Shown piece after piece: positions 1 to 64,000 of a stretch of DNA of 64,000 nucleotides. The stretch is from Muricea muricata (taxonomy: Eukaryota; Cnidaria; Anthozoa; Malacalcyonacea; Plexauridae), in assembly GCA_963855995.1 (NCBI GenBank), contig OY979718.1, forward strand, positions 29,235,282 through 29,299,281, in the 5' to 3' direction. The notes beneath the pieces were generated by a model, which had not been told where the DNA came from, did no database searches, and saw nothing but the letters and a program-made list of their open reading frames with translations. Both the position numbers and the translations under genes were made by a program. Each line of letters begins with the position of its first letter. The stretch's first letter is position 1.

Positions 1-213
1 GTCAACAACCCACCTGATTGTATTGGTAACATTTTAAAGGGCCTATCCGGTAGTCAGGGAATTTGCATATTTCAATAGTTTAGGTGATTTTAAGAAGATT
101 TGCAATATATTTTATAAGTCGAAAATTTGATCTTCATGTACTTTTGGGGGCCTGAAGTTGGCGATTTTTCAAAATACCGTGAGCATAAAAAAACTGGGGC
201 GAGTATGCTCCTG

Positions 214-221
214 TGACGTCA
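214..221. promoter_or_regulatory. CRE octamer TGACGTCA (palindrome 1, left arm)
   Basis: A perfect TGACGTCA octamer, the CREB/ATF consensus, lies about 200 bp upstream of the exon-like stretch in this arm. The same octamer is conserved at 2879-2886 in the other arm. Palindrome 2 also has it upstream of its gene, so it may be a promoter element shared by both palindromes. Confidence 0.45.
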
Positions 222-409
222 AATCGGGAACACGCATTGATAACAAACTAGTATTCTATACTACAGAGAGGTTTGAAGTATGTTTTGATCGAATTTTTTG
301 CCGATTCTACGGTACTTTTCCTTTGAATTTCAACTGGAAAAGTGTCTTCAAGCTTTACTGATCCAAATGACAGCCAAGCCGAATCAGAAAACAATTTTGT
401 CGCGAGTTA

Positions 410-611
410 AATGATGGATGTTGAAGATGACATGGGAGAATGACAACAGATGTGTCAGGGAACTCAGGGCTAGATGGTCAATCAGAGGAAAAATTCTGCG
501 GTTTCGCGTGGATAGATGTGTTACTTTTGAAGTATTATGAGCTACAAATTAGGATTTTAACGTCTGGCAGGAGCTATATAGAAAAAATTAACCGAAAGAA
601 GTGCAAAATAT
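410..611 (+). pseudogene. Exon-like remnant in the left arm of palindrome 1
   Basis: After an ATG-ATG near 410 the reading frame is broken by stop codons. A long stretch nevertheless stays alignable with the opposite arm, containing SGNSGLDGQSEEKF, YYELQIRILTSGR and KINRKKCKI. Both copies end at the same splice-donor-like position (GAAAACAG followed by GTA). This looks like a first coding exon that has decayed. I do not recognise the protein. A weak acidic and aromatic pattern is visible, but it names no family. Confidence 0.35.
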
Positions 612-1188
612 ACAGTGATGAAAACAGGTAAATAGATAATTTAATATATATTTATACAGTACATGGGTCCCAATATATTTAAGTCAAATACCAGACATTT
701 ATTCTACACTATACATATTGAATTGCTAGACAATCAATCTGAAGGCCACGTCACCTGATCACCTATCTCCTAACATATACTGTAACATGTACTGATTCAT
801 GGATATTCAATTATTATACAGTATGGTTTATGGATTGAAAAACATCATTGCTATTTGCTACATACAACTATAGAAAGCCACTATGCTGAGGACAGTTTCG
901 CATTTTTATTTGTATATTTATTCGGTAATAATGAAATTAAAAATGGATGTTATTTTTAAAATTGCCCAAAGTGTAAAAATTATAGACAACATTTCAGTAT
1001 TTTCAGAGGTAGCTATTTTTATTTGTGATCATGATAGTACTTGTACACTGTCCACTCTGCTTTAAATTTATTGTTTAGATAGTGAGAGCTCCTATGGTTT
1101 TGTGTCCATATATGTATTTGCAAATAAATATACAGTGAATATACTATACTTATACAATTTTGAACATTTTTTAGCATTTCCTATTCAG

Positions 1189-1281
1189 GCACCTGTACAA
1201 CCACCCACTCTAGAAGATGCACAAGCAAAACTATGTTGCAGAACATGTGTTAATCCAATGCAGGGCCACAAGAAAGATTAA
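1189..1281 (+). other. Possible zinc-knuckle-like terminal exon in the palindrome 1 spacer
   Basis: Following a pyrimidine-containing tract and AG, one frame reads APVQPPTLEDAQ and then KLCCRTCVNPMQGHKKD before a TAA. The C-x-x-C followed by P-M-x-G-H-K spacing resembles the zinc-knuckle tails of many transposon-encoded proteins. Its phase does not fit the donor at about 612, so joining it to the left-arm exon is not supported. Weak evidence only. Confidence 0.2.
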
Positions 1282-1394
1282 GAAGTGTCCACAGAATCAA
1301 AAGTAGAATTCAATACTTACTATATAGTATATAATAATTCCATTTAATAATAGGATCTGATATCACCAACATTACTCTATATATTGTATGTCTT

Positions 1395-1414
1395 GGGGGG
1401 GGGGGGGGGGGGGG
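1395..1414 (+). repeat. Homopolymer of 20 guanines
   Basis: An uninterrupted run of 20 G lies in otherwise AT-rich sequence in the spacer of palindrome 1. Such a run can form G-quadruplexes and is also a common sequencing or assembly error site, so its exact length is uncertain. Confidence 0.9.
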
Positions 1415-2450
1415 TTCAACACCTTTACTACATTGTATTTATTTCAATTTTCAAAATAACCTATTTCTCAATATTGTAATTTTATTTTATATATGGAGAT
1501 GTAAATAGAAGAATGTCTTGAAAATCTAAGTTAGTATAATTAAACAGGAAGTAAAGTCTGTTTAGTGCACCTAACATTGTATGAGTGACACGGCATGGTT
1601 CTTCATTCATATTTTTTTCGATATTGAATATATAGTTTGATAATTATATAAAAGACATCAAATACTTTTTTTAAAATATATCCCATCTAAATTTTGCCTT
1701 TTTCATACATGATTAATGTGGTGATTACTTTTAAATTCCATGGCAACGATTTCACTGTTGGAATTTAAATTTAATTGCCTATTGTTTGAAGCAAAATATG
1801 TAAATAAACATGCTCACATTTATGCACACATCAGGTGCCCTAAACAGACATAGCTTTCTTTTTATTTTTCTTCATTCTCGTGATCTTGTCCCCACAAACA
1901 TATGGCATATTAGATTTTCAAGTTGCACTTATTTGAATAATATTTGCTCTAAATGTTCTTAATAGCCCTTGTCAATAATATTGTACTAGTATATATTAAA
2001 AGATTTTCAGTTGTGTTTTCCTCATTGTTCATCGTCATAACCTTGAAATTCTTTTTCTCCAGATTTACTCCATATTGTATCATAATCACATGCAGGTAAA
2101 GGTATTCTTCTTTTGCCAAGAAAGTTGTACACAAGTTGTATATACTGTTTGAATGCAACACTCCGAAGATATCTACAAAGTTAAATACCTAAGTGTTTAT
2201 TACCTAATAAATATACATTTTATATGATAATATACATATATAAACATGATATATATACTGTTACAGTGAATATAACTAAACTGTGTTGTTGCCAAGCATA
2301 ATGTACATTATATGCTATATACTGTAACACACCCTTGGAACTCAAATGGATGTGACTTATGTTTAATATTTGTCTGGTATTTGACAAAAACGATTTGTAA
2401 ATGTCTAGTATTTGACACAAAAATCTCTTGACAACTTATAATAACATATT

Positions 2451-2690
2451 GGGACATACCTGTTTTCATCACTGTGTATTTTGCACTTCTTTCGGTTAAT
2501 TTTTTTTATATCGCTCCTGCCAGACGTTAAAATCCTAATTTGTAGCTCATAATATTTCCAAAGTAACACATCCATCGAGGTAAAACCGTAGAATTTTTCC
2601 TCTGATTGACCATCTAGCCCTGAGTTCCCTGACATGCACATCTGTTGTCATTCCCCAATATAAACATTGTCATCTTCAACTTCCATCATA
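2451..2690 (-). pseudogene. Exon-like remnant in the right arm of palindrome 1 (inverted copy)
   Basis: This is the inverted counterpart of the left-arm remnant. It reads in one frame from ATG-ATG near 2690 (MMEVEDDN...), through one in-frame TGA, into SGNSGLDGQSEEKFYGF and on to SDENR, then a GTATGT donor. It is more open than the left copy because only one stop interrupts it. The function is unknown. The donor at the end suggests that one or more downstream exons once followed in the spacer. Confidence 0.35.
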
Positions 2691-3065
2691 TAACTCGCGA
2701 GAAAATTGTTTTCTGATTCGGCTTGGCTGCCATTTGGATCAGTAAAGCTTGAAGACACTTTCCCATTTGAAATTCAAAGAAAAAGTACCGTAGAATCGGC
2801 AAAAAATTCGATTAAAACATATTTCAACCCTCTCTGTAGTATAGAATACTAGTTTGTTATCAATGCGTGTTCCCGATTTGACGTCACAGGAGCATACTCG
2901 CCCCAGTTTTTTTATGCTCACGGTATTTTGAAAAATCGCCCACTTCAGGCCCCCAAAAGTACATGAAGATCAAATTTTCGACTTATTAAATATATTGCAA
3001 ATCTTCTTAAAATCACCTAAACTATTGAAATATGCATATTCCCTGACTACCGGTAGGCACTTTAA

Positions 3066-3238
3066 TAAAATTTAAGTTAAAAGGGTCCAAGGAGATGGGA
3101 GAGTGGGGGCCAGTTAATACTTTGTAAACAACAATGCCTTCTGAAATCAACTGGCTGTAAATGTTGGTATTCGTATTCGTAATACTGTGATCGATGAAGT
3201 TACTGGTGTTAAAATAAATTATACCTTCTCTCCTTCAG
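3066..3238. other. Non-repetitive spacer ending in a splice acceptor
   Basis: This stretch lies between the right end of palindrome 1 and the first visible SAMD3-like exon. I see no coding potential. Its end (CTCTCCTTCAG) is a good splice acceptor, so it is probably intron. The start of the gene would then lie upstream of palindrome 1 or outside the window. Confidence 0.4.
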
Positions 3239-5606
3239 TTTTCTCCCAGCGTTACTCTTGCACTGGAAAACAAAGCATTGGAAGGAAATACGAGGCATGA
3301 ATTTATTCGAGATGTATGCTCTCATATATCCTCCCATATATCCTCCCATGGAGTTTATTATCTCAAAAAAACGGAACGCCACCAAGTTGCTGCAGCCATT
3401 GTCAGCAAATACCCCTTCCTCAAAGATGCAATTGGAAGTGGTCTGGTAAGTTATTACCTTATTACCTAATTAACCGAGAGTTTTGGTCGTGTTTTACCTG
3501 CTAGGCTTATTCTCCCACACAACCTCCACAGAATACAAAATGAAGCATAAGGTCCACTCAGAAGTGCAATGTGAAGCCCTACTTTTATGTATAAAATATA
3601 CTGGCTGAGATAATAGTAATGAGATGTGTAATGCGACACGTTACGTGGCAACACAAACTTCAGAGGTTCCGCCTCTAGTGGACCTCCTGCCCACAGAGCT
3701 CTATTGATATATAAATAGGGCTCAGTGCTCCTGCCCTATTTTAATTCTGTGAGACCACACTAAAATTTTGCTTAATGCTGATCGTTACTCTGTACGTAGT
3801 TATTTCACTTGTTTTCCTTATTAAAGTGCCCATGTCGAAATGAAGGATTTTCAGCAGCCTAAATCAATTGCTTAGGCTATTTCAATTCTCAACAAATTTG
3901 TGTCATATTCGATCAGTTGAAAATGTCATCTTTGTAACCTCTTTGTTTTCACTAGCCTCCTCCGCAGGCTTCACCTTTAGATTCGACGGAAAAATTTACT
4001 TGTAGGCAAAAAATTGAAGTGGCGGTACTTAGGATAATTTTATTAAAAGTGTCCCTGGATTACAGTCTTCAGTGTCATGGCAACATTAAGAAATTTGCAT
4101 TATTTAGGGCTCCTGGGATGAATCAATAAAAAACAGGTTCAAACATGTCCGAAAATACGATGCCAAGAAACGAAAGATCTCTTTTCAGGACACAGACAAT
4201 GAGAGCAGCCCAATTACAAAAGAAGTCACCAAGCCTAAGAGAATTAAACGGGTGGATTTTTGGAATGACATCCCATATATATATATATACCTAAAAAATT
4301 TGATTCTAAAATAACTAGGTCCATTCATGTTTTTCAGATTTGTTAAGAATTTTGTAGGGTAATAAAAGATGAAAATGCCGTCCATGATATCAAGGAAAGG
4401 TTCTTGAAGTATAGTAGGGCTGTCACGAAATATTGCAAGGAGCAAAGCAGAAAACCTGCTTTCATCAAAAACATGCTCTGCTTCTTGCAAGAAGCCATTG
4501 CGAAGGAAGAAGCACCAATCGAAAGTAGGCTCATAATACAATTTACATTTTTACTATACAGTATCTGTCTCACTAGGTAATCCGTATATGCCTGCTATAT
4601 ATTTACCTTCATGCGGTTAAATCAACTTCTTCTTGAACGAATTTCTTCATGTTTTCATGCATTTTTATAATGGTTTAGGTCTTGAGGTTGCGTTTGCTCT
4701 CATCGCTCTGCCAGAGCTGCTACGACAAAAGAATAAGAAGTCCACATGCGACGTTATAAAAGTCATAAGTGTAAGTGTCCTTTCAATTCCTCAGTTGTTT
4801 CTTAATATGTAATTTGTCCCTGACATTGAGGTTGTAGAAGCGCAGTATGTATGGATGGCTTTCATATCTTTTTACAACTTTAATTGGTGTTTATTAAGAA
4901 TTTTAAATAATTTAAGAGTTTTGATTGATTAAGAACTGTCGGTGAGACCGTCATATCCGTCCGGTAGCTTCCCAAATTTAGGACGTCACGCTAATTTATG
5001 CGGCTTATGTCAAAAGCGGCGTATTAAGAGCTTGTATGGAAATTTCGCAGCGTAATTAAAACTGCACCTTGTAATCTGACAACATGCAGTTTTACTGAGT
5101 CCGGTGTATTTGCAAATAAACCATTATTGAATTCGGTTCTCGTAGGATATGAGAAATTACTAAGGCCGTGGTTTGTGTTATCTGCTGCAGCCTTTGGCCT
5201 TGACAGAACACAAACCTTTGCCATAATAATTTTTCATATCCTACGAGTACTGAATTCAATAACAACTTCTTATGAAATGAGCGCGAGGTCTGTACAGAGA
5301 ACCATCGGATCGAGATCTTTTTGTACAGATCGAGCCCGTAGGGCGAGGACTGGTGAAAGTGCTTCTCAGCCAATAGTGGACCGGTGAAAGTGCTTCTCAG
5401 CCAACCACAGGCCGCCATTTCACCGGAAGCGATGCTTGCCATATAATAATTGTTTAATATTGACTAGTGTATGTTCTGCGTCCTGTGAATTCATGGCTAT
5501 TTTTTCTATTCAGGAAGATGAGGATATCTCGAGTATTATTGCAGCTGTAACGTTTCCGACTGTTTTGCGAGTCCGCTTATTCCCACTAAAACCGTGGTTT
5601 GTGTAG
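3239..5606 (+). CDS. SAMD3-like family gene, partial, five visible exon blocks
   Basis: Exons with acceptor and donor sites: 3239-3445 (acceptor TCCTTCAG, donor GTAAGT), 4108 to about 4246, about 4355-4524, 4679-4770 (donor GTAAGT), and 5514-5606 ending in TAG. Exon 1 contains ERHQVAAAIVSKYPFLKD and exon 2 continues with WDESIKNRFKHVRK. This order of a helical ‘VA-aIV-kYPfLkD’ block followed by ‘W---lkNRfk--RkK’ is typical of the large, poorly characterised group annotated as SAMD3-like in fish and marine invertebrates. The last exons read LEVAFALIALPELLRQ and EDEDISSIIAAVTFPTVLRV. Phases join cleanly from exon 3 to 4 and from 4 to 5. The junction from exon 2 to 3 does not: the only donor before the stop is phase 0, while exon 3 needs phase 2, and a TA repeat sits at the exon 2 end. 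So an exon is lost or the gene is decayed there. No SAM domain is visible. Molecular function unknown. Confidence 0.6.
4275..4290. repeat. Short TA microsatellite at the end of SAMD3-like exon 2
   Basis: A run of alternating T and A follows ACATCCCA, where exon 2 of the SAMD3-like gene should end. It coincides with the splice-phase mismatch between exons 2 and 3, so a replication slip or local deletion may have removed the original donor. Confidence 0.5.
5124..5262. repeat. Hairpin-forming MITE-like insertion in the last intron of the SAMD3-like gene
   Basis: The left arm (5124-5179) and right arm (5205-5262) are inverted copies that share TATTGAATTC, CTCGTAGGATATGA and GGTTTGTGTT, separated by a loop of about 25 bp. 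This is a compact foldback typical of a MITE. I cannot place it in a superfamily. Confidence 0.6.
5352..5405 (+). repeat. Two-copy direct repeat, 31-bp period
   Basis: GGTGAAAGTGCTTCTCAGCC appears twice, 31 bp apart, just upstream of the last exon of the SAMD3-like gene. No function is evident. Confidence 0.6.
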
Positions 5607-5990
5607 AGGGGCAAGAACTAGTCAATGTTTCTTCTCTCTCAGGCGAGTCCATCTTGTTCATCTTATACTCTCTGTACTATATATTCTCTACATCGTTTCC
5701 GAATGAGCAAAAAGATTTTTTTTGTTTTTGGATTTGGTAATCGTGGGGCTTTCGTGTGTGCAAACCCGAAGATCCATTCAGCAACTCACTAAGGAGCTTC
5801 AAAAATTCATTTAATCCGCCTTGCACGAAGACAGTTATTCAACGTTGTTTTTGTCCCTTTGTTGACTATATATTTTTATATATGATGTCGTTTTTAACAT
5901 ATGTTCTTAATTTTATTTGTATATATACAGTAATGCAATTATTATTCAGATCATTTTTACTATTTATTATACTGTTATGTAGTAGCGTTT

Positions 5991-5996
5991 AATAAA
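5991..5996 (+). terminator. Poly(A) signal AATAAA for the SAMD3-like gene
   Basis: AATAAA lies about 385 bp downstream of the TAG at 5604-5606, after an AT-rich stretch with no other open frame. It is a plausible 3' end for the SAMD3-like transcript. Confidence 0.4.
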
Positions 5997-6079
5997 AACT
6001 TGAATAGTTTCTCGTTGTCCTTTTTTTATTTATTCGGTAATGTTACCATTCATTGCAGTAATATTCGTTCTACAAAGAA

Positions 6080-6358
6080 ATGGTAAATTCACCCCTATTT
6101 TCAGGGTAATTTCTACCCCTTGGTTAATTTATTCATAGGCATTCTGTGGAATTATTTTCTCCCCTACCTTTTAGGATAACTTTTACCCCTAAAATTTTAC
6201 ACCCATTGAAAAGGATAATTTAGCCCACCCTAATTGAAGGGTAATTTTTACCCTCTCATTAATTTATTCACATTCTACCCCAAAAATCGAGCCATTCTGT
6301 GGAAAAACAGTAACCCCCTTATGTTTGGAGTAATTTTTACTCCTCAAAATTTACAGTG
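6080..6358. repeat. MITE-like remnant rich in GGGTAATTTTTACCC-type inverted motifs
   Basis: Several palindromic motifs of the form GGGTAATTTTTACCC, GGATAACTTTTACCCC and GGAGTAATTTTTACTCC occur, together with a duplicated GCCATTCTGTGGAA-like segment. The block ends in TTTACAGTG immediately before the first satellite monomer. CACTGTAAA-type ends are common on hAT-like MITEs, but I see no matching left terminus, so the class is uncertain. Confidence 0.4.
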
Positions 6359-7418
6359 CGTTGTCGATTTAGGACGGCAATTTTTAGTTGGAGATTTGAA
6401 CATGTTTTTACGCTGACATTGCTTCCAGAACGCTTAAAACGCGATTTTGATGCTTATAAGATCGTTTTCATTCTGCTGGAAAGAAGGTTATAGCTTTCTC
6501 TTCGCAACAAGTTATTTCGTTCATCTCCATCGTTTGAGCGTCAAACACATGATTCCCGTCTTGGTAAGATCTGAAATTTCCATTTAGAAGGTCGCTTTTT
6601 GGTCCGTTATTGAAATATATATTTGCGTTCAACTCGTCACTTTAGCGCTCAAAACACCATTTTAAACTCTAAAAACGTCGCCGTTGTTAATTTAAGACAG
6701 CAAATCTTAGTTGGTGATTTGCAAATTTTTACGCTGAAATTTCTTCCAGAACGCTTAAATTGCAATTTGATGCGTGTAAGATCAATTTCATTAAGCTTGA
6801 AAGAATGTTATAGGTTTCTCATTGCAAAAAGTTTTTTCGCTCATCTTGATAGTTTGAGTGCCGAAAACATAATTCCCGTGTTTGTAAGGTCTAAAATTTC
6901 CATTTAGAAGGTCTCTTTTTGTCCGTTATTGAAATATATCATTGCGCTCAACTCGATCACTTTAGCACTCTAAACATCATTCTAAACTCTAAAACGTCGC
7001 CGCTGTCGACTTAAGACGGCAATTTTTAGTTGGTGATTTGAACATGTTTTTACGCTGAAATTGCTTCCAGAACGCTTAAAACACGATTTTGATGCTTGTA
7101 AGATTGTTTTTATTCTGTTTGAAAGAAGGTTATAGGTTTCTCATTACAACTAGTTTTTTCGCTTGTCTCGACAGTTTGAGTGCCGAAAACATGATTCCCG
7201 TCTTTGTAAGATCTGACATTTCAACTTAAAAGGTCTCTTTTGCATATATTGCATTGATATATCATTGCATTCAGCTCGATCACTTTAGCGCTCAAAACAT
7301 CATTTTAAGCTCTGAAACGTCGCCGTTGTCTATTTAAGACGGCAATTCCTAGTTTGTGATTTGAACACTTTTTACGCTGAAATTGCTTCCAGAACGGATA
7401 AAACACGATTTTGATGCT
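6359..7418 (+). repeat. Satellite, type A, about 3.3 monomers of ~322 bp
   Basis: These are the first monomers of the window-wide satellite. They carry type A diagnostics: GTTGTCGATTTAAGACGG, GTCCGTTATTGAAATATATC and TTTGAAAGAAGGTTATAGG. They are diverged from each other and end abruptly at GATTTTGATGCT, where a 5.4-kb non-satellite block begins. Array strand is arbitrary. Confidence 0.9.
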
Positions 7419-7488
7419 CAATGTGTATATAAATATACACCTTACTCATCTGCTATATAAAAATAACAATTTCTTATAATAATACAAT

Positions 7489-7501
7489 AACAACAATAGT
7501 T
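7489..7501. repeat. 13-bp target duplication, left (Penelope-like element)
   Basis: AACAACAATAGTT occurs here and again at 10374-10386, flanking the Penelope-like element. Target duplications of this length are normal for the family. Confidence 0.65.
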
Positions 7502-7537
7502 GATTCTTTTTCTAAAACTTTCCTTTGGTGATTCATT

Positions 7538-7819
7538 GTTTTTGTTATAATGATAAAATATTACTTAGGATTCTAACTCAAAGATTTTTATTCAACTTTT
7601 TATTTTTGCGACGTTTCGGATAGTTTTACTATCCGTTTTCAAGCTTTTTACTTATTTAAGTCTACAAAAATCACGACTACAACTACGAAATTGTCACCAA
7701 CCATCACATGCTCACGCATTTCAAAATTATCTATATGCGCGTGCTCGTGCAAGCGTTTTTTGATTCACTATCTAAATATCTGTCTAGCGTAGGTCGCCAT
7801 GTCGTTAACGGCTCATAGC
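7538..7819. repeat. Terminal inverted repeat of the Penelope-like element, left copy
   Basis: It matches 10098-10373 in inverted orientation with few differences. It contains the hairpin and GAAACGUC motif described under the ribozyme-like feature. The last stop codon of the coding region falls inside its inner edge. Confidence 0.85.
7608..7643 (-). ncRNA. Degenerate hammerhead-ribozyme-like motif (left repeat)
   Basis: On the minus strand the order is CTTGAAAA, a perfect hairpin GGATAGT/ACTATCC with an AAA loop, then GAAACGTC. Penelope-like elements are known to carry type I hammerheads with the order CUGAUGA, stem II, GAAA, stem III, GUC. The 3' half fits but CUGAUGA is replaced by CUUGAAA, so self-cleavage is doubtful. 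The same motif is on the plus strand in the right repeat. Confidence 0.4.
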
Positions 7820-9960
7820 TTGTCCCCAAGTGGCTGTTGACTCTTCGTCTTTATGTCCCTCACCTTTCTCCCGGGCCTGAAAGCTGTCCGGAAATTCCGT
7901 TTCACTGCTACCCTCTTGAGCTGCTCCGATAATCCCTGTACGTATGGTATGCTGACATTGCACATCAATAATTCTCATTCTCCTCCACCAGTTCTTTTCT
8001 TCTGTTCCTTTCTGTCTCCATGTATTTCCTCACCTTCCCTCTTTCATAACCATTTGCCACAAAGACATCCTCTATGTTTTTTAACTCATTACCCAAATGT
8101 TGATCATCACACAGTGCCCGTGCTGTGTCTGCAAATCCTTTTATGATCCCTTTCTTCATATAAGGAGGATGGTTTGACTTTTCTTTAACGTTAATGTTCG
8201 TATGTGTTTTCTTATAATGTACCATACACTCAACTTGTTTCGTTTTTCTATCAACTCTCTGTTTCAAATCTAAAACCGGTAATGTATCATCTTTCTGTTC
8301 CTCTTTGGTAAATTGTATTACTCCTTTCTCCAACCCGTTTAAATGCTCAAGTATCTTTTCGGAATCTTCCTTCTCACACTTCAATTCACTATCATCCACA
8401 TACCAATACCATTGATCCAATGGGCACGGCGAGGTATCCATTGCCCGAATCCGGAAATCCTCCATGTAAATCTTTGCAATCTCACCAGTTGTTCCGAGAT
8501 CAATCGGACCACTGTCCAACACATAATGCTTTCCATTGTACTCACAATACGTTAAGCCAAACATCCATCTCAGCAACTCCATGATCGAATCCACACCAAG
8601 TTTCGTGACCTTGCCCAATGTCTTACAATTCCTCAATAACCTCTACCAGATCAAGTGCCTTACTAATTGGTATCGATGGGTATAGATTTTTCACATCGTA
8701 ACTAACCAGGATCTCATTTCTTTCTACTCTCCAGCTTTTAACTTTTTCTTTCAATTCCCCAGAGTTCTTTACAAACAGTCCACTCCGTCCTTGGATTGTT
8801 CTTAAAATGGGTATCAAAAATCTTGAAATCCTTTCATACGGTGAACCCACAGTCGATACTACTCCTCGTAACGGTACTCCATCTTTGTGATTCTTTGGTA
8901 AACCCGACAGTCTTGGTGCATGGCAATCCTTTGGTTTCAAATATTTACCTGACTCTTCCGACAGCTCATTCTTCTTTACAATTTTTTCAATAATTTTTGT
9001 CCCAATTCGGCAAACCTTTTCTGTTAAATCCCAATCCTTTCCTGCCCTAACACTTGGTTTCGCCTTCAAATCAACAAGTACTTAATTCATTTTGAACTCA
9101 TAACTGTCTTCCCCTCCATGACTCTCCCATTTGTCCATAGCTACCATGACACGTTCTTTGTCAGCTGGCAGATATACTGTATTCTGGTCTTTCATAGCTC
9201 TCCTCTTTCCCCTTTCCTCTTGTTTATTTAAGTTTGACGGATATTTCTTGTGTCTAGCCCTCTCTAAAATCACTCTTACATCCTCTCGTAATTCACTAAC
9301 TTCCCGCTCTATTATATCATCACCAGTCTCTTTCCTTTCCCCTTCCTCTCTTATCATCAAACAAATCTTCTCTGTCTCTGTTATTATTGTCTCATACGGC
9401 ACCCGTCTTGGTGTTTCACAAAAATCTGGTCCCAACGATAGGTATTGTTTTATATCATTATCAATTCCATTCTTTGTTACATCCACCACCTCTTTCTTAA
9501 TCTTTTCTTTCTTCATTCTTTCCTGTTCCATCAGCAGGTCCCTCCTTTTAACTTCAATCTTTCTTTTGTCATCAAGCAAAGACTGATAAATTTCGTATTT
9601 GCCTTTCTTTTACTTTACTATGTTTTTTCGTCCGGAGTCATTTACAACTTCCTCAAGCCATTTAAAATCATTCTCTTCCAGTTTTTCTCTTAACCCCATT
9701 GTTATATCTCCTTTCTGGCGATCCGTTGAATATAACTTTCGTCTTACGTCTTTTATTCGCGCTATTAGCCGTACACTTTCAAGTCTGGACTTCATTTTTG
9801 ACACACTTCTCATGCTAAATTCTTCCTTCGATAGTCTTATCCTCAAACCAAATGGGACTACGCCATTGTCCCAGCATTTCTCAAAAATTTAAGATGGTTC
9901 CTCAATCTCGCAATCTTTGTTGTATACTTCTGTAAGTTATCTGCTAGTTTAAGATAACGG
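7813..9960 (-). pseudogene. Penelope-type reverse transcriptase, frame-broken
   Basis: The minus strand reads in pieces. About 9930-9610 is an N-terminal block with FLRNAGT then VPFGLRIRLSKEEF. 9579-9082 contains YLPADKERVMVAMDKW, the PADK-like block before the RT. 9069-8623 has APRLSGLPKNHKDGVPLR and VSYDVKNLYPSIPI (RT motif A with its aspartate). 8636-7965 has the catalytic YVDD and then SNHPPYMKKGIIKG and NGYERGKV. A last piece, 7945-7815, has IPYVQGLSEQLKRV and NFRTAFRP. These are the family blocks in order. Stops or frameshifts separate them near 9850, 9600, 9075, 8630 and 7960. After KTKSQQPLGDKL the frame stops, so the usual GIY-YIG nuclease domain is absent. Confidence 0.85.
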
Positions 9961-10097
9961 CTCCCGCACCGATAAGTGGGATCGATTGGGGTGAAGCAAG
10001 GGTTGTAGCATGCGAGTATGGGTTACGGCAAAGAAAAGCAAGGGAAGGAATAGAGTCACTACGAGAGAGAAGCAATTGGAATGTAGTATTAAATAAC

Positions 10098-10373
10098 TAT
10101 GAGCCGTTAACGACATGGCGACCTACGCTAGACAGATATTTAGATAGTGAATCAAAAAACGCTTGCATGAGCACGCGCATATACATAATTTTGAAATGCG
10201 TGACCATGTGACGGTTGGTGACAATTTCGTAGTTGTAGTCGTGATTTTTGTAAACTTAAATAAGTAAAAAGCTTGAAAACGGTAGTAAAACTATCCGAAA
10301 CGTCGCAAAAGTAAAAAGTTGAATAAAAACCTTTGAGTTAGAGTCCTGAGTAATATTTTATCATTATAACAAA
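10098..10373. repeat. Terminal inverted repeat of the Penelope-like element, right copy
   Basis: This is the inverted counterpart of 7538-7819. It lies upstream of the minus-strand coding region, so it would contain the promoter end of the element. Confidence 0.85.
10271..10306 (+). ncRNA. Degenerate hammerhead-ribozyme-like motif (right repeat)
   Basis: This is the same layout as at 7608-7643, on the opposite strand because the repeats are inverted. One base of the stem (GGTAGT instead of GGATAGT) is lost, so this copy is further decayed. Confidence 0.35.
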
Positions 10374-10386
10374 AACAACAATAGTT
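10374..10386. repeat. 13-bp target duplication, right (Penelope-like element)
   Basis: AACAACAATAGTT, identical to 7489-7501, lies directly outside the right inverted repeat. Confidence 0.65.
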
Positions 10387-11089
10387 AATGTGAAGAAAAC
10401 TACACACTTACAGTATGTGAGATTGAGCGTTTTATCGTAATCAGATGCCCATAGTTTAAATCAATATATTACCCGAAAATTCTTATAATGGCAGCATTGT
10501 AAAAATGAAATATTTCATTGGTGGCTTCCTCCGATGTATGTCATGATTAATTCGCTGCCTTGTTTAATGTATGTCACCGTTCACAGTCAAGCATATAGCT
10601 AATGTGATGTAACTCAAATTTCTTGTCTGTGTTCTTTAGTCTTTTCTTTTAGAACTATGCATAGACAGCTCGTTCTGCATCATCATGGCGCCACGGCGGA
10701 CCAAGGACGCGGACGGCAGGTTTTCAAGCTACAGACAACGTCAATCATCCTTCCTACATGGTTGTCAGCAACAGCGACTGTGAAACGATATGGCACACTT
10801 GATGCTGCATTGGTTGATACTATGATAAGGCTAAGTGTCTTGCGATTCGACTGTTGTGATTTTGGTGCTTAAACTGGTGCTTGCTTGTGAGCTTGCTACC
10901 ATAGTTATATCATATTACTTCTTCCGTATATATCTGCATGGATTTAAAAATGTTTCAGAGAATGTTTTCTCTCAGCTACAGCTAAGTTTCTAAGTTTAGC
11001 TTGCACCAGTGCGCGTTCATTCATCACAAGCAGTCATTTCGACTTAGATTATCCAGTTTGTTAATAGCAGCAGGTATTGCCGGCTGGAT
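10387..11089. other. Unassigned sequence; weak exon-like GC-rich patch at 10640-10790
   Basis: There is no repeat match that I can see. After TTTCTTTTAG at about 10652 a locally GC-richer patch has two short open frames. One begins MAPRRTKDADGRFSSYRQ at 10686 and stops near 10770. No family is recognised and it may be chance. Confidence 0.2.
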
Positions 11090-11350
11090 GATGAACTGAC
11101 GCTGAGGTAACGTTCACAATTTAGCTGATGATGCTTATTACGCCGAAACTGGTTATTACGCACTTATTCGACGCAAATGGTTATACTCATGAACTAACAC
11201 AGGAGTAAGGTTTACATTCCAGCGATGACATTTAGTTCGCTGGAAACTGTAGGTATTTTGTCGCGCTTGGGACACTTACTTTATATTCGTCATCGTTTGG
11301 ATATTGAACTGACACAGGGGTAAGGTTCACTATTCAGCTGATGATGTCGA
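11090..11350 (+). repeat. Three diverged ~105-bp tandem units with hammerhead-like cores
   Basis: The leader GAACTGACACAGGGGTAAGG-like occurs at about 11094, 11194 and 11305. Each is followed by an AGCTGATGATG-like box at 11123, 11221 and 11336. In unit 1 the order CTGATGA, a short stem (GC...GC), GAAAC, TGGTT is close to a type I hammerhead core. Unit 2 has GCGATGA and GGAAAC. Unit 3 keeps only CTGATGA. Tandem hammerhead repeats are known from Penelope terminal repeats and animal retrozymes. Assignment is inference. Confidence 0.4.
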
Positions 11351-11549
11351 CGCTTTTGGTTGACTATATAGGTAACTTATAGCACTGTTATTATACAAAC
11401 CAGTAAAGGTGCATAGAATTCACTTAAAATTGGCATTGCAATTAAACTGACATAGATTGAGGTTTTCGTAACCTGGCATTTGTACTGTTCTATGTTTGGT
11501 TACTTCACCAATCAAATAATTAGAAAATCAATGAGTTTGGATGTTGGGA

Positions 11550-11850
11550 TGGTCAGCTTTGTTTCTCGTGTTACTAACGCTCCAATCGAGAAGTTGTAAT
11601 ATAGAAGCTTTGTGGGGAAGCTGCTGGGCAATTGTCTCGGCCCCATTCAGGTTTCCTGTATTGCAGGTTTTTTCTGATCTCCCTGACTATCCAGCTGTAG
11701 TTTAAGCGATGGTAATACTCAAACACATGTCTTACTATCATCTGCATGGTCAATTAAGTCTGTCTTCCATATGATTACAGTTATTGTCAGAGTACGATTG
11801 TTCGTCTCTGGAGAATACCCATGCATTTAGTATATTTGGGGGGTCAAAGT
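11550..11850 (-). repeat. Diverged copy of the Helentron-like element 2 interior
   Basis: Read on the minus strand, this matches about 41230-41520: shared blocks include the stretch around TTCCCCACAAAGCTTCTATA, CAGGAAACCTG and CAGACGAACAA-like sequence. Conserved blocks alternate with substitutions and small indels. The two copies are therefore old relatives rather than recent duplicates. It may be a fragment of another mobile element or of a captured host sequence. Confidence 0.7.
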
Positions 11851-12068
11851 GGTCCCAATTGTGAACTTAAGGCCTATCGATTCAGGTTATTTATTGCAAA
11901 GATAATAATTGATTGAATCGTGGGAACTGAACTCAGGGATTATCACCCTTTGGTCAGCTAAAATTGAAGGATATTATCACATATCTGGCATAGCCCTACT
12001 CGGGACCATCGGCAAGCGGCTTGTCATTTGGGGTGGGCTGTGTCTCTTTTATCCCGAGGAGACTTGTG
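11851..12068. other. Unassigned sequence
   Basis: A 63-codon open frame crosses this stretch but shows no recognisable motif and runs into the following direct repeat. I see no other structure. Confidence 0.3.
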
Positions 12069-12310
12069 GCGTTAGTAATACCCCACCTTTTCTGTGCTAA
12101 ATGTTATATGGTTATTAATTAATAATTTTGCTTGTTAATTTTTAAAAATTGATTAAAACAATAAAGCGGCTATGTGCTAACAACTGGGCACATAGCCATA
12201 ATTATGCCATAAAGGCTTCGACTGGTCTTGTATTACTCGGCAGCACAGAAAACCGAGCTCAACGCGACGGGCAGTTTACCGATGATCGTTTATTATATGC
12301 AGGGGGAAGA
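12069..12310 (+). repeat. 240-bp direct repeat, copy 1
   Basis: From GCGTTAGTAATACCCCACC to ATATGCAGGGGG the sequence matches 12599-12838 at a spacing of 530 bp. It contains a perfect 10-bp hairpin stem, GGCTATGTGC and GCACATAGCC, with an 8-bp loop. This copy looks better preserved than copy 2. No TG...CA ends or primer-binding site are visible, so a long terminal repeat is not supported. Confidence 0.75.
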
Positions 12311-12598
12311 TAAAGGGGCTTATTGCCACGGCAATAAGAGTTTTTATTGCTTCCCGTAATAATTTATAATTGGAGTAATTATGCGAAATAGGTTATTCGC
12401 GCGCGTAAGTTAATTTAAGTATAGTCATGTGATTAGAAGATCCGGTATTTATTGGTGGTGAAGTGGGTCACCTTTCCTTTCCTATTCCACGAGGGCTGCA
12501 GTGCACATCAAGAAATTGGACGAAAAAAATTTTACCCACCCTCCTGCCCGTTTTGAAATCTTTATGTAGAACTTACATAGAAATGTTATGCGTGGTGG
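12311..12598. other. Segment between the 240-bp direct repeats; small hairpins only
   Basis: It contains short inverted motifs, for example GGCAATAAGAG followed by TTTTTATTGCT and ATTGCCACGGCAAT. It has no coding frame. With the flanking repeats it could be one 530-bp tandem unit and part of a second. Confidence 0.4.
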
Positions 12599-12838
12599 GC
12601 GTTAGTAATACCCCACCTTTTCTGTGCTAAATGTTATATAGTTATTCATTAATAATTTTGTTAATTATTAAAAATTGATTAAAACAATAAAGCAGCTATT
12701 AGCTAACAACTAGGCACATAGCCATAATTTTGCCATAAAGGCTTCGACTGCTCTTGTATTACTCGGCAGCACAGAAAACCGAGGTAAACGCGACGGGCAG
12801 TTTGCCGATGATCGTTTAATATATGCAGGGGGGAGGGC
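12599..12838 (+). repeat. 240-bp direct repeat, copy 2
   Basis: This is a diverged copy of 12069-12310; its hairpin arm is eroded (CAGCTATTAGC against GGCACATAGCC). It abuts the satellite array directly at its right end. Confidence 0.75.
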
Positions 12839-15800
12839 GATAAAACGCGATTTTGATGCTTGTAAGATCGTTTTCATTCTGTTTGAAAGAAGGTTATAGG
12901 TTTCTCATTGCAACAAGTTATTTCATTCATCTCCATCATTTGAGCGTCATAACATGATTCCCGTCTTGGTAGGATCTGAAATTTCCATTTACAAGGTCGC
13001 TTTTTGGTCCGTGATTGCCGTATATCATTGCACTCAACTCGATCACTTTAGCACTCAAAAGATCATTTTAAACTCTAAAACGTCACCGTTGTCGATTTAA
13101 GACGGCAATTCTTAGTTGGTGATTTGAACATGTTTTTACGCTGAAATTGCTTCCGAACGCATAAAACGCAATTTTGTAGCTTGTAAGATCATTTTAATTC
13201 TGTTTGAAAGAAGGTTATGGGTTTCTCATTGCAACAAGTTATTTCGTTCATCTCCATCGCTTGAGCGTCAAAAACATGATTCCCGTCTTGGTAAGATCTG
13301 AAATTTCCATATAGAAGGTCTCTTTTTGGTCCGTTATTGAAATATATCATTGCACTCAACTCGATCACTTTAGCACACAAAACATAATTCTAAACTCGAA
13401 AACGTCACCGTTGTCGATTTAAGACGGCAATTCTTAGTTGGTGATTTGAACATGTTTTTACCCTGAAATTTCTTCCAGAACGCTTAAAACGCAATTTTGA
13501 TGCTTGAAAGATCATTTTCATCAAGTTTGAAGGAATGTTATAGGTTTCTCATTGCAACAAGTTTTTTCGCTAATCTCGATAGTTTGAGTGCCGAAAACAT
13601 GATTCCCGTCTTGGTAAGGTCTCAAATTTCCATTTAGAAGGTCTCTTATAGCTTTTTGGTCGGTTATTGAAATATATCATTGCGCTCAACTCGATCCCTT
13701 TAGAACTCAAAACATCATTTTAAACTCGAAAACGTCACCGTTGTCGATTTAAAACTGGATTTTTTTGTTGAAAATTTTAATATGTTTTTACGCTGAAATT
13801 TCTTCCAGAACGCTTAAAACGCAATTTTGATGCTTGAAAGATCATTTTCATTAAGTTTGAAGGAATGTTATAGGTTTCTCATTGCAACAAGTTTTTTCGC
13901 TCATCTCGATAGTTTGAGTGCCGAAAACATGATTCCCGTCTTGGTAAAGTCTCAAATTTCCATTTAGAAGGTCTCTTATAGCTTTTTGGTCCGTTATTGA
14001 AATATATCATTGCGCTCAACTCGATCACTTTAGCACTCAAAACATCAATTTTAACTCTAAAACGTCGCCGTTGTCGATTCAAGACGGAAATTTTTAATTG
14101 GTTATCGTAACATGTTTTTACGCTGAAATTATTCCAGAACGATAAAAACGCGATTTTGATGCTTGTAAGATCTTTTTCATTCTGTTTGAAAGAAGGTTAT
14201 AAGTTTCTCATTGCAACAAGTTTTTTCGCTTGTCTCGATAGTTTTAGTCCCGAAAAAATGAGTCCCGTCTTCGTAAGGTCTTAAAGTTCCATTTAAAAAC
14301 TCTCTTTTTGGTGCGTCACCCAAACATATCATTGCGCTAAACTCGATTACTTTAGCACTCAAAACATCATTTTAAACTCTCAAACGTCGCCGTTGTCGAT
14401 TAAAAACGGAAATTTTTAGTTGGTGATTTGGACATGTTTTTACGCTCAAATCAAGTCCAGAACGCTTAAAAGGCGATCTTGATTCTCGTAAAATCGTTCT
14501 CATTCAGTTTGAAAGAAGGTCATAGGTTTCTCATTGCAACAAGTTATATATTTCGTTCATATCCATCGTTTAAGCATCAAAAACATGTTTCCCGTCTTGG
14601 AAAGATCTGAAATTTCCATTTAGATTGTCGCTTTTTGGTTCGTGCTTGCAATATATCATTGCGCTCAACTCGATCACTTTAGCACTCAAAACATAATTTT
14701 AAGCTCTAAAACGTCGCTGTTGTCGATTTAAGACGGCAATTTTTAGTTCGTGATTTGAATTTTTTTACGCTGAAATTGCTTCCTTAAAACGCGATTTTGA
14801 TGCTTGTAAGGTCGTTTTCATTCTGTTTGAAAGAAGGTTTTAAGTTTCTCATCGCAACAAGTTTTTTCGCTTGTCTCAATAGTTTGAGTGCCGAAAACAT
14901 GATTACCGCTTTGGTAAGGTTTTAAATTTCCATTTACAAGGTTTCTTTTTGGTCCGTTATACAAATATATCATTGCACTCAACTCGATCACTTTAGCACT
15001 CAAAACATCATTTTAAACTCGAAAACGTCACCGTTGTCGACGTAAGACGGCAATTCTTAGTTGGTGATTTGAACATATTTTTACGCTGAAATTTCTTCCA
15101 GAACGCTTAAAACGCGATTTTGATTCTTGTAAGATTGTTTTCATTCTGCTTGAAAGAAGGTTATAGGTTTCTCTTTGCAACAATTTATTTCGTTCATCTC
15201 CATCGTTTTAGCGTCAAAAACATGATTCCCGTCTTGGTAAGATCTGAAATTTCCATATAGAAGGTCTCTTTTTGGTCCGTTATTGAAATATATCATTGCA
15301 CAACTCGATCACTTTAGCACTCAAAACATAATTTTAAGCTCTAAAACGTCGCTGTTGTCGATTTAGGACGGCAATTCTTTGTTGGTGATTTGAACATGTT
15401 TTTACGCTGAAATTCCTTCCAGAACGCTTAAAACGTGATGTTGATTCTTGTAAGATCGTTTTCGTTCATTTTGAAAGAAGGTTATAAGTTTCTCATTGCA
15501 ACAAGTTTTTTCGCTCATCTCGATAGTTTAGTGCCGAAAACATGACTCCCGTCTTGGTAAGGTCTAAAATTTCCATTTAGAACGTCTCTTTTTGGTCCGT
15601 TATTGAAATATACCATTGCGCTGAGCTCGATCACTTCAGCACTCAAAACATCAATTTTAACTCTAAAACGTCGCCGTTGTCGATTTAAGACGGCAATTTT
15701 TAGTTGGTTATCGTAACATGTTTTTACGCTGAAATTATTCCAGAACGATAAAAACGCGATTTTGATGCTTGTAAGATCGTTTTCATTCTGTTTGAAAGAA

Positions 15801-16070
15801 GGTTATAAGTTTCTCATTGCAACAAGTTTTTTCGCTTGTCTCGATAGTTTTAGTCCCGAAAATATGAGTCCCGTCTTGGTAAGGTCTTAAATTTCCATTT
15901 AAAAACTCTCTTTTTGGTGCGTTATTTGAATATATCATTGCGCTAAACTCGATTACTTTAGCACTCAAAACATCATTTTAAACTCTCAAACGTCGCCGTT
16001 GTCGATTAAAAACGGAAATTTTTAGTTGGTGATTTGGACATGTTTTTACGCTCAATCAAATTCAGAACGC
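12839..16070 (+). repeat. Satellite, type A, about 10 monomers
   Basis: Monomers of about 320 bp with type A diagnostics, quite diverged from one another. The array restarts at GATAAAACGCGATTTTGATGCT, almost the same 22 bp at which the first segment broke off (7397-7418). The part from about 14470 onward is closely repeated after palindrome 2 (19591-21200), which indicates a block duplication of about five monomers. Confidence 0.9.
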
Positions 16071-16074
16071 TTAA
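16071..16074. repeat. TTAA target duplication, left (palindrome 2)
   Basis: TTAA precedes the terminal AGTGGCAC. The same tetranucleotide follows the other terminus at 19587-19590. The uninterrupted satellite paralogues at about 14462 and 21200 have one TTAA at this point (CTTAAAAGGCGAT), so it is a true duplication. Confidence 0.85.
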
Positions 16075-16267
16075 AGTGGCACTAGAGCCGGAAAATGAAT
16101 CCTAATTTTTTTACAAATATAGAAAGTATACAAGTAATTATGCAGACTCACGAAATTTCAGCTTTCAATTCCGCTTCTTTCCGTCATTTTTTAAACCAAA
16201 AGACACGAATTTCACGTCCGTTGTTACAGAGTCTTCAATTAGCGAGCACGGTGAACAAAACCGGATG

Positions 16268-16275
16268 TGACGTCA
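16268..16275. promoter_or_regulatory. CRE octamer TGACGTCA upstream of the P2X7-tail-like gene (left arm)
   Basis: A perfect CREB/ATF octamer 116 bp before the start codon at 16391. It is conserved in the other arm (19385-19392) and parallels the octamer in palindrome 1. Confidence 0.5.
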
Positions 16276-16390
16276 AAGACTCAACACGCTGTGTCAGTCG
16301 CATAGTGAAATCATACAATTTTGTTTACGAAATGTATTACTAATATTCCTTCGGTTTAGTTTTCTTTCGTTCGTTGTTTTTTAATTTACT

Positions 16391-17490
16391 ATGTCAACTG
16401 AAGACGAGGCAGGATCCTGTTCAGAAGAAAAGTCCGAAGAAAGTAATAATCACTCTCCTGATGAGGAAATGTTGTATGGGGCTGATTCAAACTCATTTGA
16501 AATTGAAGCAGGGTCAAATTTATACGATGTCTCGGCGGATCCCATTGCCACGGAAGAAGAACACCAAAATTATATTTTACAAGCTGTGGCTGATAAAATA
16601 GATGAATTAGAAGAGCTTTGTTTGCGATTAACTGGGGAACAGTGTATCGACTTTTGGTAACTTTCTTTGTTATACCACGCTTTATGGAGTATACTAAAAA
16701 TGTCATGCTGCATTGCTGCTGTCTATTCATGATAACGAGTAGGGTTAAAAACAGGTTGGATACGTTCATTGTATACGATTGCATCACTAAGCTATATGGA
16801 TTGCATCCACGATATCATATTCGCACTAAATATTCTTTTATCTTGAGTAATATTATGCATGTTATTTGAATTGTTTTGCAAGTTTTGCACTGTATTGGGT
16901 TTTAGGTGTAACTGTGGCAATTGCTCTACAGAGCTTATTGTGAAGCCTGAAGAGTGTCAATGCTGCCATGAAATTGCACAAGTCCGGAATAAAATAATGG
17001 AGGAGAAAATGGGTGACCAGTGTTTGACGAAGCACCCAGGTTTTGAAGCTGGTTGTTTAAATCAGTGGGCTTTACGACTTGCTGGTTTGAGCTACAGGAC
17101 GAAAAATAAAGGGTGTAAAAATTATACAACTTTATACAAAAAAGGGAAAAAAACAGAAGCAGAGTAAGTGCTAGTGAAAATCAATGATTAGAAAATCTAC
17201 CTGTTACTTGTTCTCAATTCGCTGTAGTTAAAATATTTAGTGCCCTTATACTGGATCAAGTATCATGGCAAGAGATCATATTAAAGTCTTTGATTCAATG
17301 TAAATCTGTGAATATTTTTTTAAGGTTCTTCAGGCCAGTGTCACATAGACAAGTGGTCAGGCTGGTGTGGGATTACACAGGCAGCTCAACAAGATATCGT
17401 TTACCATGTTGTGTCTATGCCAGAATTCGCAAAGAATTTCCAAGCAAAGACTATGTAGGGTTTGAAGAAGAGGAAGATGACTTGGATTGA
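16391..17490 (+). CDS. P2X7 cytoplasmic-tail (ballast)-like cysteine-rich protein, three exons, open copy
   Basis: Exons 16391-16656, 16906-17163 and 17325-17490 join in phase (GT-AG introns of 249 and 161 bp) to a 229-residue protein. Residues 1-88 are acidic and low in complexity. The domain starts at the first splice junction with W89-C-N-C-G-N-C95, then C106-Q-C-C109-H, C128-L-T-K-H-P-x-F and C139-L-N, and ends with R200-L-P-C-C-V and I-R-K-E-F-P-x-x-D-Y-V-G-F221, then an acidic tail. This order is that of the P2X7 C-terminal domain, which in mammals binds zinc through such cysteines. There are no membrane segments, so this is the tail module alone, as in the many ‘P2X7-like’ genes of marine invertebrates. 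Cellular role unknown. The ATG at 16391 is chosen because it is the first in frame and follows the CRE by about 120 bp. The family assignment is from recognition, not search. Confidence 0.8.
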
Positions 17491-17995
17491 TTTCTTTAGT
17501 AAGCTAATTTTTTCATTAGTAATTTGTTGAAGACCATTCATAATTTATCAGCTTCTGGTGGTTGGCACTGATGAATTTCAAATTTTAGTAATACATAAAG
17601 TTAATTTTGTTTTGGTTAATACAGTATTAAAAAGTGCTCCATGTCAATTAGGTATGGTAGAGCTCATGGTAGAGCATGCAGATAGCGATTTTTTAACCCA
17701 AAAGGTTACCAGTAAAAACTTTTTCATCGAAGAAAAATCATCACATGGTAATTAATACACATAGTAATTTAGAAGTGACCTTTTGAGGAAATGGTATCAC
17801 AAAAAGTTAAGATTAGATCTTCTTTAAATGAAATAAATTCTGCGTGTTCTATTAATGAGTATAAATTTTTAGCCAAATTGATTGTTGTTATATTGGGGAC
17901 TTAATTTTATCATGGAGCAGACTTTTACTTGCCAAATGCTAGGTGATTTTACTTGCCAGCACATGTCAATGGATTATATTTATATAAATACCTTA
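17491..17995. other. 3' region of the gene and central spacer of palindrome 2
   Basis: The stretch to about 17664 is still part of the left arm. 17665-17995 is the unpaired spacer. An AATAAA at 17832-17837 could serve as poly(A) signal for the plus-strand gene. A short open frame (17558-17755) has no recognisable motif. Confidence 0.45.
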
Positions 17996-18168
17996 GCCCT
18001 ACCATACCTAATTGACATAGAGCACTTTTTAATACTGTATTAACCAAAACAAAATTAACTTTATGTATTACTAAAATTTGAAATTCATCAGTGCCAACCA
18101 CCAGAAGCTGATAAATTATGAATGGTCTTCAACAAATTACTAATGAAAAAATTAGCTTACTAAAGAAA

Positions 18169-19269
18169 TCAATCCAAGTCATCTTCCTCTTCTTCAAACC
18201 CTACATAGTCTTTGCTTGGAAATTCTTTGCGAATTCTGGCATAGACACAACATGGTAAACGATATCTTGTTGAGCTGCCTGTGTAATCCCACACCAGCCT
18301 AACCACTTGTCTATGTGACACTGCCCTGAAGAACCTTAAAAAAATATTCACAGATTTACATTGAATCAAAGACTTTAATATGATCTCTTGCCATGATACT
18401 TGATCCAGTATAAGGGCACTAAATATTTTAACTACAGCAAATTGAAAACAAGTAACAGGTAGATTTTCTAATCATTGATTTTCACTAGCACTTACTCTGC
18501 TTCTGTTTTTTTCCCTTTTTTGTATAAAGTTGTATAATTTTTACACACTTTATTTTTCGTCCTGTAGCTCAAACCAGCAAGTCATAAAGCCCACTGATTT
18601 AAACAACCAGCTTCAAAACCTGGGTGCTTCGTCAAACACTGGTCACCCATTTTCTCCTCCATTATTTTATTCCGGACTTGTGCAATCTCATGGCAGCATT
18701 GACACTCTTCAGGCTTCACAATAAGCTCTGTAGAACAATTGCCACAGTTACACCTAAAACCCAATACAGTGCAAAACTTGCAAAACAATTCAAATAACAT
18801 GCATAATAATACTTAAGATAAAAAAAATATTTAGTGCGAATATGATATCGTGGATGCAATCCATATAGCTTAGTGATGCAATCGTATACAATGAACGTAT
18901 CCAACCTGTTTTTAACCCTACTCGTTATCATTAATAGACAGCAGCAATGCAGCATGACATTTTTAGTATACTCCATAAAGCGTGGTATAATAAAGAAAGT
19001 TACCAAAAGTCGATACACTGTTCCCCAGTTAATCGCAAACAAAGCTCTTCTAATTCATCTATTTTATCAGCCACAGCTTGTAAAATATATTTTTGGTGTT
19101 CTTCTTACGTGGCAATGGGATCCGCCGAGACATCGTATAAATTTGACCCTGCTTCAATTTCAAATGAGTTTGAATCAGCTCCATACAACATTTCCTCATC
19201 AGGAGAGTAATTATTACTTTCTTCGGACTTTTCTTCTGAACAGGATCCTGCCTCGTCCTCAGTTGACAT
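18169..19269 (-). pseudogene. Inverted copy of the P2X7-tail-like gene, with two nonsense codons
   Basis: Exons on the minus strand are 19269-19004, 18753-18496 and 18334-18169, identical in length and splice sites to the left-arm copy. Codon 55 (GAA in the left copy) is TAA, and codon 146 (CGA, arginine) is TGA; otherwise only scattered substitutions are seen. The ATG, all three exon frames and the terminal IRKEFPSKDYVGF are retained. So this copy cannot make the full protein unless the stops are bypassed, while the left one can. Confidence 0.8.
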
Positions 19270-19384
19270 AGTAAATTAAAAAACAACGAACGAAAGAAAA
19301 CTAAACCGAGGGAATATTAGTAATACATTTCGTAAACAAAATTGTATGATTTCACTATGCGACTGACACAGCGTGTTGAGTCTT

Positions 19385-19392
19385 TGACGTCA
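19385..19392. promoter_or_regulatory. CRE octamer TGACGTCA (palindrome 2, right arm)
   Basis: The mirror copy of 16268-16275, upstream of the minus-strand gene copy. Confidence 0.5.
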
Positions 19393-19586
19393 CATCCGGT
19401 TTTGTTCACCGTGCTCGCTAATTGAAGACTCTGTAATGGCGGACGTGAAATTCGTGTCTTTTGGTTTAAAAAAATGACGGAAAGAAGCGGAATTGAAAGC
19501 TGAAATTTCGTGAGTCTGCATAATTACTTGTATACTTTCTATATTTGTAAAAAAATTAGGATTCATTTTCCGGCTCTAGTGCCACT

Positions 19587-19590
19587 TTAA
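19587..19590. repeat. TTAA target duplication, right (palindrome 2)
   Basis: It follows the terminal CCACT and is continuous with satellite sequence AAGGCGATCTTGAT. Confidence 0.85.
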
Positions 19591-21904
19591 AAGGCGATCT
19601 TGATTGTCGTAAAATCGTTTTCATTCAGTTTGAAAGAAGGTCATAGGTTTCTCATTGCAACAAGTTATATATTTCGTTCATATCCATCGTTTAAGCATCA
19701 AAAACATGTTTCCCGTCTTGGAAAGATCTGAAGTTTCCATTTAGAACGTCGCTTTTTGGTCCGTTATTGAAATATATCATTGCGCTCAACTGGATCACTT
19801 TAGCACTGAAAACATAATTTTAAGCTCTAAAACGTCGCCGTTGTCGATTTAAGACGGCAATTTTTAGTTGGTGATTTTAACATAATTTCACACTGAAATT
19901 GCTTCCAGAACGCTTAAAACGCGATTTTGATGCTTGTAAGATCGTTTTATTCTGTTTGAAAGAAGGTTATAGGTCTCTCATTGCAACAAGTTTTTCGCTC
20001 ATCTCGATAGTTTGAGTGCCGAAAGCATGATTCCCGTCTTCGTAAGGTCTAAAATTTCCATTTATAAGGTCTCGTTTTGGTCCGTTATTCAAATATATCA
20101 TTGCGCTCAACTCGATCACTTTAGCACTCAAAACATCATTTTAAACTCTAAAACGTCGCCGTTGTCGATTTAAGACGGAAATTTTTTGTTGGAGATTTGA
20201 ACATGTTTTTACGCTGAAATTTCTTCCAGAACGCTTAAAACGCGATTTTGATTCTTGTAAGATTGTTTTCATTCTGCTTGAAAGAAGGTTATAGGTTTCT
20301 CTTTGCAACAATTTATTTCGTTCATCTCCATCGTTTTAGCGTCAAAAACATGATTCCCGTCTTGGTAAGATCTGAAATTTCCATATAGAAGGTCTCTTTT
20401 TGGTCCGTTATTGAAATATATCATTGCACAACTCGATCACTTTAGCACTCAAAACATAATTTTAAGCTCTAAAACGTCGCTGTTGTCGATTTAGGACGGC
20501 AATTCTTTGTTGGTGATTTGAACATGTTTTTACGCTGAAATTCCTTCCAGAACGCTTAAAACGTGATGTTGATTCTTGTAAGATCGTTTTCGTTCATTTT
20601 GAAAGAAGGTGATAAGTTTCTCATTGCAACAAGTTTTTTCGCTCATCTCGATAGTTTAGTGCCGAAAACATGACTCCCGTCTTGGTAAGGTCTAAAATTT
20701 CCATTTAGAACGTGTCTTTTTGGTCCGTTATTGAAATATACCATTGCGCTGAGCTCGATCACTTTAGCACTCAAAACATCAATTTTAACTCTAAAACGTC
20801 GCCGTTGTCGATTTAAGACGGAAATTTTTAGTTGGTTATCGTAACATGTTTTTACGCTGAAATTATTCCAGAACGATAAAAACGCGATTTTGATGCTTGT
20901 AAGATCGTTTTCATTCTGTTTGAAAGAAGGTTATAAGTTTCTCATTGCAACAAGTTTTTTCGCTTGTCTCGATAGTTTTAGTCCCGAAAATATGAGTCCC
21001 GTCTTGGTAAGGTCTTAAATTTCCATTTAAAAACTCTCTTTTTGGTGCGTTATTTAAATATATCATTGCGCTAAACTCGATTACTTTAGCACTCAAAACA
21101 TCATTTTAAACTCTCAAACGTCGCCGTTGTCGATTAAGGACGGAAATTTTTAGTTGGTGATTTGGACATGTTTTTACGCTCAAATCAAATCCAGAACTCT
21201 TAAAAGGCGATATTGATTCTCGTAAAATCGTTTTCATTCAGTTTGAAAGAAGGTCATAGGTTTCTCATTGCAACAAGTTATATATTTCGTTAATATCCAT
21301 CGTTTAAGCATCAAAAACTTGTTTCCCGTCTTGGAAAGATCTGAAGTTTCCATTTAGAAGGTCGCTTTTTGGTCCGTTATTGAAATATATCATTGCGCTC
21401 AACTGGATCACTTTAGCACTGAAAACATAATTTTAAGCTCTAAAACGTCGCCGTTGTCGATTTAAGACGGCAATTTTTAGTTGGTGATTTGAACATGTTT
21501 TTACGTTGAAATAGCTTCCAGAACGATTAAAATGCGATTTTGATGCTTGTAAGATCGTTTTAGTGAGTTTTGATGCTGGTAAGATCGTTTTCATTAAGAA
21601 TGTTTTAGGTTTCTCTTTGCAACAAGTTATATATTTCCTTCATATCCATCGTTTGAGCGCCAAAAATATAATTCCCGTTTTGGAAAGATCTGAAATTTCC
21701 ATTTAGATTGTTGCTTTTTGGTTCGTGATTGCAATATATCATTGCGCTCAACTCGATCACTTTAGCACTCAAAACATAATTTTAAGCTCTAAAACGTCCC
21801 TGTTGTCGATTTAAGACGCAAATTTTTAGTTGGTGATTTGAACATGTTTTTACGCTGAAATTATTCTAAAACGCTTAAAACGCGATTTTGATGCTTGTAA
21901 GATC
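19591..21904 (+). repeat. Satellite, type A, about 7 monomers; block duplicate of 14470-16070
   Basis: The first ~1.6 kb repeats the segment before palindrome 2 almost exactly, including private variants such as TTGCAACAATTTATTTCG and ATTGCACAACTCG. The site matching the palindrome insertion point is empty here (near 21200). A small internal duplication (GATGCTTGTAAGATCG / GATGCTGGTAAGATCG) lies near 21540. Confidence 0.9.
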
Positions 21905-24900
21905 GGTTTGAGCGCAGAAAACCTGATTCCCGACTTGCTAGGTTCTGCAATTTCCATTTAGAAGGTCTCTTTTAGCTTCGTAATTGCAGTACATCATTGC
22001 GCTCAACTCGTTCACTTTAGCACTGAAAACATCATTTTAAGCTCAAAAACGTCGCCCTGATCGATTTAAAACGGCAATTTTTAGTTGGTGATTTGAGCAT
22101 GTTTTTACGCTCAAATCGCTTCTAGAACGCATAAAACGCGATTTCGATAGTTCTAAAATCGTTTCTTTTCAGTTTACAAGCAAGCTCTAAGTTTCTTCTT
22201 TCAACGTGTTATTTCGCTCATCTCGATGGTTTGAGCGGCGAAAACATGATTACCGACTTGCTAAATTCTGCAATTTTCATTTAGAAGGTCTCTTTTAGGT
22301 CCGTGATTGCAGTACATCATTGCGTTCCCTCGTTCACTTTAGCACTGAAAACTTCGTTTTAAGCTCTAAAACATCGCCCTGATCGACTTAAAACAGATAT
22401 TTTGAGTTGGTGATTTGAGCATGTTTTTACGCTCAAATCGCTTCTAGAACGCTTAAAAAGCGATTTTGACGGTTCTAACTTCGTTTCATTTCAGTTTATA
22501 AGAAAGTTATAGGTTTCTCATTTCAAAATGTCATTTCGCTCATCTCGATGGTTTGAGCGCCGAAAACCTGATTCCCGACTTGCTAGGTTCTGCAATTTCC
22601 ATTTAGAAGGTCTCTTTTAGGTCCGTGATTGCAGGACATCATTGCGCTCAACTCGTTCAGTTTAGCACTGAAAACATAATTTTAAGCTCTAAAACGTCGC
22701 CCTGATCGACTTAAAACGGCAATTTATGTTCATCATTTAAGCATGTTTTTACGCTCAAATCGTTTCTAGAACGCCTAAAAGGCGAATTTGTTGGTTCTAA
22801 GATCGTTTCCTTTCAGTTTACAAGCAAGTTAGATGGTTTCTCATGTCAACGTGTTACTTCGCTCATCTCGAAGGTTTGAGCGCCGAAAACATGATTCCCG
22901 ACTTCCTAAGTTCTGCAATTTTTATTTTGAACGTCTCCTTTAGGTCCGTGATTGCAGTTCATCATTGCGTTCAACTCGTCCACTTTAGCATTGAAAACAT
23001 CATTTTAAGCTCTAAAACGTCGACCTGATCGCTTAGAACGGCGAGTTTTAGTTGTGATTCGAGCATGTTTTTACGCTCATATCGCTTCCAGAACGCTTAA
23101 AACGCGATTGTGATGGTTCTAAGATCGTTTCTTTTCAGTTTACAAGCAAGTTATAGGTTTCTCATTTCAATATGTCATTTCGCTCATCTCGATAATTTGA
23201 GCGCCGAAAACCTGATTCCCGACTTGCTAACTTCTGCAAATTCCATTTAGAAGGTCTCTTTTAGGTCCGTGATTGCAGTTCGTCATTGCGTTCAACACGT
23301 TCCCTTTAGCACTGAAAACCTCATTTTAAGCTCTAAAACGTCGCCCTGATCGACTTAAAACGGCGAATTTTAGTTGTGATTTGAGCATGTTTTTACGCTC
23401 AAATCGCTTCTAGAATGCTTAAAACGCGACTTTGATATTTCTAAGATCGTTTCTTTTTAAGTTTACAAGCAAGTTATAGGTTTCTCATGTCAACGTGTTA
23501 TTTCGCTCATCTCGATGGTTTGAGCGGCGAAAACATGATTCCCGACTTGCTAAGTTCTGCAATTTCCATTTAGAAAATCCCTTTTATGTCCGTGATTGCA
23601 GTATATCATTGCATTGAACTCGTTCACCTTAGCACTGAAAACATCATTTTAAGCTCTAAAACGTCGCCCTGATCGACTTAGAACGGCGAATTTTAGTTGT
23701 GATTTCAGCATGTTTTTACGCTCATATCGCTTCCAGAACGCTTAAAACGCGATTTTTATGGTTCTAAGATCGTTTCTTTTCAGTTTACAAGCAAGTTATA
23801 GGTTTCCATTTCAACATGTCATTTCGCTCATCTCGATAATTTGAGCGCCGAAAACCTGATTCCCGAGTTTCTAACTTCTGCAAATTCCATTTAGAAGGTC
23901 TCTTTTAGGTCCGTGATTGCAGTTCATCATTGCGTTCAGCTCGTTCACTTTAGCACTGAAAACCTCATTTTAAGCTCTAAAACGTCGCCCTGATCGAGTT
24001 AAAACGGCGAATTTTAGTTGTGATTTGAGCATGTTTTTACTCTCAAATCGCTTCTAGAACGCTTAAAATGCAATTTTGACGGTTCTCAGATCGTTTCTTT
24101 TCAGTTTACAAGCAAGTTATAGGTTTCTCATTTCAAAATGTCATTTCGCTCATCTCGATGGTTTGAGCGCCGAAAACCTGATTCCCGACTTGCTAACTTC
24201 TGCAGTTTCTATTTAGAAGGTCTCTTTTAGGTCCGTGACTGCAGTACAACATTGCGTTCCACTCGTTCACTTTAGCACTGATAACTTCATTTTAAGCTAT
24301 AAAACGTCGCCCTGATCGACTTAAAGCGGCAATTTTTAGTTGGTGATTTGAGCATGTTTTTACGCTAAAATCGCTTCTAGAACGCTTAAAAAGCGATTTT
24401 GATGGTTCTAAGATCGTTTCTTTTCTGCTTAAAAGCAAGCTATAGCTTTCTCATTTCAAAATGTCATTACGCTCATCTCGATGGTTTGAGCGCAGAAAAC
24501 CCTGATTCCCGACTTGCTAAGTTCTGCAATTTCCATTTAGAAAGTCCCTTTTATGTCCCTGATTGCAGTATATCATTGCATTGAACTCGTTCACTTTAGC
24601 ACTGAAAACATCATTTTAAGCTCTAAAACGTCGCCCTGATCGACTTAGAACGGCGAATTTTAGTTGTGATTTGAGCATGCTTTTACGCTCATATCGCTTC
24701 AAGAACGCTTAAAACGCGATTTTTATGGTTCTAAGATCGTTTCTTTTCAGTTTACAAGCAAGTTATAGGTTTCTCATTTCAACATGTCATTTCGCTGATC
24801 TGGATAATTTGAGCGCGAAAACCTGATTCCCGACTTGCTAACTTCTGCAAATTCCATTTAGAAGGTCTCTTTTACGTCCGTGATTGCAGTACATCATTGC

Positions 24901-25689
24901 GCTCAACTCGTTCACTTTAGCACTGAAAACATCATTTTAAGGTCTAAAACGTCGCCCTGATCGATTTAAAAAGGCAATTTTTAGTTGGTGATTTGAGCAT
25001 GTTTTTACGCTCAAATCGCTTCTAGAATGCTTAAAACGCGACTTTGATGGTTCTAAGATCGTTTCTTTTTAAGTTTACAAGCAAGTTATAGGTTTCTCAT
25101 GTCAACGTGTTATTTTGCTCATCTTGATTGTTTGAGCGCCGAAAACATGATTCTTGACTTGCTAAGTTCTGCGATTTCCATTTAGAAGGTCTCTTTTAGG
25201 TCCGTGATTGCAGTTGATCATTGCGTTCAACTCGTTCATTTTAGCACTGAAAACATTCTTTTAAGCTCTAAAACGTCGTTATGATCGATTTAAAACAGCA
25301 ATTTTTAGTAGATGATTTGAGCATGTTTACGCTCAAATCGCTTCTAGAACGCTTAAAACGCGATTTTGATGGTTCTAAGATCTTTTTTTTTTCAGTTTAC
25401 AAGCAAGTTATAGGTTTCTCATTTCAACATGTCATTTCGCTCATCTCGATGGTTTGAGCGCCGAAAACCTGATTCCCGACTTGCAAACTTCTGCAAATTC
25501 CATTTAGAAGGTCTCCTTTAGGTCCGTTATTGCAGTTCATCATTGCGTTCAACTCGTTCACTTTAGCACTGAAAACATCATTTTAAGCTCTAAAACGTCG
25601 ACCTGATCGCTTAGAACGGCGAATTTTAGTTGTGATTTGAGCATGTTTTTACACTCAAATCGGTTCCAGAACGCTTAAAACGCGGTTTT

Positions 25690-28272
25690 GATAATTCTAA
25701 GATCGTTTTTTTTTCAGTTTACAAGCAAATTATAGGTTTCTCATTTCAACATGTCATTTCGCTCATCTCGATGGTTTGAGCGCCGAAAACCTGATTCCCG
25801 ACTTGCTAACTTCTGCAATTTCTATTTAGAAGGTCTCTTTTAGGTCCGTGATTGCAGTACAACATTGCGTTCCACTCGTTCACTTTAGCACTGATAATTT
25901 CATTTTAAGCTATAAAACGTCGCCCTGATCGACTTAAAACGTCAATTTTTAGTTTGTGATTTGAGCCTGTTTTTACGCTCAAATCGCTTCTAGAATGCTT
26001 AAAAAGCGATTTTGATGGTTCTATGATCGTTTCTTTTCAGCTTAAAAGCAAGCTATAGCTTTCTCATTTCAAAATATCATTTCGCTCATCTCGATGGTTT
26101 GAGCGCAGAAAAACCTGATTCCCGACTTGCTATGTTCTGCAATTTCCATTTAGAAGGTCTCTTTTAGGTCCGTGATTGCAGTACATCATTGCCTTCAACT
26201 CGTTCACTTTAGCACTGAAAACATCATTTTAAGCTCTAAAACGTCGTTATGATCGATTTAAAACGGCAATTTTTTGTTGGTGATTTTAGCATGTTTTTAC
26301 GCTCAAATCGCTTCTAGAATGCTTAAAACGCGACTTTGATATTTCTAAGATCGTTTCTTTTTAAGTTTACAAGCAAGTTATAGGTTTCTCATGTCAACGT
26401 GTCATTTCGCTAATCTCGATAACTTGAGCCCGAAAACCTGATTCCCGAGTTTCTAACCTCTGCAAATTCCATTTAGAAGGTCTCTTTTAGGTCCGTGATT
26501 GCAGTTCATCATTGCGTTCAACTCGTTCACTTTAGCACTGAGAACCTGATTTTAAGCTCTAAAACGTCGCCCTGATCGACTTAAAACGGCGAATTTTAGT
26601 TGTGATTTGAGCATGTTTTTACTCTCAAATCGCTTCCAGAACGCTTAAAACGCGATTTATACGGTTCTAAGATCGTTTCTTTTCAGTTTACAAGCAAGTT
26701 ATAGGTCTCTCATTTCAAAATGTCATTTCACTCATCTCGATGGTTTGAGCGCCGAAAACCTGATTCCCGACTTGCTAACTTCTGCAAATTCCATTTAGAA
26801 GGTCTTTTTTAGGCCCGTGATTGCAGTACATCATTGCGCTCAACTCGTTCACTTTAGCACTGAAAACAGAATTTTAAGCTCTAAAACGTCGCCCTGATCG
26901 ATTTAAAAAGGCAATTTTTAGTTGGTGATTTGGGCATGTTTTTACGCTCAAATCGCTTCTAGAATGCTTAAAACGCGACTTTGATCGTTCTAAGATCGTT
27001 TCTTTTTAAGTTTACAAGCAAGTTATACGTTTCTAATGTCAACGTGTTATTTTGCTCATCTTGATTGTTTGAGCGCCGAAAACATGATTCTCGACTTGCT
27101 AAGTTCTGCAATTTCCATTTAGAAGGTCTCTTTTAGGTCCGTGATTGCAGTTCATCATTGCGTTGAACTCGTTCATTTTAGCACTAAAAACATTCTTTTA
27201 AGCTCTAAAACGTCGTTATGATCGACTTAAAACGGCAAATTTTTAGTAGATGATTTGAGCATGTTTTTACGCTCAAATCGCCTCTAGAACGCTTAAAACG
27301 CGATTTTGATGCTTCTAAGATCGTTTCTTTTCAGTTTACAAGCAAGTTATAGGTTTCTCATTTCAAAATGTCATTTCGCTCATCTCGATGGTTTGAGCGC
27401 CGAAAACCTGATTCCCGACTTGCTAACTTCTGCAAATTCCATTTAGAAGGTCTCCTTTAGGTCCGTGATATCAGTTCATCATGGCGTTCAACTCGTCCAC
27501 TTTAGCATTGAAAACCTCATTTTAAGCTCTAAAACGTCGCCCTGATCGACTTAGAACGGCGAATTTTAGTTGTGATTTGAGCATGTTTTTGCGCTCATAT
27601 CGCTTCCAGAACACTTAAAACGCGATTTTCATGGATCTAAGATCGTTTCCTTTCAGTTTACAAGCAAGTTATAGGTTTCTCATTTCAACATGTCATTTCG
27701 CTCATCTGGATAATTTGAGCGCCGAAAACCTGATTCCCGACTTGTTAACTTCTGAAAATTCCATTTAGAAGGTCTCTTTTAGGTCCGTGATTGCAGTTCG
27801 TCATTGCGTTCAACTCGTTCTCTTTACCACTGAAAACCTCATTTTAAGCTCTAAAACGTAGCCCTGATCGACTTAAAATGGCGAATTTTAGTTGTGATTT
27901 GAGCATGTTTTTACACTCATACCGGTTCCAGAACGCTTAAAACGCGATTTTGATGGTTCTAAGATCGTTTCTTTTCAGTTTACAAGCAAGTTATAGGTTT
28001 CTCATTTCAACATGTCCTTTCGCTCATCTCGATAATTTGAGCACCGAAAACCTGATTCCCGACTGGCTAACTTCTGCAAATTCCATTTAGAAGGTCTCTT
28101 TTAGGTCCGTGATTGCAGTTCGTCATTGCGTTCAACTCGTTCGCTATAGCACCGAAAACCTCATTTTAAGCTCTAAAACGTTGCCCTGATCGACTTAAAA
28201 CGGCGAATTTTAGTTGTGATTTGAGCATGTTTTTACTCTCAAATCGGTTCCAGAACGCTTAAAACGCGGTTT
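25690..28272 (+). repeat. Higher-order satellite unit of 8 monomers, copy 1
   Basis: It matches the next 2,583 bp essentially base for base in the parts I compared, including private variants such as AAAATATCATTTCG and the TCGATAACTTGAGCCCG deletion variant. Confidence 0.85.
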
Positions 28273-30855
28273 TGATAACTCTAAGATCGTTTTTTTTCAG
28301 TTTACAAGCAAGTGATAGGTTTCTCATTTCAACATGTCATTTCGCTCATCTCGATGGTTTGAGCGCCGAAAACCTGATTCCCGACTTGCTAACTTCTGCA
28401 ATTTCTATTTAGAAGGTCTCTTTTAGGTCCGTGATTGCAGTACAACATTGCGTTCCACTCGTTCACTTTAGCACTGATAATTTCATTTTAAGCTATAAAA
28501 CGTCGCCCTGATCGACTTAAAACGTCAATTTTTAGTTTGTGATTTGAGCCTGTTTTTACGCTCAAATCGCTTCTAGAATGCTTAAAAAGCGATTTTGATG
28601 GTTCTATGATCGTTTCTTTTCAGCTTAAAAGCAAGCTATAGCTTTCTCATTTCAAAATATCATTTCGCTCATCTCGATGGTTTGAGCGCAGAAAAACCTG
28701 ATTCCCGACTTGCTATGTTCTGCAATTTCCATTTAGAAGGTCTCTTTTAGGTCCGTGATTGCAGTACATCATTGCCTTCAACTCGTTCACTTTAGCACTG
28801 AAAACATCATTTTAAGCTCTAAAACGTCGTTATGATCGATTTAAAACGGCAATTTTTTGTTGGTGATTTTAGCATGTTTTTACGCTCAAATCGCTTCTAG
28901 AATGCTTAAAACGCGACTTTGATATTTCTAAGATCGTTTCTTTTTAAGTTTACAAGCAAGTTATAGGTTTCTCATGTCAACGTGTCATTTCGCTAATCTC
29001 GATAACTTGAGCCCGAAAACCTGATTCCCGAGTTTCTAACCTCTGCAAATTCCATTTAGAAGGTCTCTTTTAGGTCCGTGATTGCAGTTCATCATTGCGT
29101 TCAACTCGTTCACTTTAGCACTGAGAACCTGATTTTAAGCTCTAAAACGTCGCCCTGATCGACTTAAAACGGCGAATTTTAGTTGTGATTTGAGCATGTT
29201 TTTACTCTCAAATCGCTTCCAGAACGCTTAAAACGCGATTTATACGGTTCTAAGATCGTTTCTTTTCAGTTTACAAGCAAGTTATAGGTCTCTCATTTCA
29301 AAATGTCATTTCACTCATCTCGATGGTTTGAGCGCCGAAAACCTGATTCCCGACTTGCTAACTTCTGCAAATTCCATTTAGAAGGTCTTTTTTAGGCCCG
29401 TGATTGCAGTACATCATTGCGCTCAACTCGTTCACTTTAGCACTGAAAACAGAATTTTAAGCTCTAAAACGTCGCCCTGATCGATTTAAAAAGGCAATTT
29501 TTAGTTGGTGATTTGGGCATGTTTTTACGCTCAAATCGCTTCTAGAATGCTTAAAACGCGACTTTGATCGTTCTAAGATCGTTTCTTTTTAAGTTTACAA
29601 GCAAGTTATACGTTTCTAATGTCAACGTGTTATTTTGCTCATCTTGATTGTTTGAGCGCCGAAAACATGATTCTCGACTTGCTAAGTTCTGCAATTTCCA
29701 TTTAGAAGGTCTCTTTTAGGTCCGTGATTGCAGTTCATCATTGCGTTGAACTCGTTCATTTTAGCACTAAAAACATTCTTTTAAGCTCTAAAACGTCGTT
29801 ATGATCGACTTAAAACGGCAAATTTTTAGTAGATGATTTGAGCATGTTTTTACGCTCAAATCGCCTCTAGAACGCTTAAAACGCGATTTTGATGCTTCTA
29901 AGATCGTTTCTTTTCAGTTTACAAGCAAGTTATAGGTTTCTCATTTCAAAATGTCATTTCGCTCATCTCGATGGTTTGAGCGCCGAAAACCTGATTCCCG
30001 ACTTGCTAACTTCTGCAAATTCCATTTAGAAGGTCTCCTTTAGGTCCGTGATATCAGTTCATCATGGCGTTCAACTCGTCCACTTTAGCATTGAAAACCT
30101 CATTTTAAGCTCTAAAACGTCGCCCTGATCGACTTAGAACGGCGAATTTTAGTTGTGATTTGAGCATGTTTTTGCGCTCATATCGCTTCCAGAACACTTA
30201 AAACGCGATTTTCATGGATCTAAGATCGTTTCCTTTCAGTTTACAAGCAAGTTATAGGTTTCTCATTTCAACATGTCATTTCGCTCATCTGGATAATTTG
30301 AGCGCCGAAAACCTGATTCCCGACTTGTTAACTTCTGAAAATTCCATTTAGAAGGTCTCTTTTAGGTCCGTGATTGCAGTTCGTCATTGCGTTCAACTCG
30401 TTCTCTTTACCACTGAAAACCTCATTTTAAGCTCTAAAACGTAGCCCTGATCGACTTAAAATGGCGAATTTTAGTTGTGATTTGAGCATGTTTTTACACT
30501 CATACCGGTTCCAGAACGCTTAAAACGCGATTTTGATGGTTCTAAGATCGTTTCTTTTCAGTTTACAAGCAAGTTATAGGTTTCTCATTTCAACATGTCC
30601 TTTCGCTCATCTCGATAATTTGAGCACCGAAAACCTGATTCCCGACTGGCTAACTTCTGCAAATTCCATTTAGAAGGTCTCTTTTAGGTCCGTGATTGCA
30701 GTTCGTCATTGCGTTCAACTCGTTCGCTATAGCACCGAAAACCTCATTTTAAGCTCTAAAACGTTGCCCTGATCGACTTAAAACGGCGAATTTTAGTTGT
30801 GATTTGAGCATGTTTTTACACTCAAAACGGTTCCAGAACGTTTAAAACGCGGTTT
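28273..30855 (+). repeat. Higher-order satellite unit of 8 monomers, copy 2
   Basis: Near-perfect tandem copy of 25690-28272. A more diverged relative follows in about 32270-34800, so the 8-monomer unit is a recurring period. Confidence 0.85.
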
Positions 30856-33800
30856 TGATAATTCTAAGATCCTTTTTTTTCAGTTTACAAGCAAGTTATA
30901 GGTTTCTCATTTCAACATGTCATTTCGCTCATCTCGATGGTTTGAGCGCCGAAAACCTGATTCCCGACTTGCTAACTTCTGCAATTTCTATTTAGAAGGT
31001 CTCTTTTAGGTCCGTGATTGCAGTACAAACTTGCGTTCCACTCGTTCACTTTAGCACTGATAACTTCATTTTAAGCTATAAAACGTCTTCCTGATCGACT
31101 TAAAACGGCAATTTTTAGTTGGTGATTTGAGGATGTTTTTACGCTCAAATCGCTTCTAGAACGCTTAAAAAGCGATTTTGTTGGTTCTAAGATCGTTTCT
31201 TTTCAGCTTAAAAGCAAGCTATAGCTTTCTCATTTCAAAATATCATTTCGCTCATTTCGATGGTTTGAGCGCAGAAAAACCTGATTCCCGACTTGCTAGG
31301 TTCTGCAATTTCCATTTAGAAGGTCTCTTTTAGGTCCGTGATTGCAGTTCGTCATTGCGTTCAACGCGTTCCCTTTAGCACTGAAAACCTCATTTTAAGC
31401 TCTAAAACGTCGCCCTGATCGACTTAAGACGGCGAATTTTAGTTGTGATTTGGGCATGTTTTTACTCTCAAATCGCTTCCAGAACGCTTAAAATGCGATT
31501 TTGACGGTTCTCAGATCGTCTCTTTTCAATTTACAAGCAAGTTATAGGTTTCTCATTTCAAAATGTCATTTCGCTCATCTCGATGGTTTGAGCGAAGAAA
31601 ACCTGATTCCAGACTTGCTAACTTCTGCAATTTCCATTTAGAAGGTCTCTTTTAGGTCCGTGATTGCAGTTCATCATTGCGTTCAACTCGTAAACTTTAG
31701 CAATGAAAACCTCATTTTAAGCTCTAAAACGTCGTTATGATCGATTTAAAACGGCAATTTTTTGTTGGTGATTTTAGCATGTTTTTACGCTCAAATCGCT
31801 TCTAGAATGCTTAAAACGCGACTTTGATATTTCTAAGATCGTTTCTTTTTAAGTTTACAAGCAAGTTATAGGTTTCTCATATCAACGTGTTATTTCGCTC
31901 ATCTCGATAGTTTGAGCGGCGAAAGCATAATTCCCGACTTGCTAACTTCTGCAATTTCCATTTAGAAGGTCTCTTTTAGGTCCGTGATTGCAGTTCATCA
32001 TTGCGTTCAACTCGTAAACTTTAGCAATGAAAACCTCATTTTAAGCTCTAAAACGTCGCCCTGATCGACTTAAAACGGCGAATTTTAGTTGTGATTTTAG
32101 CATGTTTTTACGCTCATATCGCTTCCAGAACGCTTAAAACGCGATTTTTATGGTTCTAAGATCGTTTCTTTTTAGTTTACAAGCAAGTTATAGGTTTCTC
32201 ATCTCAACATGTCGTTTCGCTCATCTGGATAATTTGAGCGCCGAAAACCTGATTCCCGAATTGCTAATTTCTGCAATTTCTATTTAGAAGGTCTCTTTTA
32301 GGTCCGTAATTGCAGTACAACTTTGCGTTCCACTCGTTCACTTTAGCACTGATAACTTCATTTTAAGCTATAAAACGTCGCCCTGATCGACTTAAAACGG
32401 CAATTTTTAGTTGGTGATTTTAGCATGTTTTTACGCTCAAATCGCTTCTAGAACGCTTAAAAAGCGATTTTGATGGTTCTATGATCGTTTCTTTTCAGCT
32501 TAAAAGCAAGCTATAGCTTTCTAATTTCAAAATGTCATTTCGCTCATCTCGATGGTTTGAGCGCAGAAAAACCTGATTCCCGACTTGCTATGTTCTGCAA
32601 TTTCCATTTAGAAGGTCTCTTTTAGGTCCGTGATTGCAGTACATCATTGCGTTCAACTCGTTCACTTTAGCACTGAAAACATCATTTTAAGCTCTAAAAC
32701 GTCGTTATGATCGATTTAAAACGGCAATTTTTAGTTGGTGATTTGAGCATGTTTTTACGCTCAAATCGCTTCTAGAATGCTTAAAACGCGATTTTTATGG
32801 TTCTAAAATCGTTTCTTTTCAGTTTACAAGCAAGTTATAGGTTTCTCATTTCAACATGTCATTTCGCTCATCTCGATAACTTGAGCCCGAAAACCTGATT
32901 CCCAAGTTTCTAACTTCTGCAAATTCCATTTAGAAGGTCTCTTTTAGGTCCGTGATTGCAGTTCATCATTGCGTTCAACTCGTTCACTTTAGCACTGAGA
33001 ACCTGATTTTAAGCTCTAAAACGTCGCCCTGATCGACTTAAAACGGCGAATTTTAGTTGTGATTTGAGCATGTTTTTACTCTCAAATCGCTTCCAGAACG
33101 CTTAAAACGCGATTTATACGGTTCTAAGATCGTTTCTTTTCAGTTTACAAGCAAGTTATAGGTTTCTCATTTCAAAATGTCATTTCGCTCATCTCGATGG
33201 TTTGAGCGCCGAAAACCTGATTCCCGACTTGCTAACTTCTGCAAATTCCATTTAGAAGGTCTCTTTTAGGTCCGGAAATTGCAGTACATCATTGCGCTCA
33301 ACTCGTTCACTTTAGCACTGAAAACAGAATTTGAAGCTCTAAAACGTCGCCCTGATCGATTTAAAAAGGCAATTTTTAGTTTGTGATTTAAGCATTTTTT
33401 ACGCTCAAATCGCCTCTAGAATGCTTAAAACGCGACTTTGATCGTTCTAAGATCGTTTCTTTTTAAGTTTACAAGAAAGTTATAGGTTTCTAATGTCAAC
33501 GTGTTATTTTGCTCATCTTGATTGTTTCAGCGCCGAAAACATGATTCTCGACTTGCTAAGTTCTGCAATTTCCATTTAGAAGGTCTCTTTTAGGTCCGTG
33601 ATTGCAGTTCATCATTGCGTTGAACTCGTTCATTTTAGCACTAAAAACATTCTTTTAAGCTCTAAAACGTCGTTATGATCGACTTAAAACGGCAATTTTT
33701 AGTAGATTATTTGAGCATGTTTTTACGCTCAAATCGCTTCTAGAACGCTTAAAACGCGATTTTGATGCTTCTAAGATCGTTTCTTTTCAGTTTACAAGCA

Positions 33801-36800
33801 AGTTATAGGTTTCTCATTTCAAAATGTCATTTCGCTCATCTCGATGGTTTGAGCGCCGAAAACCTTATTCAAGACTTGCTAACTTCTCCAAATTCCATTT
33901 AGAAGGTCTCCTTTAGGTCCGTGATTGCAGTTCATCATGGCGTTCAACTCGTCCACTTTAGCATTGAAAACCTCATTTTAAGCTCTAAAACTTCGCCCTG
34001 ATCGACTTACAACGGCGAATTTTAGTTGTGATTAGAGCATGTTTTTACTCTCATATCGCTTCTAGAACGCTTAAAACGCGATTTTGATGGTTCTAAGATC
34101 GTTTCCTTTCAGTTTACAAGCAAGTTATAGGTTTCTCATTTCAACATGTCATTTTGCTCGTCTGGATAATTTGAGCGCCGAAAACCTGATTCCCGACTTG
34201 CTAACTTCTGCAATTTCTATTTAGAAGGTCTCTTTTAGGTCCGTGATTGCAGTACAACATTGCGTTCCACTCGTTCACTTTAGCACTGATAATTTCATTT
34301 TAAGCTATAAAACGTCGCCCTGATCGACTTAAAACGGCAATTTTTAGTTTGTGATTTGAGCATGTTTTTACGCTCAAATCGCTTCTAGAATGCTTAAAAA
34401 GCGATTTTGAATGTTCTATGATCGTTTCTTTTCAGCTTAAAAGCAAGCTATAGCTTTCTCATTTCAAAATGTCATTTCGCTCATATCGATGGTTTGAGCG
34501 CAGAAAAACCTGATTCCCGATTCTATGTTCTGCAATTTCCATTTAGAAGGTCTCTTTTAGGTCCGTGATTGCAGTACATCATTGCCTTCAACTCGTTCAC
34601 TTTAGCACTGAAAACATCATTTTAAGCTCTAAAACGTCGTTATGATCGATTTAAAACGGATATTTTTTGTTGGTGATTTTAGCATGTTTTTACGCTCAAA
34701 TCGCTTCTAGAATGCTAAAAACGCGACTTTGATATTTCTAAGATCGTTTCTTTTTAAGTTTACAAGCAAGTTATAGGTTTCTCATGTCAACGTGTTATTT
34801 CGCTCATCTCGATAGTTTGAGCGGCGAAAGCATGATTCCCGACTTGCTAAGTTCTGCAATTTCCATTTAGAAAGTCCCTTTTATGTCCGTGATTGCAGTA
34901 TATCATTGCATTGAACTCGTTCACTTTAGCACTGAAAACATCATTTTAAGCTCTAAAACGTCGCCCTGATCGACTTTGAACGGCGAATTTTAGTTGTGAT
35001 TTGAGCATGTTTATACGCTCATATCGCTTCCAGAACGCTTAAAACGCGATTTTTATGGTTCTAAGATCGTTTCTTTTTAGTTTACAAGCAAGTTATAGGT
35101 TTCTCATCTCAACATGTCGTTTCGCTCATCTGGATAATTTGAGCGCCGAAAACCTGATTCCCGACTTGCTAACTTCTGCAAATTCCATTTAGAACGTCTC
35201 TTTTAGGTCCGTGATTGCAGTTCGTCATTGCGTTCAACTCGTTCCCTTTAGCACTGAAAACCTCATTTTAAGCTCTAAAACGTCGCCCTGATCGACTTAA
35301 GACGGCGAATTTTAGTTGTGATTTGAGCATGTTTTTACTCTCAAATCGCTTCCAGAACGCTTAAAATGCGATTTTGACGGTTCTCAGATCGTTTCTTTTC
35401 AATTTAGAAGCAAGTTATAGGTTTCTCATTTCAAAATGTCATTTCGCTCATCTCGATGGTTTGAGCGCTGAAAACCTGATTCCCGACTTGCTAACTTCTG
35501 CAATTTCCATTTAGAAGGTCTCTTTTAGGTCCGTGATTGCAGTTCATCATTGCGTCCAACTCGTTCACTTTAGCAATGAAAACCTCATTTTAAGCTCTAA
35601 AACGTCGCCCAGATCGACTTAAAACGGCGAATTTTAGTTGTGATTTGAGCATGTTTTTACACTCAAATCGGTTCCAGAGCGCTTAAAACGCGGTTTTGAT
35701 AATTCTAGCACCGTTTTTTTTCAGTTTACAAGCAAGTTATAGGTTTCTCATTTCAACATGTCATTTCGCTCATCTCGATGGTTTGAGCGCCGAAAACCTG
35801 ATTCCCGACTTGCTAACTTCTGCAATTTCTATTTAGAAGGTCTCTTTTAGGTCCGTATTGCAGTACAACATTGCGTTCCACTCGTTCACTTTAGCACTGA
35901 TAACTTCATTTTAAGCTATAAAACGTCGCCCTGATCGACTTAAAACGGCAATTTTTAGTTGGTGATTTGAAGATGTTTTTACGCTCAAATCGCTCCTAGA
36001 ACGCTTAAAAAGCGATTTTGATGGTTCTAAGATCGTTTCTTTTCAACTTAAAAGCAAGCTATAGCTTTCTCATTTCAAAATGTCATTTCGCTCATCTCGA
36101 TGGTTTGAGCGCCAAAAACCTGATTCCCGACTTGCTAACTTCTGCAATTTCTATTTAGAAGGTCTCTTTTAGGTCCGTGATTGCAGTACAATATTGCGTT
36201 CCACTCGTTCACTTTAGCACTGATAACTTCATTTTAAGCTATAAAACGTCGCCCTGATCGACTTAAAACGGCAATTTTTAGTTGGTGATTTGAAGATGTT
36301 TTTACGCTCAAATCGCTTCTAGAACGCTTAAAAAGCGATTTTGATGGTTCTAAGATCGTTTCTTTTCAACTTAAAAGCAAGCTATAGCTTTCTCATTTCA
36401 AAATGTCATTTCGCTCATCTCGATGGTTTGAGCGCCAAAAACCTGATTCCCGACTTGCTAACTTCTGCAATTTCTATTTAGAAGGTCTCTTTTAGGTCCG
36501 TGATTGCAGTACAACATTGCGTTCCACTCGTTCACTTTAGCACTGATAATTTCATTTTAAGCTATAAAACGTCGCCCTGATCGACTTAAAACGGCAATTT
36601 TTTGTTTGTGATTTGAGCCTGTTTTTACGCTCAAATCGCTCCTAGAATGCTTAAAACGCGACTTTGATATTTTTAAGATCGTTTCTTTTTAAGTTTACAA
36701 GAAAGTTATAGTTTTCTCATGTCAACGTGTTATTTCGCTCATCTCGATAGTTTGAGCGGCGAAAGCATGATTCCCGACTTGCTAAGTTCTGCAATTTCCA

Positions 36801-39659
36801 TTTAGAAAGTCCCTTTTATGTCCGTGATTGCAGTATATTATTGCATTGAACTCCTTCACTTTAGCACTGAAAATATCATTTTAAGCTCTAAAACGTCGCC
36901 CTGATCGACTTAGAACGGCGAAATTTAGTTGTGATTTGAGCATGTTTTTACGCTCATATCGCTTCCAGAACGCTTAAAACGCGATTTTTATGGCTCTAAG
37001 ATCGTTTCTTTTCAGTTTACAAGCAAGTTATAGGTTTCTCATTTCAACATGTCATTTCGCTCATCTCGATTATTTTAGCGCCGAAAACCTGACTCCCGAG
37101 TTTCTAACTTCTGCAAATTCCATTTAGAAGGTCTCTTTTAGGTCCGTGATTGGAGTTCATCATTGCGTTCAACTCGTTCACTTTAGAACTGAGAACCTCA
37201 TTTTAAGCTCTAAAACGTTGCCATGATCGACTTAAAACGGCGAATTTTAGTTGTGATTTGAGCATGTTTTTACTCTCAAATCGCTTCCAGAACGCTTAAA
37301 ACGCGATTTTGACGCTTCTAAGATCGTTTCTTTTCAGTTTACAAGCAAGTTATAGGTTTCTCATTTCAAAATGTCATTTCGCTCATCTCGATGGTTTGAG
37401 CGCCGAAAACCTGATTCCCGACTTGCTAACTTCTGCAATTTCTATTTAGAAGGTCTCTTTTAGGTCCGTATTGCAGTACAACATTGCGTTCCACTCGTTC
37501 ACTTTAGCACTGAAAACATCATTTTAAGCTCTAAAACGTCGCCCTGATCGACTTAGAACGGCGAATTTTAGTTGTGATTTGAGCATGTTTTTACGCTCAT
37601 ATCGCTTCCAGAACGCTTAAAACGCGATTTCTATGGTTCTAAGATCGTTTCTTTTCAGTTTACAAGCAAGTTATAGGTTTCTCATTTCAACATGTCATTT
37701 CGCTCATCTCGATGATTTTAGCGCCGAAAACCTGATTCCCGAGTTTCTAACTTCTGCAAATTCCATTTAGAAGGTCTCTTTTAGGTCCGTGATTGGAGTT
37801 CATCATTGCGTTCAACTCGTTCACTTTAGCACTGAGAACCTCATTTTAAGCTCTAAAACGTTGCCCTGATCGACTTAAAACGGCGATTGTAGCATGTTTT
37901 TACTCTCAAATCGCTTCCAGAACGCTTAAAACGCGATTTTGACGCTTCTAAGATCGTTTCTTTTCAGTTTACAAGCAAGTTATAGGTTTCTCATTTCAAC
38001 ATGTCCTTTCGCTCATCTCGATAATTTGAGCGCCGAAAACCTGATTCCCGACTTGCTAACTTCTGCAAATTCCATTTAGAAGGTCTCTTTTAGGTCCCTG
38101 ATTGCAGTACATCATTGCGCTCAACTCGTTCACTTTAGCACTGAAAAAAGAATTTTAAGCTCTAAAACGTCGTTCTGATCGATTTAAAAAGGCAATTTTT
38201 AGTTGGTGATTTGAGCATGTTTTTACGCTCAAATCGCTTCTAGAATGCTTAAAACGCGACTTTGATCGTTCTAAGATCGTTTCTTTTTAAGTTTACAAGG
38301 AAGTTATAGGTTTCTAATGTCAACGTGTTATTTTTCTCAACTTGATGGTTTGAGCGCCGAAAACATGATTCTCGACTTGCTAAGTTCTGCAATTTCCATT
38401 TAGAAGGTCTCTTTTAGGTCCGTGATTGCAGTTCATCATTGCGTTCAACTCGTTCATTTTAGCACTAAAAACATTCTTTTAAGCTCTAAAACGTCGTTAT
38501 GATCGATTTAAAACGGCAATTTTTAGTTGGTGATTTGAGCATGTTTTTACGCTCAAATCGCTTCTAGAATGCTTAAAACGCGACTTTGATCGTTCTAAGA
38601 TCGTTTCTTTTTAAGTTTACAAGCAAGTTATAGGTTTCTAATGTCAACGTGTTATTTTGCTTATCTTGATGGTTTGAGCGCCGAAAACATGATTCTCGAC
38701 TTGTTAAGTTCTGCAATTTCCATTTAGAAGGTCTCTTTTAGGTCCGTGATTGCAGTTCATCATTGCGTTCAACTCGTTCATTTGGCACTAAAAACATTCT
38801 TTTAAGCTCTAAAACGTCGTGATGATCGATTTAAAACGGCAATTTTTAGTAGATGATTTAAGCGTGTTTTTACGCTCAAATCGCCTCTAGAACGCTTAAA
38901 ACGCGATTTTGATGGTTCTAAGATCGTTTCTTTTCAGTTTACAAGCAAGTTATAGGTTTCTCATTTCAAAATGTCATTTCGCTCATCTCGATGGTTTGAG
39001 CGCCGAAAACCTGATTCCCGACTTGCTAACTTCTGCAAATTCCATTTAGAAGGTCTCCTTTAGGTCCGTGATTGCAGTTCATCATTGCGTTCAACTCGTT
39101 CACTTTAGAATTGAAAACCTCAATTTAAGCTCTAAAACGTCGCCCTGATCGACTTAGAACGGCGAATTTTAGTTGTGATTTGAGCATGTTTTTACGCTCA
39201 TATCGCTTCCAGAACACTTAAAACATGATTTTGATGGTTCTAAGATCGTTTCTTTTCAGTTTACAAGCAAGTTATAGGTTTCTCATTTCAACATGTCATT
39301 TCGCTCATCTCGATAATTTGAGCGCCGAAAACCTGACTCCCGATTTGTTAACTTCTTCAAATTCCATTTAGAAGGTCTCCTTTAGGTCCGTGATTGCAGT
39401 TCGTCATTGCGTTCAACTCGTTCCCTTTAGCACTGAAAACCTCATTTTAGGCTCTAAAACGTCGCCCTGATCGACTTAAGACGGCGAATTTTAGTTGTGA
39501 TTTGAGCATGTTTTTACTCTCAAATCGCTTCCAGAACGCTTAAAATGCGATTTTGACGGTTCTCAGATCGTTTCTTTTCAGTTTACAAGCAAGTTATAGG
39601 TTTCTCATTTCAAAATGTCATTTCGCTCATCTCCATGGTTTGAGCGCATAAAACCTGAT

Positions 39660-40743
39660 TAATAGATCAATTGCTTTTCGGTATGAAATAGATTGTCCGT
39701 TAAAAACACACAAAGAATAACGCAATGTTTATGTGGGAGAAATGGGTCATGGTGATGAAGTACTCCAATATAAAAGAACTATTACATAGCATTACTTATG
39801 TAATCATAGACTCGTATACAGTAACCAGCGGGGTGCATATAGGCCCGCTTGTAAGCTGAGTGCCCTTGGGATTAAGATTCCCATCAGGCAATGTTAAAGA
39901 GGTTAAGATCCCCCCTAACATTAACCTTTCCAAGGGGTTAAGATCCCCTTGGACAGTCCCTAGAATTTGAACAAGGGGTTAAGATCCCCATAAGACAATG
40001 TTAGAGGGGTTAAGATCCCCTCTAACATTAACCTGCCCAAGGGGTTAAGATCCCCTTGGACAGTCCTTAGAACTATTTACACATATTATAGTAACATTAA
40101 AGATGTGAGTCTATGGCCTGAACGTGATTATGGGAGCACTTCATCCCATAACCATATATATTTACTAGCCGTACAACTAACTTACAACCTGATAAAATAC
40201 TATATGTATTGTGTTAACCCAGTTCCATTTTAGTAACTTGTTGGCACATTTAAATTGTGTCCTTGAATAACGTTAATATTCTTCTTGGTGTCCGTGCAGT
40301 CCGGTGCATCTTACCATCATCTTCATGCCATATGTGACGTGGTGGGTGGGTGGGAAAATTATTGTAGCAGCTCCAATCTCTTGAGAGCTTTTACACAAAT
40401 TAAAGATATGACTGGCGAGCATGCATTGTTATCCTTACAAATCGACGGTTTTTATTGGCCGATCAGATCTCGGTCATATTATTCAGAATTCTCATTGGTT
40501 ATTTAAGACAAGCTGGCATGATGTGCACGTGCCCACAGCATGCATAGAGCATGATTATTGAGCTGATGTTAAACAGCGATAACCTTTGATCCATGCGTGA
40601 AATATTCAAATCACACCTAACAGAAACATGAGAACTTAGCACAGCCAATATCACTGCGTGAACAATATTCGAGGGACTTCCCTGCAATTATTCGCATTGC
40701 TCTATTAACTTTAATTTATAATTTTGGTATTATAAATTGGCTT
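39660..40743 (+). mobile_element. Helentron-like non-autonomous element (1,084 bp), copy 1 of a tandem pair
   Basis: It begins TAATAGATCAATTGC and ends GGCTT. The 5' end is repeated in inverse near the 3' end: GCATTGCTCTATTAA (40694-40708) is nearly the reverse complement of TTAATAGATCAATTGC. Next comes a 10-bp hairpin with a 6-base loop (40713-40738), then about 5 bp to the end. It lies between T and T of the satellite (ACCTGAT / TCCCGA) without a longer target duplication. Asymmetric inverted ends, a 3' hairpin, T-T insertion and tandem copies are the published traits of Helentrons and their non-autonomous derivatives. It has no Rep/helicase. Confidence 0.7.
39865..40070. repeat. Cluster of hairpins with GGGGTTAAGATCCCC core
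   Basis: Five or six copies of the core GGGGTTAAGATCCCC or close variants, each in an inverted context. Examples are CCAAGGGG/CCCCTTGG and AATGTTAGAGGGG/CCCCTCTAACATT around a TTAAGAT loop. Short internal tandem motifs are common in non-autonomous Helentrons. The same cluster is in each copy of the element. Confidence 0.8.
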
Positions 40744-43467
40744 TAATAGATCAATTGCTTTTCGGTATGAAATAGATTGTCCGTTAAAAACACACAAAGA
40801 ATAACGCAATGTTTATGTGGGAGAAATGGGTCATGGTGATGAAGTACTCCAATATAAAAGAACTATTACATAGCATTACTTATGTAATCATAGACTCGTA
40901 TACAGTAACCAGCGGGGTGCATATAGGCCCGCTTGTAAGCTGAGTGCCCTTGGGATTAAGATTCCCATCAGGCAATGTTAAAGGGGTTAAGATCCCCCCT
41001 AACATTAACCTGTCCAAGGGGTTAAGATCCCCTTGGACAGTCCCTAGAATTTGAACAAGGGGTTAAGATCCCCATAAGACAATGTTAGAGGGGTTAAGAT
41101 CCCCTCTAACATTAACCTGCCCAAGGGGTTAAGATCCCCTTGGACAGTCCTTAGAACTATTTACACATATTGTAGTAACATTAAAGATGTGAGTCTATGG
41201 CCTGAACGTGATTATGGGAGCACTTCATCCCCACAAATACACAGAATGTGTATTCCCCATAGACGAACAACCAACTCCCACAACAGCTGTAGTCATATAG
41301 AAGACAGCTTTTGCCAGGAAATGGTAAGACTTGCTGTTTAGGCATTACCATTGGTTTTATTACAGCTGGATCATCAGGGTGGCCAGGAAAAACCTGGGCA
41401 CAGGAAACCTGGATGGGGCCAGATAAATACCAGCAGCTTCCCCACAAAGCTTCTATATTACAACTTAATGATGAAACCACTGGTAATACGGAAAACAGAG
41501 CTGACCATTCTAGCCTTTTTGAAATATTTGTTCATCACTATTTAATCAGTCCAGCATGCTTTCAAGATTTTTTTTTTTCCGCAGGGAGACAAACAGAAAT
41601 GACCTTCTATTATCATTATTTTTTTTTTCTTTCTTATATACAGTATTTGTTCATTCTGTTTTAATCACTTTCACACGATTGCATGTGAGTTGTGTTTTAT
41701 GGCAAGAATAAAAATAACTTGGCATATTAAAAACATTGTTTTGCCCTGGTCTTCATTTTCAATATTTTGGAAACTTTTGTCGTTAGTTTTACAGATCGAC
41801 TGCGCCGTTAATCGATATACTGAAGCTTGTACTTTCCAATTCCGAGCGGCGCGCGCAGACTGACAGCTAGCGACGCTTATGCGACTTAAGCAGGAACCAA
41901 TTTGAAATAAATAAACTGTGTCAAAATTTAACTCTAGTAAGATGCCGAATGCCACTAGAAGTAATATTAATTTTTTGAAAGTAAACATTAAAATTTAAGT
42001 ACAGTTGGAAGAAATAGATTTTCCTTTGTGTAAGCAGAAATTTTTTCCACTGGTCTTAATAACGGGATATATAGAATTTCTTGATATGTGTCAAATACAG
42101 ATCTTGTGCTCAATATTTCTCAAGATATCTCATCTAGGAAAGCAATCATATTTGTATCGCATGTCTCAACCGCGTTAAAATATATTCAGCTGATTAGATC
42201 AGGTAGGATTACACAATAATCTCTCTTAGCAAGCCTTATTTATGCTCGTGTTCTACCACAAATAACAAATTGTGTGCATTTTGATTAGATTTTAAACGAA
42301 ATATGCAATAAAAATTTTTGGAATGCCCGGAATACTTACGATACCATATACAGCTAGCGCACATCATGATAGATGTAATATCAGATGCGACACTCAACTA
42401 GGTGCCACAATCCCCTTCAGACGTTGGTGTTGTTGCAAAATCTGCTGTACCGTACTCGCCAGAGCGCAGGGAAGAAACCGCGTCAACAGCTAGTATACAC
42501 GCAGGCTTGAAACGATGTTGGAGACACTATACAAGCTAGCGCTCTTCTACAGGACTGAGACGCAACGCTCGACGTTGGGTTTGAACAAGAATCTGCCGTG
42601 TTGACCGCGATCTCGTCTAGAACAGCTGGGCTGCTGTTGTAACAAACTTGCTGAGGCATCGTGGACATGACTTTGACAGCGGCACGGGCCGCATTGGTTG
42701 CAATAACGGCTACCGATTCTTCCACGCTACGAGAAACAATTGGTCATATCTTGTATGCGCCAAGTGGTCCTTGGAAAATAACGAAGATTGTGGGTTGTCA
42801 AGTTAAGGAAATGTCGACGTAGACGGCAAATTTGCGTTCCCTGCGGCGTCTACCGTTGGCCTCGAAGACGAAGTGATTGCGTGCTGTTGTAGCCGAGAGA
42901 CTAAAGCATTCTTTTGTCCATGGTTAGGTAGTCCTCTCTCAGTACATTGGCGTCGTAAACTCTCCGTATCACTATTGGCCGCCGTTGATCGAGATCAATC
43001 ATTGCGGTTAGAAATCCCTTTGGCGTTTTTACGACGAATAGGAGGCATTTCGATGAATAATAATTTGCGTGGAAATTCAAAATTATTGTAGCAGCTCCAA
43101 TCTCTTGAGAGCTTTTACACAAATTAAAGATATGACTGGCGAGCATGCATTGTTATCCTTACAAATCGACGGTTTTTATTGGCCGATCAGATCTCGGTCA
43201 TATTATTCAGAATTCTCATTGGTTATTTAAGACAAGCTGGCATGATGTGCACGTGCCCACAGCATGCATAGAGCATGATTATTGAGCTGATGTTAAACAG
43301 CGATAACCTTTGATCCATGCGTGAAATATTCAAATCACACCTAACAGAAACATGAGAACTTAGCACAGCCAATATCACTGCGTGAACAATATTCGAGGGA
43401 CTTCCCTGCAATTATTCGCATTGCTCTATTAACTTTAATTTATAATTTTGGTATTATAAATTGGCTT
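40744..43467 (+). mobile_element. Helentron-like element (2,724 bp), copy 2 of the tandem pair, with a different interior
   Basis: Its first 488 bp match the first 488 of copy 1 and its last 389 bp match the last 389 of copy 1, so both ends belong to one family. The interior (41232-43078) is unrelated to that of copy 1. It starts directly where copy 1 ends (GGCTT then TAATAGATC), so the two are head to tail without a spacer, as expected from rolling-circle products. No replication initiator is seen. Confidence 0.7.
41232..43078. other. Private interior of Helentron-like element 2, possibly captured sequence
   Basis: The first ~290 bp are related to 11550-11850 in inverse. The rest (about 41530-43078) has no match elsewhere in the window except its duplicate at 62153-63701. 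Locally it is GC-richer, for example 42480-42730, where a minus-strand frame of 80 codons is open. No family is recognised. Capture of host sequence is inference. Confidence 0.4.
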
Positions 43468-46400
43468 TCCCGACTTGCTAACTTCTGCAATTTCCATTTA
43501 GAAGGTCTCTTTTAGGTCCGTGATAGCAGTTCATCATTGCGTTCAACTCGTTCACTTTAGCACTGAGAACCTCATTTTAAGCTCTAAAACGTCGCCCTGA
43601 TGGACTTAAGACGGCGAATTTTAGTTGTGATTTGAGCATGTTTTTACTCTCAAATCGCTTCCAGAACGCTTAAAATGCGATTTTGACGGTTCTCAGATCG
43701 TTTCTTTTCAGTTTACAAGCAAGTTATAGGTTTCTCATTTCAAAATGTCATTTCGCTCATCTCGATGGTTTGAGCGCAGAAAACCTGATTCCCGACTTGC
43801 TAACTTCTGCAATTTCTATTTAGAAGGTCTCTTTAAGGTCCGTGATTGCAGTACAACATTGCGTTCCACTCATTCACTTTAGCACTGATAACTTCATTTT
43901 AAGCTATAAAACGTCGCCCTGATCGACTTAAAACGGCAATTTTTAGTTGTGATTTGAGTATGTTTTTACGCTCAAATCGCTTCCAGAACGCTTAAAACGC
44001 GATTTATACGGTTCTAAGATCGTTTCTTTTCAGTTTACAAGCAAGTTATAGGTTTCTCATTTCAAAATGTCATTTCGCTCATCTCGATGGTTTGAGCGCC
44101 GAAAACCTGATTCCCGACTTGCTAACTTCTGCAAATTCCATTTAGAAGGTCTCTTTTAGGTCCCTGATTGCAGTACATCATTGCGCTCAACTCGTTCACT
44201 TTAGCACTGAAAAAAGAATTTTAAGCTCTAAAACGTCGCCCTGATCGATTTAAAAAGGCAATTTTTAGTTGGTGATTTGAGCATGTTTTTACGCTCAAAT
44301 CGCTTCTAGAATGCTTAAAACGCGACTTTGATCGTTCTAAGATCGTTTCTTTTTAAGTTTACAAGCAAGTTATAGGTTTCTAATGTCAACGTGTTATTTT
44401 GCTCATCTTGATGGTTTGAGCGCCGAAAACATGATTCTCGACTTGCTAAGTTCTGCAATTTCCATTTAGAAGGTCTCTTTTAGGTCCGTGATTGCAGTTC
44501 ATCATTGCGTTCAACTCGTTCATTTTAGCACTAAAAACATTCTTTTAAGCTCTAAAACGTCGTTATATGATCGATTTAAAACGGCAATTTTTAGTAGATG
44601 ATTTGAGCATGTTTTTACGCTCATATCGCTTCCAGAACGCTTAAAACGCGATTTTTATGGTTCTAAGATGGTTTCTTTTCAGTTTACAAGCAAGTTATAG
44701 GTTTCTTATTTCAACATGTCATTTCGCTCATCTCGATGATTTGAGCGCCGAAAACCTGATTCCCGAGTTTCTAACTTCTGCAAACTCCATTCAGAAGGTC
44801 TCTTTTAGGTCCGTGATTGCAGTTCATCATTGCGTTCAACTCGTTCACTTTAGCACTGAGAACCTCATTTTAAGCTCTAAAACGTCGCCCTGATGGACTT
44901 AAGACGGCGAATTTTAGTTGTGATTTGAGCATGTTTTTACTCTCAAATCGCTTCCAGAACGCTTAAAATGCGATTTTGACGGTTCTCAGATCGTTTCTTT
45001 TCAGTTTACAAGCAAGTTATAGGTTTCTCATTTCAAAATGTCATTTTGCTCATCTCGATGGTTTGAGCGCAGAAAACCTGATTCCCGACTTGCTAACTTC
45101 TGCAATTTCTATTTAGAAGGTCTCTTTAAGGTCCGTGATTGCAGTACAACATTGCGTTCCACTCATTCACTTTAGCACTGATAACTTCATTTTAAGCTAT
45201 AAAACGTCGCCCTGATCGACTTAAAACGGCAATTTTTAGTTGGTGATTTGAGCATGTTTTTACGCTCAAATCGCTTCTAGAACGCTTAAAAAGCGATTTT
45301 GATGGTTCTAAGATCGTTTCTTTTCAGCTTAAAAGCAAGCTATAGCTTTCTCATTTCAAAATGTCATTTCGCTCATGTCGATGGTTTGAGCGCAGAAAAA
45401 CCTGATTCCCGACTTGCTAGGTTCTGCAATTTCCATTTAGAAGGTCTCTTTTAGGTCCGTGATTGCAGTACATCATTGCGTTCAACTCGTTCACTTTAGC
45501 ACTGAAAACATCATTTTAAGCTCCAAAACGTCGTTATGATCGATTTAAAACGGATATTTTCAGTTGGTGATTTGAGCATGTTTTTACGCTCAAATCGCTT
45601 CTAGAATGCTTAAAACGCGACTTTGATATTTCTAAGATCGTTTCTTTTTAAGTTTACAAGCAAGTTATAGGTTTCTCATGTCAACGTGTTATTTCGCTCA
45701 TCTCGATAGTTTGAGCGGCGAACGCATGATTCCCGACTTGCAAAGTTCTGCAATTTCCATTTAGAAAGTCCCTTTTATGTCCGTGATTGCAGTATATTAT
45801 TGCATTGAACTCGTTCACTTTAGCACTGAAAACATCATTTTAAGCTCTAAAACTTCGCCCTGATCGACTTAGAACGGCGAATTTTAGTTGTGATTTGAGC
45901 ATGTTTTTACGCTCATATCGCTTCCAGAACGCTTAAAACGCGATTTTTATGGTTCTAAGATCGTTTCTTTTCAGTTTACAAGCAAGTTATAGGTTTCTCA
46001 TTTCAACATGTCATTTCGCTCATCTCGATGATTTTAGCGCCGAAAACCTGATTCCCGAGTTTCTAACTTCTGCAAATTCCATTTAGAAGGTCTCTTTTAG
46101 GTCCGTGATTGGAGTTCATCATTGCGTTCAACTCGTTCACTTTAGCACTGAGAACCTCATTTTAAGCTCTAAAACGTTGCCCTGATCGACTTAAAACGGC
46201 GAATTTTAGTTGTGATTGTAGCATGTTTTTACTCTCAAATCGCTTCCAGAACGCTTAAAACGCGATTTTGACGCTTCTAAGATCGTTTCTTTTCAGTTTA
46301 CAAGAAAGTTATAGGTTTCTCATTTCAACATGTCATTTCGCTCATCTCGATGGTTTGAGCGCCGAAAACCTGATTCCCGACTTGCTAACTTCTGCAATTT

Positions 46401-49400
46401 CTATTTAGAAGGTCTCTTTTAGGTCCGTGATTGCAATAAAACATTGCGTTCCACTCGTTCACTTTAGCACTGATAACTTCATTTTAAGCTATAAAACGTC
46501 GCCCTGATCGACTTAAAACGGCAAGTTTTAGTTGCTCATCTCGATGGTTTGAGCGCAGAAAAACCTGATTCCCGACTTGCTAGGTTCTGCAATTTCCATT
46601 TAGAAGGTCTCTTTTAGGTCCGTGATTGCAGTACATCATTGCATTCAACTCGTTCACTTTAGCACTGAAAACATCATTTTAAGCTCTAAAACGTCGTTAT
46701 GATCGATTTAAAACGGCAATTTTTAGTTGGTGATTTGAGCATGTTTTTACGCTCAAATCGCTTCTAGAATGCTTAAAACGCGACTTTGATATTTCTAAAA
46801 TCGTTTCTTTTTAAGTTTACAAGCAAGTTATAGGTTTCTCATGTCAACGTGTTTATTCGCTCATCTCGATGGTTTGAGCGGCCAAAACATGATTCCCGAC
46901 TTGCTAAGTTTTTCAATTTCCATTTAGAAAGTCCCTTTTATGTCCGTGATTGCAGTATATCATTGCATTGAACTCGTTCACTTTAGCACTGAAAACATCA
47001 TTTTAAGCTCTAAAACGTCGCCCTGATCGACTTAGAACGGCGAATTTTAGTTGTGATTTGAGCATGTTTTTACGCTCATATCGCTTCCAGAACGCTTAAA
47101 ACGCGATTTTTATGGTTCTAAGATCGTTTCTTTTCAGTTTACAAGCAAGTTATAGGTTTTTCATTTCAACATGTCATTTCGCTCATCTCGATGGTTTGAG
47201 CGCCGAAAACCTGATTCCCGATTTGCTAACTTCTGCAAATTCCATTTAGAAGGTCTCTTTTAGGTCTCTGATTGCAGTACATCATTGCGCTCAACTCGTT
47301 CACTTTAGCACTGAAAACAGAATTTTAAGCTATAAAACGTCGCCCTGATCGACTTAAAACGGCAATTTTTAGTTGGTGATTTGAGGATGTTTTTACGCTC
47401 AAATCGCTTCTAGAACGCTTAAAAAGCGATTTTGATGGTTCTAAGATCGTTTCTTTTCAGCTTAAAAGCAAGCTATAGCTTTCTCATTTCAAAATGTCAT
47501 TTTGCTCATCTCGATGGTTTGAGCGCAGAAAAACCTGATTCCCGACTTGCTAGGTTCTGCAATTTCCATTTAGAAGGTCTCTTTTAGGTCCGTGATTGCA
47601 GTACATCATTGCATTCAACTCGTTCACTTTAGCACTGAAAACATCATTTTAAGCTCTAAAACGTCGTTATGATCGATTTAAAACGGCAATTTTTAGTTGG
47701 TGATTTGAGCATGTTTTTACGCTCAAATCGCTTCTAGAATGCTTAAAACGCGACTTTGATATTTCTAAAATCGTTTCTTTTTAAGTTTACAAGCAAGTTA
47801 TAGGTTTGTCATGTCAACGTGTTATTTCGCTCATCTCGATGGTTTGAGCGGCCAAAACATGATTCCCGACTTGCTAAGTTCTTCAATTTCCATTTAGAAA
47901 GTCCCTTTTATGTCCGTGATTGCAGTTTATCATTGCATTGAACTCGTTCACTTTAGCACTGAAAACATCATTTTAAGCTCTAAAACGTCGCCCTGATCGA
48001 CTTAGAACGGCGAATTTTAGTTGTGATTTGCGCATGTTTTTACGCTCATATCGCTTCCAGAACGCTTAAAACGCGATTTTTATGGTTCTAAGATCGTTTC
48101 TTTTCAGTTTACAAGCAAGTTATAGGTTTCTCACTTCAACATGTCCTTTCGCTCATCTCGATGATTTGAGCCCCGAAAACCTGATTCCCGACTTGCTAAC
48201 TTCTGCAATTTCTATTTAGAAGATCTCTTTTAGGTCCGTGATTGCAGTACAACATTGCGTTCCACTCATTCACTTTAGAACTGATAACTTCATTTTAAGC
48301 TATAAAACGTCGCCCTGATCGACTTAAAACGGCAATTTTTATCGTTTCTTTTCAGCTTAAAAGCAAGCTATAGCTTTCTCATTTCAAAATGTCATTTTGC
48401 TCATCTCGATGGTTTGAGCGCAGAAAAACCTGATTCCCGACTTGCTAGGTTCTGCAATTTCCATTTAGATGGTCTCTTTTAGGTCCGTGATTGCAGTACA
48501 TCATTGCATTCAACTCGTTCACTTTAGCACTGAAAACATCATTTTAAGCTCTAAAACGTCGTTATGATCGATTTAAAACGGCAATTTTTAGTAGATGATT
48601 TGAGCATGTTTTTACGCTCAAATCGCTTCTAGAATGCTTAAAACGCGACTTTCATGTTTCTAAAATCGTTTCTTTTTAAGTTAACAAGCAAGTTATAGGT
48701 TTCTCATGTCAACGTGTTATTTCGCTCATCTCGATGGTTTGAGCGGCGAAAACATGATTCCCGACTTGCTAAGTTTTTCAATTTCAATTTAGAAAGTCCC
48801 TTTTATGTCCGTGATTACAGTATATCATTGCATTGAACTCGTTCACTTTAGCACTGAAAACCTCATTTTAGCATGTTTTTAGAGGATGTTTTTACGCTCA
48901 AATCGCTTCTAGAATGCTTAAAACGCGACTTTAATTGTTCTAAGATCGTTTCTTTTTAAGTTTAAAAGCAAGTTATAGGTTTCTAATGTCAACGTGTTAT
49001 TTTGCTCATCTTGATGGTTTGAGCGCCGAAAACATGATTCTCGACTTGCTAAGTTCTGCAATTTCCATTTAGAAGGTCTCTTTTAGGTCCGTGATTGCAG
49101 TTCATCATTGCGTTCAACTCGTTCATTTTAGCACTAAAAACATTCTTTTAAGCTCTAAAACGTCGTTATGATCGATTTAAAACGGCAATTTTTAGTAGAT
49201 GATTTGAGCATGTTTTTACGCTCAAATCGCTTCTAAAACGCTTAAAACGCGGTTTTGATAATTCTAAGATCGTTTTTCTTCAGTTTACAAGCAAGTTATA
49301 GGTTTCTCATTTCAACATGTCATTTCGCTCATCTCGATGGTTTGAGCGCCGAAAACCTGATTCCTGACTTGCTAACTTCTGCAAATTCCATTTAGATGGT

Positions 49401-52400
49401 CTCTTTTAGGTCCGTGATTGCAGTACATCATTGCATTCAACTCGTTCACTTTAGCACTGAAAACATCATTTTAAGCTCTAAAACGTCGTTATGATCGATT
49501 TAAAACGGCAATTTTTAGTACATGATTTGAGCATGTTTTTACGCTCAAATCGCTTCTAGAATGCTTAAAACGCGACTTTCATATTTCTAAAATCGTTTCT
49601 TTTTAAGTTTACAAGCAAGTTATAGGTTTCTCATGTCAACGTGTTATTTCGCTCATCTCGATGGTTTGAGCGGCGAAAACATGATTCCCGACTTGCTAAG
49701 TTTTTCAATTTCCATTTAGAAAGTCCCTTTTATGTCCGTGATTACAGTATATCATTGAATTGAACTCGTTCACTTTAGCACTGAAAACATCATTTTAAGC
49801 TCTAAAACGTCGTTATGATCGATTTAAAACGGCAATTTTTAGTTGGTGATTTGAGCATGTTTTTACGCTCAAATCGCTTCTAGAATACTTAAAACGCGAC
49901 TTTGATATTTCTAAAATCGTTTCTTTTTAAGTTTACAAGCAAGTTATAGGTTTCTCATGTCAACGTGTTATTTCGCTCATCTCGATGGTTTGAGCGGCCA
50001 AAACATGATTCCCGACTTGCTAAGTTTTCCAATTTCCATTTAGAAAGTCCCTTTTATGTCCGTGATTGCAGTATATCATTGCATTGAACTCGTTCACTTT
50101 AGCACTGAAAACATCATTTTAAGCTCTAAAACGTCGCCCTGATCGACTTAGAACGGCGAATTTTAGTTGTGATTTGAGCATGTTTTTACGCTCATATCGC
50201 TTCCAGAACGCTTAAAACGCGATTTTTATGGTTCTAAGATCGTTTCTTTTCAGTTTACAAGCAAGTTATAGGTTTCTCATTTCAACATGGCATTTCGCTC
50301 ATCTCGTTGATTTGAGCGCCGAAAACCTGATTCCCGAGTTTCTAACTTCTGCAAATTCCATTTAGAAGGTCTCTTTTAGGTCCGTGATTGCAGTTCATCA
50401 TTGCGTTCAACTCGTTTACTTTAGCACTGAGACCCTCATTTTAAGCTCTAAAACGTCGCCCTGGTCGACTTAAAACGGCGAATTTTAGTTGTGATTTGAG
50501 CATGTTTTTACTCTCAAATCGCTTCCAGAACGCTTAAAACGCGATTTTGACGGTTCTAAGATCGTTTCTTTTCAGTTTACAAGCAAGTTATAGGTTTCTC
50601 ATTTCAAAATGTCATTGCGCTCATCTCGATGGTTTTAGCGCCGAAAATCTGATTCCCGACTTGCTAACTTCTGCAAATTCCATTTAGAAGGTCTCTTTTA
50701 GGTCTCTGATTGCAGTACATCATTGCGCTCAACTCGTTCACTTTAGCACTGAAAACAGAATTTTAAACTCTAAAACGTCGCCCTGATCGATTTAAAAAGG
50801 CAATTTTTAGTTGGTGATTTGAGCATGTTTTTACGCTCAAATCGCGTCTAGAATGCTTAAAACGCGACTTTGATCGTTCTAAGATCGTTTCTTTTTAAGT
50901 TTACAAGCAAGTTATAGGTTTCTAATGTCAACGTGTTATTTTGCTCATCTTGATTATTTGAGCGCCGAAAACATGATTCTCGACTTGCTAAGTTCTGCAA
51001 TTTCCATTTAGAAGGTCTCTTTTAGGTCCGTGATTGCAGTTCATCATTGCGTTCAACTAGTTCATTTTAGCTCTAAAAACATTCTTTTAAGCTCTAAAAC
51101 GTCGTTATGATCGATTTAAAACGGCAATTTTTAGTAGATGATTTAAGCATGTTTTTAGAATCAAATCGCTTCTAGAACGCTTAAAACGCGATTTTGATGG
51201 TTCTAAGATCGTTTCTTTTCAGTTTACAAGCAAGTTATAGGTTTCTCATTTCAAAATGTCATTTCGCTCATCTCGATAATTTGAGCGCCGAAAATATGAT
51301 TCCCGACTTGCTAACTTTTGCAAATTCCATTTAGAAGGTCTCTTTTAGGTCCGTGATTGCAGTTCGTCATTGCGTTCAACTCGTTCCCTTTAGCACTGAA
51401 AACCTCATTTTAGCATGTTTTTAGAGGATGTTTTTACGCTCAAATCGCTTCTAGAATGCTTAAAACGCGACTTTAATTGTTCTAAGATCGTTTCTTTTTA
51501 AGTTTAAAAGCAAGTTATACGTTTCTAATGTCAACGTGTTATTTTGCTCATCTTGATGGTTTGAGCGCCGAAAACATGATTCCCGACTTGCTAGGTTCTG
51601 CAATTTCCATTTAGAAGGTCTCTTTTAGGTCCGTGATTGCAGTACATCATTGCATTCAACTCGTTCACTTTAGCACTGAAAACATCATTTTAAGCTCTAA
51701 AACGTCGTTATGATCGATTTAAAACGGCAATTTTTTGTTGGTGATTTTAGCATGTTTTTACGCTCAAATCGCTTCTAGAATGCTTAAAACGCGACTTTGA
51801 TATTTCTAAGATCGTTTCTTTTTAAGTTTACAAGCAAGTTATAGGTTTCTCATATCAACGTGTTATTTCGCTCATCTCGATAGTTTGAGCGGCGAAAGCA
51901 TAATTCCCGACTTGCTAACTTCTGCAATTTCCATTTAGAAGGTCTCTTTTAGGTCCGTGATTGCAGTTCATCATTGCGTTCAACTCGTAAACTTTAGCAA
52001 TGAAAACCTCATTTTAAGCTCTAAAACGTCGCCCTGATCGACTTAAAACGGCGAATTTTAGTTGTGATTTTAGCATGTTTTTACGCTCATATCGCTTCCA
52101 GAACGCTTAAAACGCGATTTTTATGGTTCTAAGATCGTTTCTTTTTAGTTTACAAGCAAGTTATAGGTTTCTCATCTCAACATGTCGTTTCGCTCATCTG
52201 GATAATTTGAGCGCCGAAAACCTGATTCCCGAATTGCTAATTTCTGCAATTTCTATTTAGAAGGTCTCTTTTAGGTCCGTAATTGCAGTACAACTTTGCG
52301 TTCCACTCGTTCACTTTAGCACTGATAACTTCATTTTAAGCTATAAAACGTCGCCCTGATCGACTTAAAACGGCAATTTTTAGTTGGTGATTTTAGCATG

Positions 52401-55400
52401 TTTTTACGCTCAAATCGCTTCTAGAACGCTTAAAAAGCGATTTTGATGGTTCTATGATCGTTTCTTTTCAGCTTAAAAGCAAGCTATAGCTTTCTAATTT
52501 CAAAATGTCATTTCGCTCATCTCGATGGTTTGAGCGCAGAAAAACCTGATTCCCGACTTGCTATGTTCTGCAATTTCCATTTAGAAGGTCTCTTTTAGGT
52601 CCGTGATTGCAGTACATCATTGCGTTCAACTCGTTCACTTTAGCACTGAAAACATCATTTTAAGCTCTAAAACGTCGTTATGATCGATTTAAAACGGCAA
52701 TTTTTAGTTGGTGATTTGAGCATGTTTTTACGCTCAAATCGCTTCTAGAATGCTTAAAACGCGATTTTTATGGTTCTAAAATCGTTTCTTTTCAGTTTAC
52801 AAGCAAGTTATAGGTTTCTCATTTCAACATGTCATTTCGCTCATCTCGATAACTTGAGCCCGAAAACCTGATTCCCAAGTTTCTAACTTCTGCAAATTCC
52901 ATTTAGAAGGTCTCTTTTAGGTCCGTGATTGCAGTTCATCATTGCGTTCAACTCGTTCACTTTAGCACTGAGAACCTGATTTTAAGCTCTAAAACGTCGC
53001 CCTGATCGACTTAAAACGGCGAATTTTAGTTGTGATTTGAGCATGTTTTTACTCTCAAATCGCTTCCAGAACGCTTAAAACGCGATTTATACGGTTCTAA
53101 GATCGTTTCTTTTCAGTTTACAAGCAAGTTATAGGTTTCTCATTTCAAAATGTCATTTCGCTCATCTCGATGGTTTGAGCGCCGAAAACCTGATTCCCGA
53201 CTTGCTAACTTCTGCAAATTCCATTTAGAAGGTCTCTTTTAGGTCCGGAAATTGCAGTACATCATTGCGCTCAACTCGTTCACTTTAGCACTGAAAACAG
53301 AATTTGAAGCTCTAAAACGTCGCCCTGATCGATTTAAAAAGGCAATTTTTAGTTTGTGATTTAAGCATTTTTTTACGCTCAAATCGCCTCTAGAATGCTT
53401 AAAACGCGACTTTGATCGTTCTAAGATCGTTTCTTTTTAAGTTTACAAGAAAGTTATAGGTTTCTAATGTCAACGTGTTATTTTGCTCATCTTGATTGTT
53501 TCAGCGCCGAAAACATGATTCTCGACTTGCTAAGTTCTGCAATTTCCATTTAGAAGGTCTCTTTTAGGTCCGTGATTGCAGTTCATCATTGCGTTGAACT
53601 CGTTCATTTTAGCACTAAAAACATTCTTTTAAGCTCTAAAACGTCGTTATAATCGACTTAAAACGGCAATTTTTAGTAGATTATTTGAGCATGTTTTTAC
53701 GCTCAAATCGCTTCAAGAACGCTTAAAACGCGATTTTGATGCTTCTAAGATCGTTTCTTTTCAGTTTACAAGCAAGTTATAGGTTTCTCATTTCAAAATG
53801 TCATTTCGCTCATCTCGATGGTTTGAGCGCCGAAAACCTTATTCAAGACTTGCTAACTTCTCCAAATTCCATTTAGAAGGTCTCCTTTAGGTCCGTGATT
53901 GCAGTTCATCATGGCGTTCAACTCGTCCACTTTAGCATTGAAAACCTCATTTTAAGCTCTAAAACTTCGCCCTGATCGACTTACAACGGCGAATTTTAGT
54001 TGTGATTAGAGCATGTTTTTACTCTCATATCGCTTCTAGAACGCTTAAAACGCGATTTTGATGGTTCTAAGATCGTTTCCTTTCAGTTTACAAGCAAGTT
54101 ATAGGTTTCTCATTTCAACATGTCATTTCGCTCGTCTGGATAATTTGAGCGCCGAAAACCTGATTCCCGACTTGCTAACTTCTGCAATTTCTATTTAGAA
54201 GATCTCTTTTAGGTCCGTGATTGCAGTACAACATTGCGTTCCACTCGTTCACTTTAGCACTGATAATTTCATTTTAAGCTATAAAACGTCGCCCTGATCG
54301 ACTTAAAACGGCAATTTTTAGTTTGTGATTTGAGCATGTTTTTACGCTCAAATCGCTTCTAGAATGCTTAAAAAGCGATTTTGAATGTTCTATGATCGTT
54401 TCTTTTCAGCTTAAAAGCAAGCTATAGCTTTCTCATTTCAAAATGTCATTTCGCTCATATCGATGGTTTGAGCGCAGAAAAACCTGATTCCCGATTCTAT
54501 GTTCTGCAATTTCCATTTAGAAGGTCTCTTTTAGGTCCGTGATTGCAGTACATCATTGCCTTCAACTCGTTCACTTTAGCACTGAAAACATCATTTTAAG
54601 CTCTAAAACGTCGTTATGATCGATTTAAAACGGATATTTTTTGTTGGTGATTTTAGCATGTTTTTACGCTCAAATCGCTTCTAGAATGCTAAAAACGCGA
54701 CTTTGATATTTCTAAGATCGTTTCTTTTTAAGTTTACAAGCAAGTTATAGGTTTCTCATGTCAACGTGTTATTTCGCTCATCTCGATAGTTTGAGCGGCG
54801 AAAGCATGATTCCCGACTTGCTAAGTTCTGCAATTTCCATTTAGAAAGTCCCTTTTATGTCCGTGATTGCAGTATATCATTGCATTGAACTCGTTCACTT
54901 TAGCACTGAAAACATCATTTTAAGCTCTAAAACGTCGCCCTGATCGACTTTGAACGGCGAATTTTAGTTGTGATTTGAGCATGTTTATACGCTCATATCG
55001 CTTCCAGAACGCTTAAAACGCGATTTTTATGGTTCTAAGATCGTTTCTTTTCAATTTAGAAGCAAGTTATAGGTTTCTCATTTCAAAATGTCATTTCGCT
55101 CATCTGGATAATTTGAGCGCCGAAAACCTGATTCCCGACTTGCTAACTTCTGCAAATTCCATTTAGAACGTCTCTTTTAGGTCCGTGATTGCAGTTCATC
55201 ATTGCGTCCAACTCGTTCACTTTAGCAATGAAAACCTCATTTTAAGCTCTAAAACGTCGCCCAGATCGACTTAAAACGGCGAATTTTAGTTGTGATTTGA
55301 GCATGTTTTTACACTCAAATCGGTTCCAGAACGCTTAAAACGCGGTTTTGATAATTCTAGCATCGTTTTTTTTCAGTTTACAAGCAAGTTATAGGTTTCT

Positions 55401-58400
55401 CATTTCAACATGTCATTTCGCTCATCTCGATGGTTTGAGCGCCGAAAACCTGATTCCCGACTTGCTAACTTCTGCAATTTCTATTTAGAAGGTCTCTTTT
55501 AGGTCCGTATTGCAGTACAACATTGCGTTCCACTCGTTCACTTTAGCACTGATAACTTCATTTTAAGCTATAAAACGTCGCCCTGATCGACTTAAAACGG
55601 CAATTTTTAGTTGGTGATTTGAAGATGTTTTTACGCTCAAATCGCTCCTAGAACGCTTAAAAAGCGATTTTGATGGTTCTAAGATCGTTTCTTTTCAACT
55701 TAAAAGCAAGCTATAGCTTTCTCATTTCAAAATGTCATTTCGCTCATCTCGATGGTTTGAGCGCCAAAAACCTGATTCCCGACTTGCTAACTTCTGCAAT
55801 TTCTATTTAGAAGGTCTCTTTTAGGTCCGTGATTGCAGTACAATATTGCGTTCCACTCGTTCACTTTAGCACTGATAACTTCATTTTAAGCTATAAAACG
55901 TCGCCCTGATCGACTTAAAACGGCAATTTTTAGTTGGTGATTTGAAGATGTTTTTACGCTCAAATCGCTTCTAGAACGCTTAAAAAGCGATTTTGATGGT
56001 TCTAAGATCGTTTCTTTTCAACTTAAAAGCAAGCTATAGCTTTCTCATTTCAAAATGTCATTTCGCTCATCTCGATGGTTTGAGCGCCAAAAACCTGATT
56101 CCCGACTTGCTAACTTCTGCAATTTCTATTTAGAAGGTCTCTTTTAGGTCCGTGATTGCAGTACAACATTGCGTTCCACTCGTTCACTTTAGCACTGATA
56201 ATTTCATTTTAAGCTATAAAACGTCGCCCTGATCGACTTAAAACGGCAATTTTTTGTTTGTGATTTGAGCCTGTTTTTACGCTCAAATCGCTCCTAGAAT
56301 GCTTAAAACGCGACTTTGATATTTTTAAGATCGTTTCTTTTTAAGTTTACAAGAAAGTTATAGTTTTCTCATGTCAACGTGTTATTTCGCTCATCTCGAT
56401 AGTTTGAGCGGCGAAAGCATGATTCCCGACTTGCTAAGTTCTGCAATTTCCATTTAGAAAGTCCCTTTTATGTCCGTGATTGCAGTATATTATTGCATTG
56501 AACTCCTTCACTTTAGCACTGAAAATATCATTTTAAGCTCTAAAACGTCGCCCTGATCGACTTAGAACGGCGAAATTTAGTTGTGATTTGAGCATGTTTT
56601 TACGCTCATATCGCTTCCAGAACGCTTAAAACGCGATTTTTATGGCTCTAAGATCGTTTCTTTTCAGTTTACAAGCAAGTTATAGGTTTCTCATTTCAAC
56701 ATGTCATTTCGCTCATCTCGATTATTTTAGCGCCGAAAACCTGACTCCCGAGTTTCTAACTTCTGCAAATTCCATTTAGAAGGTCTCTTTTAGGTCCGTG
56801 ATTGGAGTTCATCATTGCGTTCAACTCGTTCACTTTAGAACTGAGAACCTCATTTTAAGCTCTAAAACGTTGCCATGATCGACTTAAAACGGCGAATTTT
56901 AGTTGTGATTTGAGCATGTTTTTACTCTCAAATCGCTTCCAGAACGCTTAAAACGCGATTTTGACGCTTCTAAGATCGTTTCTTTTCAGTTTACAAGCAA
57001 GTTATAGGTTTCTCATTTCAAAATGTCATTTCGCTCATCTCGATGGTTTGAGCGCCGAAAACCTGATTCCCGACTTGCTAACTTCTGCAATTTCTATTTA
57101 GAAGGTCTCTTTTAGGTCCGTATTGCAGTACAACATTGCGTTCCACTCGTTCACTTTAGCACTGATAACTTCATTTTAAGCTATAAAACGTCGCCCTGAT
57201 CGACTTAAAACGGCAATTTTTAGTTGGTGATTTGAAGATGTTTTTACGCTCAAATCGCTTCTAGAACGCTTAAAAAGCGATTTTGATGGTTCTAAGATCG
57301 TTTCTTTTCAACTTAAAAGCAAGCTATAGCTTTCTCATTTCAAAATGTCATTTCGCTCATCTCGATGGTTTGAGCGCCAAAAACCTGATTCCCGACTTGC
57401 TAAGTTCTGCAATTTCCATTTAGAAGGTCTCTTTTAGGTCCGTGATTGCAGTTCATCATTGCGTTCAACTCGTTCATTTTAGCACTGATAACTTCATTTT
57501 AAGCTATAAAACGTCGCCCTGATCGACTTAAAACGGCAATTTTTAGTTGGTGATTTGAGGATGTTTTTACGCTCAAATCGCTTCTAGAACGCTTAAAAAG
57601 CGATTTTGATGGTTCTAAGATCGTTTCTTTTCAGCTTAAAAGCAAGCTATAGCTTTCTCATTTCAAAATGTCATTTCGCTCATCTCGATGGTTTGAGCGC
57701 AGAAAAACCTGATTCCCGACTTGCTAGGCTCTGCAATTTCCATTTAGAAGGTCTCTTTTAGGTCCGTGATTGCAGTACATCATTGCGTTCAACTCGTTCA
57801 CTTTAGCACTGAAAACATCATTTTAAGCTCTAAAACGTCGTTATGATCGATTTAAAACGGATATTTTCAGTTGGTGATTTGAGCATGTTTTTACGCTCAA
57901 ATCGCTTCTAGAATGCTTAAAACGCGACTTTGATATTTCTAAGATCGTTTCTTTTTAAGTTTACAAGCAAGTTATAGGTTTCTCATGTCAACGTGTTATT
58001 TCGCTCATCTCGATAGTTTGAGCGGCGAACGCATGATTCGCGACTTGCTAAATTCTGCAATTTCCATTTAGAAAGTCCCTTTTATGTCCGTGATTGCAGT
58101 ATATTATTGCATTGAACTCGTTCACTTTAGCACTGAAAACATCATTTTAAGCTCTAAAACGTCGCCCTGATCGACTTAGAACGGCGAATTTTAGTTGTGA
58201 TTTGAGCATGTTTTTACGCTCATATCGCTTCCAGAACGCTTAAAACGCGATTTCTATGGTTCTAAGATCGTTTCTTTTCAGTTTACAAGCAAGTTATAGG
58301 TTTCTCATTTCAACATGTCATTTCGCTCATCTCGATGATTTTAGCGCCGAAAACCTGATTCCCGAGTTTCTAACTTCTGCAAATTCCATTTAGAAGGTCT

Positions 58401-60281
58401 CTTTTAGGTCCGTGATTGGAGTTCATCATTGCGTTCAACTCGTTCACTTTAGCACTGAGAACCTCATTTTAAGCTCTAAAACGTTGCCCTGATCGACTTA
58501 AAACGGCGATTGTAGCATGTTTTTACTCTCAAATCGCTTCCAGAACGCTTAAAACGCGATTTTGACGCTTCTAAGATCGTTTCTTTTCAGTTTACAAGCA
58601 AGTTATAGGTTTCTCATTTCAACATGTCCTTTCGCTCATCTCGATAATTTGAGCGCCGAAAACCTGATTCCCGACTTGCTAACTTCTGCAAATTCCATTT
58701 AGAAGGTCTCTTTTAGGTCCCTGATTGCAGTACATCATTGCGCTCAACTCGTTCACTTTAGCACTGAAAAAAGAATTTTAAGCTCTAAAACGTCGTTCTG
58801 ATCGATTTAAAAAGGCAATTTTTAGTTGGTGATTTGAGCATGTTTTTACGCTCAAATCGCTTCTAGAATGCTTAAAACGCGACTTTGATCGTTCTAAGAT
58901 CGTTTCTTTTTAAGTTTACAAGGAAGTTATAGGTTTCTAATGTCAACGTGTTATTTTTCTCAACTTGATGGTTTGAGCGCCGAAAACATGATTCTCGACT
59001 TGCTAAGTTCTGCAATTTCCATTTAGAAGGTCTCTTTTAGGTCCGTGATTGCAGTTCATCATTGCGTTCAACTCGTTCATTTTAGCACTAAAAACATTCT
59101 TTTAAGCTCTAAAACGTCGTTATGATCGATTTAAAACGGCAATTTTTAGTTGGTGATTTGAGCATGTTTTTACGCTCAAATCGCTTGTAGAATGCTTAAA
59201 ACGCGACTTTGATCGTTCTAAGATCGTTTCTTTTTAAGTTTACAAGCAAGTTATAGGTTTCTAATGTCAACGTGTTATTTTGCTTATCTTGATGGTTTGA
59301 GCGCCGAAAACATGATTCTCGACTTGTTAAGTTCTGCAATTTCCATTTAGAAGGTCTCTTTTAGGTCCGTGATTGCAGTTCATCATTGCGTTCAACTCGT
59401 TCATTTGGCACTAAAAACATTCTTTTAAGCTCTAAAACGTCGTGATGATCGATTTAAAACGGCAATTTTTAGTAGATGATTTAAGCGTGTTTTTACGCTC
59501 AAATCGCCTCTAGAACGCTTAAAACGCGATTTTGATGGTTCTAAGATCGTTTCTTTTCAGTTTACAAGCAAGTTATAGGTTTCTCATTTCAAAATGTCAT
59601 TTCGCTCATCTCGATGGTTTGAGCGCCGAAAACCTGATTCCCGACTTGCTAACTTCTGCAAATTCCATTTAGAAGGTCTCCTTTAGGTCCGTGATTGCAG
59701 TTCATCATTGCGTTCAACTCGTTCACTTTAGAATTGAAAACCTCAATTTAAGCTCTAAAACGTCGCCCTGATCGACTTAGAACGGCGAATTTTAGTTGTG
59801 ATTTGAGCATGTTTTTACGCTCATATCGCTTCCAGAACACTTAAAACATGATTTTGATGGTTCTAAGATCGTTTCTTTTCAGTTTACAAGCAAGTTATAG
59901 GTTTCTCATTTCAACATGTCATTTCGCTCATCTCGATAATTTGAGCGCCGAAAACCTGACTCCCGATTTGTTAACTTCTTCAAATTCCATTTAGAAGGTC
60001 TCCTTTAGGTCCGTGATTGCAGTTCGTCATTGCGTTCAACTCGTTCCCTTTAGCACTGAAAACCTCATTTTAGGCTCTAAAACGTCGCCCTGATCGACTT
60101 AAGACGGCGAATTTTAGTTGTGATTTGAGCATGTTTTTACTCTCAAATCGCTTCCAGAACGCTTAAAATGCGATTTTGACGGTTCTCAGATCGTTTCTTT
60201 TCAGTTTACAAGCAAGTTATAGGTTTCTCATTTCAAAATGTCATTTCGCTCATCTCCATGGTTTGAGCGCATAAAACCTGA
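43468..60281 (+). repeat. Satellite, type B, about 52 monomers, second array
   Basis: Resumes exactly at TCCCGACTTGC where the first array was interrupted. About 51690-60281 duplicates about 31710-39658, with one monomer missing near 55.1 kb and three extra near 57.2-58.1 kb. Chimeric monomers occur, for example the join CATTTTAGCATGTTTTTAGA at about 48864 and again at about 51406, 2,542 bp apart. Confidence 0.95.
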
Positions 60282-60282
60282 T

Positions 60283-61366
60283 TAATAGATCAATTGCTTT
60301 TCGGTATGAAATAGATTGTCCGTTAAAAACACACAAAGAATAACGCAATGTTTATGTGGGAGAAATGGGTCATGGTGATGAAGTACTCCAATATAAAAGA
60401 ACTATTACATAGCATTACTTATGTAATCATAGACTCGTATACAGTAACCAGCGGGGTGCATATAGGCCCGCTTGTAAGCTGAGTGCCCTTGGGATTAAGA
60501 TTCCCATCAGGCAATGTTAAAGAGGTTAAGATCCCCCCTAACATTAACCTGTCCAAGGGGTTAAGATCCCCTTGGACAGTCCCTAGAATTTGAACAAGGG
60601 GTTAAGATCCCCATAAGACAATGTTAGAGGGGTTAAGATCCCCTCTAACATTAACCTGCCCAAGGGGTTAAGATCCCCTTGGACAGTCCTTAGAACTATT
60701 TACACATATTATAGTAACATTAAAGATGTGAGTCTATGGCCTGAACGTGATTATGGGAGCACTTCATCCCATAACCATATATATTTACTAGCCGTACAAC
60801 TAACTTACAACCTGATAAAATACTATATGTATTGTGTTAACCCAGTTCCATTTTAGTAACTTGTTGGCACATTTAAATTGTGTCCTTGAATAACGTTAAT
60901 ATTCTTCTTGGTGTCCGTGCAGTCCGGTGCATCTTACCATCATCTTCATGCCATATGTGACGTGGTGGGTGGGTGGGAAAATTATTGTAGCAGCTCCAAT
61001 CTCTTGAGAGCTTTTACACAAATTAAAGATATGACTGGCGAGCATGCATTGTTATCCTTACAAATCGACGGTTTTTATTGGCCGATCAGATCTCGGTCAT
61101 ATTATTCAGAATTCTCATTGGTTATTTAAGACAAGCTGGCATGATGTGCACGTGCCCACAGCATGCATAGAGCATGATTATTGAGCTGATGTTAAACAGC
61201 GATAACCTTTGATCCATGCGTGAAATATTCAAATCACACCTAACAGAAACATGAGAACTTAGCACAGCCAATATCACTGCGTGAACAATATTCGAGGGAC
61301 TTCCCTGCAATTATTCGCATTGCTCTATTAACTTTAATTTATAATTTTGGTATTATAAATTGGCTT
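60283..61366 (+). mobile_element. Helentron-like element copy 1, duplicated
   Basis: Identical to 39660-40743 apart from isolated bases, at an offset of 20,623 bp. The left satellite flank, including the variants CTCCATGG and GCATAAAACC, is the same. It arose by duplication of the whole region and not by a new insertion. Confidence 0.8.
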
Positions 61367-64000
61367 TAATAGATCAATTGCTTTTCGGTATGAAATAGAT
61401 TGTCCGTTAAAAACACACAAAGAATAACGCAATGTTTATGTGGGAGAAATGGGTCATGGTGATGAAGTACTCCAATATAAAAGAACTATTACATAGCATT
61501 ACTTATGTAATCATAGACTCGTATACAGTAACCAGCGGGGTGCATATAGGCCCGCTTGTAAGCTGAGTGCCCTTGGGATTAAGATTCCCATCAGGCAATG
61601 TTAAAGGGGTTAAGATCCCCCCTAACATTAACCTGTCCAAGGGGTTAAGATCCCCTTGGACAGTCCCTAGAATTTGAACAAGGGGTTAAGATCCCCATAA
61701 GACAATGTTAGAGGGGTTAAGATCCCCTCTAACATTAACCTGCCCAAGGGGTTAAGATCCCCTTGGACAGTCCTTAGAACTATTTACACATATTGTAGTA
61801 ACATTAAAGATGTGAGTCTATGGCCTGAACGTGATTATGGGAGCACTTCATCCCCACAAATACACAGAATGTGTATTCCCCATAGACGAACAACCAACTC
61901 CCACAACAGCTGTAGTCATATAGAAGACAGCTTTTGCCAGGAAATGGTAAGACTTGCTGTTTAGGCATTACCATTGGTTTTATTACAGCTGGATCATCAG
62001 GGTGGCCAGGAAAAACCTGGGCACAGGAAACCTGGATGGGGCCAGATAAATACCAGCAGCTTCCCCACAAAGCTTCTATATTACAACTTAATGATGAAAC
62101 CACTGGTAATACGGAAAACAGAGCTGACCATTCTAGCCTTTTTGAAATATTTGTTCATCACTATTTAATCAGTCCAGCATGCTTTCAAGATTTTTTTTTT
62201 TCCGCAGGGAGACAAACAGAAATGACCTTCTATTATCATTATTTTTTTTTTCTTTCTTATATACAGTATTTGTTCATTCTGTTTTAATCACTTTCACACG
62301 ATTGCATGTGAGTTGTGTTTTATGGCAAGAATAAAAATAACTTGGCATATTAAAAACATTGTTTTGCCCTGGTCTTCATTTTCAATATTTTGGAAACTTT
62401 TGTCGTTAGTTTTACAGATCGACTGCGCCGTTAATCGATATACTGAAGCTTGTACTTTCCAATTCCGAGCGGCGCGCGCAGACTGACAGCTAGCGACGCT
62501 TATGCGACTTAAGCAGGAACCAATTTGAAATAAATAAACTGTGTCAAAATTTAACTCTAGTAAGATGCCGAATGCCACTAGAAGTAATATTAATTTTTTG
62601 AAAGTAAACATTAAAATTTAAGTACAGTTGGAAGAAATAGATTTTCCTTTGTGTAAGCAGAAATTTTTTCCACTGGTCTTAATAACGGGATATATAGAAT
62701 TTCTTGATATGTGTCAAATACAGATCTTGTGCTCAATATTTCTCAAGATATCTCATCTAGGAAAGCAATCATATTTGTATCGCATGTCTCAACCGCGTTA
62801 AAATATATTCAGCTGATTAGATCAGGTAGGATTACACAATAATCTCTCTTAGCAAGCCTTATTTATGCTCGTGTTCTACCACAAATAACAAATTGTGTGC
62901 ATTTTGATTAGATTTTAAACGAAATATGCAATAAAAATTTTTGGAATGCCCGGAATACTTACGATACCATATACAGCTAGCGCACATCATGATAGATGTA
63001 ATATCAGATGCGACACTCAACTAGGTGCCACAATCCCCTTCAGACGTTGGTGTTGTTGCAAAATCTGCTGTACCGTACTCGCCAGAGCGCAGGGAAGAAA
63101 CCGCGTCAACAGCTAGTATACACGCAGGCTTGAAACGATGTTGGAGACACTATACAAGCTAGCGCTCTTCTACAGGACTGAGACGCAACGCTCGACGTTG
63201 GGTTTGAACAAGAATCTGCCGTGTTGACCGCGATCTCGTCTAGAACAGCTGGGCTGCTGTTGTAACAAACTTGCTGAGGCATCGTGGACATGACTTTGAC
63301 AGCGGCACGGGCCGCATTGGTTGCAATAACGGCTACCGATTCTTCCACGCTACGAGAAACAATTGGTCATATCTTGTATGCGCCAAGTGGTCCTTGGAAA
63401 ATAACGAAGATTGTGGGTTGTCAAGTTAAGGAAATGTCGACGTAGACGGCAAATTTGCGTTCCCTGCGGCGTCTACCGTTGGCCTCGAAGACGAAGTGAT
63501 TGCGTGCTGTTGTAGCCGAGAGACTAAAGCATTCTTTTGTCCATGGTTAGGTAGTCCTCTCTCAGTACATTGGCGTCGTAAACTCTCCGTATCACTATTG
63601 GCCGCCGTTGATCGAGATCAATCATTGCGGTTAGAAATCCCTTTGGCGTTTTTACGACGAATAGGAGGCATTTCGATGAATAATAATTTGCGTGGAAATT
63701 CAAAATTATTGTAGCAGCTCCAATCTCTTGAGAGCTTTTACACAAATTAAAGATATGACTGGCGAGCATGCATTGTTATCCTTACAAATCGACGGTTTTT
63801 ATTGGCCGATCAGATCTCGGTCATATTATTCAGAATTCTCATTGGTTATTTAAGACAAGCTGGCATGATGTGCACGTGCCCACAGCATGCATAGAGCATG
63901 ATTATTGAGCTGATGTTAAACAGCGATAACCTTTGATCCATGCGTGAAATATTCAAATCACACCTAACAGAAACATGAGAACTTAGCACAGCCAATATCA
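61367..64000 (+). mobile_element. Helentron-like element copy 2, duplicated, cut by the window end
   Basis: Matches 40744-43377 at the same 20,623-bp offset. The interior and the short open frames are repeated without visible change. The 3' hairpin and end are outside the window. Confidence 0.8.

Follow-up and report, generated by a model that had tools for sequence, protein, structure and literature searches.

A palindromic, non-autonomous Kolobok-type element with a KolX-like gene in each arm in Muricea muricata

Structure and insertion site of the palindrome

The window analyzed here, a 64,000-nucleotide stretch of the Muricea muricata assembly (contig OY979718.1), contains a 3512-bp palindrome whose two inverted arms each carry a three-exon KolX-like gene (Table 1). 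In a self-comparison of the window, three inverted-repeat segments (131, 653, and 832 nt), all 98% complementary, pair 16071-17664 with 17995-19590. The arms differ in 26 alignment columns, of which 2 are gaps, and the terminal 60 nt are identical on the left and the right. An earlier description made from the letters of the window (the sequence-only reading) had proposed a palindrome with inverted arms, which is confirmed by the 98% complementary arms around 330 nt. The same reading put the ends at just 17 bp, but the match between the palindrome ends and both ends of longer relatives extends over approximately 171 bp. It was right that the element lacks a transposase, as only two left ends are present and the transposase side is absent.

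In the left arm, three exons with GT/AG borders, predicted from sequence alone, join into a single frame of 229 codons. The right-arm gene has the same exon borders on the minus strand, so that the genes of the two arms are convergent, but its frame is broken by two stop codons. The claim that both arms hold the same three-exon gene thus stands.

Table 1. Features of the palindromic element in the window
Feature	Position	Strand	Basis
Palindromic non-autonomous Kolobok-type element, 3512 bp	16075..19586		Inverted repeat, TTAA borders, collinearity with longer element
Left TTAA target-site copy	16071..16074		Single TTAA at the same site in uninterrupted satellite monomers
Right TTAA target-site copy	19587..19590		
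Left terminal inverted repeat, 171 bp, matching both ends of longer relatives	16075..16245	+	
Right terminal inverted repeat	19415..19586	-	
Left arm	16075..17664	+	Collinear with left end of longer element
Right arm, inverted parental positions ~1605-1	17995..19586	-	
Spacer, 330 bp, single copy	17665..17994		Collinear with longer element on to its ~1913
KolX-like copy 1, exon 1 (inferred)	16391..16656	+	
KolX-like copy 1, exon 2 (inferred), six of seven aligned cysteines	16906..17163	+	
KolX-like copy 1, exon 3 with stop (inferred)	17325..17490	+	
KolX-like copy 2, exon 1, one internal stop codon	19004..19269	-	
KolX-like copy 2, exon 2, one internal stop codon	18496..18753	-	
KolX-like copy 2, exon 3	18169..18334	-	

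The element splits an array of a 322-bp satellite into two parts (12841-16052 and 19587-21909). When the flanks are joined with one TTAA, they align to element-free monomers within the window, best to 14323-14619 (97.6% over 297 nt, one gap). Judged against these sister monomers without the element, the TTAA found on both sides is a target-site duplication, as had been claimed.

The satellite blocks around the element (14466-16075 and 19587-21204) are 95.8% identical in direct orientation, possibly as part of a higher-order repeat. Also within satellite, 39659-43468 holds a 1.08-kb unit and then a second copy of it split by approximately 1.8 kb (489 nt at 99.4% and 390 nt at 100%). The same 107-bp arrays are found at 39868-40072, 40952-41156, 60491-60695, and 61575-61779. 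On the minus strand, open frames at 7968-9609 resemble, by eye, a Penelope-like or related reverse transcriptase.

Palindrome family and its longer relatives

The 453-Mb assembly was searched with the arm and with the ends, and the match counts are lower bounds. At least 33 arm matches were obtained, which resolve into nine palindromes and longer elements with inverted 171-bp ends. Palindromes occupy at least nine loci (the window, C1:105.09M, C1:14.76M, C5:11.78M, C1:86.24M, C1:12.77M, C8:7.16M, C1:10.71M, and C3:28.59M), and other DNA interrupts three of the nine. The search with the 171-bp end gave at least 27 matches, 18 of them in palindromes, four in the longer elements L009 and L010, one in L014, and four in two divergent interrupted elements. 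The latter, at C1:74.44M (a 27-kb stretch) and C2:57.79M (a 60-kb stretch, C2:57.79-57.85M, read except for positions 57820201-57832000), have two end matches each and look like divergent family copies broken up by other DNA. Nine of the 14 elements in this end census are palindromes, and no other short form was seen in it. The palindrome family and the shared ends, with at least nine palindromic loci and at least 27 end matches, are far beyond chance. A scan of viral contigs for relatives returned 10 stretches fitting a pattern, none of which was confirmed.

All nine palindromes are flanked by TTAA on both sides, and so are 11 of the 13 elements for which the two ends were read. In the two exceptions, the left side is one base off (TTTA in L010 and ATAA in the 60-kb element at C2:57.79M). 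All 27 ends read start with AG, in keeping with a 5'-RR ... YY-3' arrangement. From a comparison of flanks by eye, the C5:11.78M copy apparently sits in the same TTAA of the same 322-bp satellite in the opposite orientation. Several dispersed TTAA-flanked copies with intact ends and no transposase are the hallmarks of a non-autonomous element moved in trans, and all of these are present here. The genome search that the sequence-only reading had suggested for TTAA-flanked copies at different loci thus returned nine palindromes rather than one locus, and the mobility that it proposed is supported by these nine insertions, by the empty monomers, and by larger partners in which these ends recur together with transposase-like exons.

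Two of these partners, L009 (C2:27.92M, 7.7 kb) and L010 (C2:71.67M, 6.9 kb), have the 171-bp inverted ends common to the palindrome, and L014 (C1:69.79M) is represented by its right half only within the 9.9 kb read. Both L009 and L010 have the three-exon KolX-like gene in a single copy at the left end, together with a gene for a THAP-domain, putatively DDE-like transposase that runs inward from the right end. The third KolX-like exon is cut short in L009, and in L010 the frame is open over 228 codons. A THAP domain (Pfam PF05485, E = 1.9e-11) lies near the right end of L009 on the strand opposite the KolX-like gene and was the one hit above the cut-off when eight frames from the longer elements were compared with Pfam. 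Inward of it and on the same strand, the stretches GDARHD, TDRHG, CLRH, and LEGYHS, candidates for the DDD/E core and for a C/DxxH motif before its last E, follow in this order over several frames, as recognized by eye, and regions matching these stretches, some with changes, were seen by eye in L010 and L014. L009 and L010 match the palindrome at 87-92% identity outside the ends, and interruptions seem to be present in their transposase frames; therefore, neither is its recent source. The suggested search for an autonomous partner with the same ends accordingly succeeded as to ends and transposase-like exons but yielded frames that appear interrupted.

Two papers (PMC6004289, PMC9587614) describe Kolobok elements as having TTAA targets and 5'-RR ends, along with a THAP domain, a DDE core, and a C/DxxH motif, and the second gives ends other than 5'-RR for piggyBac. 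By comparison with these descriptions, the TTAA sites, AG ends, and THAP domain fit the longer relatives to the Kolobok superfamily, and the stretches identified by eye may represent its DDE core. PiggyBac, considered because of the TTAA sites, was rejected, as the ends are AG and the eight frames, with E values up to 1 admitted, yielded a THAP domain but none of piggyBac type. The TTAA duplication, 5'-AG ends, and KolX-type accessory gene are shared with the Kol0 lineage of Kolobok (e.g., Kolobok-1_XT), as is the THAP-domain, putatively DDE-like transposase, which is found in the longer relatives and not in the window element; the latter differs from Kol0 in having no transposase and in being a palindrome of the KolX-bearing end. 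The T2-MITE/Xmix elements of Xenopus are likewise non-autonomous, with TTAA, RR-type ends, and presumed mobilization by a Kolobok transposase, whereas the window element is 3.5 kb long with two spliced genes, and KolX goes unmentioned for T2-MITEs in the parts of the source that treat them (PMC6004289).

Likeness of the gene to the P2X7 tail

Against the P2X7-tail model PF20478, which has a cut-off of 23.5 bits, the KolX of L010 scored 26.9 bits, and the window KolX (12.6 bits, E = 0.13) and the C1:105M copy (14.2 bits) remained under the cut-off. Membership is therefore based on the L010 copy together with the cysteine alignment. In one pairwise comparison, the window protein matched a P2X7-tail frame of the same genome (E = 2e-8) with seven cysteine columns in common, and that frame in turn matched solved P2X7 (E = 4.8e-25). 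A PDB search with the window protein itself matched no solved structure. The window protein shares the seven cysteine columns and a WCxCx2C, CC, C, P-C...IR..FP pattern with the P2X7 cytoplasmic ballast/ZCD domain and with Nanor, but it is without the channel part, and cysteine clusters 2 and 3 deviate from the vertebrate consensus spacing. The P2X7-tail likeness noted in the sequence-only reading is thus real, though weak for the window copy.

KolX, a second protein which resembles the C-terminal ballast of P2X7 and has seven conserved cysteines, has been reported as encoded by Kol0 Kolobok elements (Kojima and Bao 2022, PMC9587614). These authors argue for a KolX origin of both P2X7 and Nanor, with P2X7 as the product of a fusion between a P2X4-like gene and KolX, which makes P2X7 a derived user of the domain (PMC9587614). 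Rump and others described the P2X7-tail domain across animals, and the main text of that paper contains no "transpos-" word (PMC7016195). Encoding KolX is a feature of Kol0, and it is found in L010, with a score above the PF20478 cut-off and the seven cysteine columns, the window copy remaining under the cut-off. By its sequence, the window gene fits KolX, the Kol0 accessory gene.

The P2X7-tail model gave at least 150 matches on the assembly, all above the cut-off (150 scored of 738 first-look candidates), and none in 14 control genomes; therefore, the genome is rich in such genes. Several of these matches agree in score and length although they lie at different locations, so many may be KolX genes of transposons. 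Among the P2X7-tail matches listed (150 scored of 738 and 150 scored of 945), no close inverted pair that would indicate a palindromic KolX locus outside the family was seen by eye. Two 4.6-kb repeats (L029 1997-6564 and L030 2032-6618), 98% identical, contain a P2X7-tail frame and a separate cysteine-rich frame which by eye resembles a CXC (tesmin) domain. Their identification as Kolobok elements was not borne out, as a left border with TTAA is common to both and no matching right end was seen.

Formation of the palindrome and the role of KolX

Against L010, the palindrome is collinear over 1-1920 (L010 1-1913, 91%) and, in inverted orientation, over 1922-3512 (L010 1605-1, 92%), which leaves a sharp join with about one base between the two parental segments. 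Eight of the nine palindromes have this same join and a 290-335-nt spacer with the same ends; the spacer at C3:28.59M is only 50 nt, perhaps through a later central deletion. That eight of nine copies keep the same join points to a single founder, probably mobilized in trans. Identity between left and right arms averages 98.8% within a locus (highest 99.8% at C1:10.71M, lowest 97.7% at C5:11.78M) and 98.35% across loci, so arm-to-arm conversion seems limited. Diagnostic end bases were not decisive between fold-back repair and a template switch from one end to the other.

The element is very probably a palindromic, non-autonomous Kol0-type Kolobok derivative which goes back to one founder, was mobilized in trans, and carries its own KolX genes mostly as passengers. 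Repair of an excision or break would have copied the left end twice and joined both ends, giving rise to the founder. With its two left ends, the founder could then have been moved by a transposase supplied in trans into at least nine TTAA sites, and the KolX genes would have been carried along as the transposon's own accessory genes. Faulty repair is a usual proposal for the formation of foldback (long inverted repeat) elements and of Ds-type repair derivatives. These resemble the palindrome in their long inverted arms around a short spacer; the window element differs in that a complete spliced gene lies in each arm and its parental type has been identified.

Long reads are known to generate fold-back palindromes as an artefact, which raises the question of a false palindrome of this type or of one made by the assembly. 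We rejected it as scarcely credible, given nine loci with different flanks and TTAA on both sides, arms that are not identical to each other, and a spacer found in both orientations relative to the contig. The sequence-only reading regarded the gene as host-like cargo, that is, a P2X7-tail-like host gene which was taken up by a TTAA element and then duplicated. The gene does look spliced and host-like, and some of the at least 150 scored P2X7-tail matches could be host genes. Such a capture is nevertheless highly improbable and was rejected, since the gene is present in longer transposons, where its position at the left end is identical in L009 and L010, it adjoins an end in the two divergent elements at C1:74.47M and C2:57.79M as well, and it is published as the KolX that Kol0 Kolobok elements are reported to encode (PMC9587614).

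Distinct changes in the KolX frame among the 18 palindrome arms numbered 42 amino-acid, 4 stop, and 25 synonymous, against 47.6, 3.9, and 16.8 expected from the non-coding spectrum. Amino-acid to synonymous changes stand at a ratio of 0.47 uncorrected and 0.60 once the non-coding spectrum is corrected for; the binomial p of 0.03 points toward constraint. This result stems from the excess of synonymous changes, with no clear deficit of amino-acid changes. The comparison with the divergent C1:74M copy gave 45 amino-acid or stop changes where 111 were expected and 38 synonymous changes where 33.6 were expected (share test p = 5e-6), and nothing was seen relative to L010 (19 and 6, p = 0.63) or L009 (12 and 5, p = 0.37). 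Constraint on KolX thus emerges at the longest distance only, and the palindromes appear close to neutral, although weak constraint on their KolX may exist. A passenger gene on a trans-mobilized element is the likeliest status of KolX.

Selection could nonetheless keep KolX because it helps or limits transposition, the palindrome then being a satellite element that delivers KolX; apart from the word passenger, this is compatible with the trans-mobilized Kol0 derivative favored above. The uncorrected and corrected ratios, the predominance of palindromes in the end census where other short forms were not seen, and a KolX frame uninterrupted in 4 of 18 arms, spread over four of nine loci, speak for it. 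Yet the 46 amino-acid and stop changes are close to the 51.5 expected, and 14 of 18 arms are interrupted, eight with a changed exon-2 length (seven of these at one A-run) and one without exon 3. The A-run changes, in 7 of the 14 interrupted arms, could be sequencing error or decay. On balance, selection of this kind is unlikely. There is a similarly small chance that convergent KolX transcription yields double-stranded RNA and small RNAs which silence the parent Kolobok, which would also agree with the trans-mobilized derivative. The genes face each other in arms that are 98% complementary, but poly(A)-like hexamers downstream of the genes (17626 and 17832 on the plus strand; 18028, ATTAAA only, on the minus strand) precede the opposite arm, so transcripts may end first, and these positions argue mildly against a long hairpin RNA. 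It is also rather doubtful, but conceivable, that the palindrome lives as a parasite on its parent by delivering KolX. Its two left ends and two KolX genes would then favor it over the full-length element, be it that the KolX protein acts near the ends that produce it or that convergent transcripts silence the KolX of the parent. If true, this would account for nine palindromes beside two full-length near-family copies.

The presence of KolX in Kol0 and its P2X7-tail likeness were known beforehand from the 2022 paper (PMC9587614). We found no earlier report of a palindromic KolX-bearing Kolobok in a literature search in which subscription papers and Repbase reports were mostly not covered. P2X7-tail genes annotated in such genomes may often be transposon genes, which is a warning against misannotation. 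KolX has been proposed as the origin of the P2X7 receptor tail in the same paper (PMC9587614), which lends interest to a natural element that bears it. The palindrome keeps KolX and two identical ends without a transposase and would thus be a natural tool for learning whether KolX helps, limits, or is irrelevant to the movement of Kolobok elements.
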